The translations under genes were made by a program, and so were the position numbers. A stretch of 64,000 bases of DNA from Nereocystis luetkeana. Lineage: Eukaryota > Sar > Phaeophyceae > Laminariales > Laminariaceae. Below the pieces are notes generated by a model. That model worked only from the letters and a program-made list of their open reading frames with translations. It ran no database searches and had not been told where the DNA came from. The DNA is taken from the NCBI GenBank assembly GCA_031213475.1, contig JARUPZ010000020.1, forward strand, positions 7,907,207 to 7,971,206, written 5' to 3'. Position 1 is the first letter of the stretch, and each line of letters starts with the position of its first letter. Positions 1-64,000 of the stretch are shown here, in pieces.

Positions 1-114
1 CGTTTGGTGCATACTGCACTGCGAAGTATTGAGCTACCTCTGTATGATACGTTGTACGAAGTGCGGTACGTACTTGGCGTTCATGGGTACCCTAATGCCG
101 GTTTGAAATGTCAA

Positions 115-570
115 GGCGTGCTCGACTGCAGGTCCCCATGGTAGTTGGATGTTGTTAAAAGACGATCAGAGCTCCCCCACTACATTCCCTACAGTAAATG
201 CGTACCTTGTCCAGACCACCTTCCGATCCGGATTCTTCGTAAGTATTCTCGGAGGAGTCCGTACCAACCTTGTACGACAAGTGATATCGCGCACGAACAA
301 ACATTAAAAGATTAACGTGGAAAAAACAATACGGGCTGGGACGACGGTACCGGTATCCGTCAGCTACGTGTACGAACTTCGAGGGGAATTCTCAGCACCA
401 TTTCGTGCCTTTTTGGAACTTTCAGAAGACTCCGATTCGGAGTTGGTGTCATCCTGGCCCGATAAGTGACATTGAAAACGAACAAGACAACACGAGGGGT
501 GGTGAACGACGGAATCGAAGCGCCAGAAGGGCAAGCCTGATGGTATCGCTACCCTTCCACGGACGTCTGG
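115..570. repeat. Dispersed repeat, partner near 2,100-2,570
   Basis: Bases about 115-170 resemble 2,510-2,570, and 430-570 resemble 2,100-2,235. Shared text includes 'gaaaac-aacaagac' and 'gcctgatggta-cgcta'. The order of the two blocks is swapped between copies, so this is a rearranged dispersed repeat rather than a simple duplication. No coding function is supported in either copy. Confidence 0.5.
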
Positions 571-793
571 TGAGTCCGATGAACTTTTCATTCTCCTGAC
601 AATTTCAGAAACCGACTTTTTTCTAGATGACTGCAGTACACCAAAAAAAAACTCGTAAGGCCAAGTATTATGGGAAAATTTTGAGACGTTATTTCTGGCT
701 TTTTCAGCGATCTCCGAAGCCCAAAAATCAGAACCATCTATTATGGGACAGGAAATCATCGATATTTTTGATCTCAGTTCCTGGAGGGGGCAA

Positions 794-847
794 AAATCAG
801 CAAAACCTCTCAGAACTGAGCTCAGTTCTAAGAGGTTTTGCTGATTT
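794..847. repeat. 54-bp near-perfect palindrome inside the transposon
   Basis: The two arms mirror each other around GAGCTC (centre 820/821) with one mismatched pair. The transcript would fold into a 27-bp hairpin. It lies in the left part of the Harbinger-like element, outside the reading frame. Confidence 0.9.
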
Positions 848-997
848 CTGAGAACTGAGATTTTTCGTATTTTGGGTGCTACATCTCACTACTACTGCCA
901 GCCCACCTATCTACCTGCGCACCTGCCACCCGTCACCCACCACGCGAAAGCATCAAGCCGACGGCGGGCGGTAACTACGGCGCTTGTGTAAAGAGAG

Positions 998-1116
998 ATG
1001 GCTTCTCCTTCACATGGAAGCAATATTAGCGGTGGCAGCAGCAGCTGCAACAGCGGCACCAGCAGTAGCAGAAGCAGCAGCAGCACCGCCAGCAGCAGCA
1101 GCAGCAACAGCAGCAC

Positions 1117-1165
<49 letters not shown>

Positions 1166-1405
1166 GATGGCGACTCGATGTCGCCGGCGCTAATCCTCCC
1201 GTGTTTGGATGCTGAAACCACGCTCGCGGCCGCCGCTGCCTTCGCAACGTTTGAAGACGACGAGGAGGACGCTGAGACGCCTGCCGTAAAACGCTCGCGA
1301 CGTGCCAAGCCACGCCCAGACTACAGAAAATCAACTTGGATGAAGATGCTACAGGCCGAAGCCAAGCTGTTGGACCCAACCAATACTATACAAAACCACT
1401 TTTAA
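998..1405 (+). pseudogene. Poly-Ser reading frame in the transposon, possible transposase N-terminus remnant
   Basis: ATG to TAA, 135 codons. Residues about 8-55 are Ser-rich because a CAG/AGC triplet tract (about 1,035-1,165) is read in the Ser frame. An acidic patch (FEDDEEDAE), a basic patch (KRSRRAKPR) and the tail DYRKSTWMKMLQAEAKLLDP follow. The W-x-M-L ... DP tail resembles the segment before the catalytic domain in Harbinger-type proteins, but that is from memory and weak. The frame ends 116 bp before the right inverted repeat, so any catalytic part is missing. The triplet tract also keeps other frames open (poly-Ala, poly-Leu), so openness alone is not evidence of a gene. Confidence 0.35.
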
Positions 1406-1524
1406 AAATCAGAACCCATAAAACACGTTATATATTTTCACCCACACTTTTCTGTAGCCCGAAAACTCACAAAATAAAAAGACAGAAATAACGTCTCAAA
1501 AATTTCCCATAATACTTGGCCTAA

Positions 1525-2100
1525 GAGCGATAGTTCAGCCGGATAGAATTGCACAGCGGATTTGTATGCTGTTTCTCGAGGCTTGTGACAATCGCGTATC
1601 ACCGAAGACGGGGTTAGGTTTCACTAGGTCGAATGAAGTATATTATCCTTTCTACTTTGACACAGGAAACGAATAGATCTCGCCCAGCGGAATAAATGCG
1701 CGGACACGTTTCAGATATTATTTTAATCAGTTGTAGCGGAGAAATCAGCACAAAAGCCGTGTTTCTGAACGGTAATAGATGACGTTTTGATAAAAAATAC
1801 TGACACGATAAACCTCGGAGAACGCAACGGATTACAATAAATTGGTCCATGGGGTTGATATTCCCACATTTGTAAAATCTCTGTGCCCTAAGAAACTGAG
1901 TGCCAAATCGAGGGGAGTAAATCGGGATTTTCTATTTAGTCTCCGTCAACTTATTTCGAAAACGGTTTTGAACCATCTTGTTCGCCTTATTACAGGCAAC
2001 CCGGTTTATATTTTACTGTTCTCCACCTCAATTTACACTTTGCTCGAAATAGCTCGATGATAATCGACCGAGACGGCCGGAAAACTTAAAACGATCAGTC
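1525..2100. other. No gene seen
   Basis: AT-rich sequence between the transposon and the second copy of the dispersed repeat. Short frames only, without splice context. Confidence 0.5.
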
Positions 2101-2570
2101 GCGGCCGACAAGTCGGTACCGTCCTGGTACGACAAGAGATATTGAAAACAAACAGGACCTAAAGAGGGGTGACAACGAGAAGGTGGAGGCGTTAGGAAGG
2201 CAAGGCTGATGGTACCGCTATCCTTGGACTGATGTGCGAGGTACACAATTCGACAGCAACGATTTGCTTCGACATGTGCTGCAGCGCCCGACGGAAGCAC
2301 CGATCGTATACAATCCGCGCCAAGCGATATAAGTTGAAGGTGGAGGAGCGACTATGCGCCCATGTCGAGCGACGGGTTATGAGCTCTGCACCAAGGGAAC
2401 AACAGAACGTCTGGGCTTAACTGTCACGGCAATATCTTGAACAACATGCTTTTTAGTGCTGCGCGTGGCTGGAGACCATGAGCAATGCCAACTGTTAATT
2501 CTATCATATTATCCTCGACTTCAGGTCTCCACGGTAGTTGGGTGCTGTCACAAGGAGCGCAGGTTCATCT

Positions 2571-3600
2571 CTCCTTCATATTTCTCGGGGTCATTTACCT
2601 TCCCGTCGTCGCTGTCAGCCCCGGATCCTTCTTTACTACTTGCAGGTCGGCCCGCGCCCGGCTGACACAATAAGCGATATCGCTGATACTATTCAGTAGA
2701 AATTTCCAACGTGAATGTCTGCGCTTGTAGGACTGCCGAGCTAGTGCTGAACCGTCATTGTTGTTGCGACAAGCACTGCAACCGGAAGGCACACGGCGAA
2801 CCACCAATCCTTACGATGCATGGCCGAATAATTGACGTGTTGTCCGCATCGTCTGTTGGTGTCTTGCCCCTAATATCAGACCGAACAATTCGATTCCCCA
2901 CATATAAGTCAAGGGGGATCCCTTCAACGCGATGGGACTTGCAGGGCGGGACTGACGACACAGCGAAGTAGGACGTAGTTGCACGCACCACCCGAATTCA
3001 TACGTGCAACAACTATCCATCGAGCCGGCTTGTGTTCTGAGATCTACATTTTTTAGGCCAAGCACGTTTTTCGTCAGATGCCACACGCCAGAGAATACCC
3101 CACACAAGGTGGATTGCACTTGATAGTCATGGTCAATGAGACGACTTGATGACGGCCATTGACAACGTGTAATCGATCTCGAAATTCAACCCTAGCGCCA
3201 TCTGTCGCGAGTATATTATGAATTTGCACAACGGTCCATCTAACTTGGTAAAGTGTCACGAATCAAACACACAGGGGACCACTACATTTCCAAACGCTCT
3301 ATATCGCTTCTGTCCAATCGCCCTAACTTTTTTTTCGAAATCACATATTGGGTGTGTACTATTACAAGGGCTGCTGTCAGTTTGCTAACTATAAGTTGCC
3401 GACTAGTTTTAGTTGGCTAGGTAACTAAAGTTAGCTTTGCACTTTGCTGGCGCGTTTTGAGGCTCGGATCGTGCTCTTTCTGAGTGAGTATACAGCTAAA
3501 ATAAGTATGTTAGTTGGAGCACTCCGCCACACCCAACTAACAACTAGCTATAAAAAGTGAGTGTCCAGCCAAATAGCTCACATCCCTAACTCTCGCAGAA
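2571..3600. other. No confident gene; short minus-strand open stretches
   Basis: Minus-strand frames near 3,074-3,259 and 2,811-3,119 look mildly protein-like. They could be 3' exons of the gene that starts upstream on the minus strand, but no phase-consistent splice pair links them, so they are not called. Confidence 0.4.
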
Positions 3601-3630
3601 CGATGCTCGAGATTTCTAAGCACGCGGTAC

Positions 3631-6532
3631 CTGCTCAACGTCATTCCCTTCGTCGATCCCTAGATGAACAGGCGGTGCCAAGATCATGACGGTCGGCAAC
3701 GTAAGTGCTATGCAGATGGCCAGGACAGGCGCAGCATTCACGGCCAGAAACCATGCCACCCGTCCCACTAGCGCCGCCAGGAAGCGCAGGGTAGACCACA
3801 TAGACCCCGCCAAGGACGCCTCTCGCCTTTTGGGCCACACCACCTAAAATAAGCCGAACATCCGAGCACAAATCACCACGGCGGCCCCAATTTGCCATGA
3901 TAATTTTTGGCTACAAGCATAGGGAACATTTGGCGAACACCGTATAGTCAATAGCCACCATTACTACCAGGTTCTACCTCGCCAGCGCACGTCCGACGTA
4001 AAGGCTGGAATACATTGGATGCCAAAATACCGCCATTTGTTCCGAGCCATCGCCGCCGCTCTCCTTCAAGAAGTGAACAAGGGGTTCTCGTGGTACCACC
4101 CGTAGTCCAGAGCAAGACGGCTCACCGTTGCGTGAAAGCGCTCTCGGGACGAGTCCTCCGTCCTCGTGTTTGAGTAGGAAATTTCCGTAGCCTCGAACTC
4201 CGACGGGGAATCAACCGCAACCATGTGTTTGTGATAGCTTGTGAGTCAAGGGCAAGGACAACGCACAGAATGGTTTGCGTGTCAGATCTCTCTTCATACA
4301 TAACGTAATTTCCTTGTGCAAGGCGGTCGTTTCTTCTGTCGGAACGTACTTTTGAGGCGTGGGACAGCAATAGGCCGCACCCGAAACGGCATTGAACGCA
4401 ATGTAGCTGGTGTGTTTTTTGTGTGAGGGGTTAATGGCAACGCATCCTACGGCCAGAGTAAACTTCTCGCATCGTTAGTCATCACGAAGGGTATTTTGGA
4501 GGACGACAATAGATCTTCCGAAGAGTGTCTCAACAAAAAACAATGTTTCGACACGCTGAAGGGAGGAAACCCAGAAACTTCAACTGTGTGACAATATCTC
4601 CATAAGGGTGGTGCATTGTCTAGCATACGACAACCGTTGACTTAAAATATTGTCTAGCAGACACCAGTACAGCCAGGAAGGCGCGCAGTGATAACCTTGC
4701 AAGAATAATCGACCCACATCAAATATGGGGGCGACTTCATCGCCTTCAAGACCAGCGCTTCCAGTGTAAACCTTCCGCCTTTTCATTCCGTACAGAAAAG
4801 CCGTTCCAAGCCATACCAAAGAACATCGGGTGTCGCTGTGACTCAGCACACTTTCCATCCTAAGAAAATCTTTGCGAGTTACCGTCCTACCCAGTTGCGA
4901 TCATGGGGGTTATCCAACTCCATCGAAGCCCCGAAACGGGCCCCTACCACCGTCACCGGTTGTTCCGAGTAGTTTTTTACCTTCCAAGCAGTATCGCTAC
5001 GATTTGACCGACATCGCCACTATAGACCATAGGTGGTCAGCTCTAGACGGAAATATAAAGAACGTTTAGACATTGATATGAAGACCAACCGGTCCTCATA
5101 CTTCCACCCATAGGTGAATACAGCAACCCCTAGCCACTCTAACGAACTGCAACAGTCGTGAGGCGCATCGGAGGAGCCTCGGCCGAAGAAGCAGGTGGGA
5201 CTATAGTCTGCCGGGAATTTTTGTAATTCCCAATTGGATGCTCACCTTTTACCATCGTCGATGTATGGTTCTGTGGCTGCTGGAACCGACAGCACCGGCC
5301 CAACACGCCCCCCAAGAACCTCGTAATCCTCGACAACGTACTTCGTCCGTTGCCCTAGAAGCTTGGGGTAGATCGATTTGACCTGGCCCCAGTTACGAAG
5401 TATTTGTCAGAATGTGTGGAAGCACAGGGGTACACGACAAAAAGATAAAACGGAGCAAGACTCGCCACCATGTCGGAATTAAAAACAAACCAGCGGCTTG
5501 GTATTTTTGTCTTTGTCAGAAACTATATAATACATTCGTTTTTTTCAGTCTTTTTTTACTTGACTTTAGTTGCCGCCCGCTGTCTGGGACTCAAACAAAA
5601 TAGTGGGGTGCCGATTTTGTTTTTTCTTCATGCACCCTCGCGAGGCAGCATATTGCTTCTTGGTGTTAGCACAGTAGGAAAGCAACCAGCATATTGCCTC
5701 GCGGGCACGTATGCCTGTGAGTAGGGCACATCAACTGGGAAGCGCGAGCCTGCAATAGTGTTTGCCTTGTGAACGTGTCAGTAGAGAGCAGAACATGTTT
5801 GGAGTTTTCTCGTTCAAATACGGTACAAGGCTTGAGCTCAAGAACCGGGCTACCTTAGGTGGCACTCGCGGCGAACGGAAGAACCTCCAGCCATAAACTT
5901 GCAGAAATAAACACAATCGCTTCCGCATTCTTGCAGTGGGGCAAGAAAATCTCTTTGTGCCAGCTAAGCAAGGCCGAAGGACAGATCGATGAATATCAAG
6001 GACAAAATTGTAGCGTTGGAATTGTAGCGTTGGAGAGTAGTATGGTCTCCCCCGTTATTGCAGTTTGTCACGACTGCTGGCATGGCGTTGCACAACTCAA
6101 TCGATTAAACGGTAACGCGAACACACCGCCCTTGATTTCGAATCGCAAGTACAAACACCCACCCGGGTACCCGTAGGCGGAAGCCTATCGACGCGATGCC
6201 AAGGGTAGGTCACGCCGCTTCGTCATGTGCACACGCTACAAAACCAAGGTACACGTTTCACTAAACCCCTGGCATGCGGAGCTGTTCGTTGCGTACGGAC
6301 CCCAACGCAGGCGCCAAAAGGAAAACGAAAACAGGTGCAGCTCCACTGCCGTGTAGGCACTACAGCCACTCAAAACTGTTCCTCGTATCTATACCCGCTT
6401 CATACTGGCCCACCTGCAATGTGTCGATCCAACGATTCATATCCCGCTGAGGGGTCCATATGACGCCCCTAGCGATGGGTATCCAGTCAACCAGGCGGAA
6501 CAAACCAGACACACATGAGTCATGGAAGGAAG
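3631..6532 (-). CDS. Multi-exon minus-strand gene, possible membrane protein of unknown family
   Basis: Exons inferred from reading frame plus splice signals (5' to 3' on the minus strand): 6,532-6,414; 5,897-5,854; 5,382-5,246; 4,859-4,696; a possible one from 4,555; 4,237-4,126; 3,843-3,631. Phases agree for 5,897>5,382 (0/0), 5,382>4,859 (2/1) and 4,237>3,843 (0/0). The joins 6,414>5,897 and 4,696>4,237 do not match and need a missing exon or another site. Donors are GTGGGC, GTAGCC, GTGAGC, GTTATC, GTGAGC and GTACCG; acceptors include TTCTTAG and TTTTAG. Peptide pieces include YGWRFFRSPRVPPK and TKYVVEDYEVLGGRVGP. The last exon has two hydrophobic stretches (RFLAALVGRVAWFLAV and APVLAICIALTLPTVMILA), so a membrane location is inferred. 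I do not recognise the family; both ends are open. Confidence 0.5.
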
Positions 6533-7019
6533 CTGCACAGGTAGCCGGAGCCACGCAGCAGCCCTTCGGACGCGCGCTTCGGTATGTAGAGAGCAAGAAC
6601 CTAACGCCATTGGTGGTGAAAGAGGGCGGGAATGGAGGACAACCTTGCGTTAAGATATGCCCCAGGCATACAGCTGCGTTTTCGTGGAAGATTCAGGATT
6701 GTCGCTGTGAAGGTTTTCACCGCGGTTTGCCGGAGCGTCAGATGTCGGGCTGGGGGAAGAGCGGGAGGCATGTGCAAAAAACAAACTGCAGCGTCGCGGT
6801 TGCGAGCTTGACCTTTACGATAGTCAAGATCTATGAGTCACCATATCAAAACGTTCCCGTCAATAAGTACAAATGGTACCACAGGCTTCAAATTATGAGG
6901 GGGGTTCCAATTCCACGTGCTGGCATACAGCCAAAACTGAACTCTCAAGTAACATTCGGCATTGCTTCCTGCCACCAGCGCAAGAAAATACACTCAAGTC
7001 CGTCTCGTGATGTTTCTTA

Positions 7020-8030
7020 TTCGGTCATTATGTCTACAGGTGATTCACATGCATGCCATACCCCAATATGGCTTCCGCAGAAAAGGCTATGCCAGGCCGG
7101 GCCTGGTGCGGATGTGCGGCACCCACAGTCAGCCCCACGGTGGACGCCGCCGCGGGGAACTCAGGTGCTGTCGAAGGCAACGCGAGGGTTGCGCCATCGT
7201 GTGGACTCTGTGTCATGGGTGATAGCGCAGGACGTGTTACGTCGATAAAAAGCCGCAAAGCCAGGGCTGCACGGCTTGACGCTCCCAACCGCTGGAAGTG
7301 ATCAACTCTTCCCTCGAACTAACGTTAGGGAAGTTCATGGAGAAGAGGCTGTGTATCGGGCGCAACTCGTAAAACCTATCTGCGTTCCTTCGGCGCGAAG
7401 ACGCTTCGGCGATTCTTGTGGGTGCCTTCATGAATGCAGAAGTGTTCGAGAACGAAGAACTCCACCTGTCGACGGTGGTGGCCTAAGTGTCCCAGCTATT
7501 TCCTATGCCATAGGAAGCAGCGAGGACCCCGAGGCCACCACCACCGACCCGTGGAGTGCATCCTTCTCCAATACTGCTTCATAGCTCGAGGACAGATATG
7601 GCCAACAAGAAGCGCCTTCGCGCCTTCGCGCCGAAGGGATGTAGGAATGCTTTGCGCCTTGCGTCCGATGCATAGGCATCTTCTCCATGGACTTCGCTGA
7701 CTTTGGTTCGAGCGAACACTTCATCACTTCCAGCGATTAGAGAGTCAAGCCGTGCAATCCTGGCTTTGCGCTTGTTTCTGGACGATTCATGCCCTGCGCT
7801 ATCACCCGTGACTCAGGGTTCATACGACGGCGCCAGCCACGCTCGCGTTGCCTTCGACGGCGCCTGATTTCCCAGCGGCGGCATCCACCATGGGGTCGAC
7901 AGTGGGTTCCATACATCCGCGCCAGCCCTGGCCTGGCATAGCCTTTGTTGCAAGAGTCGTATTGTCGTAAGGCGTGCATGTGGACAGCCTCTCGGCACAA
8001 CGACGTACCAGGTACTAAGTAACATTTACG
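7020..8030. repeat. Large imperfect inverted repeat (fold-back), arms about 490 bp
   Basis: The left arm (7,020-7,505) matches the reverse complement of the right arm (7,508-8,030), with many substitutions and small indels. The centre is TTCCTATGCCATAGGAA near 7,507. Both arms carry a remnant of the exon seen intact at 50,163-50,301 (motif PW-S-x-SFSNT): minus strand near 7,430-7,480, plus strand near 7,548-7,575. The right-arm copy meets a stop just after the motif. A transcript through the locus could form a long double-stranded RNA. Confidence 0.75.
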
Positions 8031-8440
8031 CCACGAACTTGATTGAATAGCTTGCGCTGATGGCAACAACCAATGTCTCAATTTACTTGTTGGTTTGGTT
8101 TTGGCAGTTCGGCAGCTTGCTGACATAGTCGCGCATTTTCGATCGCGGCGTGTATTGTGCGCGTGTGTAGTAGACGTCGGCGCTACAAGGGTAAGCTCAA
8201 AAGATCACGAAGTCACACGCATCCTTTGCAGCGCATAGAACACCAATAAATGCAAGCGACATACAGTAGTTTCGAAACGGGAAACGCCCAATCCCCAATC
8301 GTCTTCCGGGTATATTCTGCGTAAGACACTAGGCATCATTTTTCCATGGAGCTTTGAACGAATACATAGGTTTTGGTGCCGAATGCGGTCGATTGGAGCA
8401 TTGCAGAACGCGAAGCGCTGCTCAATAGTATGCTATCAAG
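8031..8440. other. No gene seen
   Basis: Unannotated interval between the fold-back and the repeat-protein frame. No splice-bounded coding block was noticed. Confidence 0.4.
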
Positions 8441-8446
8441 TTTTGC

Positions 8447-8911
8447 TCACCTATCTACCATCAGAGGGAACGATATCGAGGAGGAATCCCCGGAGCCGCC
8501 GTACCGTACCAGCGCCATCGAGTAGTCCAACACCATAGGGCACGGCATGAAAGAGGTCCCGACGGCGTCGTGGCGTACAGTGGCTCTGGAGAAGTCCGGC
8601 TCCAGCGGACGCAATGCAGTGCTATCGTACAGTACGATAGCTCTCGAGAACTCCACCCACAGGGAGCACAATATGAAGGACGTACCGGTGCCTTCGCGCT
8701 GTACCATCGACGTTGAGCAGACCACTTCCAGGTGGCACGATGTAGAGGAGGAAGCCCCGGAGCCATCGTACCGTACCTGCGCCGTTGAGTAGTCCAACCT
8801 GACGGGGAACGGTATGGAAGGGGCCCCCGCTCCGTCGTGCCGTACTACGGCCGTCGAAGTGTCGAGCTCCAGCCCAGAAGCCGGCGGGAAAATTCCCCTC
8901 GTCCACATCAT
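8447..8911 (-). CDS. Small repeat protein built on a ~70-bp minisatellite (hypothetical)
   Basis: ATG-ATG start to TGA, 154 codons. The protein consists of about six degenerate ~25-residue repeats; a typical core is STAQVRYDGSGAS, with related STAVVRHDGAGAP and SMALVRYGGSGDS. The underlying DNA is a minisatellite with a period near 70 bp. The minus frame stays open through all copies, while the plus frames meet TAG twice, which favours the minus strand. No signal peptide or known domain is recognised. It lies downstream of gene A in the same orientation and could be its 3' part, but no splice link is shown. Confidence 0.4.
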   Translation of the reverse strand: MMWTRGIFPPASGLELDTSTAVVRHDGAGAPSIPFPVRLDYSTAQVRYDGSGASSSTSCHLEVVCSTSMVQREGTGTSFILCSLWVEFSRAIVLYDSTALRPLEPDFSRATVRHDAVGTSFMPCPMVLDYSMALVRYGGSGDSSSISFPLMVDR

Positions 8912-9011
8912 CTATCGCGCATTCAGGCAGCAGCGATGTAGTACAATTCACAGCCAAACGCTTATATCTGTGCTTTGTTTTGCAACGGAAGGGCCATCCT
9001 TAGTGACGACG

Positions 9012-9506
9012 TCACAAGCTAAACAGCTGCCGTACTAGCGGCGATGTTTTTATTATGTTGACCTTGAAGTCTCCACAGAATGTGTCAGCGATTGATGTTT
9101 TCAGGGGGAAATACGCGCATTCAGAGCGCGCAGAAACCAGCCAACGAAGAATTTTACGGCTTAATGAAAACAATAATGGGCCCAGATGCACTACCATGAG
9201 CGGGAGAAGCCCTGTATCTTGGTCTGAGTTCGGAAGCGAACCGCGAAGAGACCAACGTAATGGTTTGCGAATAGGACACGTCCTCTGTGACCCTGGAATT
9301 GAGTTGGACAGAGACAGCGCGAGAACGGTCTCCTGTTCATTCGAAGAAAAGGTTTCATAGCTGAACGCTGTGTCATATTTGTTTGGAACGGCAACATGCA
9401 AGTAAGAATCCATCGATTGTTCCTTACCAGGTACACTGCTAACATTACTCAAAATAAAGGGTGCCAAAATTACATAGCAAAATGACGACTCGGGAGGGTC
9501 GAACAT
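9012..9506 (-). CDS. Hypothetical minus-strand frame, 164 codons
   Basis: Uninterrupted ATG-to-stop frame with ordinary composition (Ser/Leu rich). It contains possible acceptor AGs, so it may be an exon of gene A's 3' end rather than a separate gene. No domain is recognised. It is a random-frame candidate until expression is shown. Bases 9,507-9,990 hold nothing further that I can support. Confidence 0.2.
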   Translation of the reverse strand: MFDPPESSFCYVILAPFILSNVSSVPGKEQSMDSYLHVAVPNKYDTAFSYETFSSNEQETVLALSLSNSIPGSQRTCPIRKPLRWSLRGSLPNSDQDTGLLPLMVVHLGPLLFSLSRKILRWLVSARSECAYFPLKTSIADTFCGDFKVNIIKTSPLVRQLFSL

Positions 9507-10183
9507 ATTGTATTGCCCATCCGCTGCAATTCACTAAAGGGGAGAGCCGGGTCGTAAGGACGGAGGGTCAACACCAGGACCAAGGGTTTGAGTACATGCG
9601 TCAAGTTGGTACGCGGAGAAGGTAGCGATGTAAGAAGTGGAGCAAGAGCAGATCACACCAGCCACAGAGGTACTTCGTACCTGATAATCGCTAACGCTTA
9701 CGTACCAGTATGGTGTTTGTGTCGTAGGCCGACTCCTTGCATGCTCTCCAAACCGAACATCGCAATTCAACAAACCAGGTATGTATACATGTCTGCACGT
9801 TCTGTGTTCGGTAGACTAAAAAACACAGGTCGCCACACACAGCCGCAGCGAAACCATGCCGAGGCAACCCGCCACGCCGAAATCACACGCTAGGGTGCCT
9901 TCCTGCTGACGTGTGGCACACACTTTAGACTCGTTAAAGTGGCCTAAACGAGATTACGCACACTTTGTTTGGGAAATTTCACCTCGAACAACGGCGATAA
10001 TCCATTTGTTTTGTCGTGAACGTAAAACAATATCGTACACAGGCCAGGTGTGCGTCACGCCTGTATGCGCCTTTGCTAATGCCAGGTCCTTACTCTGGGT
10101 TTTCGGTACGGACGAAGCATCAAACACAGGTGGAAGGTAAAACGGGACGCAAGGACGGGTTGTTGTCGGAACAACGAACAAAC

Positions 10184-13100
10184 CTGGATTATCGCCTCCT
10201 CTCCAAGGTTCAAGCCAATATCCTGGAAGTTGCCCGTGATTGGGTCGACCAAGACCATCAATTCCTTGGTGATCCTCATTTGCCCTGGACACAAGGCATG
10301 AAATTTCACACAGAGCGGGGTATCGCGTACGTTGTGGTTACATCGCTCTTCCACGGAGTCCATACACGTGACTAGGTGGCAAAATAATGGGTGCTCACGA
10401 TATTTGCCTATTTTACAATGAAAAATAGTGCCGCAGGCAGTACTTGTTCACGTTTCTTCAAGTACTCGATCCTACTGTACCACCACAACACGGGCAGCAC
10501 TGAGACGACAACCTCCACCTTATTCTAGCCGTCATCTTCACCAACAACACATCATGCCTCCACAAGTCTTACTCAACGCAAGTCGTGCTAACTGCTGCAA
10601 GGATCAAATTGTTACCTCTACAGATATGCATCATTCACGTTTCTGCCCCTACCGCAATTGGCTGGGAGGTACTTCAAAACACTACCTACTACTTGCACCA
10701 CCCCAACCAAGCGCTTATAGCACGCGGTCAAATACCTTGCGATGTGATCATGACCAAATTGTAGTCAAGAAACAGCCGGAAGCCCCCCTGAGCCATGGTG
10801 AACATCTGGAACTTCTCACACGAAGGAGCGAGAAGCTGCCCTTCCAATCGAGCGGGCATCGACCCGGGATCAGAGCATGTGAGCGGGAATAGACCCCAAA
10901 CGAAAGACACCTGGCGCGGCGCGATCGTACGGACCAGGCGTGGGAGGGCCGGGGGTGGCGGGGTATTGAAGAGGAGCCCTCAAAAGTAGTGATCGCTCGT
11001 ACGATACGTGACACCGCCTGTCTCACAAGAAGAAAAATGAAAACTTTATTTTACAGCAAGAAGGATAGTGATTCGGAATGGAGAGGGGAGGGGGGGACAT
11101 TTGTATGCAAGCAGCATCGGCGAACAAGAAAGACACAGACTGTGAAATATTCGTGTTCGACAAAGAAGGACTAAACGGGGTGACTCCAGCGTCTTCTTGT
11201 CCAATATCATACCCGGTAAGAGGCGGCCATAGGTCGCTCAGAGACCGAAAATACTTACCAAAAATCGAACGTACCGTGCTGCCGACACACCGTTCGGATA
11301 TTCAAAATTGCGTGATTTCTTGTTGGTCTGTCCTTAACTTAGTGCCGATGCGCTGCAGAGAGGCGTCATAGTCTACCGCAGCGGCGCATAAACAAACTTC
11401 GATTAGCCAAAACATGGCGGGACCCCCAAATTGGCTGCCGGCTATGCAGCCCAAAGCAATTTGTTGTCTCTCTGAGTATCAGAGTGCCAAATATACCTAC
11501 TGTAGTATAAGCTTGACCAGGGAATGACGGCCGACCAGGGCAAACAAATACCAGGTACGCTCTAACACCGGCAGAACCATTGTGAAGCAACAGTATGCTT
11601 GTATGCGTTGCTGTACTGTTCTTCACCTCGTACGTTCCGGAACCGGGAGCCACGTATGTACCGACATGCCGTCCAGGTTGCCCGAATTCCTTATCCTCCA
11701 GAAAACGATAAGCTGTCTCACGACCATGAGCAGGGCATGTACGGACCTCAACGACGTCCACACGGTTGTCCGCTGTGTGACCGCTGTGCAAAGAAAGCGT
11801 TTCGAAGAACAGTCGGGGGGGCATGCATGGCTGTTTGTCCATGTGCTTGTTAAGTAGAACTTCAACTTTACGTGGATTCGCTGACTTGGTTTCGAGCCTT
11901 TCGTTGCGTATGTGTCGGGGATCAGAGCCTGTGGCGCGCGTTTCATTCATCAGTCTGATCGTACATATTAAGGTAGAGGTGTACTTTTGTGACTATCTAG
12001 ACGACCCTTATATGTACAATCAGACTGGCAGATTTATCCCCGTGTGATGGGTCCTGTGTTTCATCTTTGGGTGCTACTTCGTATGTATGTGTGGAACGAA
12101 GTGCTTATCTGCTACGTATCATATACCAGTACACAGCAGTAGTATTTGTTCAGGTTTAGTAGCAGCCTGACGCCACACGGTAAGCGGGTGTAGCCCTTAC
12201 AAATCGACCTGACAAGAAACCACCGGTCGTTTCACGATCCCGGTTTCGACACCCAAAACAGAGACACTCCCAAACGCCTACTGTAGTAGCATGTCTCAAC
12301 CTCCGCGCACGGGTAGAACTTTCCGTAAAACTAAAACAGTCATTCTCACGGATTGTGAAAGCATGAGTTTCGTGAACCGTAGAATCAGCTATACGTACTT
12401 AGTTTTTTTGGCATGTGGTGTATGTGGTGTATGTATTGCTGTACACCCCTCGCTCTTGTTATGGTTTGTGCACCAGCTACAGCCGCAATTTGTGTTTAGA
12501 CGTGTATGGGCAAATTAACGGGGGTGGTGCGGTGCGCAAAACAAGGCTCGAACTTCGACCCAGCTTTTTCCTTGCTGCTTCGGTCCCTGCAATAAATACA
12601 CCGAAACTTCACTCAGAACCATTCCCAAAGCGCAACGGACGGACAACTCACCTCTGGAACACAAACGACTCCGGCGGCAGTGTAAGCGGTACCGGACACA
12701 TCTCGCCGTCGACAAGCGGCCTGTAGACCGCCACGCCGCCATCCGATGGCTGTTTTCGAGCTCGATTCGTGTTGATCAATATTTGTTTTTGGAAAAAAAC
12801 GTTTCCTCCTGGGCACGACAAAAACAATCCAAATGGCAAGAAAGGACAGCACTTCATGTGAATATCCTGGACAAGCTACAGCTGCCAAAAACAGCTGGGA
12901 GGGGTTGGGCTGGGGGGGGGGGGCGGGGTACTCATTTTCTGCTTGCCTTAGTGATCTGACAATTGACCGCGCATTCCCTTCGAGACGGAGCAGCTCGGAG
13001 GGGGGGGGGGGGGGGCGTTAGCGTGGGTACAATCGAATTCACCACCTGGGCAGACAATCAGGAGACTGCACAAAAAAGAACAGCCTCGAGGACAACAGCA

Positions 13101-14213
13101 GTGGTTGCTTCACCAAGAACCATCGAACAGGAGAAGTCCAACGAAGGGGTTTTGATCACCAACCGGAGAAGTGACGTGTAAACCTTCTTAAGAATAGAAA
13201 CAGGAACACAACCGGCGATGTTCAACCCTGATATTATAGTACTGCACTCTACAGAAGCCTTAGTCCAACTATGATTCCAAGCGTTTTGTCCCCACAACTG
13301 GAGTGCGGCCTTAAAGGGGATATGCAAGAGCGACTGACTGCGGGCTAAGAACACGCCGGGATGTTATGCGCCCCCCTCTATCCAGACAACATCACACCTA
13401 ACAAAACACATCGTGGAAACGAAGGTTCGAAAAACTGACTAAAGGTTCGAATCTTAAATATCAAGGTTTCATGCCAAGGTTTTTCACGGTGTTGGGGCGC
13501 TGTTTTAGCGGTCCACGGCGTAACGCCGTTTGATACGGGTTTCAAATGTTCAAAAGGCTACGGTGCGGTGTGGTGCGGTGCGATTATCCTTTCAGTTGTT
13601 GCTTCCTTCGGTGCACTTGGCAGTGCACCGCGCAATACTACGAGGTATTTCGCGGCTTACCGTAGGGCTAAACCGTACCCGGACGGTGAGAAACTTGCGG
13701 CCCTCAGCGCTCTCGCCCTACCCGTGGACGGAATACCCAGGATAAGGTGTATTGAAATCACCATACATCAATGTGCAAGACTAGTCTCAGGTTTTAAGTG
13801 CAGCGAGATGCTACAAGTGTCAGCCATAGACTGGGCGGAGAAATGGGCCGGAGCTAGCGTTTATGGGGCAGTTTCTTCTGAACTGAATACTGAAGGGTAA
13901 AGAGGTACAAGGTACCAGGTAAGTCATGACGCCATCGTCAGCGTCGATACGTTTCAACTCAAACTGTAACAATAGCTTTCAACGACACAACCCTGGAATG
14001 CGAAAAAATCGAGCCACCTCAACTACAATATGTACTCACCCCCTTTCGTTGGCTCGCCGTTGTCGGTGTGAGCACCGACAAAGAAGTCCGTCATTTGTTT
14101 CATTGTGGTATGCTCCTGTGGGGCAAGATTTCGGGAGACATCAAGCAAGAAGAGCATATGAACGTGTTCAGACCTTGAACGCTTTGCTACGGATATCTAT
14201 TGTAGAAGAGTGG
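10184..14213 (-). CDS. Gene A: PA14-like protein with a single PA14 exon pair
   Basis: Minus-strand exons: about 14,213-14,040 (partial first known exon, donor GTGAGT); about 13,733-13,661 (donor GTAAGC); 12,720-12,652 (donor GTGAGT); 11,783-11,627 (donor GTGAAG); 10,910-10,736 (donor GTATTT); 10,284-10,184 (donor GTTTGT). Lengths of exons 3-6 (69, 157, 175, 101 bp) equal those of gene B. Phases of the later exons agree (2/1, 0/0, 1/2). The last two exons encode a PA14-like core: ARLEGQLLAPS, then GFRLFLDYNLVM, then ITKELMVLVDPI. Compared with gene B, the Trp after VM(N/I)T is Ser and the second exon has lost its recognisable acceptor AG, so this copy may be decaying. Homology to gene B stops near 14,213 inside exon 1. 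The 3' end is not identified. Confidence 0.55.
11340..14213. repeat. Segmental duplication, copy A (partner 45,933-48,680)
   Basis: Colinear similarity to 45,933-48,680 across exons and introns, including the shared blocks around 11,560-11,960/46,160-46,560 and 13,640-13,735/48,125-48,220. Exon blocks are better conserved than introns. Together with the 1.4-kb unit at about 10,000-11,340 it is the unamplified counterpart of the 27.3-48.7 kb region. Confidence 0.85.
12905..13018 (+). repeat. Poly-G runs in an intron of gene A
   Basis: Two runs of 12 or more G on the plus strand (about 12,912-12,925 and 13,001-13,016). They lie in the intron upstream of the 69-bp exon on the minus strand. The gene B counterpart has a single shorter run near 47,500. 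Likely length-variable and quadruplex-forming. Confidence 0.7.
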
Positions 14214-14394
14214 CTTCGCCGCGGCGGGCTGACGCCCGCCTGCGTCTTCGCGCATGCCCGTAGTGGCAGAGAGAGGACTAATCATAGGTCAACCAAATCC
14301 ACCCGAAAACAACCGCACTGCTAAGGCGTGTACAGTAAAGTACGTCCGTTTGGAATATTTTCAAATACTAACGGTTAGTACTACTGTATGAATA

Positions 14395-14480
14395 GCACCT
14401 TGGATGGCATCGCGAGGTATCGCGAAAATGGCTCAAAATTTCGTCTATCGAAAGCCGAGGCTCAGCTACGGCGAAGCACC
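14395..14480. repeat. Short dispersed repeat shared with 24,361-24,450
   Basis: A 28-bp identical core beginning CATCGCGAGGTATCGCGAAA recurs at 24,368, followed in both places by related sequence ending CGGCGAAGCACC. At 24.4 kb the core is the start of a coding block on the minus strand, so 14.4 kb may be an exon fragment. Confidence 0.6.
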
Positions 14481-14779
14481 AAGTACATCGTCTCTGTTTT
14501 CATTGACGGTATGTACTGCTGTATTAAGAACACCTCAGGTGGCAGGTGGCAGGTGTACAACGACGAACAGCAGCAGCAACAACAACAGAATGTATGCACA
14601 CAGCAGCAGATTTACGTACGCAAATACACCCCTGGTATACCCATATTTACAGTATCGGATAAGCATACTCGTACATAGATCACTACTACCGGCACCATAG
14701 TCGAACGATACTAACAGCAACAGCAAACATCGGTATCATACTATACGACACACAAACCAAAGATCATATGATACTGTTA

Positions 14780-15130
14780 TTGCTCTCGATGACATTCATT
14801 CGAGCGCTGTTCTCAGTTTGCTTGTCTTTTTCGTCAAAATCGCAGTTGGAGTTCGTGAGAGTGCCGAGAGAGACCAGTCGGCACCGGCACAGACGGCATC
14901 CCAGCAGGCGAGGTTTGGCTCAGACTGGTCTGCGGGCTGGCTATCGGTACTGCTCGTGGTCGTACAGGGCGAGGATATGGGACATTCGACGTGTGGTTCG
15001 AAAAAGGCACTCGACATGCTATCAATAGAAACATTTCTGCTTCGTGTTGTAGGTGGTGATGCACCAGACTCTTTCACAGCCTACTATTACTGGAAGAGTG
15101 GGAATGACGAAATTGACAGATGTACGGCGG
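14780..15130. repeat. Dispersed repeat, second copy at 16,830-17,010
   Basis: Both copies share 'cattcgagcgctgttctcag' and 'gtcggcaccggcacagacgg'. The flanks at 15,060-15,130 and 15,900-15,945 recur at 20,955-21,110, so the 1.1-kb element cluster sits inside a wider repeated segment. Open frames exist on both strands, with no decisive coding signal. Confidence 0.65.
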
Positions 15131-15562
15131 CAGTGGTCAAGCTCCCAACTGCATGAAGCTACTGCGTTGGCGGTCGTTGTACTGTCATGGATGCGTTGTT
15201 GTCGTTCTCAGCCTCGTCATACACAGTAGTGCTAACGACAGATGTCCCGCCAGCTGGACCGGAACAGGCGACAGGTGCTGCCAGCCGGGAGAGACCCCGG
15301 GCACACAACAAACCAGGGACAACCGCGGGGACACAGACACAACACTTCGGTTCGAACTGTAGTGCCACCAGTTCGCCGTGTCCTCTGCTTGTGGTACCCG
15401 TTGATGACAGTAAACGAATCGGGTTGTCCGAGTACCCGGGTTTAACCGAGTGCTCGTTGAACCCGTTTGATTTCGGCGGAAAACCCGGGTTACCCGTTAG
15501 AGGTTCGGGTTTCATTTTCAGAGTTCTCCGAGCACTGTACTCGCTTGTGACGGGTACTTGCC

Positions 15563-15900
15563 GGGGTACACCTCTAGTATCAACTAAAGCAAGATAAATG
15601 AACACGGGCAAGCGTAGTGCAAGTGGGGCTATCATTTTTCTCAATAGGTAGGAGTGGAAACAGAGGGAGTAAGGGGACCCCCGCTGTATACGAAAACATG
15701 GATTATATTCTTCCTACAGCTGAACTGTGACGGGGTACACCTCTAGTATCAACTAAAGCAAGATAAAATGAAGACGGGCAAGCGTAGTGCAAGTGGGGCT
15801 ATCATTTTTCTCAACAGGTAGGAGTGGAAACAGAGGGAGTAAGGGGACCCCCGCTGTATACGAAAACATGGATTATATTCTTCCTACAGCTGAACTGTGA
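15563..15900. repeat. Tandem duplication, 169-bp period
   Basis: 15,563-15,731 and 15,732-15,900 are nearly identical, differing at a few bases (for example AACACGGG versus GAAGACGGG). No coding meaning was seen. It looks recent. Confidence 0.9.
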
Positions 15901-15945
15901 CGGCGCTTGTACGCACGACGGTTACTAAGTAATCGACAGACGAGC

Positions 15946-17640
15946 ACGTAGATAAAGTATATCTGTACCACACAGATGATCTTAAATTCAAAGCGAGTTA
16001 TAAGGTCCCCAACAAGCGGTTACAGAGTAATCCACAGACGAATAGACAGAAGATGTCTGTACCAAACAGAGGATCGCAAAATAAATTCGAATGAGAAGGT
16101 CTCCAACAGCAAGCAGCTCCACCGTGACAGGAGGTCTCTGGTCCCTATCCTATACGGAAAAATCACAGAATGTGATGTGGTAAGCTGGTGGTTTGCCGCT
16201 GTGGTTGCTGTTGTTGCCTGTTTGATAATTACTCCGATTTACTGTGGAGCAGGAAGCGACCTGCCGAAAAACGCCACAGAATATATTGCAAACCCAATGG
16301 GGTCGAGGCCTTGCAGCCAGAAGCGACCTTGCACGGCCGTTTGCGAGCGGCGGGCAACGGCCTCATTAACGCCGTTTGCCAACCGCGCTGAGCGAGCCAT
16401 GCTTCTATAAGGCGATCCCACTTTTGATACGATCTGTGCGCTGTAGCCAAGTTGCGAATATTTCGCTGCTCGTGCCGACTCTTGCACAAGCGGTTGCCTC
16501 CAAGCGATTGTCCCCCCGGTAAGGCTGGGTCGCGTGACTCAAGGCGCAGGGCTCCGTTGAATCCGAAGGTAGGCTTGTATGTGTGTCCGCTATATCGATT
16601 CGCGCGGTATACAGGTCAGCGTCGTGAGCGGTTTGGGACCTGATTTTGCGGGGATTGGACTTTCTTTGTGACTGCGGACAGACAGACAGATCTGAAATTT
16701 CCAAAATAGAGACGCCCTTTTACAAACTGAGATCTGCTGTATATGAACTGCTGTGGTGCTGGTACGTATACACGGGTACGTATATACGGGTATCAGCCTG
16801 AAGTAGTAAAAAAAAACTCAGTGTCGTCGACATCAAAACGGAATATTGGATATTGGTTTTGCCCTCGATGAAATGCATTCGAGCGCTGTTCTCAGTTTGC
16901 TTGTCTTTTTTTTTGTGAAGTCGCAGTTGGAGCTGGTAGTGTGGAGAGATACCACAGTCGGCACCGGCACAGACGGCACCCCAGCAGGCGGGGTTTGGCT
17001 CTCAGACTGAACGTCTGCCTTTCTTCCTTGGAAAACCAAGAACAAAAGGCCCGCGCTTCGCGCTCACGCGCCTCATTGTAAAATACGGTTACTATACTAC
17101 AGGACAGAGTGGTATACCAGTACAGCAGTACGATAGCACGGCGGGAGCAGCACGCCCCACCCCCCAACAGCCATCAATAGGTTGTGGTTTGCCTGGTCCA
17201 TACGGCGGTGATGTATACGGGAAAACACGTCTGCCGATAACTGTATATCGGAGAATGTCTCCCCTCACCTCTAAGAAAAGCCCACACGGCTCAACAGTTT
17301 AAACGTGACAGGCACACCAAGGCACTGAAAAATGTTTGAAATATTCCCTGTAAATGTTGCAGCAGATCTTGGACGTACCAGCACATGAGTACGTATGCAC
17401 GTGTTTGTTGGTAGGTCTCACTATGATAATCGTACATGTTCTTGGCCTCTTCTGCTCTTCATATATGGAAAACGCAGTATGCACACACCTGTAAGACTGC
17501 AGGGGTGGCCCACTAGCGCAGGAGGTGATGTCCGCGATTTTTGTAGGCCGGCTAGAGAGTGGCGCATTTTGATCCTACTGCTAGGGTTTCTTAAGTCGGG
17601 GGGACGGAATATACGAGGGTAACAAAGTGAACGACAGAGA
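15946..17640. other. No confident gene; ambiguous open frames on both strands
   Basis: Frames near 16,229-16,489 (minus) and 15,976-16,410 (plus) overlap and each looks mildly protein-like. Without a splice partner or a conserved copy the strand cannot be chosen. The second copy of the 14.8-kb dispersed repeat occupies 16,830-17,010. Confidence 0.35.
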
Positions 17641-17650
17641 CGAACATATA

Positions 17651-20600
17651 GAACTACATACTTAGATCACAATCCCTGAGCGTGCTCGGTTGGTGCATCC
17701 CTGGCATCTCAGAGCTCCCACTTCCAAACCGCCTCCTTTCATTACTTGCCGGGCCCTTCCAGCAGTTCTTTGTTTTCTCGGTACTTTCTTCCTTTTTCCT
17801 TCTTTCGTTTCGTGTGCGTGCGTGTTCTCCGAGCACGGCATCGCGGGAGGACCCGGCACCGTCGCGGGTGTCAGCGGGTGCTGGCGGGTAGAGGGGGGGT
17901 TGCAAGGAGCGCGGTCGCCGCTTTCGTGCCTAGGCGTCGCGTGTGCCTCGAGACACGAGGGATGCATGAACGGGCTTTGTCTGGCTTCGATTGATGATTG
18001 TTGATAGAGTATGTACGAGTTATGAAGGTCGTTCGGGAGGGCAAGATATTATTCAAGCGGTGCTTATTTTCGCGGCCACGCTGAAGTTGAAAGGGGGAGG
18101 TGTGCAGTTTGAAAGCCAACGTTATCGAGCTGGCGAATGACGGCCACGGTGAGCACCAGGCTTCACGCGAGGTGGGCGACGGGGCTGATTGTGGCAGAGA
18201 GTGATAAAAGCTTTACCCGGACCGAATCGGTAGCGAGGTGGTCGCGAGAGGGGCGGGCGGCGTACGAGGCTGAGAGAGAAGCTCTTCTGTGCGATTTTCT
18301 TCTTTTCTTCTTTTCGACCGGGTGTAAGGTGTCCCAATCAGGCAGAAAAATATTACACGAGAGGGGACGGGGATTTTTTTCCCTTTCCGAGTTTTCGGTT
18401 TCATTTTCATTGTTTTTGCTGCTGTGCCGTGCTGTGCTTTCGCTTTCTTCGTACATACAGTACAGACATAGAGCATGTCGAAAGAAGAAAATAAGTACAG
18501 ACAGTAGTAGTACCCTACCTGGGGTATGTACGTACGTACGACATCCGCGACGCGAAGCGTATATGTGGCATCCAAGCTAACGTCGGAGCTCTTTTTTCCT
18601 GAAGCAAGGCGGCAGGACTCTTGGCATTATCAAGTCGCCGGTTTGCAATTACGATCCTTGAAAAAACTAAACTTAATCGTGGGCCTCTGTTCGCTTCGCA
18701 TAATTTGATGTACTTTTTTCCTTCCTGAGCGAGCGCAGCGGGCGGCGTAGGCCGCCCGCGGAGCGAAGCGCCTTGTAGAACTACATACTTAGATCACAAC
18801 CCCTGAGCGTGCTCGGTTGGTGCATCCTTGGCCTCTCAGAGCTCCCACTTCCAATCCGCCTCCTTTCATTACTTGCCGGACCTTTCCAGCAGTTCTTTGT
18901 TTTCTCGGTCCTTCCTTCCTTTTTCCTTCTTTCGTTTCGTGTGCGTGCGTGTTCTCCGAGCACGGCATCGCGGGAGGACCCGGCACCGTCGCGGGTGTCA
19001 GCGGGTGCTGGCGGGTAGAGGGGGGGTTGCAAGGAGCGCGGTCGCCGCTTTCGTGCCTAGGCGTCGCGTGTGCCTCGAGACACGAGGGATGCATGAACGG
19101 GCTTTGTCTGGCTTCGATTGATGATTGTTGATAGAGTATGTACGAGTTATGAAGGTCGTTCGGGAGGGCAAGATATTATTCAAGCGGTGCTTATTTTCGC
19201 GGCCACGCTGAAGTTGAAAGGGGGAGGTGTGCAGTTTGAAAGCCAACGTTATCGAGCTGGCGAATGACGGCCACGGTGAGCACCAGGCTTCACGCGAGGT
19301 GGGCGACGGGGCTGATTGTGGCAGAGAGTGATAAAAGCTTTACCCGGACCGAATCGGTAGCGAGGTGGTCGCGAGAGGGGCGGGCGGCGTACGAGGCTGA
19401 GAGAGAAGCTCTTCTGTGCGATTTTCTTCTTTTCTTCTTTTCGACCGGGTGTAAGGTGTCCCAATCAGGCAGAAAAATATTACACGAGAGGGGACGGGGA
19501 TTTTTTTCCCTTTCCGAGTTTTCGGTTTCATTTTCATTGTTTTTGCTGCTGTGCCGTGCTGTGCTTTCGCTTTCTTCGTACATACAGTACAGACATAGAG
19601 CATGTCGAAAGAAGAAAATAAGTACAGACAGCAGTAGTACCCTACCTGGGGTATGTACGTACGTACGACATCCGCGACGCGAAGCGTATATGTGGCATCC
19701 AAGCTAACGTCGGAGCTCTTTTTTCCTGAAGCAAGGCGGCAGGACTCTTGGCATTATCAAGTCGCCGGTTTGCAATTACGATCCTTGAAAAAACTAAACT
19801 TAATCGTGGGCCTCTGTTCGCTTCGCATAATTTGATGTACTTTTTTCCTTCCTGAGCAAGCGCAGCGGGCGGCGTAGGCCGCCCGCGGAGCGAAGCGCCT
19901 TGTAGAACTACATACTTAGATCACAACCCCTGAGCGTGCTCGGTTGGTGCATCCTTGGCCTCTCAGAGCTCCCACTTCCAATCCGCCTCCTTTCATTACT
20001 TGCCGGACCTTTCCAGCAGTTCTTTGTTTTCTCGGTCCTTCCTTCCTTTTTTCTTCTTTCGTTTCGTGTGCGTGCGTGTTCTCCGAGCACGGCATCGCGG
20101 GAGGACCCGGCACCGTCGCGGGTGTCAGCGGGTGCTGGCGGGTAGAGGGGGGGTTGCAAGGAGCGCGGTCGCCGCTTTCGTGCCTAGGCGTCGCGTGTGC
20201 CTCGAGACACGAGGGATGCATGAACGGGCTTTGTCTGGCTTCGATTGATGATTGTTGATAGAGTATGTACGAGTTATGAAGGTCGTTCGGGAGGGCAAGA
20301 TATTATTCAAGCGGTGCTTATTTTTGCGACCACGCTAAAGTTGAAAGGGGGGGGTGTGCAGTTTGAATACCAACGTTATCGAGCTGGCGAACGACGGCCA
20401 CGGTGAGCACCGGGCTTCACGCGAGGTGGGCGATGGGGCTGATTGTGGCAGAGAGTGATAAAAGCTTTACCTTCTTTTCTTCTTTTCGACCGGGTGTAAG
20501 GTGTTCCAATCAGGCAGAAGAATCTTACACGAGAGGGGACGGGGATTTGTTTTCCTTTCCGAGTTTTCGGTTTTATTTTCATTGTTTTTGCTGCTGTGCC

Positions 20601-20948
20601 GTGCTGTGCTTTCGCTTTCTTCGTACATACAGTACAGACATAGAGCATATCGAAAGAAGAAAATAAGTACAGACAGTAAGTAGTACCCTACCTGGGGTAT
20701 GTACGTACGTACGACATCCGCGACGCGAAGCGTATATGTGGCATCCAAGCTGACGCCGGAGCTTTTTTTTCCTGAAGCATGGCGGCGGGACTCTTGGCAT
20801 TATCAAGTCGCCGGTTTGCAATTACGATCCTTGAAAAAACTAAACTCAATCGTGGACCTCTGTTCGCTTCGCATAATTTGATGTACTTTTTTCCTTCCTG
20901 AGCGAGCGTAGCGGGCGGCGTAGGCCGCCCGCGGAGCGAAGCGCCTTG
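17651..20948 (+). mobile_element. Three head-to-tail copies of a 1,127-bp hairpin-ended element
   Basis: Copies: 17,651-18,775, 18,778-19,902 and 19,905-20,948. Copies 1 and 2 are almost identical; copy 3 lacks about 84 bp near 20,470. Every copy starts GAACTACATACTTAG and ends GCGAAGCGCCTTG; a TA dinucleotide lies at each outer edge and at each internal junction. There are no terminal inverted repeats. About 18 nt before the 3' end is a hairpin: GCGGGCGGC, loop GTAG, GCCGCCCGC (18,738-18,759 in copy 1). Two more copies lie in the opposite direction at 55,497-57,612. A 3' hairpin and head-to-tail arrays recall rolling-circle (Helitron-type) elements, but the ends are not 5'-TC ... CTRR-3', so the class is left open. 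Confidence 0.75.
18212..18292 (+). other. Conserved coding block inside the 1.1-kb element
   Basis: Reads FTRTESVARWSREGR followed by AAYEAEREALL. The same frame occurs in copies 2, 4 and 5 (near 19,339, 56,043 minus and 57,190 minus). Between copies 1 and 5, over 26 codons, I count four synonymous changes and two conservative replacements (Ser to Thr, Arg to Lys), a pattern of protein-level constraint. Just upstream, a second short block (about 18,116-18,150, core NVIELANDGHG) is followed by GTGAGC and may be a preceding exon. Copy 3 has lost the main block. Function unknown. Confidence 0.45.
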
Positions 20949-21445
20949 TATTTATTATTATACTAGAAGAATGGGAATGACGAAAGTGACAGATCTACCG
21001 TGATTGTCATTCCCATTGGTGACACACAGCAGCTGCAGTGGTCTGCGGCGGGGTTTCTTGACATGTATATTGCGCTTGTACGCACGACGGTTACAAAGTA
21101 ATCAACACTCCATTCATGGTAGTACTATAATACATAATACCAGGTAATAGACACATTTAGGGCTCGTCTCAACGAGAAACCTTTTTCATGATAATCGAAT
21201 AGGAAAAAATAAAATGATTGATTCGAATAGAATTTCGGGAAAAAATTGCCTTTGGGTCCCCTATCGAGGAATACCGTTTTTTTTTTAGATCGAATAACGC
21301 CCGAGGATCAACGAACACCAGAGGGCAATCAACGAGGCGAGCGACGGCCCGCGCCCTCCCCGGGGCACAACCCGGCACACAGGCCGTGATTCCAATGGGC
21401 CCAACCCAACTACTATTATTAATGAAGATCAACTGACGGCACTAC

Positions 21446-21447
21446 TG

Positions 21448-21487
<40 letters not shown>

Positions 21488-21492
21488 GCTAC
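21446..21492 (+). repeat. (TAC)n microsatellite
   Basis: About fourteen consecutive TAC/CTA triplets, followed by TGCTAC. Simple repeat. Confidence 0.9.
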
Positions 21493-21504
21493 TTAATCGG
21501 TAGC

Positions 21505-21921
21505 TCAGCAAGCAATGTTCGCGGGCGAATACACCTGTTGAAAAGGGCTACAGCTTGCAAAACGGTAGAACGTGCCGGTTTTATCGTTGGTTTGCCCAAT
21601 GAGCGTGCTCAAATCACACGGACGGAGGACACAACCGGCAAGAGAAGTATTTTGTACGCGTATCGTTCTGTGGTTTGTTGTCAAAGCGTGCAAAGCTTTC
21701 GTCTCCCCGAATTCGGAAAAAAAATAATTGTCGTATTGTACAGGGGTCCAAATGGACAGTCGGTCCCGTGTGCTAGGCACGAAGAGGCTAATCGACCGAG
21801 ATCACCAGCACCCCCACCCCCCCACACTCTTCACAACTCTTTTTCATCTGCATACAACAGTTTTCTTGCCCCCACATTCCCGCACCCAACACGAGTGTCA
21901 ACAGAAACAGCAGCTACATGA
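21505..21921. other. Overlapping open frames, strand undecided
   Basis: A plus frame (21,538-21,921, no ATG at its start) and a minus frame (21,505-21,780) are both open for about 90 codons or more. Neither shows a conserved copy or clear splice pair, so no gene is called. Confidence 0.25.
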
Positions 21922-22244
21922 TTGCACTCCCGAATCGAAAAATCAATAAAAACCTGGTACGAGGGACGACATATTTCAAAATCCAAGTAAATAATGCAAA
22001 CTTCCCGCTTCTCTTCCCCCCCAGCAGTACAGGGTGTAGTACGAGCAGTATGGACGGTTTTGAAGCCGGGCGACGTCCCAGATAAAGGTATGTGGTTGGA
22101 TAGTTTTAGTTTACACACCAGCAGCCAATTGTTTTCTTATCATACGAACATGCGCACTTTTCCGACGAAGCACGTGCGACAATGCGACAAGCAGTATTCG
22201 TAATAATATTATTTGGTAGCTGTAAAGCTTTCCTGGGCAATTGT

Positions 22245-23206
22245 TTTTCATACGAGCAGTGCGGGTGCTGTGCCGCAAAAAGTAATCCACTGCTGCACGC
22301 TTTTGTACTGTAAAATATCTGATATAGTACGTATGCGAATGGAAACGCGAAGTACAAAAGTTTTCTTTCGGTTCGTGCGACGATGGACGTTCAATCTCGA
22401 CATAGACTCAGCCCACGGCCAACCCGCTTGATGGCGGGCAAGACCAACTAGTATAGATGACGGGCTCGAAGAAATCAGGTGGATTAATGTTCTAGGGGGC
22501 AAGAGCTTCCCGGCGGCGTCCTACGGTATCCTCCCAAACCTGAAAAAAAAACATTTTTCGCCATTCGAGACGGATGCATTTTTTTTCATACGTAATGCGG
22601 GTGCTGTGCCGCAAAAAATAGTCCACTGCTGTTATACTGTAAAATACTTGCTATATTATGGGAATGGAAACGCGAAGTACAAAAGTTTTCTTTCAGCTCG
22701 TGCGACGATAGACGCTCGATGTCGACATAGACTCAGCCCACGGTCAACCCCCTGGGTGGCGGGCAAGATCAACTAGTATAGATGACGGGCTCGAAGAAAT
22801 CAGGTGGATCCATGTTCTAGGGGGCAAGAGCTTGCCGGCGGCGTCCTACGGTATCCTCCCAAACCTGGAAAAAAAACATTTTTTGCCATTCGAGACGGAA
22901 TCATTTTTTTTCATACGTATTGCGGGTGCCGCAAAACGTAGTCCACTGCTGTTGTACTGTAAAAGACCTGCTATAGTATGCGAATGGGAACGCGAAGTGC
23001 AAAAAAAACTTTCAGCTCGTGCGACCATAGATGCTCGATCTCGACATAGACTCGCCCACGGCCAACCCGCTGGGTGGCGGGCAAGATCAACTAGTATAGA
23101 TGACGGGCTGGAAGACATCAGGTGGATCCATGTTCTAGGGGGCAAGAGCTTGCCGGCGGCGTTCTGCGGTATCCTCCCAAACCTGAAAAAAAAAAATGCC
23201 AGTCGA
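22245..23206. repeat. Tandem triplication, ~320-bp unit
   Basis: Three copies with a spacing of about 325 and 319 bp; the landmark 'tcgacatagactc' is at 22,397, 22,722 and 23,041. Each unit has an A-run (AAAAAAAA) and 'ggatccatgttctaggggg' or a close variant. The flanking word 'caccagcagccaat' occurs on both sides (22,117 and 23,257). No conserved frame across the three copies was seen. Confidence 0.85.
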
Positions 23207-23499
23207 GACGGATACAGTAGTACTCGTCGTCATTTTTTCCCCTCTATTTTGTGCGCACCAGCAGCCAATGCGCTGCACTGAGGGTAGGACAAAAGCGTCC
23301 GAGCCAACTCTGACTGCCTTTCTTCGGTCTGGCGGCGGAGAGATGTTCCGAGTCAACTCGTCTTGGTATTTTGTACTTCACAATGTGACTGCTGCTGGTG
23401 GTGTTGCTGCTGTGCCGCCGCTGCTGTAGTCCAGACGCGTAGGTATCCACCGAGAGGTGCGCACCCAGTGCGCTTCTTTTGGTCTCCAGGCCCAAACCC

Positions 23500-23690
23500 G
23501 CACGGTGGTATGGGATATGGGATATGTTGGTGGTATGGTATATGGGAAAAACACAATGTGGTATGGTATATGTTGACGGTATGGTACGGGAAAAAGACAG
23601 TATATGGTATGGTACGTTTGCGGTATGGTACCATGGTACGGTATGGTGGACGTGCTATATGGCTAAATTTGCCTGGTGGTATGATACGTT
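23500..23690 (+). repeat. Degenerate GGTATG-rich tract
   Basis: Irregular repetition of GGTATGG/GGTATATG/GGTACG over about 190 bp; a decayed satellite-like tract without a clean period. Confidence 0.75.
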
Positions 23691-23944
23691 TCAGTATATA
23701 GGCCCGTAAGGATCGAATACGTCGTAAGAATATCATCTGTAACGAGCTTATATATCGGCTATTGGAAAGTGTTCGAAAATATAAGCCTTGCGGATAGACA
23801 AACAGACCAACAGACAAACAGACAGGCAGACATACAGACATATTTGCATTTACCAAAACAGAGACTCAGTTCTATAAACTGAGAATACTCCGTGTAGATC
23901 ATGGGGCACATATAAATGTAGTACGGGTCCGAGTACGTACGTAC

Positions 23945-24859
23945 TTAAATTTCGGAACAACTTGGACTTGTGCAACAAAAAGAACAGACGGCGAGCTCTC
24001 GATATGGTTTATGAAAGCTGCAGCGTCCACCGCCCGCATGATCACTGCACGAGCGCAGGTGAGGCTCCGCCCGGTGCATAGCAGGCCGGCGGGCATGTTC
24101 GCGCATGGATCGACCGAAAACGTCACCGCCTCGCGATAAAAGGTCCCAACCCTGCCCATGTGTAGATCGCAGGGTCCAAAGAGGTAATTATCCCGCCGGG
24201 ACGGTAAAAAACAGTTTATGGCGAGCCTGTGATAAATGCATGAAATCCTCAAGAAAACACACGCGCGCGAAACACGGCTTGGGCACGGCCGAGGCCGCCC
24301 ATGACAGAGTGGGCAAAGTAGGGGTCGGCGAGCACGATGAGGCAGTTTCGGGCCGAGAGGTGCACCTCATCGCGAGGTATCGCGAAAATGGCTCAAAAGC
24401 AAAGAAATGCGCAGACTCGCTCACGGCGAAGCACCGACAATGTCCTACATGTATCTATTTATGTACAGCAGTGCAGTACTTCGTCTGATGCCCAAAATAC
24501 ACTGCTTTGATCAAGTGAAATATTTGATGCCCAATCTATCATAGCCACTTAAGAGTGGAACAAATGGTATGCGATGCCCAATCATACGCAACTTTTAGAG
24601 TAAACAAATGCAAAAAGAAAATCCAGTTTTTTCTCCAACACACACATTCCAAACGCACGCTTCTCTCTACGCCAGTATTTCCGGCACCTGCTTACGTCGC
24701 AGGATGGCCCTCTGTACAGGTAATACAACTTGTTTGTTCTTGCGCCGTGCGTTTCGTTGTGGCCGCAGCGATTCGCGGCTGGTCTACTTTCAATATTGCG
24801 GAGAAGATATCGTTCATTCCCTCTCTGATACTCGTATCATATGATACGTACATCGCCTC
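23945..24859 (-). CDS. Minus-strand gene fragment, two phase-matched exons, family unknown
   Basis: Exon 24,859-24,718 (acceptor GTGACAG, donor GTACAG, exit phase 1) joins 24,391-23,945 (acceptor TTTTGAG, entry with 2 bases, donor GTACGT). Peptide landmarks: SIREGMNDIFSAILKVDQP; EVHLSARNCLIVLADPYFAH; FYREAVTFSVDPCANMPAG; ARAVIMRAVDAAAFINHIES. The second exon changes frame by one base near 24,254, in an A4 run (T4 on the coding strand); one more T would restore a single frame. A further block at about 24,845-24,950 (core EEDGNAFWGAPETP) is open in a different frame and may be the real upstream exon, with a second frame break. Either an indel-bearing assembly or a young pseudogene. No domain is recognised. 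It could also be a 3' part of gene B, which has the same orientation. Confidence 0.45.
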
Positions 24860-25137
24860 CTGTCACCGGGCTCGACGAAAGCATCACTGATTCAGAGACG
24901 GACGGGGTCTCCGGAGCGCCCCAAAATGCATTTCCATCCTCTTCTGCTCGTGTTCAAAGCAGTGTCGAGTTCGCGAAGCTTGATCATGTTGAATGACCTA
25001 CTACAATAGAATAACCAGGTATCATGTGTCGTCTTGGGGAAAACAAGCATACCGGTGCACACGTATTCCACCACATACCAGGAACCAGGTAGTAGGTATT
25101 CCAAAGAGCACCAACAACCGTCCCCAAGTTAAGCGCT

Positions 25138-25385
25138 ACCACCACCACCGCAAGCTAAGCACCACCAGCAGCAGGACCTTGTCGCTGCTGGCTGTGGTGG
25201 TGATTGTAGTTCCTTCTACTTTGTTGTGGTGGTGGTGGTGGGCATCTGTGCTCACTGGAAAACCAGGTACGTATCAGGTACAAGGTACCAGCAAGGTACC
25301 AGACATGGACATCCTCACCACCGCCACTAGGTGACCAGCAGCAGCAGTGGTGGTGGTTGCTGCAACTGGTTGTGGTGGTGATGGC
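25138..25385. repeat. ACC/GGT triplet tracts in alternating orientation
   Basis: CACCACCACC (about 25,138), GGTGGTGGTGGTGG (about 25,225), CACCACCGCC (about 25,317) and GGTGGTGGTT (about 25,348) alternate in strand. The interval 25,261-25,305 repeats the word CAGGTAC several times. The tracts can pair with each other as hairpins. Confidence 0.7.
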
Positions 25386-25399
25386 GATGGACACGTGTA

Positions 25400-26560
25400 C
25401 GTTACCTGTTGTCGTGGTCGTTTTCAAATTATAACTGCGGAAAAAGGTTATTGCACTGATGCGCATCGCTTAACCACGAAAGCGGTGCCCCAAGACTATT
25501 GCACAATTATAGGGTTAACTGAGCGCTTTCGCTTCAACAAAACGAAAAAAACAAAATATCCGCCACCCCACTATACTTCTTCGAGACCAGATAAGGGGGA
25601 TGTGTTCTTCAGGGGGTATACTGAAACCTAAATATGGCTCGTCGAATTCGATTCCAGGCCATGGTTAAAAAGTTTCAAACAGGCCACCGAAAAGCACGAA
25701 ATGTTTACAGCAGTCATACACGAGGACACTGACCACATTCGTATTTTTCAGGAAGCATTCTGATAAACAGGCATCATCGTATTGGTCCCGGCCTCTGGCG
25801 GCATGGAACACTATGATTATAACCGAAGCATGATTTGGTCGTGAAATAAAAACGCGGATGGGGGGGAAATCGAGACCCCCTTTCCCTAAGACCTAAAACC
25901 ATTTTTTGCTTTTGTCTTCAAACATGCTTCCTGCCACGTATACACCAGGTATATATGTTTGTATCCGCCATATTCACTCCTACCAGCCTCTGCCCCCTTA
26001 TACTGTGTTCTTCCATTTGTTTCTCAAGCCCCTTCATTCAATTTAATTCCAACCTCGCACATTCGCTTCAAAGCTAACTCCTTCACTGTGAACCTACCGC
26101 CGTGGGGGCGGGGGGTGGCGTTATTCCCTAGTTATAATATGGGCGTTCAGATCCATACGTATCTATTTGATGTGCAGTCACTACGCACTGGCACGAGTAT
26201 CTTAGTTTGGATATTCAGGTAAATGCAATACGCGGATAGGGCGCAAGTAGGCCTGACTCATAGTACGGTCTATTGTATATACAATGCATCACACCACTTG
26301 TGCCATATCTCTTCACAGAGACCGAGCCTCGACACATGCATCATGCATTCAGGTTATGAGCCTCGCATTTTGATCTATACATCGACAACCACCACAGAAC
26401 GACATCTCCCTGAGTTAAAAAAAATCTACAATAATTCTGGATGAAATTTGTCAGGTTTTCAAGTTCGGATGAACAGGATTTTCCTCCAACAATCAGAAGA
26501 TCAGCAGCGACCCGACGGTATCGATATACACTTTCATCAAGCTCGTACGACAGGGTTACT
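25400..26560. other. No confident gene; one exon-like block
   Basis: On the minus strand about 26,560-26,450 reads TLSYELDESVYRYRRVAADL and follows CTGCAG, which could be an exon acceptor. No donor or partner exon was found. The rest shows no coding signal. Confidence 0.35.
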
Positions 26561-26572
26561 GCAGGGAGGACT

Positions 26573-27112
26573 GTTTTCACGCTTTCACGCGTAAAGCAGG
26601 TAAGGAGACTGCTGGTGCGCATTCGCGCGCGTAGCACGTGCTAGTAAGGAGTCCGGTTTCACGCTCTCACGCGCGAAGCTCGTTCTCGTACGCGCCAACA
26701 TGGTTTTCACGCTGTAGGCGCAAAAAGGCGTAAAACGACTATGTGCTGTGCCCTCACAGGCAAACCTTTGTTTTCAATCCTGCGGTGAAACTGTATGCGC
26801 GAAACACGTCACAGAACTATTCTGCTCATCACACCCAAGCCACTATAGCTTCCTCAATGCTTCCACGCCGTTTCGTACGAAAAACGTTACAAGACTGCTT
26901 CTACGCCATCACAAGCCAAGTGAGTGCTAAGCCAGTTTTCACGCCATCGAGCGCGAAGTAAGGCAAAAGCCACATTTTCAAGCCAGGTCATTGACGAATC
27001 GGCTACTCAGCGTATTATCGAGAGAACCTCCTCCCGTCTATACGAGGTTTTCACGCTTCTACGGGGCGTTCACGTCCAGCAACGTTTATCCCGCTTTCAC
27101 GCGGGAGGCACG
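26573..27112 (+). repeat. Degenerate TTTTCACGC...GCGCGAAG motif array
   Basis: Eight occurrences (about 26,573, 26,655, 26,702, 26,784, 26,860, 26,932, 27,045, 27,088) of a TTTCACGC word. Most are followed 4-10 nt later by GCG or CGCG and a GAA or AAA. Spacing varies from about 43 to 113 bp and the sequence between motifs is not conserved, unlike a classic tandem repeat. Confidence 0.55.
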
Positions 27113-27564
27113 GAAAGAGACTAGGATGAGATACTCTTAACAGATGAAATACTCTCAACAATACCCATGCGTAACGGGTTTTCGCTCACAGCCATAGGGC
27201 GTCTGCATGTGTGTATGAGTAGCAGTAGTGATCTGTTCACACAGCACAAAGCCAAAGTTATCGACTTCAAAGTTTCTTTGCACCCATAAGCTTGATGAGG
27301 GGATCGCATGTCCTTGCACACAATCAGTTTCCGTGTAGCGTGCACAGAACGAATAATCTTTTGAAAAATAGCGAAAATCCATTTGTTTTGTCGTGAACGT
27401 ACAAATATCGTACACAGGCACAGGTCATGTCTGCGTCGCACCTGCATGCACTTTTGCTATTACCAGATCCATACTCTGGGTTGTCGGTCCAGACCAAGCG
27501 TCAAACACAAGTGGAAGGTATATTGGGATGCAAGGACGAGTTGTTGTCCAAACAACGAACAAAC

Positions 27565-28292
27565 CTGGATTATCGAATGCTCTTCATCGTCCAAGCCAAT
27601 AGCGTGGAGGTTGCGTTTGATGGGGTCGACCAAGACCATCAATTCCTTGGTGATCCTCATTTGCCCTGGACACAAGGCATGAAATTTCACACAGAGCGAG
27701 GTATCGCGTACGTTGTGGTTACATCGCTCTTCCCCGGAGTACATATACGTGACCAGGAGACAAAATAATGGGTGCTCACGATATTTGCCAATTTTACAGT
27801 GAAAAATAGTGCCGCAGGCAGTACTTGTTCACGTTTCTTCAGGTACTCGGTCCTACAGTACCACAAACAACACGGGCAGCAGTGTGACGACAACCTCCAC
27901 CTAGTCCCAGCCGTCATCATCACCAACAACACATCGTGCCTCCACAAGTCTTATTCAACGCAAGGCCTGCTATCTGTTGCAAGGATGAAACTGTTACCTC
28001 TACAGGTATTAGTCATAGACGCTTCTGCCGCTGCCACAGCTGGCTGGGAGGTACTTCACAACACCGTCTACTACTTGCACCACCCCAGCCAAGCACTTAT
28101 AGCACACGGTCAAATACCTTGCCAGGTGTTCATGACCAAATTGTGGTCAAGAAACAGCCGGAAGCCTTGCTGAGCCATGGTGCACATCTGGAACTTCTCA
28201 CGCGAAGGAGCGAGAAGCTGCCCTTCCAATCGAGCGGGCAGTGACGCGGGATCAAAGCATGTGAGCGGGATTATATCCCAAACGAAGGACAC
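27565..28292 (-). other. Representative PA14 module (unit 1): X exon 28,118-28,292, Z exon 27,565-27,665
   Basis: X: acceptor GCGCCAG, 58 codons plus one base, donor CAAG|GTATTT. Z: acceptor TGTGTCCAG, two bases plus 33 codons, donor CAG|GTTTGT (GTGTGT in some units). The intron inside a module is about 450 bp and between modules about 680 bp. In unit 10 the acceptor is TAG instead of CAG and still valid; the same change makes a stop on the plus strand, which argues that the plus frame is not the coding one. An alternative acceptor exists for a longer Z exon (to 27,823) with an extra 67-bp exon (27,924-27,990), also phase-compatible, but the short form fits PA14 better. Confidence 0.6.
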
Positions 28293-31200
28293 CTGGCGCG
28301 GCGCGATCGTACGGACCAGGGGTGGGAGGGGGGGTAGGCGGCGAGTTATTGGAGAGGAGACGTCAGAAGTAGTAATGGTTCATACGACACGCGACACCGC
28401 CTGCCTCACAAGAAGAAACATCGAAAAATGATATTTTACAGCAAGCAGGACGACAGTGATTCGCGAGGGAGAGAGAGAAGGGAAGGACATTTGTATGCAA
28501 GCAGCATCGGCGAACAAGAAAGACGCAGACTGTGAAATGTTCGTGTTCGATAGATAAGGACTAAACTGAGTGACTCCAACGCCTTCTTGTCCAATATTAT
28601 ACCCGGTATGAGGCGGCCGTAGGTCGCTCAGAGACCGGAAATACTTACCAAATATCAAACGTACCACGCTGCCGACACACGGTTCGCATATTCATGTTTG
28701 CGCGATATTTAGTCGGTCCGTCCTTAACTTAGTGCCGAATACGTTGTAGCCTGCACAGAACTAAGAAGCTTTTGAAAAATAGCGAAAACCCATTTGTTGC
28801 GAACGTACAAATATCGTACACAGGCACAGGTCATGTCTGCGTCGCACTTGCACGCACTTTTGCTAATACCAGATCCATACTCTGGGTTGTCGGTCCTGAC
28901 CAAGCATCAAACACAAGTGGAAGGTATATTGGGATGCAAGGACGAGTTGTTGTCCAAACAACGAACACACCTGGATTATCGAATGCTCTTCATAGTCCAA
29001 GCCAATAGCGTGGGAATTGCCTTTGATGGGGTCGACCAAGACCATCAATTCCTTGGTGGTCCTCATTTGCCCTGGACACAAGGAATGAAATTTCACGCAG
29101 AGCAAGGTATCGCGTACGTTGTGGATATATTGCTCTTCCCCGGAGTACATGTACGTGACCAGGAGACAAAATAATGGGTGCTCACGATACTTGCCAATTT
29201 TACAGTGAAAAATAGTGCCGCAGGCAGTACATGTTCACGTTTCTTCAGGTGCTCGGTCCTACAGTACCACAAACAACACGGGCAGCAGTGTGACGACAAC
29301 CTCCACCTAATCCCAGCCGTCATCATCACCAACAACATATCGTGCCTCCACAAGTCTTATTCAACGCAAGGCCTGCTAACTGCTGCAAGGATGAAACTGT
29401 TGCCTCTACAGATATTATTAAATAGTAATAGACGCTTCTGCCGCTGCCACAGCTGGCTGGGAGGTACTTCACAACACCGTCTACTACTTGCACCACCCCA
29501 GCCAAGCACTTATAGCACACGGTCATATACCTTGCCAGGTGTTCATGACCAAATTGTGGTCAAGAAACAGCCGGAAGCCTTCCTGAGCCATGGTGCACAT
29601 CTGGAACTTCTCACGCGAAGGAGCGAGAAGCTGCCCTTCCAAACGAGTGGGCAGTGACGCGGGATCAAAGCATGTGAGCGGGATTATATCCCAAACGAAG
29701 GACACCTGGCGCGGCGCGATCGTACGGACCAGGGGTGGTAGGGGGGGTAGGCGGCGAGTTATTGGAGAGGAGACCTCAGAAGTAGTAATCGTTCATACGA
29801 CACGCGACGCCGCCTGCCTCACAAGAAGAAACACCGAAAAATGATATTTTACAGCAAGCAGGACGACAGTGATTCGCGGAGGGGGTGGGAGGGGAGGGGC
29901 ATTTGTATGCAAGCAGCATCGGCGAAGAAGAAAGATACAGACTGTGAAATGTTCGCGTTCGACAGGGAAGGACTAAACTGAGTGACTCCAACGTCTTCTT
30001 GTCCATTATCATACCCGGGTATGGGGCGGCCGTAGGTCGCTCAGAGACCGGAAATACTTACCAAATATCAAACGTACCGCGCTGGCGACACACGGTTTGC
30101 ATATTCATGTTTGCGTGATATTTAGTCGGTCCGTCCTTAACTTAGTGCCGAATACGTTGTAGCCTGCACAGAACTAACAAGCTTTTGAAAAATATCGAAA
30201 ATCCATTCGTTTTGTTGTGAACGTACAAATATCGTACACAGGCACAGGTCATGTCTGCGTCGCACCTGCACGCACTTTTGCTAATACCAGATCCATACTC
30301 TGGGTTGTCGGGCCAGACGAAGCATCAAACACAAGTGGAAGGTATATTGGGATGCAAGGACGAGTTGTTGTCCAAACAACGAACAAACCTGGATTATCGA
30401 ATGCTCTTCATAGTCCAAGCCAATAGCGTGGAAGTTGCCTTTGATGGGGTCGACCAAGACCATCAATTCCTTGGTGATCCTCATTTGCCCTGGACACAAG
30501 GCATGAAATTTCACGCAGAGCAAGGTATCGCGTACGTTGTGGATATATTGCTCTTCCCCGGAGTACATATACGTGACCAGGAGACAAAATAATGGGTGCT
30601 CACGATATTTGCCAATTTTACAGTGAAAAATAGTGACGCAGGCAGTACTTGTTCACGTTTCTTCAGGTACTCGGTCCTACAGTACCACAAACAACACGGG
30701 CAGCAGTGTGACGGCAACCTCCACCTAGTCCCAGCCGTAATCATCACCAACAACATATCGTGCCTCCACGAGTCTCATTCAACGCAAGGCCTGCTAACTG
30801 CTGCAAGGATGAAACTGTTACCCCTACAGATATTATTAAATAGTCATAGACGCTTCTGCCGCTGCGACAGCTGGCTGGGAGGTACTTCACAACACCGTCT
30901 ACTACTTGCACCACCCCAGCCAAGCACTTATTGCACACGGTCAAATACCTTGCCAGGTGTTCATGACCAAATTGTGGTCAAGAGACAGCCGGAAGCCTTC
31001 CTGAGCCATGGTGCACATCTGGAACTTCTCACACGAAGGAGCGAGAAGCTGCCCTTCCAATCGAGCGGGCAGGGACCCGTGATCAAAGCATGTGAGCGGG
31101 ATTATATCCCAAACGAAGGACACCTGGCGCGGCGCGATCGTACGGACCAGGGGTGGTAGGGGGGTAGGCGGCGAGTTATTGGAGAGGAGACGTCAGAAGT

Positions 31201-34200
31201 AGTAATGGTTCATACGACACGCGACACCGCCTGCCTCACAAGAAGAAACATCGAAAAATGATATTTTACACCAAGAAATATAGTGATTCGGGAGGGGGGG
31301 GGGAGGGGGGGGGGACATTTGTATGCAAGCAGCATCGGCGAAGAAGAAAGACGCAGACTGTGAAATGTTCGTGTTCGACAGATAAGGACTAAACTGAGTG
31401 ACTCCAACGCCTTCTTGTCCAATATCATACCCAGGTATGAGGCGGCCGTAGGTCGCTCAGAGACCGAAAATACTTACCAAATCTCGAACGTACCGCGCTG
31501 CCGACACACGGTTTGCATATTCATGTTTGCGTGATATTTAGTCGGTCCGTCCTTAACTTAGTACGTTGTAGCCTGCACAGAACTAACAAGCTTTTGAAAA
31601 ATAGCGAAAATCCATTTGTTTTGTTGTGAACGTACAAATATCGTACACAGGCACAGGTCATGTCTGCGTCGCACCTGCACGCACTATTGCTATTATCATA
31701 TCCATACTCTGGGTTGTCGGTCCTGACCAAGCATCAAACACAAGTGGAAGGTATATTGGGATGCAAGGACGAGTTGCTGTCCAAACAACGAACAAACCTG
31801 GATTATCGAATGCTCTTCATAGTCCAAGCCAATAGCGTGGGAGTTGCCTTTGATGGGGTCGACCAAGACCATCAATTCCTTGGTGATCCTCATTTGCCCT
31901 GGACACAAGGAATGAAATTTCACGCAGAGCAAGGTATCGCGTACGTTGTGGATATATTGCTCTTCCCCGGAGTACATATACGTGACCAGGAGACAAAATA
32001 ATGGGTGCTCACGATATTTGCCAATTTTACAGTGAAAAATAGTGCCGCAGGCAGTACTTGTCCACGTTTCTTCAGGTACTCGGTCCTACTGTACCACAAA
32101 CAACACGGGCAGCAGTGTGACGACAACCTCCACCTAATCCCAGCCGTAATCATCACCAACAACACATCGTGCCTCCACAAGTCTTATTCAACGCAAGGCC
32201 TGCTAACTGCTGCAAGGATGAAACTGTTACCTCTACAGATATTATTAAATAGTCATAGACGCTTCTGCCGCTGCCACAGTTGGCTGGGAGGTACTTCACA
32301 ACACCGTCTACTACTTGCACCACCCCAGCCAAGCACTTATAGCACACGGTCAAATACCTTGCCAGGTGTTCATGACCAAATTGTGGTCAAGAGACAGCCG
32401 GAAGCCTTCCTGAGCCATGGTGCACGTCTGGAACTTCTCACACGAAGGAGCGAGAAGCTGCCCTTCCAATCGAGCGGGCAGTGACCCGTGATCAAAGCAT
32501 GTGAGCGGGATTATATCCCAAACGAAAGACACCTGGCGCGGCGCGATCGTACGGACCAGGGGTGGGAGGGGGGGTAGGTGGAGGGGTATTGGAGAGGAGA
32601 CGTCAGAAGTAGTAAGGGTTCATACGACACGCGACACCGCCTGCCTCACAGAAGAAACATCAAAAAATGATATTTTACAGCAAAAAATGTAGTGATTCGG
32701 GAGGGGGGGGGGAGGGAGGCACGTGTGTATGCAAGCAGGATCGGCGAACAAGAAAGACGCAGACTGTGAAATGTTCGTGTTCGACAGATAAGGACTAAGC
32801 TGAGTGACTCCAACGTCTTCTTGTCCAATAGTGTACACCCAGGTATGAGGCGGCCGTAGGTCGCTCAGAGACCGAAAATACTTACCGAATACCAAACGTA
32901 CCGCGCTGCCGACACACGGTTCGCATATTCATGTTTGCGTGATATTTAGTCGGTCCGTCCTTAACTTAGTGCCGAATACGTTGTAGCCTGCACAGAACTA
33001 ACAAGCTTTTGAAAAATAGCGAAAATCCATTTGTTGTGAACGTACAAATATCGTACACAAGCACAGGTCATGTCTGCGTCGCACCTGCATGCACTTTTGC
33101 TAATACCAGATCCATACTCTGGGTTGTCGGTCCTGACCAAGCATCAAACACAAGTGGAAGGCATATTGGGATGCAAGGACGAGTTGTTGTCCAAACAACG
33201 AACACACCTGGATTATCGAATGCTCTTCATAGTCCAAGCCAATAGCGTGGGAGTTGCCTTTGATGGGGTCGACCAAGACCATCAATTCCTTGGTGGTCCT
33301 CATTTGCCCTGGACACAAGGCATGAAATTTCATGCAGAGCAAGGTATCGCGTACGTTGTGGATATATTGCTCCTCCCCGGAGTACATATACGTGACCAGG
33401 AGACAAAATAATGGGTGCTCACGATATTTGCCAATTTTACAGCGAAAAATAGTGCCGCAGGCAGTACTTGTCCACGTTTCTTCAGGTGCTCGGTCCTACA
33501 GTACCACAAACAACACGGGCAGCAGTGTGACGACAACCTCCACCTAGTCCCAGCCGTAATCATCACCAACAACATATCGTGCCTCCACAAGTCTTATTCA
33601 ACGCAAGGCCTGCTAACTGCTGCAAGGATGAAACTGTTACCTCTACAGATATTATTAAATAGTCATAGACGCTTCTGCCGCTGCCACAGTTGGCTGGGAG
33701 ATACTTCACAACACCGTCTACTACTTGCACCACCCCAGCCAAGCACTTATAGCACACGGTCAAATACCTTGCCAGGTGTTCATGACCAAATTGTGGTCAA
33801 GAGACAGCCGGAAGCCTTCCTGAGCCATGGTGCACATCTGGAACTTCTCACACGAAAGAGCGAGAAGCTGCCCTTCCAATCGAGCGGGCAGGGACCCGTG
33901 ATCAAAGTATGTGAGCGGGATTATATCCCAAACGAAAGACACCTGGCGCGGCGCGATCGTACGGACCAGGGGTGGTAGGAGGGGTAGGCGGCGGGGTATT
34001 GGAGAGGAGCCGCCAGAAGTACTAAGGGTTCATACGACACGGGACACCGCCTGCCTCACAAGAAGAAACATCGAAAAATGATATTTTACACCAAGAAATA
34101 TAGTGATACGGGAGGGGGGGGGGAGGGAGGGAGGGACATTTGTATGCAAGCAGCATCGGCGAACAAGAAAGACGCAGACTGTGAAATGTTCGTGTTCGAC

Positions 34201-37200
34201 AGATAAGGACTAAGCTGAGTGACTCCAACGTCTTCTTGTCCAATATCATACCCAGGTATGAGGCGGCCGTAGGTCGCTCAGAGACCGAAAATACTTACCA
34301 AATCTCGAACGTACCGCGCTGGCGACACACGGTTCGCATATTCATGTTTGCGTGATATTTAGTCGGTCCGTCCTTAACTTAGTGCCGAATACGTTGTAGC
34401 CTGCACAGAACTAACAAGCTTTTGAAAAATAGCGAAAATCCATTTGTTTTGTTGTGAACGTACAAATATCGTACACAGGCACAGGTCATGTCTGCGTCGC
34501 ACCTGCACGCACTTTTGCTATTATCATATCCATACCCTGGGTTGTCGGTCCTGACCAAGCATCAAACACAAGTGGAAGGTATATTGGGATGCAAGGACGA
34601 GTTGTTGTCCAAACAACGAACAAACCTGGATAATCGAATGCTCTTCATAGTCCAAGCCCATAGCGTGGGAGTTGCCTTTGATGGGGTCGACCAAGACCAT
34701 CAATTCCTTGGTGATCCTCATTTGCCCTGGACACAAGGCATGAAATTTCACGCAGAGCAAGGTATCGCGTACGTTGTGGATATATCGCTCTTCCCCGGAG
34801 TACATATACGTGACCAGGAGACAAAATAATGGGTGCTCAAGATATTTGCCATTTTACAGTGAAAAATAGTGCCGCAGGCAGTACTTGTCCACGTTTCTTC
34901 AGGTACTCGGTCCTACTGTACCACAAACAACACGGGCAGCAGTGTGACGGCAACCTCCACCTAATCCCAGCCGTAATCATCACCAACAACACATCGTGCC
35001 TCCACAAGTCTTATTCAACGCAAGGCCTGCTAACTGCTGCAAGGATGAAACTGTTACCTCTACAGATATTATTAAATAGTCATAGACGCTTCTGCCGCTG
35101 CCACAGTTGGCTGGGAGGTACTTCACAACACCGTCTACTACTTGCACCACCCCAGCCAAGCACTTATAGCACACGGTCAAATACCTTGCCAGGTGTTCAT
35201 GACCAAATTGTGGTCAAGAGACAGCCGGAAGCCTTCCTGAGCCATGGTGCACGTCTGGAACTTCTCACACGGAGGAGCGAGAAGCTGCCCTTCCAATCGA
35301 GCGGGCAGTGACCCGTGATCAAAGCATGTGAGCGGGATTATATCCCAAACGAAAGACACCTGGCGCGGCGCGATCGTACGGACCAGGGGTGGGTGGGGGG
35401 TAGGTGGAGGGGTATTGGAGAGGAGACGTCAGAAGTACTAAGGGTTCATACGACACGCGACACCGCCTGCCTCACAAAAGAAACATCAAAAAATGTTTTT
35501 TTACAGCAAAAAATGTAGTGATTCGGGAGGGGGGGGGGAGGGGGGGGGGAGGGAGGCACGTGTGTATGCAAGCAGGATCGGCGAACAAGAAAGACGCAGA
35601 CTGTGAAATGTTCGTGTTCGACAGATAAGGACTAAGCTGAGTGACTCCAACGTCTTCTTGTCCAATAGTGTATACCCAGGTATGAGGCGGCCGTAGGTCG
35701 CTCAGAGACCGAAAATACTTACCAAATATCAAACGTACCGCGCTGCCGACACACGGTTCGCATCTTCATGTTTGCGCGATATTTAGTCGGTCCGTCCTTA
35801 ACTTAGTGCCGAATACGTTGTAGCCTGCACAGAACTAACAAGCTTTTGAAAAATAGCGAAAATCCATTTGTTGTGAACGTACAAATATCGTACACAAGCA
35901 CAGGTCATGTCTGCGTCGCAGCTGCACGCACTTTTGCTAATACCAGATCCATACTCTGGGTTGTCGGTCCTGACCAAGCATCAAACACAAGTGGAAGGCA
36001 TACTGGGATGCAAGGACGAGTTGTTGTCCAAACAACGAACACACCTGGATTATCGAATGCTCTTCATAGTCCAAGCCAATAGCGTGGGAGTTGCCTTTGA
36101 TGGGGTCGACCAAGACCATCAATTCCTTGGTGGTCCTCATTTGCCCTGGACACAAGGCATGAAATTTCACGCAGAGCAAGGTATCGCGTACGTTGTGGAT
36201 ATATTGCTCCTCCCCGGAGTACATATACGTGACCAGGAGACAAAATAATGGGTGCTCACGATGTTTGCCAATTTTACAGTGAAAAATAGTGCCGCAGGCA
36301 GTACTTGTCCACGTTTCTTCAGGTGCTCGGTCCTACAGTACCACAAACAACACGGGCAGCAGTGTGACGGCAACCTCCACCTAATCCCAGCCGTAATCAT
36401 CACCAACAACATATCGTGCCTCCACAAGTCTTATTCAACGCAAGGCCTGCTAACTGCTGCAAGGATGAAACTGTTACCTCTACAGATATTATTAAATAGT
36501 CATAGATGCTTCTGCCGCTGCCACAGCTCGCTGGGAGGTACTTCACAACACCGTCTACTACTTGCACCACCCCAGCCAAGCACTTATAGCACACGGTCAA
36601 ATACCTTGCCAGGTGTTCATGACCAAATTGTGGTCAAGAAACAGCCGGAAGCCTTCCTGAGCCATGGTGCACGTCTGGAACTTCTCACACGAAGGAGCGA
36701 GAAGCTGCCCTTCCAATCGAGCGGGCAGTGACCCGTGATCAAAGCATGTGAGCGGGATTATATCCCAAACGAAAGACACCTGGCGCGGCGCGATCGTACG
36801 GACCAGGGGTGGTAGGGGGGGTAGGTGGAGGGGTATTGGAGAGGAGACGTCAGAAGTAGTAAGGGTTCATACGACACGCGACACCGCCTGCCTCACAGAA
36901 GAAACATCAAAAAATGTTTCTTTACAGCAAGAAATGTAGTGATTCGGGAGGGGGGGGGGAGGGAGGCACGTGTGTATGCAAGCAGGATCGGCGAACAAGA
37001 AAGACGCAGACTGTGAAATGTTCGTGTTCGACAGATAAGGACTAAGCTGAGTGACTCCAACGTCTTCTTGTCCAATATCATACCCAGGTATGAGGCGGCC
37101 GTAGGTCGCTCAGAGACCGAAAATACTTACCAAATCTCGAACGTACCGCGCTGGCGACACACGGTTCGCATATTCATGTTTGCGTGATATTTAGTCGGTC

Positions 37201-40200
37201 CGTCCTTAACTTAGTGCCGAATACGTTGTAGCCTGCACAGAACTAACAAGCTTTTGAAAAATAGCGAAAATCCATTTGTTTTGTTGTGAACGTACAAATA
37301 TCGTACACAGGCACAGGTCATGTCTGCGTCGCACCTGCACGCACTTTTGCTATTATCATATCCATACCCTGGGTTGTCGGTCCTGACCAAGCATCAAACA
37401 CAAGTGGAAGGTATATTGGGATGCAAGGACGAGTTGTTGTCCAAACAACGAACAAACCTGGATAATCGAATGCTCTTCATAGTCCAAGCCCATAGCGTGG
37501 GAGTTGCCTTTGATGGGGTCGACCAAGACCATCAATTCCTTGGTGATCCTCATTTGCCCTGGACACAAGGCATGAAATTTCACGCAGAGCAAGGTATCGC
37601 GTACGTTGTGGATATATCGCTCTTCCCCGGAGTACATATACGTGACCAGGAGACAAAATAATGGGTGCTCAAGATATTTGCCATTTTACAGTGAAAAATA
37701 GTGCCGCAGGCAGTACTTGTCCACGTTTCTTCAGGTACTCGGTCCTACTGTACCACAAACAACACGGGCAGCAGTGTGACGGCAACCTCCACCTAATCCC
37801 AGCCGTAATCATCACCAACAACACATCGTGCCTCCACAAGTCTTATTCAACGCAAGGCCTGCTAACTGCTGCAAGGATGAAACTGTTACCTCTACAGATA
37901 TTATTAAATAGTCATAGACGCTTCTGCCGCTGCCACAGTTGGCTGGGAGGTACTTCACAACACCGTCTACTACTTGCACCACCCCAGCCAAGCACTTATA
38001 GCACACGGTCAAATACCTTGCCAGGTGTTCATGACCAAATTGTGGTCAAGAGACAGCCGGAAGCCTTCCTGAGCCATGGTGCACGTCTGGAACTTCTCAC
38101 ACGGAGGAGCGAGAAGCTGCCCTTCCAATCGAGCGGGCAGTGACCCGTGATCAAAGCATGTGAGCGGGATTATATCCCAAACGAAAGACACCTGGCGCGG
38201 CGCGATCGTACGGACCAGGGGTGGGTGGGGGGTAGGTGGAGGGGTATTGGAGAGGAGACGTCAGAAGTACTAAGGGTTCATACGACACGCGACACCGCCT
38301 GCCTCACAAAAGAAACATCAAAAAATGTTTTTTTACAGCAAAAAATGTAGTGATTCGGGAGGGGGGGGGGAGGGGGGGGGGAGGGAGGCACGTGTGTATG
38401 CAAGCAGGATCGGCGAACAAGAAAGACGCAGACTGTGAAATGTTCGTGTTCGACAGATAAGGACTAAGCTGAGTGACTCCAACGTCTTCTTGTCCAATAG
38501 TGTATACCCAGGTATGAGGCGGCCGTAGGTCGCTCAGAGACCGAAAATACTTACCAAATATCAAACGTACCGCGCTGCCGACACACGGTTCGCATCTTCA
38601 TGTTTGCGCGATATTTAGTCGGTCCGTCCTTAACTTAGTGCCGAATACGTTGTAGCCTGCACAGAACTAACAAGCTTTTGAAAAATAGCGAAAATCCATT
38701 TGTTGTGAACGTACAAATATCGTACACAAGCACAGGTCATGTCTGCGTCGCAGCTGCACGCACTTTTGCTAATACCAGATCCATACTCTGGGTTGTCGGT
38801 CCTGACCAAGCATCAAACACAAGTGGAAGGCATACTGGGATGCAAGGACGAGTTGTTGTCCAAACAACGAACACACCTGGATTATCGAATGCTCTTCATA
38901 GTCCAAGCCAATAGCGTGGGAGTTGCCTTTGATGGGGTCGACCAAGACCATCAATTCCTTGGTGGTCCTCATTTGCCCTGGACACAAGGCATGAAATTTC
39001 ACGCAGAGCAAGGTATCGCGTACGTTGTGGATATATTGCTCCTCCCCGGAGTACATATACGTGACCAGGAGACAAAATAATGGGTGCTCACGATGTTTGC
39101 CAATTTTACAGTGAAAAATAGTGCCGCAGGCAGTACTTGTCCACGTTTCTTCAGGTGCTCGGTCCTACAGTACCACAAACAACACGGGCAGCAGTGTGAC
39201 GGCAACCTCCACCTAATCCCAGCCGTAATCATCACCAACAACATATCGTGCCTCCACAAGTCTTATTCAACGCAAGGCCTGCTAACTGCTGCAAGGATGA
39301 AACTGTTACCTCTACAGATATTATTAAATAGTCATAGATGCTTCTGCCGCTGCCACAGCTCGCTGGGAGGTACTTCACAACACCGTCTACTACTTGCACC
39401 ACCCCAGCCAAGCACTTATAGCACACGGTCAAATACCTTGCCAGGTGTTCATGACCAAATTGTGGTCAAGAAACAGCCGGAAGCCTTCCTGAGCCATGGT
39501 GCACGTCTGGAACTTCTCACACGAAGGAGCGAGAAGCTGCCCTTCCAATCGAGCGGGCAGTGACCCGTGATCAAAGCATGTGAGCGGGATTATATCCCAA
39601 ACGAAAGACACCTGGCGCGGCGCGATCGTACGGACCAGGGGTGGTAGGGGGGGTAGGTGGAGGGGTATTGGAGAGGAGACGTCAGAAGTAGTAAGGGTTC
39701 ATACGACACGCGACACCGCCTGCCTCACAGAAGAAACATCAAAAAATGTTTCTTTACAGCAAGAAATGTAGTGATTCGGGAGGGGGGGGGGAGGGAGGCA
39801 CGTGTGTATGCAAGCAGGATCGGCGAACAAGAAAGACGCAGACTGTGAAATGTTCGTGTTCGACAGATAAGGACTAAGCTGAGTGACTCCAACGTCTTCT
39901 TGTCCAATAGTGTATACCCAGGTATGAGACGGCCGTAGGTCGCTCAGAGACCGAAAATACTTACCAAATATCAAACGTACCGCGCTGCCGACACACGGTT
40001 CGCATATTCATGTTTGCGCGATATTTAGTCGGTCCGTCCTTAACTTAGTGCCGAATACGTTGTAGCCTGCACAGAACTAACAAGCTTTTGAAAAATAGCG
40101 AAAATCCATTTGTTGTGAACGTACAAATATCGTACACAAGCACAGGTCATGTCTGCGTCGCACCTGCATGCACGTTTGCTAATACCAGATCCATACTCTG

Positions 40201-43200
40201 GGTTGTCGGTCCTGACCAAGCATCAAACACAAGTGGAAGGCATATTGGGATGCAAGGACGAGTTGTTGTCCAAACAACGAACAAACCTGGATTATCGAAT
40301 GCTCTTCATAGTCCAAGCCAATAGCGTGGGAGTTGCCTTTGATGGGGTCGACCAAGACCATCAATTCCTTGGTGGTCCTCATTTGCCCTAGACACAAGGC
40401 ATGAAATTTCACGCAGAGCAAGGTATCGCGTACGTTGTGGATATATTGCTCCTCCCCGGAGTACATATACGTGACCAGGAGACAAAATAATGGGTGCTCA
40501 CGATATTTGCCAATTTTACAGTGAAAAATAGTGACGCAGGCAGTACTTGTCCACGTTTCTTCAGGTGCTCGGTCCTACAGTACCACAAACAACACGGGCA
40601 GCAGTGTGACGGCAACCTCCACCTAATCCCAGCCGTAATCATCACCAACAACATATCGTGCCTCCACAAGTCTTATTCAACGCAAGGCCTGCTAACTGCT
40701 GCAAGGATGAAACTGTTACCTCTACAGATATTATTAAATAGTCATAGACGCTTCTGCCGCTGCCACAGCTGGCTGGGAGGTACTTCACAACACCGTCTAC
40801 TACTTGCACCACCCCAGCCAAGCACTTATAGCACACGGTCAAATACCTTGCCAGGTGTTCATGACCAAATTGTGGTCAAGAGACAGCCGGAAGCCTTCCT
40901 GAGCCATGGTGCACGTCTGGAACTTCTCACACGGGGGAGCGAGAAGCTGCCCTTCCAATCGAGCGGGCAGGGACCCGTGATCAAAGCATGTGAGCGGGAT
41001 TATATCCCAAACGAAGGACACCTGGCGCGGCGCGATCGTACGGACCAGGGGTGGTAGGGGGGTAGGCGGCGAGTTATTGGAGAGGAGACGTCAGAAGTAG
41101 TAATGGTTCATACGACACGCGACACCGCCTGCCTCACAAGAAGAAACATCGAAAAATGATATTTTACAGCAAGCAGGACGACAGTGATTCGCGAGGGAGA
41201 GGGGGAAGGGAAGGACATTTGTATGCAAGCAGGATCGGCGAAGAAGAAAGACACAGACTGTGAAATGTTCGTGTTCGATAGATAAGGACTAAGCTGAGTG
41301 ACTCCAACGCCTTCTTGTCCAATATCTTACCCGGTATCAGGCGGCCGTAGGTCGCTCAGAGACCGAAAATACTTACCAAATATCAAACGTACCACGCTGC
41401 CGACACACGGTTCGCATATTCATGTTTGCGCGATATTTAGTCGGTCCGTCCTTAACTTAGTGCCGAATACGTTGTAGCCTGCACAGAACTAACAAGCTTT
41501 TGAAAAATAGCGAAAATCCATTTGTTTTGTTGTGAACGTACAAATATCGTACACAGGCACAGGTCATGTCTGCGTCGCACCTGCACGCACTTTTGCTAAT
41601 ACCAGATCCATACTCTGGGTTGTCGGTTCTGACCAAGCATCAAACACAAGTGGAAGGTATATTGGGATGCAAGGACGAGTTGTTGTCCAAACAACGAACA
41701 CACCTGGATTATCGAATGCTCTTCATAGTCCAAGCCAATAGCGTGGGAGTTGCCTTTGATGGGGTCGACCAAGACCATCAATTCCTTGGTGATCCTCATT
41801 TGCCCTGGACACAAGGAATGAAATTTCACGCAGAGCAAGGTATCGCGTACGTTGTGGATATATTGCTCTTCCCCGGAGTACATATACGTGACCAGAAGAC
41901 AAAATAATGGGTGCTCACGATATTTGCCAATTTTACAGTGAAAAATAGTGACGCAGGCAGTACTTGTTCACGTTTCTTCAGGTGCTCGGTCCTACAGTAC
42001 CACAAACAACACGGGCAGCAGTGTGACGACAACCTCCACCTAATCCCAGCCGTCATCATCACCAACAACATATCGTGCCTCCACAAGTCTTATTCAACGC
42101 AAGGCCTGCTAACTGCTGCAAGGATGAAACTGTTACCTCTACAGATATTATTAAATAGTCATAGACGCTTCTGCCGCTGCCACAGCTGGCTGGGAGGTAC
42201 TTCACAACACCGTCTACTACTTGCACCACCCCAGCCAAGCACTTCTAGCACACGGTCAAATACCTTGCCAGGTGCTCATGACCAAATTGTGGTCAAGAGA
42301 CAGCCGGAAGCCTCCCTGAGCAATGGTGCACATCTGGAACTTCTCACGCGAAGGAGCGAGTAGCTGCCCTTCCAATCGAGCGGGCAGTGACGCGGGATCA
42401 AAGCATGTGAGCGGGATTATATCCCAAACGAAGGACACCTGGTGCGGCGCGATCGTACGGACCAGGGGTGGGAGAGGGGGTAGGCGGCGGGGTATTGGAG
42501 AGGAGACGTCAGAAGTAGTAAGGGTTCATACGACACGCGACACCGCCTGCCTCACAAGAAGAAACACCGAAAAATGTTTTTTTACAGCAAGAAATATAGT
42601 GATTCGGGAAAGAGTGGGAGGGAGGCACGTGTGTATGCAAGCAGCATCGGCGAACAAGAAAGACGCAGACTGTGAAATGTTCGTGTTCGACAGATAAGGA
42701 CTAAGCTGAGTGACTCCAACGTCTTCTTGTCAAATAGTGTACCCAGGTATGAGGCAGCCGTAGGTCGCTCAGAGACCGGAAATACTTACCAAATATCAAA
42801 CGTACCGCGCTGCCGACACGCGGTTCGCATATTCATGTTTGCGTGATATTTAGTCGGTCCGTCCTTAACTTAGTGCCGAATACGTTGTAGCCTGCACAGA
42901 ACTAACAAGCTTTTGAAAAATAGCGAAAATCCATTTGTTTTGTTGTGAACGTACAAATATCGTACACAGGCACAGGTCATGTCTGCGTCGCACCTGCACG
43001 CACTTTTGCTATTATCATATCCATACTCTGGGTTGTCGGTCCTGACCAAGCATCAAACACAAGTGGAAGGTATATTGGGATGCAAGGACGAGTTGTTGTC
43101 CAAACAACGAACACACCTGGATTATCGAATGCTCTTCATAGTCCAAGCCAATAGCGTGGGAGTTGCCTTTGATGGGGTCGACCAAGACCATCAATTCCTT

Positions 43201-46200
43201 GGTGGTCCTCATTTGCCCTGGACACAAGGCATGAAATTTCACGCAGAGCAAGGTATCGCGTACGTTGTGGATATATTGCTCTTCCCCGGAGTACATATAC
43301 GTGACCAGGAGACAAAATAATGGGTGCTCACGATATTTGCCAATTTTACAGTGAAAAATAGTGCCGCAGGCAGTACTTGTTCACGTTTCTTCAGGTACTC
43401 GGTCCTACTGTACCACAAACAACACGCCCAGCAGTGTGACGACAACCTCCACCTAGTCCCAGCCGTCATCATCACCAACAACATATCGTGCCTCCACAAG
43501 TCTTATTCAACGCAAGGCCTGCTAACTGCTGCAAGGATGAAACTGTTACCTCTACAGGTATTAGTCATAGACGCTTCTGCCGCTGCCACAGCGGGCTGGG
43601 AGGTACTTCACAACACTGTCTACTACTTGCACCACCCCAGCCAAGCACTTATAGCACACGGTCAAATACCTTGCCAGGTGCTCATGACCAAATTGTGGTC
43701 AAGAGACAGCCGGAAGCCTTCCTGAGCCATGGTGCACATCTGGAACTTCTCACGCGAAGGAGCGAGAAGCTGCCCTTCCAATCGAGCGGGCAGTGACGCG
43801 GGATCAAAGCATGTGAGCGGGATTATATCCCAAACGAAGGACACCTGGCGCGGCGCGATCGTACGGACCAGGGGTGGTAGGGGGGTAGGCGGCGAGTAAT
43901 TGGAGAGGAGACGTCAGAAGTAGTAATGGTTCATACGACACGCGACACCGCCTGCCTCACAAGAAGAAACACCGAAAAATGATATTTTACAGCAAGCAGG
44001 ACGACAGTGATTCGCGAGGGAGAGGGGGAAGGGAAGGACATTTGTATGCAAGCAGCATCGGCGAACAAGAAAGACGCAGACTGTGAAATGTTCGTGTTCG
44101 ATAGATAAGGACTAAGCTGAGTGACTCCAACGCCTTCTTGTCCAATATCATACCCGGGTATGAGGCGGCCGTAGGTCGCTCAGAGACCGAAAATACTTAC
44201 CAAATCTCGAACGTACCGCGCTGCCGACACACGGTTCGCATATTCATGTTTGCGCGATATTTAGTCGGTCCGTCCTTAACTTAGTGCCGAATACGTTGTA
44301 GCCTGCACAGAACTAACAAGCTTTTGAAAAATAGCGAAAATCCATTCGTTTTGTTGTGAACGTACAAATATCGTACACAGGCACAGGTCATGTCTGCGTC
44401 GCACCTACACGCACTTTTGCTAATACCAGATCCATACTCTGGGTTGTCGGGCCAGACGAAGCATCAAACACAAGTGGAAGGTATATTGGGATGCAAGGAC
44501 GAGTTGTTGTCCAAACAACGAACACACCTGGATTATCGAATGCTCTTCATAGTCCAAGCCAATAGCGTGGGAGTTGCCTTTGATGGGGTCGACCAAGACC
44601 ATCAATTCCTTGGTGGTCCTCATTTGCCCTGGACACAAGGCATGAAATTTCACGCAGAGCAAGGTATCGCGTACGTTGTGGGTATATTGCTCTTCCCCGG
44701 AGTACATATACGTGACCAGGAGACAAAATAATGGGTGCTCACGATATTTGCCAATTTTACAGTGAAAAATAGTGCCGCAGGCAGTACTTGTTCACGTTTC
44801 TTCAGGTGCTCGGTCCTACTGTACCACAAACAACACGGGCAGCAGTGTGACGACAACCTCCACCTAATCCCAGCCGTCATCATCACCAACAACATATCGT
44901 GCCTCCACAAGTCTTATTCAACGCAAGGCCTGCTAACTGCTGCAAGGATGAAACTGTTACCTCTACAGATATTATTAAATAGTCATAGACGCTTCTGCCG
45001 CTGCGACAGCTGGCTGGGAGGTACTTCACAACACCGTCTACTAGTTGCACCACCCCAGCCAAGCACTTATAGCACACGGTCAAATACCTTGCCAGGTGCT
45101 CATGACCAAATTGTGGTCAAGAGACAGCCGGAAGCCTCCCTGAGCAATGGTGCACATCTGGAACTTCTCACGCGAAGGAGCGAGAAGCTGCCCTTCCAAT
45201 CGAGCGGGCAGTGACGCGGGATCAAAGCATGTGAGCGGGATTATATCCCAAACGAAGGACACCTGGTGCGGCGCGATCGTACGGACCAGGGGTGGGAGGG
45301 GGGGTAGGCGGCGGGGTATTGGAGAGGAGCCGTCAGAAGTACTAAGGGTTCATACGACACGCGACATCGCCTGCCTCACAAGAAGAAACACCGAAAAATG
45401 TTTTTTTACAGCAAGAAATATAGTGATTCGGGAGGGGGGTGGGAGGGAGGCACGTGTGTATGCAAGCAGGATCGGCGAACAAGAAAGACACAGACTGTGA
45501 AATGTTCGTGTTCGACAGAGAAGGACTAAGCTGAGTGACTCCAACGCCTTCTTGTCCAATATCATACCCAGGTATGAGGCGGCCGTAGGTCGCTCAGAGA
45601 CCGAAAAATACTTATCAAATACCAAACGTACCGCGCTGCCGACACACGGTTCGCATATTCATGTTTGCGCGATATTTAGTCGGTCGGTCGTGGCGTTCTA
45701 CGATAGAGGTTCATCCTAAAGTTTCTGAGGCTCCTCATATAAGGAGCTCCATACCTCATCCGAAACCTGACTTCAGCAAAAATGAAAATGCATCGCGGCG
45801 AATAATCCCAAGACCCAAGTCTACAAAAGTTTTTTTTTCGAAATCAAGATTGACATTCCGACGATTTGGGGTCAAGGAACCCCGTCTTTCAGAAACGAAA
45901 TAGCGGAAATTTGCTACCTCTATCGTAGAACGGGTCTGTCCTTAACTTAGTGCCGAATACGTTGTAGAGAGGCGTCATAGTCTACCGCAGCGAAGCACAA
46001 ACACACTATGAAATATAAAACATGGCGGGGAGTCCAAATGGGCTGCCGGCTATAGCCCAAAGAAGATTGTTGTCTTGCTGAGTGTCGAATATACCTGGTA
46101 TAAGCTTGACCAGAGAAATACGGCCGATCAGGGCAAACAAATACCAGGTACGATCTAACACCGGCAGTACTACTATAAAGCAACTATATGGTTGTATGCG

Positions 46201-48807
46201 TTGTTGTACTGTTCTTCACCTCGTACGTTCCGGAACCGGGAGCCACGTATGTACCGACAAGCCGTCCAGATTGCCGCACGTCTTTATTCTCCAGAAAACG
46301 ATCATTTGTCGTAGCACCCCGAGCAGGGCATGTACGGACCTCAAGGACGTCCGTACGGTTGTCCGCTATGTGACTGCTGCACGAAGAAAGCGTTTTAAAA
46401 AGCAGTTGGGGGGGCATGCATGGCTGTTTAAGTACGCGTTTGCTAAGCAGCACCTTCACTTTACGTGGCTTCACTGGCTTGGTTTTGAGCCTTGTTTACG
46501 TATGTTTCGGGGATCAGAGCCTGTGGCGCGCGTTTCATTCATTAGTTTCATCGTACATATTAAGGTAGAGGTGTACTTTTGTGGCTGCGTATCTTAAGGA
46601 CCCTTATATGTACGATCAGCCCGGCAGATTTATCCCCGTATGATGGGTCCTGTGTTTCATATTTGGGTGCTACTTCGTATGCATGTGTGAAACGAAGTGT
46701 TTATCAACTCCGTATCATATACCAGTGCACAGCAGCAGTATTTGTTCAGGTTCAGTAGTACTTGCTTCAGCCTGACGCCACACGGTAAGCGGGTGTGACC
46801 CTTACGAATCCACCTCACAAGAAAACATGGGTCGTTCCACGATCCCAGCTTCGACATCCCAAACAGAGACACTTCGAAATGCCTACTGTAGTAGCATGTC
46901 TCAGCCTCCGAGCACGTATACAACTTTCCGTAAAAATAAAACCTTCAATCACACGGACTGTGAAAGTATGAGTTTCGCGACCTGTGAAATCAGGCTGTAC
47001 GTACCTAGTTATATTGGCATGTATGTATGAAGTGTATGCATTGTTGTACACCCCTCGCTCCTGTTATGGTATGTGCACCAGCTACAGCCGCGTTTTGAGT
47101 TTAGACGTGTGCGGGCAATGGAACGGGGGTGGTGCGGTACGCCTATCAAGGCTCGAACTTCGTTCTAGCTTTTCCTTCGTTGCTTAGGCCCCTGCAGATA
47201 ATGCAGGCAAAATCCACGCGAACCCATTCGCAAAGCGCAACGGACAACTCACCTCTGGGACGCAGATGACTCCATCGGCAGTGTAAGTGGTACCGGACAC
47301 ATCTCGCCGTCGACAAGCGGCCTGTAGACCGCCACGCCGCCATCCGATGGTTGTTCTTGAGCTCCATTCGTGTTGATCAATATTGTTTTAAAGAAAAATA
47401 CGTTTCCTCCTGGGTACGACAAAACAATACCAATGACCAGAAAGGGCAGCAAACCATGTGAATATCCTGGACAAGCTACAGCTGCCAAAACCAGCTTGGG
47501 GGGGGGGCGTTAGGGTGGCTACTATCTAATTCACCACCTGGGCAGACGATCAGAAGTCTGTTCGAAAAAAAGTCGCCAAGACGACATTAGCGGTTGCTTC
47601 ACCAAGAACCATCGAACACAAGATGTCCAAACAAGTGCTTTTGAACACCGTAACGTGCAAACGTTTCATCAATAGGTGCAGGGACACAACCGACGATGCT
47701 TAACCCTTTTAGTCCTGCACTCCACAAAAGCCTTAATCTAACTCTAATTCAAGGTGGTTTGTCCCCACAACGGGATTGAGGCCTTCAAGTAGACAAGCAA
47801 GCGCGACTGACTGTGGGCTAAGAATACGCCGAGACGTTTTATGCCCTCCTCTAACCAGACAACATCATCTTTAACAAAGAACATCGTGGAAACGAGGGTT
47901 CGAAAAAACGACTGAAGGCTCGAGCAAAAAATATCAAGGCTTCATAGTGTAAGGTTTTTTATGGTTTTCGGGCGCTGTTTTAGCGGCCCACGGCGTAACG
48001 CCGATTGAAACGGGTTTCGATAGTTCAAAATGCTACGGTGCGGTGGGGTGTGGTTCGGTATGGTGCAAACATGCTTTCAGCTGCTGTTTCGTACCGTGCA
48101 GCTGACGGTGCACCGTTCAAAACTACGAGGTATTTCGCGGCTCACCGTAGGGCTAAACCGTACCCGGACGGTGAGAAACTTGCAGCCCTCGGCGCTCTCG
48201 CCTTACCCGTAGACGGAACTGCCAGCATACTATGTATTGAACTCAGCATATGTGAATGTGCACAAGTCGCCTCGGGTCTCAAGTATAGCTAAATATTACA
48301 AGCGTCAGCCACAGACTAGGCGAAGAAACGGGCCGGCGTTAGGTTTTATGAGGTAGTTTCTTCTGACATGAGTACGAAACAACAAGAGGTATCAGGTACC
48401 TGGCACGTCATGGCGCCATCGTACGCGCCTTTACGCTTCAACTCAAACTAATAGCTATCAACGACAAAACCCTGGCATAAAACAGTATCGAGCCCCCACA
48501 ACAACATACACCCACCTCCCTTCGCGGGCCCGCCGTTGTTGACGTATTCATCGACGTAGAAGATCGCGGTGTGATCGGAGGTGGTTAATTCCTGTGGGGC
48601 AAGCTTTAGGGCGGCATCGGGCAAAAGGGGAATATTAACGTGTTCAGGCCTTGGACGCTTTGCTGCGGATACTAAAATCGCACCGTCACAAAGCCCATAT
48701 ATGATGCTTGGTGCATCCCTAAGAGCAACGGGTCCCACAGATGTTTTTATCCGGTGAAAGTCAAAACGTGATCGCTGGCGCACCTCCGCGGATTCCGTGG
48801 TGCTGTT
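27565..48807 (-). CDS. Gene B: PA14-like protein with thirteen tandem two-exon modules
   Basis: 5' exons on the minus strand: 48,807 or 48,783-48,516 (exit 1); 48,218-48,146 (2/2); 47,321-47,253 (1/2); 46,376-46,220 (1/0). Thirteen modules follow, each an X exon of 175 bp (entry 0, exit 1) and a Z exon of 101 bp (entry 2, exit 0). X exons end at 45,262, 43,844, 42,438, 41,021, 39,611, 38,191, 36,779, 35,359, 33,942, 32,532, 31,123, 29,705 and 28,292; Z exons start at 44,528, 43,117, 41,704, 40,287, 38,877, 37,458, 36,045, 34,626, 33,208, 31,798, 30,389, 28,971 and 27,565. Every phase matches. Each module gives 92 residues: LPARLEGQLLAPS ... GFRLFLDHNLVMNTWQ, then ITKELMVLVDPIKG ... HAIGLDYEEHS, then VSFVWD of the next module. 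This follows the PA14 pattern (W/R-x-G-x-x-x-x-P; G-x-R-L-x-x-D; L-x-x-G; I-x-L-x-Y-x-E; V-x-x-x-W). PA14 domains bind carbohydrate in many surface or secreted proteins. Total module length is about 1,196 residues. The start codon, signal peptide and 3' end are not found. Confidence 0.62.
34170..39905. repeat. 2,832-bp higher-order repeat: units 6-7 copied as units 8-9
   Basis: Sequence from about 34,170 to 37,073 recurs at +2,832 (about 37,002-39,905) with no difference noticed, while other unit pairs differ at many sites. The most recent event in the array was therefore duplication of a two-unit block, or the assembly duplicated it. Confidence 0.85.
45694..45932. mobile_element. 239-bp MITE-like element at the array edge
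   Basis: Perfect 17-bp terminal inverted repeats (CGTTCTACGATAGAGGT at 45,694-45,710 and its complement at 45,916-45,932). It sits in the stretch that reads AGTCGGTCCGTCCTTAAC in the other units. GGTC-like bases on both sides could be a target duplication but are not exact. No coding capacity. Confidence 0.75.
45933..48680. repeat. Segmental duplication, copy B (partner 11,340-14,213)
   Basis: Colinear with copy A; it carries the four 5' exons of gene B. Exon lengths of 69 and 157 bp are identical in both copies. The 73-bp exon has acceptor GGCAG here but no AG at that place in copy A. The duplication breakpoint is near 48,680, within exon 1. Confidence 0.85.
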
Positions 48808-48861
48808 CTGTTGTTACGTACGCGCTGATCACCCTTATATCCCCTCGTCTAATGATTTAGT

Positions 48862-49537
48862 AGCGGCACTTGACAACTTTTTGCTGCGTTCTCGTCCTGG
48901 TGTTTAGCGCCGTTCACAGCACTTCTGCGTTTTCAGCATCCCCGCAATCACAGGTTCTATCACAGGGTTTCTATAGGCTAACCGCGGCGTTTCATCCACA
49001 CAACATTCATCAGGGCGCTAGTCCATTCATAGAACGAGTGCAAATGCCCAAAGAAGACGGCTATGTAACGGCGCACCTCTTGGCCGCAGTCGATGACGCC
49101 GTCGGTATTGTCGCCGTGCAGGAGGGCGCGGGTGATCACGTTCTTCGCGGCGGCCGCTTCGAAGTTTACCCGTTGAGAAGAAACAGGAATTTCTCGCCCG
49201 ATGGCGCCATAGGGCGAGAAATTCTTGTTTTTTCTCAGAGGTTAAACTTCGAGGCGCCCCCAGCGAAGAACGTCATCACCCGCCCCCCCTTCACACGGCG
49301 ATATAATCGACGGCATCGTCGATGGCGGACAAGAGGTGCGGCGATACATAGCAATTTTATATGGGTATTTGTACTCGTTCTACAAATAGACTAACGCTCT
49401 GATGAATGCTGTGTTGATGAAAATCCGAGGTTAGACTACGAAAACCCTGAGATTGCGGGGATGCTGAACACGCGAAGTGCTGTGAATAGCGCTAAACGCC
49501 ACAACGAGCACGGAGCAATAAACTGTCAAGTGTCGTT
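48862..49537. repeat. Long inverted repeat (fold-back), arms about 340 bp
   Basis: Left arm 48,862-49,205, right arm 49,206-49,537. The centre ATGGCGCCAT (49,201-49,210) leaves no spacer. Arms are similar along their full length, with mismatches and a net 12-nt difference. The innermost 90 bp is nearly perfect. The left arm keeps an open plus frame from 48,870 (starting at TTG, after an in-frame TAG) that begins FCCVLVLVFSAVHSTSAF, which looks like a signal peptide with an ASAF-like motif. Because it lacks an ATG it may be an exon fragment. A hairpin RNA source is an inference. Confidence 0.8.
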
Positions 49538-49539
49538 AC

Positions 49540-50160
49540 CAAGTCATGCGCCTTCGAGAAAACTGGCAGCACCTACTATTAATAGTAGAAGAGCCATGGC
49601 CATATAACTTGGATCGGTCAGCTCGAGACATTCGCGGCTGAACGTAGGCTATATAATTGCTTCAGATGCGAAATAAATAACCAGAGTATATTGTAGCGTT
49701 CGATAAAAACCACATGAGATACCTTGCTGAACATTCTGCATGATGACACACAACCTCTATCATGCAAAAAAAGGTGTTGTATTCACAACGTTACGAAGGC
49801 ATGATGCGTGGCTAGGTTTGTACAGGTAAAGCCAGATGATGCTAGCAGAGAGGTATACCTGGTCCCTACTCATGGGCTTAACGAGGTACCAGTGTTTTCG
49901 CAACGCACACTGTTGTTTGTGCTGCGTTTATATCACGCACTACTGTAGTACTTCATCTGCGGCAATCATTGCATTCCTCACAATCACTATCAGTCGGGGG
50001 CTCCCTGCATGTGACGGTGGTTCGACAAAAACGTGCAAAACCACTGCGAGATGTTTGGCGATGCCACTCGAAAAAAAAGCTAACATCAACAACAAGAGGA
50101 AATCGCTATGAGCTGTTAATAGCCTGCACTTTGTGGGTGGGAGTTGACCGACACAAACTA
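49540..50160. other. No gene seen
   Basis: Interval between the fold-back and the minus-strand exon at 50,163. Only short frames. Confidence 0.4.
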
Positions 50161-50162
50161 AC

Positions 50163-50301
50163 CTGTGGACTCTGATCGGCGTTCCTGCCACCGAAGGCGT
50201 CGCGGCGAATCTTGTCATGAACAGCACTTTCTTTCGAGTAGAACGCAGTGTTGGAGAATGAAGAGTTCCACGGGTCGATCGTTATCACCGCGGTGTCCAC
50301 G
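50163..50301 (-). CDS. Internal exon, PW-NSSFSNT family
   Basis: Acceptor GGTTTAAG, entry with one base, 46 codons, donor CAG|GTTAGT, exit phase 0. Core VDTAVITIDPWNSSFSNTAF, then VHDKIRRDAFGGRNAD. Two degenerate relatives lie in the 7-8 kb fold-back. Family unknown. The exon at 50,660-50,866 on the same strand may precede it, though the joining phase is not resolved. Confidence 0.5.
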
Positions 50302-50659
50302 CTTAAACCGATGACACGAACTAAGAAAAAACGTTGGGTACGGGAGAGGGGAGGGGACGGTTGACCAACTCGTGGCGACGCACTCTACCGGACATCCCAA
50401 AACACACGCCTTGCCTTTGCTCTGAATGCATACAACGACAGAAACGACCGAAGGTGCGGGTCCATTCATGAATGCACCCTGGGGGGGGATACTCATGTAG
50501 TTAATGACCGTAGTCGTATGAGGAGGGGCTCAATTGGCTGTGTTGCTTGTGGAGATTAGAGCACTCTGAGAAGGTTACAACGCCAGGCTATAGATCCGAG
50601 CGTCGAGCATCAGCAGGCGTATGATAGCACCAGACTCTAAAACATTTAGTAACCCACGC

Positions 50660-50866
50660 CTAACTGAGCGCACCACCACGAGAGAACATACGCATGATAG
50701 GGTTCGCAATGTGAGCACGGCAGTAGCGAAGAAAGCGGCGGATCAAAGACGTGCCTAACGTATCGTTCGTCGTGACGGCAGTGTGAACGGCCTTCGTGCC
50801 GCCCTCGGAATCAGGGATCAGTATCGACATGGGCGTGAATGTAAGGATCTTTTGGTAAACAGACAT
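50660..50866 (-). CDS. Possible first exon, 68 codons
   Basis: ATG at 50,866 to TAG at 50,660. The sequence MSVYQKILTFTPMSILIP continues with TNDTLGTSLIRRFLRYC and has normal amino-acid balance. GTATGT after ATCATGC (near 50,680) is a strong donor candidate, so the real exon may end there. No domain recognised. Confidence 0.35.
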   Translation of the reverse strand: MSVYQKILTFTPMSILIPDSEGGTKAVHTAVTTNDTLGTSLIRRFLRYCRAHIANPIMRMFSRGGALS

Positions 50867-51467
50867 ATTACATATATTTTGAATGATGTCTGACCGACGA
50901 GAAGACAGGGGTTGACGAGAAGTTTTTCATCATGATGGATTCAGTATTGGAAACTTGAAGCTCGAATTTGCCCGGGTTTTTCATTTCTTCGAGCGCTCTC
51001 TTGGAGGATCGGGTTCAACGCCCTCCGCCCTTCGTTTTCGGTTGCATACCTCACCGTGAACGCGTACGTGGGCCGAGAGAGACAAACGAGAAGTTTTTTC
51101 TTGTTTTTTTTTAATCATCACTTTTACTTTCCAGCCTAACTCGTAAAAGGTTTTAACCCTCAACAAATTTCTGGACAAGCCGTGGTCACAGGTGTCTAAC
51201 GTCCTCCCCCCCGGTACGTGTCTATATTTTTTGTCGCGCATAGGATTCGGCATTCCCACTGCTCGACGATTTTCATCGGATGTAGCTAACTCACGCTCTA
51301 GAAAAACGGCAGTTTTCGGGCACAAAGATGAGTGCATGTGGAAGATTGAACGGAACAAATCGGCTCCCGCTATATGCGGCTGCATCCTGCGCAAAAAATT
51401 GTGCAGGACGTGTGTTGTCAATGTCAACCTTGCACGTGGACCCAGACAAACCCAACCCCAAGCCAGA

Positions 51468-51500
51468 CCCTAACCCTAACCCGAACCCGAACCCCAACCC
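51468..51500 (+). repeat. Short telomere-like tract
   Basis: CCCTAACCCTAACCCGAA followed by CCCGAACCCCAACCC. Two exact CCCTAA units, then drifted ones. It also encodes a Pro-Asn run, so it may be a simple coding-type repeat rather than a telomere relic. Confidence 0.6.
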
Positions 51501-51943
51501 TTTGGAGGAACCGAGGTCGGCAGGAGCAGTCACGCGACTCCGCTGAGTGTTTTGGTGGCGTTAAAAACAAAAAACGCAGGGGGGCTGAAAGACCCGCCTT
51601 GACCAACAAGACCCGCACCATGCACAAATTTTTACGCAGGATGCAGCTGGACATAGGTCGAGTCGAGGAAATATGGGGTTTGTGGAGAGGTAATGGATCG
51701 TTGAAAAGAGGGGATAGCGAAGAAGATCATTCATAGAGTTGACGACGGGTTCAGTTGGTTGACTGGGAAGACAGAGGCAGGGAAGGGTTGAGATAGAAAC
51801 GGACAAGGCCATATAGTACGGAGCTCTACTCGTGGGTGCGGACGAGTTTGGGTCTGACATTGGGTAGGAGGCCGGCGAGTTAAAATAAGAGGTGGCCGTG
51901 GCAAACGCTGATGCGATGGTAGCTGTTGCTGTAGAAGCGGAAA

Positions 51944-53606
51944 ATGCCCCAAGCTGCAGCTGAGGCAGACGAGGTTGCGGAGGCGGAGAACGCTGCTGCT
52001 CTTGTCGTGGCCGCTGCTGCTGCGGACTTGGCACTTGCTGGAGGCGAGGATGAGGGGGGCGGATCGAACGCAGCTATCGCCAAGGGAGCAAAGGTGACTG
52101 TCGAAGACAGTTTTACAGCAATGACGAGGGGCTTCGAGGTCGTTTTGGGGGAATACGGTCGGGCGGGGTCTTTTCTTCGGGAATGGCGCGATGTTCGACA
52201 ATTGTTGTTCGCGCACGCAGCGAGACACCAGAATGCCCTCGCAGGAGAATTTGAGCTTCACATATCTGATGCGATTATCTCGTCGATTGAATCAGGATTT
52301 TGTGGACGTGGCAAAAGGGGTCGGAAACGTAGCTGCCGCCATCGAAAGTCGTCGTTCCCGAACGGTCCGCTCATGCTGGGTCAGAATGTTCCAGTTTATT
52401 TGCCGCCGCCGGAATTTCCGAGGACTCGCTCAGTCACGGATCGAATTGGAGGGGTTCAGCAACAGTTGGCATTGCAATCAGTGATGGGGGGAACAAAAAA
52501 GAGAGGAGTGGAGAGGGAAGAGGCCCGCTGGGGAAGAGGAAGGGCACGCTGGCGGGAGGAGTGGTGTATTCGCAGCAGCCGGCAGAGGCGACACAAGCGC
52601 TTGGCGTGTCAACGAGAGTAAGAATTGGGAGCGTCTGGATGCCCGGGCGGTACGTGCATGTGCCATTGGAAGAGTGAGTGATGTTCGCTGGGGCACTCGT
52701 GTCGATTTAAGCACGACAGACAGGCGACGAACAGCCGTGTCGGGGGTGCGGAGGCAGCATCGGGCGGTTTCTGTTTTGGAGGTGGTTTCGGACGAGATGG
52801 AGGAGGAGGGAGCGGAAGGGGAGCGGAAGGGGGGGCACCATCAGGGGATCCTATAGGGTCGGCTCGGATGTCTGGAGGTGGCGGTGATTTGGTGGCGGGG
52901 GACGGGGTGGTACTATTCGATGTTGAAGACACAGGCCTTGCAAGACATAAGACATAGCAGTTGTTCACAATCGCGCAAACGTCTGATGTATTATGATTGG
53001 TTGGTTGGTGTGATTTATGTAGCTGCAAATTGTCCAACGGGCATACGCGGTGGGTTTTGTGCTTTCCCGAATGGGTTGCATAAATATATATTCGGACGAT
53101 TTTTCAGGGTCATGAGGAAGAGGGATGGAAAAACCCTTGACCTCAGTTTACAAGTCTACAATTCAACGCGACTACAACCTTAATAGAGACTTCGCAACGC
53201 CATCTCTTCTTTTGCTCCCGCGCCTCATGGCAAGGTCGAGCGGCGCATCACCCGGTGCACGAGTTGTCCCCTCACGCTAGCGAAAGGTGACATATAAGTC
53301 AGGGTGGCTCGTGCCAGAGGGTGGGCGCTAGGGATGGACTACTACTGGACGCCGTGCTGAGGGAGACCCGGTGACAGGTTGCGAAAATGGGTTTTGAGGT
53401 GGCTGCTACGCAGTAGACCTGCCTTGGATAAGCGATACTCGCGGAGTAAAAATGGCGAGATGGGCTGACCGACGAGGAAAAGGTCGACGTCGGGGTAGAG
53501 TATTGGAGTGCCGAAGAATGGCAGAATCTCAAGGCTAATGCGGAACGCGGTAAACAGCAGCAGTACAGCGACCACTACTACCCGCAAGATCACTACCAAC
53601 AGGAGA

Positions 53607-53637
<31 letters not shown>

Positions 53638-54934
53638 CCACCATCAGCAACAGTAATTCAGCGACCCCCCGGAAGACCAGTACCAGCAGCAGCAGGGTTT
53701 TCACCAGTACCACCAGCAACAGCAATTAAGCGACCCCTGCTACCCGCAAGATCACTACCAACAGCAACATCAGCAGCAACAGCAACGTTATCACCAGCAG
53801 CAACAGCAGTACCACCAGCAACAGCAATTCAGCGACCCCTACTGCCCGCAAGATCACTATCTCCAGCAGCAGGAGCAGCAGTTACAAGGTGCCATTCGGC
53901 GAGGCCCGGCCGACGTTAGTTACGCACAACACGTAAACGTTAGAGCAGATGGGAGAGGAGCACCAGCCCAGGAGAGCAACGCCCCACCATCAAGCGCAAT
54001 ATCCCTGATTGCGATTGCGTCGAGCAAAAAAATCGGACGCGGGTATGCAGTGGATTTATCCGCGTTCCCGACGCTGTATGTGGAAGATCGACCAGCGATT
54101 AGTGACTGCATCACGAAGGCCGTGCGGGAAGGCATGGAAAAAGAGCACGCAGCGGCAAACACAGGGGTTTGGTAATTGCAGCAGCCAAAGCAGGTGGTCA
54201 ATGTTCCGTTTAGGAAACAGGAGGAGCAGGTGGTGAACGTGGAGGAGGAGCGCATGCAGGAAGGAATTTCACAGCTGAGCGAAAGGGGCCTGGTGAGGCG
54301 TGAGGAGGAGCTGGTTGGGCGTGAGGAACAGGTAAAAAAGGATGCGAACCAGGAGGAGCATGGACAGGAGGTGATGGAGGAACATGTACAGCAGAAGAAG
54401 TCGCAATCACAGCTACTTCAGGAGGAGCCACCAGCTTCGACTTCCCCCGCGCCGTGGCCGCCGTCATTGCCAGCTGAGTGCGAGGGCAAGCAAGGTTGGG
54501 AGGACAAGGATTTGGGCCACCGGGGGTTGACGGTGGGCAAGGTGCCCGACGTTGGACTCGTGGAGGAGCATACCCAGCCGCGGCAGCAGCAACGACGCCA
54601 GGAGGAGCCACTAGCTTCGACTTCTCCCGCGCCATGGCCGCCCCCATTGCCCGGGTTGACGGTGGGCAAGGTGCCCGACGTTGGACTGATGGAGGGACAC
54701 CCCCAGCCGCAGTAGCAGCAACGACGTCAGGAGGAGCCACCAGCTCCGACTCCTCCCACGCCATGACCACCCCCATTGCCCGCTGAGCGCGAGGGCGAGC
54801 AAGGTGTGAGCGGATTTTGGTATGTCGGCAGCTTCGTGGGCTGGGCGACGGAGCCGGGATGTCGTCATCTTACTCGGCTTTGGAGGACGCGGGTACGCGA
54901 GAAGGACAAGGTCACCGCCTATAAGTTTGAGTAA
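51944..54934 (+). pseudogene. Decayed Gln-rich gene with a CCCH zinc-finger-like motif
   Basis: The main frame runs from ATG 51,944, with an Ala-rich start, then SFLREWRDVRQLLFAHAARH. A one-base shift near 52,290 is suggested because NQDFVDVAKGVGNVAAAIE is open only in another frame. Back in the first frame there is C-x8-C-x5-C-x3-H (52,655-52,714), the spacing of CCCH fingers, with TGA as one of the x8. From 53,441 on, the same frame reads VGVEYWSAEEWQNLKANAER, long Gln runs with SDP-YCPQDHY repeats, a Glu/Gln-rich coil, Pro-rich repeats, and GSFVGWATEPGCRHL up to TAA 54,932. In-frame stops: TAA 52,619, TGA 52,679, TAG 53,633, TAA 53,654, TAA 54,173, TAG 54,713, TGA 54,764. Sister repeats show Gln at 53,654 and 54,713 and Trp at 54,764, so these are C-to-T or G-to-A changes. 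Original function unknown; the CCCH motif suggests RNA binding. Confidence 0.5.
53606..53720 (+). repeat. CAG triplet tract
   Basis: CAG x8 followed by mixed CAG/CAA/CAC; it encodes the Gln-rich part of the decayed gene. Length-variable tracts of this kind recur in the window. Confidence 0.85.
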
Positions 54935-55409
54935 GGAATGCCTTCTTCGTTTTTCTCTTATCTGGTTTATATGTGCTTCTGGTTGTGGTGTACGAGCAAT
55001 TCAAGTAATTTTTAGTCTCACTAATAGACTACTGCATCGATTGTACCGCGTATAAGAGGTTGTTCTGTCTGGTAGGGTGGATGTAGAAATTTTACGTTGA
55101 TGATTGGCGAATCAAATGGATGATTGTGAATTTCAGTATCACGGTTTGCGTACCTGGCTATCAATAGGCAGGTATGGTACTCGTACCACGTTGTAGACCT
55201 TGGTTGTCTGAGTTATTGTAGGCTTTTCCTGGAATAAACGTTGTACTTGGCAAAAGTATGATTGTGTCTTCGCTTTCTGTTATTATAGTCGTTTATTAGA
55301 GCAACACTACACATTGTCGGATGGCAAGCGTAATAATAATAATAATAATGATTGTGAATTTCGGCATCTCTGTTTGCGTAAACATCATATACGTGCATGT
55401 GAATTTTCG

Positions 55410-55425
55410 TACCAGGTACCTGGTA
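55410..55425. repeat. 16-bp perfect palindrome TACCAGGTACCTGGTA
   Basis: Its half-site TACCAGGTA or its complement recurs at many scattered places in the window (for example 13,913, 21,140, 46,143, 56,928, 61,079). Confidence 0.8.
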
Positions 55426-55496
55426 TTTGATATTATTCGTTTTGGATTATTTTGTTTGGTGCTCAATCCACCAATGGATGTACCTGATATGTAATA

Positions 55497-56605
55497 CAAG
55501 GCGCTTCGCTCCGCGGGCGGCCTACGCCGCCCGCTACGCTCGCTCAGGAAGGAAAAAAGTACATCAAATTATGCGAAGTGACAGAGGTCCACGGTTGAGT
55601 TCAGGTCGTAATTGCAAACCGGCGACTTGATAATGCCAAGAGTCCCGCTGGCATGCTTCAGGAAAAAACAGCTCCGAGGCCAGCTCGGATGCACATACGC
55701 TTCGCGTCGCGGATTTCGTACGTACGTACATACCCCAAGTAGGATACTACTGCTGTCTGTACTTATTTTCTTCTTTCGATATGCTCTATGTCTGTACTCG
55801 TATGTACGAAGAAAGCGAAAGCACAGCACGGCACAGCAGCAAAAACCATGAAAATGAAACCGAAAACTCGGAAAGGAAAAAAATCCCCGTCCCCTCTCGT
55901 GTAATACTTTTCTGCCTGATTGGAACACCTTACACACGGTCAAAAAGAAGAAAAGAAAAAAATCGCACAGAAGAGCTTCTCTCTCAGCCTCGTACGCCGC
56001 CCGCCCCTCTCGCGACCAGCTCGCTACCGATTCGGTCCGGGTAAAGCTTTCATCACTCTCTGCCACAATCAGCTCCATCGCCCGCCTCGCGTGAAGCCCG
56101 GTGCTCACCGTGGCCGTCGTTCGCCAGCTCGATAATGTTGGTGTTCAAACTGCACACCTCCCTCTTTCAACGTCAACGTGGTCGCAAAAATAAGCACCGC
56201 TTGAATTTTATCTTGCCGTCCCGAACGACCCTTATAACTCGTACATACTCTATCAACAATCATCAATCGAAGCCACACAAAGCCCGTTCATGCATCCCTC
56301 GTGTCTCGAGGCACACGCGACGCCTAGGCACGAAAGCGGCGACCGCGCTCCTTGCAACCCCCCCTCTACCCGCCAGCACCCGCGGACACCCGCGACGGTG
56401 GCGGGTGCTCCCGCGATGCCGTGCTCGGAGTACACGCACGCACACGAAACGAAAGAAGAAAAAAGGGAGAAAGGACCGAGAAAACAAAGATCTGCTGGAA
56501 AGGTCCGGCAAGTAATGAAAGGAGGCGGTTTGGAAGTGGGAGCTCTGAGAGGCCAGGGATGCACCAACCGGCACGCTCAGGGATTGTGATCTAAGTATGT
56601 AGTTC
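55497..56605 (-). mobile_element. Inverted fourth copy of the 1.1-kb hairpin-ended element
   Basis: Complete copy in the opposite direction to 17,651-20,948, with TA at both edges (55,495-55,496 and 56,606-56,607). The hairpin GCGGGCGGC/GCCGCCCGC is near 55,516-55,537. The conserved coding block is intact on the minus strand near 55,965-56,043. Confidence 0.8.
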
Positions 56606-56676
56606 TATGTACGCACTATCTCTGAATGGAATGCGCGTAGCTTTTCCCGGTGGAAATTCCGTACAACGTATATATA

Positions 56677-57612
56677 CAAGGCGCTTCGCTTCGCTCCGCG
56701 GGCGGCCTACGCCGCCCGCTACGCTCGCTCTGGAAGAAAAAGTACATGTCGAATTACGCGAAGCGGACATAAGGTCGATGATTGAACATATATTTTTATG
56801 ATTGTTGTAGTTGCAAATTGGCGACTTGATAATGCCAAGAGTCGCATGCCGTACGTACGCACGTACTGGTACGTACATACCCTAGGTAGGGCACTGAGTT
56901 TCTTCTTTCGATATGCTGTATGATATGTACCTGGTATGTACGCACGAGAAAGCACAGCATGGCACAGCGGCACAGCACAGCAGCACTGCAAAAACAATGA
57001 AATTGAAACCGAAAAATTCGGAAAGACAAAAAATCCCCGTCCCCTCTACTGTAATAATTGCCTGCCCCTGGAGTACCTTGCACCAGTCAAAGAATAAAAA
57101 AAAAATGAACAGTAGAGCTTCTCTCTCAGCCTCGTACGCCGCCCGCCCCTCTTTCGACCACCTTGCCACCGTTTCGGTCCGTGTAAAGCTTTCCTCCCTC
57201 TCTGTCACAGTGATCCCCGTTACCCGCCCCGCGTGAAGCCCGGTGCTCACCGTGACCCTCGTTCGCCAGCTCGACGATGTCGATGGTCAGACGGGCGTTC
57301 GTCTCTGTGTATACTTCAGCGTGGTCGCAAAAATAAGAACCGCTTGAATGTTAGCTAGCAATCCCGAACGAGCCTTATGGACTCGAACATACTCAGTCTA
57401 ATTTTTCAGATCGAGGCAAAACAGAGCCCATTCATGCTTCCCTTGTACACACGACGCCTAGCCACGAAAACCGCGACCGTACTCCTTGCAACCACCCCTC
57501 TACCCGCCAGCATCCGCCGACACCCGCGACGGCGCCGGGCTTGCCCGCGTCGCCCGGCGCCGTGCTCCGACTACACACACGCACACGAAACTGAAGAAGA
57601 AAAAAAGAAAAA
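56677..57612 (-). mobile_element. Diverged fifth copy of the 1.1-kb element, 5' truncated
   Basis: It keeps the 3' end (CAAGGCGCTTCGC) and hairpin, then is colinear with copy 4 until about 57,612. The GAACTACATAC end is absent. It is the most diverged copy and therefore the most useful for testing coding constraint. Confidence 0.75.
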
Positions 57613-59000
57613 ATAAGTGAAAGTGCAAAAGAAATTTCAACCAGCGGGTGAAAAAAAGCGAAAGAGAGCCTCCCAAACCGCTGAAAAAACAAAATCGGCT
57701 TTCTCTTTTCCGAGATTTTTTTTCTATTGTTCCGGGAAAAAAAGTGTGGCACGAGAAGCGAGCACGCAAAGAAAGCAAAGAACGCGAAGAAAGCAAGGAT
57801 CGTAGAAGCGACAAAAAATCGTGGGAGACTCGCTGAGCGTGGGGCAGGTGCTTATGATCAAGTGATTTTAGGAAAAGGGTAAACGTAATTATGTTTATAC
57901 AGATATTTTTATTCATGCTGTTGGAGTAGGTACAAACTGTAAGCAAGAGCTTGCACGCTGATTCGACTAGGGAGGAAGGACAGCAGAAGTATATACGTAG
58001 TACAGGATAGGTTTATTTTATCTACTGCTGTAGCATGATATACTCGCACATCAACAGAGATCTTGCTATTGTTATACAGGACCAGCAAAAACGAGTGTAT
58101 GGTGCTCTCACGTGTCCCTACGGGTCTGCCCTATGATTTCGTTGAGTTCAATCCTTCGGGAACGACAGTGCTATCACCCAGGCGGACAAGATGACCTGAG
58201 CCGCGGCCGGAGATCAGATTGGAGAACGAAGGTCGCGGCGAAGGCATCCGTCTCAGCAAGGGGGGAAGATGGTGCACGCGTGTACGTACGTACGCGCTTG
58301 GAGTCGAGGCCCATGAATTTGTTTGAATTTGCTTACTGTCTGTTACGTAGTATCGTAACTGGACTGTATACCCCCCCCTATTTTATATAGGTTGGGTTGG
58401 CGTCCGTTGGCATCGACACTGTAAAACATGCCGCTCACTGCGTGAGCTAGACAACCAGGGTACTATTTTGTTTTTTTTGGCGATCGCCAACAGCTGGTTG
58501 TTGAGTTATATCATTTGTGCGAGGTGAACAACCTTTACTCCGCACAAGGGAATTGATCGTATCACGTAGTGTTCAAGAAAAGACACCCAAGAGGAAGTTA
58601 CATAGTACTCCCATTGCTGTATTTGGAAGTGGCTACACCGGAAATTAAATTAACTCAATGAAGCTGTCATCCATATGCAAGTCCACCTCACAAGCGGTTC
58701 TTAGTAGGATGCACCGTTCATGCGGCTCGCCGGACACCTCGCGGCGCTTCGCTTGGTGCAAGTAATGTCTGTCTGCCTGGTCCGTGAAAACAAGCTCCGT
58801 CCCGGCGTTGTAGGGATGCGAGGGTCCATGGTCATACGACTACGGCCATGCATGAGATCGAGTACACCTCTCCAATCGAGTATACCCCCCCCCCCCCCCA
58901 CCCGCCGCGAAGCAATAATTATCTGGATATATATATATATATATAAACAAAACTATAAATTCGTTTTCTCTGGTCGGTCGCCGTGGGGGCGTTTCGGTGG
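57613..59000. other. No confident gene; C-run and (TA)n microsatellite
   Basis: Contains a run of 14 C (about 58,886-58,899) and ATATATATATATATATATA (about 58,929-58,945). A plus frame at about 58,955-59,131 (core SREFCTIREWRDFSGTD) looks protein-like and lies just before the Cys-rich gene. It could be an upstream exon, but no splice pair was found. Confidence 0.4.
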
Positions 59001-59460
59001 CCTTTCGCAAGATTGTCAGCCCTGATTCGCGAGAGTTTTGTACTATTCGCGAGTGGAGGGACTTTTCGGGAACAGATTCAACAGGACTGCCGTTGATCTC
59101 AGCTGCTTTGGCCCGAAGAGACCGGCTATAAGACGGCATACATACGATAGTAGACCGATTATTTTTCTATTTTGTTCCGGAATAGTTTCAACACAGGACT
59201 ACGACGCGGGTCATTGGATTATTTGCGTGCGTGGACACATGTAGACAGCATACGACGGGCGTCACGCTGGTGTTGCCTCTTCGTATACCGCTTGGCCAGT
59301 TGGCCTCCTGCTGGCGTTGCTCCTGCTCGTGCCGCTCCTGCTCGTGCCGCTCGTGCTCGTGCCGCTCCTTCTGGTGCCGCTCCTGCTGGTGCTGTTTTTG
59401 CTTTCGCTGCTTCTCTTGGTACCGGGTACTCCTCCCGCTAGTGCTGCTCCTGCCTCGTAG

Positions 59461-59924
59461 ATGGCATCGCCTGCTCCTGGTGGCGCTGCTTCTACAGAGT
59501 GGATAGCACTCTTTCCTGCTGCCGATATTAAAGGTTCTGCCTTCAATACACCTCTGCCTCGCCCTCTTCTGGCGGATCTTGGAAGCCCATTTCGAACAGA
59601 ACCCCCCTGTCCAAGTCAGTGCTCAATCCCACTGTAACCGCTGCATCTCCCTGCTATATGACGGAGACCAAACTTTGGAGGCAAGGTCGATTTTGCGACC
59701 GGCGACCACGACACCTGCCCCGGCAGCGGGATAATCTTGAAGTGGCCCAAAGGCTGTGAATTATGCGGCAGGCCTATCGACGTCCGCACCGTGTCCTTCA
59801 CGCTCGAGACAGGAGGTGGCGGTGAGTTGTGTTCTGGGCTTCTCTGTTGCAGTTGTTGTTGTTGTTGTTGTTGGTGTTGTTGTGTGCTACCTATTTATAC
59901 CGCCGCGGCTGCTGCTGCTGCTGC

Positions 59925-59979
<55 letters not shown>

Positions 59980-60688
59980 GCTGTTGGTGTTGTTTGTCGC
60001 CTACGTCTAACGCCGCGGCTGCTGTTGTTGAGTTTTTTCCACACTTGCAATTTTCGGTATTAATAATACGAGAACACGACTTGGTGGCGCAGCGCATTGC
60101 TGCTGCTACTGCTGCTGCTGCACCTTTTCCTGATGTTGTTACCCTGCGCGCCTACCGCCCCTGATGCTGTTTTTCTCGCTTCAGGTTGGTTTATGTAGTC
60201 GTCGTTCGCGTTGTTGCTGTTGTAGAGACCTTTGAGTCAGTATCTACTGCCGCTGCTGCTGCTGCTGTTAGTGTTGTTGTTGACGTTGCTGTTCCCGCAT
60301 GTTGTCGACCTCCAGGACTGAATCTACAACCAAGATGTTTTTGCCTCCGTGTTTTTTATAGTACGCGTATGCGCTGCTGTTACCGCTACTGTACAGCCTG
60401 CGTTCCTTTCCACACCGAGGCAGGTGTCTACCTTCGCTGTTGCTGCTGTTGTTTACCTGGTATGCTGTTGGTGGTGGTGCTGTTGCTGTTCCCACACGTA
60501 GTCGACCTTTAAAAATAAATCCAAGGCAAAAACGTACTAATAATGCCATTTGTTTATGCGCTACTGCGCCTACTGCCATTTGCTTTTGTGCTGCTGCTGC
60601 CGCTGCTACTGCCGTTGTTGTTTACAGCCTGCGTTCATTTCCCCAACAGCAGTGTCTACCGCCACTGCTGCTGTTGTTGGCTGTTGGT

Positions 60689-60750
<62 letters not shown>

Positions 60751-60813
60751 CGTCGTTGCTGTGTTCCCGCACGCGAGAACACGAATTGGTGGCGCAGCCC
60801 ATTGCTGCTGCTG

Positions 60814-60862
<49 letters not shown>

Positions 60863-62690
60863 GTTTCCTGCTGCTATAACCCCGCGCGCCTATCGCCCCT
60901 GATGCTGATTTTGTTGTGTACGCAGACGTCGTTCGCGTAGTTGCTGTTGTACGCGGCTTTGAGTCAGTGTCTGCCGCCACCGCCGCTGCAGCTGTTGTCT
61001 ATGTTGTTGTTGTTGGCGTGGTTGTTGCTGTTCCCGCATGTTGTCGACCTTCAGCACTAAATACAAGACACAAATACATACCAGGTACTACAGCAGTAGG
61101 TATAACCAAAAACTACTGTCCATTTTTTTTTTCTTGATCCGAGCTCACACCGAGACAGGGGTATAGTACGCGTACTGCCATTTGTATATGGGCTGCTGAT
61201 GCCGTCGTTTTTGTTTTGCACACTATAACCAACTTTTTTTTCCGAACAGCTGCCATTGTTGTTTACAGCCTGAGTTTCTTTCCACACCGAGACAGTTGCC
61301 TACCACCGCTGCTGCTGTTGTTGTTCCGACACGATAACAGACAGGCGTTGAGTACACTAACACGTTTCCATGTTTTATGCTGCTGCCGACTCTGCCCTCG
61401 CCGTCTCTGCCGCGAAAAAAGACGTGAGGGTTTGCCAACATCATTCATCGCATCCCATTCCTATTTACCTTTTTCGTGCTTTCTGCCTCTACAGCGCACG
61501 CCAACGCGTATTTTCTAAACTGTTTTTATTTTATTTTTTGCCAAAATCAGGTATACCTGGCCACTTTCGGCCAAAATCAGATACATTCTGAAAACAAGTA
61601 CAAAACACACCCCAGGAGCCCTGCTATTGTCCAGGCTGACATCGTAACTGATTTTGGCTCGAAAAGGACAACTTATACCTGTTTTTTCTACTCTCTCTAG
61701 CTTTCAACTGATTTTGGCCAACTTTGAACCAATCAGAGGGGCCACATACGTACACTGCTGTTTCTCTCCGTATGCGTCTGCCCTCCCTCGGTTGAAATTA
61801 TTCTGCATTACGCAACGTATATACTCTGTACGCGCACGTACACGTTGTACGTCGAAGTACGTATCTACATAAATATGCATACATGAGTATGCTGGTTCCA
61901 CTTTTTTTCTTCTTTGGGGTGTGCGACGTGCTTCAGTTATTGAATAGTTGTTGTGTCCTACTGCCGCTGCTTTGTTGTTTTCTATGGTCACACCGGTCCA
62001 TACATCACCATGGTCTTCATCTGCACCACCCCGCGTCGAGTTTGTCTCAGGTTTGGTACGGCAAGATAATTTCGTGCCGAGCTGGCAGTTCCGCGAGGAC
62101 GGTCAAGAAGATTTAAGCTGCCAACGGTGGGGGGGCGCCAGAGTAAGTACTCTTCTTGGCGCCCCCGCCGTCGCAGAACAAACGAAGCCTATTAACAGTG
62201 ACTCTCTGCAGGCCCAAGTGAAGCCCGTGGTATCTACACCCTAAATAAAACTAAACGACTTAGATTTTGGAGGCCATATATGGCACGCTTCTTTTTTTAC
62301 CCGACTCTCATGGACAGAACACCGCTCGCGGCGCGCGTTTTTCACTTGGTTTTAGTCTACACCTGATTTTGGCTCAAACGGATCAGGTATAATTGATTTT
62401 GGCATTTGCCCTTTTCAAAGTCTTCGTCAACTAAACTCATACCAACTAAAATATTTGTATTCAACACGTCTTACATGTCTCCTTTGTGCTGTCGGTTTGT
62501 TGTCTATAATCTATGTTTGCAGGTCCGTAAGGACTGTGTCTACTGCAAAGGAACTATCAAGGACAACGGCATCTTGATCGGCCTGTGCAAGCCCCCCCTG
62601 CACTTCTCGGGCTCCAAGTACTCCAGGAAGCTCTTCATCGCCCACGACGAGCAACTTCAGGGCGAACGCCACGCGAAGTTCGGCGAATAG
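59461..62690 (+). CDS. Cys-rich protein with several CxxC pairs, three exons, family unknown
   Basis: Exons 59,461-59,821 (acceptor TGCCTCGTAG, begins ATG; donor GTGAGT, phase 1), 62,051-62,142 (acceptor TTTGTCTCAG; donor GTAAGT, phase 0) and 62,523-62,690 (acceptor TGTTTGCAG; stop TAG). The sum is 621 bp, 206 residues. Cys pairs: HCNRC, GCELCG, DCVYC, plus single Cys, a zinc-ribbon-like layout. Landmarks: FGGKVDFATGDHDTCPG, LVRQDNFVPSWQFREDG, HFSGSKYSRKLFIAHDE. Within exon 1 the frame must shift at a C6 run (59,602-59,607) and back at a T3 run (about 59,674), net zero; between them only a third frame gives the CNRC segment. Two homopolymer errors, or a damaged gene. The ATG may be internal if earlier exons exist. 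Cellular role unknown; metal binding is inferred from CxxC pairs. Confidence 0.6.
59830..61340 (+). repeat. Composite GTT/CTG triplet repeat intron with ~705-bp internal duplication
   Basis: This block fills most of the 2.2-kb intron 1. Pure (TTG/GTT)n tracts at about 59,928-59,980 and 60,690-60,750, and (GCT)n at about 60,800-60,860. The sequence from 'gagaacacga' at 60,070 recurs at 60,775. 'tacagcctg-gtt-ctttcc' occurs near 60,395, 60,625 and 61,265. The frames here are long because of triplet periodicity and are not genes. Confidence 0.85.
62131..62166 (+). promoter_or_regulatory. Hairpin enclosing a 5' splice site
   Basis: GGGGGCGCCA (62,131-62,140) pairs perfectly with TGGCGCCCCC (62,157-62,166). 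Inside it GAGTA (62,141-62,145) pairs with TACTC (62,148-62,152). The donor GTAAGT (62,143-62,148) lies within the inner stem and its loop. Such a structure could reduce splicing of intron 2; this is an inference from base pairing. Confidence 0.6.
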
Positions 62691-63185
62691 GCTCGGGTGG
62701 AACTGGAGAAAAGCGCCGCCAAGCGGGAAGGCTGTGTCGGTCGATCTCCTCGGTTCGGGCTCGGAATAGATCTTCGCACTTTAAGAGTCTGTTCTCGTGT
62801 CTATCATGATCTGCCGGTAGAGCATCATACACAGTTGATCTGCCTTTGGTCTGCGCCTGGGGTCTGAATATAGAGGTGTTCGCGGGCGTTTTGTTGCAGC
62901 GTGCGCCTGCGTTTATTATATTTAAATACTTTCACCAAACATCCGTTGTGCGTGTACTTTCAAGTCTGCCAGCGGGTACTTTGAGTTCAAGCGTGGGGAG
63001 CGGACTGGTTCATTTTTTTCCGGTGGGGGTTTCTTCACCTAAGAAGAGTGTCAGGTTTTGCATCGCCTTCATCACGCTAGTGCCTTGGAGAGTGTCAAGG
63101 TCTAACTGACTTTTGTGCATCCTCTCTGGGTGCTGTGGACAACGAAATATCCTGTTTTTTTCTATCTACCTTGGGTGTTTGCCAG
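62691..63185 (+). other. Intergenic or intron sequence with one exon-like block
   Basis: After CTGCCAG at about 62,977 a short block reads GYFEFKRGERTGSFFS and is followed by GTGGGG. It could be an exon before 63,186, but the phases (exit 1, entry 0) disagree. Confidence 0.35.
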
Positions 63186-63341
63186 GGTGCTGATTCCGTT
63201 GATATTAGCGACATTCGCGTTTGCGAGGGAATTTTTGCTACTACTTACTCCCGTCGCTTCGACTTCTTTGCGTTTCACGCCGGCCCCGGCCCCACTGCTA
63301 CGCTGAAGACGTTTTTCCTTGAGGAATTCCTGTCGTATTAA
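63186..63341 (+). CDS. Terminal exon of an unidentified gene, 51 codons
   Basis: Acceptor GGGTGTTTGCCAG, then GADSVDISDIRVCEGIF, TYSRRFDFFAFHAGPGP and a final FFLEEFLSY before TAA, with a second stop next to it (TAATAG). The composition is that of a folded protein. It lies 0.5 kb after the Cys-rich gene on the same strand, so it could be a separate small gene or an alternative 3' end. Family unknown. Confidence 0.45.
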   Translation, partial: GADSVDISDIRVCEGIFATTYSRRFDFFAFHAGPGPTATLKTFFLEEFLSY

Positions 63342-63708
63342 TAGTTGGTTTGGGCGTCCGCCAAAGGTTTCGTTCGTTGTCGAACTGTTAGGTGTCGCAG
63401 GACATGTGTCTACTGGCGCTGCGATTCGTCGAGCAAGTGCTTACTGTCGAATATACATATATGCATATATACAAGGGCTCCGCATGGGTGCCTGCCGGCA
63501 CCCATGCTCCGGATAGGAAAATATACCCCAGTGCCAAGTCGTGTGATTACTTTTAAGGAAGTTGACATAAATGTACCATTCGATCTTGTTACGAACAGGA
63601 TCAGGGCACTGCCAAGTGGTTCAGGGAAAAGGCACTGCCGAGTGTCAGTTCTCAGTTTTCGTGGCTGCCTCACTCGAATTATAGACCCACTTTTATAGCA
63701 TTTGTTTG

Positions 63709-63900
63709 GGGCGTTATTATTTCTGTCTTTTCCAGCCATGTACTCTGAAGCCCGGAAATCACAACCGTCTACCAGGTATATGTTATGGGCCAGGAGATCA
63801 TCGATAATTTGGAGCTCAGCTGCTGCTGTCGGGGGCAGAAATCAGCTCAGTTAAGAGAGGTTTCTCACAGGACTGAGATTGCTTTAATTTTGTTCACGGT
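63709..63900 (+). mobile_element. Diverged relative of the Harbinger-like element at 659-1521
   Basis: Similar to 690-870: 'ttatttctg-ctttt-cag' followed by 'gaagcc', 'aaatca' and 'aggaaatcatcgat'-like text, then a run with GAGCTCAG and AAGAGAGGTTT. The long palindrome is broken in this copy. It may continue past the window end. Confidence 0.55.
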
Positions 63901-64000
63901 GATAGTATACTGTAGTATTGCTGCCCTTTTGCTGCCCAGTTGCCAAGTACCCAATACCCCTTTTTAAGGCGAGCTGTACACCTACTTCCAACGGCGCTTG

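Follow-up and report, generated by a model that had tools for sequence, protein, structure and literature searches.

The question raised by this locus is whether a tandem array of open blocks bounded by splice dinucleotides constitutes a working gene. A first-pass annotation had answered in the affirmative, proposing a single repeat-protein gene composed of thirteen PA14-like modules with a lectin-like role. PA14 is a domain that often binds sugars. We analyzed the whole 64,000-nucleotide stretch of DNA, referred to here as the window, which occupies positions 7907207-7971206 of contig C20 (10.74 Mb) in the Nereocystis luetkeana genome assembly (465 Mb in 1,987 contigs).

Layout and growth of the array

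Self-comparison of the window revealed 13 tandem units of approximately 1.41 kb each on the minus strand at 27334-45967, in agreement with the unit number and length that had been proposed. Numbered from the low-coordinate end, U1 to U7 start at 27397, 28803, 30221, 31630, 33040, 34458 and 35877, and U8 to U13 start at 37290, 38709, 40119, 41536, 42949 and 44360. The units are 93.5-100% identical to one another, and a junction motif, CTACAACGTATTCGGCAC, occurs 12 times, at the 5' end of the array and at 11 of the 12 unit junctions. The array had been thought to reach 48807. The repeat stops at about 45689, with its 5' junction motif at 45967, and the DNA from 45.9 to 48.7 kb belongs to the flank and has its paralogue at 11.3-14.2 kb. 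Approximately 240 bp in the outermost unit (45690-45932) do not align to the other units or to the single copy described below, and most resemble a place at 2.29 Mb of C20 (80% over 235 bp).

Every unit carries two minus-strand blocks, X (175 bp) and Z (101 bp), and so does P, a single diverged copy of the unit at 9986-11348 (minus strand, 85-88% identical to the units), giving 14 copies in total. The X exon of U13 lies at 45088-45262, those of the further units at 43670-43844, 42264-42438, 40847-41021, 39437-39611, 38017-38191, 36605-36779, 35185-35359, 33768-33942, 32358-32532, 30949-31123 and 29531-29705, and that of the last module, U1, at 28118-28292. The Z exon of U13 lies at 44528-44628, followed by those at 43117-43217, 41704-41804, 40287-40387, 38877-38977, 37458-37558, 36045-36145, 34626-34726, 33208-33308, 31798-31898, 30389-30489 and 28971-29071, and by that of U1 at 27565-27665, which carries G-to-R and Y-to-D changes at family-invariant positions. 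In P, X is found at 10736-10910 and Z at 10184-10284. All 14 copies of both blocks are open, with AG before and GT after each block, and contain no stops, frameshifts or broken splice dinucleotides. X begins in phase 0 and closes on the first base of a codon, which Z completes before itself ending in phase 0, such that the 276 bp of X and Z together make a phase-symmetric module of 92 codons that enters and leaves in phase 0. The first-pass description of these blocks, with their phases and combined length, thus holds in all 13 units and in P.

The 5' flank of the array (45933-48671, minus strand) is paralogous to 11325-14195 beside P (77-84% identity). Since the two share their upstream flanks in this way, the alignments indicate that the array and P are duplicates of a single locus, with amplification in one only. 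Each unit junction joins sequence downstream of Z to sequence upstream of X, and by eye both flanks share CTACA, which suggests that the first duplication may have taken place across this short shared motif at the joint. Later growth would have proceeded in whole units. A recent two-unit (2.83-kb) duplication spans 34114-39909 on the minus strand, in which 34114-37077 aligns to 36946-39909 with 6 mismatches in 2,964 bp (99.8%), as would be expected from unequal exchange. U6 and U8 are 100.0% identical and U7 and U9 99.5%, whereas most other pairs differ by 2-6.5%. This block shows recent exchange between units, with assembly error as a possible alternative. The same identities could be taken to mean that the repeat number is wholly or partly an assembly artefact, the two-unit block being a misassembly; we consider this extremely unlikely, since false repetition of one unit would not give the divergence seen between most other pairs. 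Of the earlier proposal that unequal crossing over alters repeat number within a working repeat-protein gene, the unit-wise exchange is borne out by the two-unit block, and the working gene is not borne out by the evidence presented below.

Several other features accompany the array. Pieces of the window between 122 and 50821 on the minus strand are collinear with C20:6.1225-6.144 Mb at approximately 63-80%, which points to an old segmental duplication within the chromosome. Three tandem 1,127-bp repeats (~96-99%) lie at 17648-20950, with inverted relatives at 55494-57613 (93% and 76%); these repeats also occur near the PA14 cluster on C20 and are possibly a mobile element. Long imperfect palindromes at 48852-49547 (~700 bp, 79%) and 6919-8116 (1.2 kb, 73%) resemble foldback elements. 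No tRNA genes were found in the window, and no Rfam family reached its gathering score there. For other open frames in the window, no Pfam match rose above cut-off (best E 0.012 among seven frames, for a plus-strand unit frame, and best E 0.0076 among ten). Long plus-strand frames in the units were considered as rival genes and rejected, as no family exceeded the Pfam cut-off; one of them is used below to gauge how often a frame is open by chance.

PA14 ancestry and the outer exons

Single modules were compared with Pfam, and PA14 (PF07691) was the sole family matched, at 14.6 and 11.4 bits for the two modules searched. The match that had been anticipated for the 92-residue module was therefore obtained, but below the 24-bit cut-off. 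No PA14 match was returned for the P module, or for X or Z alone. The module corresponds to positions 48-121 of the 147 in the PF07691 profile, which is less than a complete domain. Concatenated copies scored 28 bits for PA14, a value inflated by repetition, because five unrelated families also matched the same query at E 0.00024-0.084. Two joined modules compared with the PDB gave a weak match to the PA14 protein RsgI3 (E 0.001 overall; stretches 4.1 and 10), and when four joined modules were used as a protein query, none of the 8,000 candidates scored was a relative at E ≤ 0.01.

Paralogues elsewhere in the genome connect these blocks to PA14 genes. The best candidates of an exon-level genome search include at least 13 places where PF07691 exceeds its cut-off. 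All of these lie outside the window: ten at 5.7-6.3 Mb of C20, one at 2.29 Mb of C20, one on C24 and one on C2. Unit DNA matches the ten copies of the C20 cluster at 67-73% in a genome DNA search. The C24, C2 and C20 loci that we compared share an E1-X-Z-E4 structure, in which at least four exons make up one PA14 domain; E1 reads SVTQLLPGGL...RVDPQ and E4 reads LMWSS..., and the paralogues are called whole with respect to E1, X, Z and E4 only. In the C24 gene, the E1-X and Z-E4 joins both fall in phase 0 and the X-Z join lies one base into a codon, and the boundaries of X and Z are identical in the paralogues and in the window copies. When joined, these exons score 87.4 bits as PA14 in C24 and 66.5 bits in C20. 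The X exon of U13 is homologous to the C20-cluster PA14 exons (tblastn E ~1e-15 against 20 fetched loci), which exceed the cut-off alone, and the Z exon of U13 is similar to the Z exon of the C20 copies (E 0.005) in the same order and phase.

A protein search with the four C24 exons gave 35 matches at E ≤ 1e-5. Those with names come from Discosporangium, Choristocarpus, Laminaria, Sphacelaria, Hapterophycus and Scytosiphon, and one is labelled Undpi1. This last predicted protein (P0007), whose label we read as Undaria pinnatifida, passes through the same joins, that of X and Z included, and matches RsgI3 at E 1.6e-32. PA14 is the right family because paralogues in the same genome have the E1-X-Z-E4 structure with the same X and Z boundaries. 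The assignment to PA14, the minus strand, the splice joints and the phase symmetry put forward previously are all upheld by joints and phases that these paralogues share, and by the X-Z join in P0007. The tryptophan that had been taken as the end of the PA14 pattern, however, is the W of VSFVW and corresponds to the FNWG tryptophan of the family at the start of X; the last PA14 strand is encoded by E4 in the paralogues. On these alignments, the module is the middle part of a PA14 domain and not a whole domain.

The PA14 cluster at C20:5.73-6.28 Mb contains ten similar copies of the locus in two groups of opposite orientation, of four and six copies, with a spacing of approximately 44-56 kb within each group. 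This arrangement is a large inverted segmental amplification and lies 1.6-2.2 Mb from the window. Between three copies compared, X differs by 1-2 silent changes. The cluster copy at C20:6.081-6.091 Mb has AT in place of GT after the X exon, which indicates that the cluster copies need not all be intact.

The window locus is collinear in pieces (~63-80%) with C20:6.115-6.145 Mb, and this alignment reveals that approximately 540 bp including E1 are absent from both the array locus and P, with aligned sequence on both sides. The E1-less site lies between collinear flanks at 46039-46203 on the minus strand (11431-11612 in P), where the paralogous locus is ~540 bp longer. Peptides of four paralogues found nothing in the window better than E 0.14 for E1 or E 0.057 for E4, and DNA of the C20 E4 region gave no match to the window at E ≤ 1. 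Loss of E1 alone would not break the frame, because E1 starts and ends in phase 0. The exon preceding E1 (E0) may survive as a relic at 46220-46320 on the minus strand, a candidate aligned by eye only; tblastn with the E0 of relatives gave no match there, and the open frame around it has evolved neutrally (R-P pN/pS 1.21). At the place expected for E4 downstream of P, there is a 154-codon open frame (8447-8911, minus strand) with degenerate AxVRYDGSGxSS repeats, for which Pfam returned no family above cut-off.

Open frames, selection and competing explanations

That all copies are open is weak evidence for a gene, because the 13 units are near-identical and not independent. We used neighboring non-coding DNA as a control. 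Of the stretches that are open in the C20 copy, 12 of 343 of X size and 137 of 823 of Z size remain open in both flanks. Of those open in U10, 61 of 245 (X-sized) and 222 of 605 (Z-sized) are open in every one of the 13 units. The product of these four fractions is ~5e-4, such that X and Z are open beyond local expectation, although this value is rough, since the windows overlap, independence is assumed and the finding was chosen for being open. In an earlier form of the control, 1 of 48 windows of 273 bp stayed open. Openness of such size is not rare here, because an antisense 123-codon frame of the unit is open in 12 of the 13 units, as it also is in P.

Selection on the protein was assessed with a two-ratio codon model for ten sequences (C24, C2, C20a, two C20 cluster copies, P and four of the 13 units, that is, 5 of the 14 window copies) on a tree fixed by hand. 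Two omegas fit better than one (lnL -1631.49 vs -1646.98; p 2.6e-8), with values of 0.168 for the background paralogues and 1.160 for the window copies. Fixing the window omega at 1 fits as well (p 0.65). Likewise, pN/pS is 0.92 among the 13 units and 1.16 between the units and P, and codon changes within the units comprise 7 silent, 18 replacing and 1 multiple change, compared with a neutral expectation of 26:70. A dN/dS comparison among the modules had been suggested as a check; these ratios reveal no detectable amino-acid selection. X differs from a C20 cluster copy by 28-29%, about as much as non-coding blocks of the locus do (17-30%).

The positions of the changes lead to a similar picture. 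For five window copies, residues invariant in four paralogues are changed at 15-17 of 35 positions, compared with 29-33 of 57 others (Fisher p 0.20-1.0). At 40 positions invariant in C24, C2 and C20a, U10 is changed at 19 and P at 21, compared with 5 for a C20 cluster copy; at positions invariant in the other three paralogues, C2 is changed at 4 of 39, C20a at 8 of 43 and C24 at 13 of 48. The tryptophan of the ARWEG motif is lost in all five window copies tested, the tyrosine and aspartate of the YHD motif are lost in all four units tested, and P lacks the tryptophan near the end of X. Positive selection on the module was considered and rejected, as its omega does not differ from 1 and the changes are not position-specific. 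A sliding pN/pS scan of flank and unit found low ratios in short stretches on both strands, from which, given the many overlapping stretches, we conclude nothing; none of those listed is the X frame, and one overlaps Z (U10 vs P, 0.36). The minimum is 0.12, on the plus strand near 46660, with 9 changes. It falls by a short plus-strand frame (46644-46775) with few replacing changes between the flank copies (pN/pS 0.12-0.15, 8-9 changes), which is perhaps due to chance.

Taken at the level of sequence, these results indicate that the array is most likely a tandemly amplified, neutrally drifting relic of a PA14 exon pair. Two middle PA14 exons would have been copied 13-fold in tandem at one locus, and the copies would drift at the speed of unused DNA though still readable. 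Among the hallmarks of an unprocessed pseudogene, we find an omega near 1 and exon loss; stops and frameshifts are absent from all 14 copies. The proposal of one working repeat-protein gene does not withstand the lack of E1 and E4 from the modules, the Pfam scores below cut-off, the window omega of 1.16 and the changes at 15-17 of 35 invariant residues. A related possibility is a live, fast-evolving repeat protein with 13 PA14-derived modules in frame, under relaxed or diversifying selection, with frame and splice sites kept. We regard this as unlikely. It would account for intact frames and splice sites in 14 of 14 copies (~5e-4 by the local control), for the phase symmetry of the module, for exon columns that vary slightly less than intron columns (26/276 vs 146/1017, p 0.035, units only; 47/276 vs 234/1017, p 0.033, with P included) and for a sole Z length change relative to the paralogues, 9 bp, that is in frame; phase-symmetric tandem exons under diversifying selection also have a brown algal precedent, comparable in principle, in the LRR arrays of ROCO receptors (PMC11378527). 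However, core residues have changed as often as others with no position targeting, E1 is not present and E4 was not found at the window locus, the window omega, with P counted in, does not differ detectably from 1, neutrality extends to the candidate E0 frame, and a meaningless antisense frame has stayed open in 12 of 13 units.

It is quite improbable, though conceivable from the joints, that transcription and splicing of the array yield 13 rebuilt PA14 half-domains in a chain, in which the Z-to-X join (...IIQ to VSFVW...) would let the first strand of each module replace the missing E4 strand of the previous one. The product would be a length-variable adhesive or recognition protein whose frame and splicing are kept while its sequence is free. 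A satellite-like array, kept or spread for non-protein reasons (chromosome structure or none) with the exons as passengers, overlaps with the relic reading and is, as a separate explanation, very improbable. In a genome DNA search with one unit, all 25 matches listed are on C20 and none outside the window is a tandem array of the unit; these are best candidates from which the window's own array units are missing too, such that the search is weak evidence against other arrays.

If the array is indeed a drifting relic, it shows how a fragment of two exons, with outer ends that by chance are in the same phase, can give rise to an in-frame array. Such an array gains its openness and phase symmetry at no cost, and these alone do not show a gene. 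The locus offers a compact brown-algal case of exon-pair amplification, with a single copy, a 13-copy array and full-domain paralogues on one contig, in a lineage for which tandem arrays of exons have been discussed as generating receptor diversity. Were the array expressed, it would represent a new repeat architecture.

Comparison with PA14 proteins, lectins and ROCO receptors

In the open-licence PMC literature, we found no paper title on PA14 arrays in brown algae, and none combining PA14 with Ectocarpus. The genes for PA14 proteins of brown algae (P0007, Undpi1; P0001-P0005 and P0008, from named brown algae) have two consecutive exons to which X and Z are homologous. Compared with these genes, the window has the two middle exons only, 13-fold, without E1 or E4 and with no detectable protein selection.

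PA14 lectins such as MpPA14 bind sugar through an Asp-Asp (DcisD) motif that holds Ca2+ (PMC8092209). The window modules belong to the same domain family but lack this pair: in all 14, the positions aligned with the motif are occupied by QE, QG or QQ. Among the relatives, it is His-Gly in C2, C20a and the C20 cluster and Gln-Gly in P0007, whereas C24 keeps Asp-Asp. Because the closest paralogues also lack Asp-Asp, canonical sugar binding is not supported by these sequences even for the near ancestor of the array. The lectin-like role envisaged earlier thus finds no calcium- and sugar-binding motif in the window modules.

Brown algal ROCO receptors are reported to have exon-shuffled LRR arrays of phase-symmetric tandem exons under diversifying selection (PMC11378527). 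The window array is like them in having tandem phase-symmetric exons, in a brown alga, whose number can change without breaking the frame. The ROCO genes use one 72-bp phase-2 exon per repeat and also carry a ROC domain. Thus, the phase-symmetric tandem exon unit is found in the window array, and a constrained core with diversification elsewhere is not; unlike the ROCO arrays, the window array is a two-exon fragment of one domain, without partner exons and evolving neutrally.
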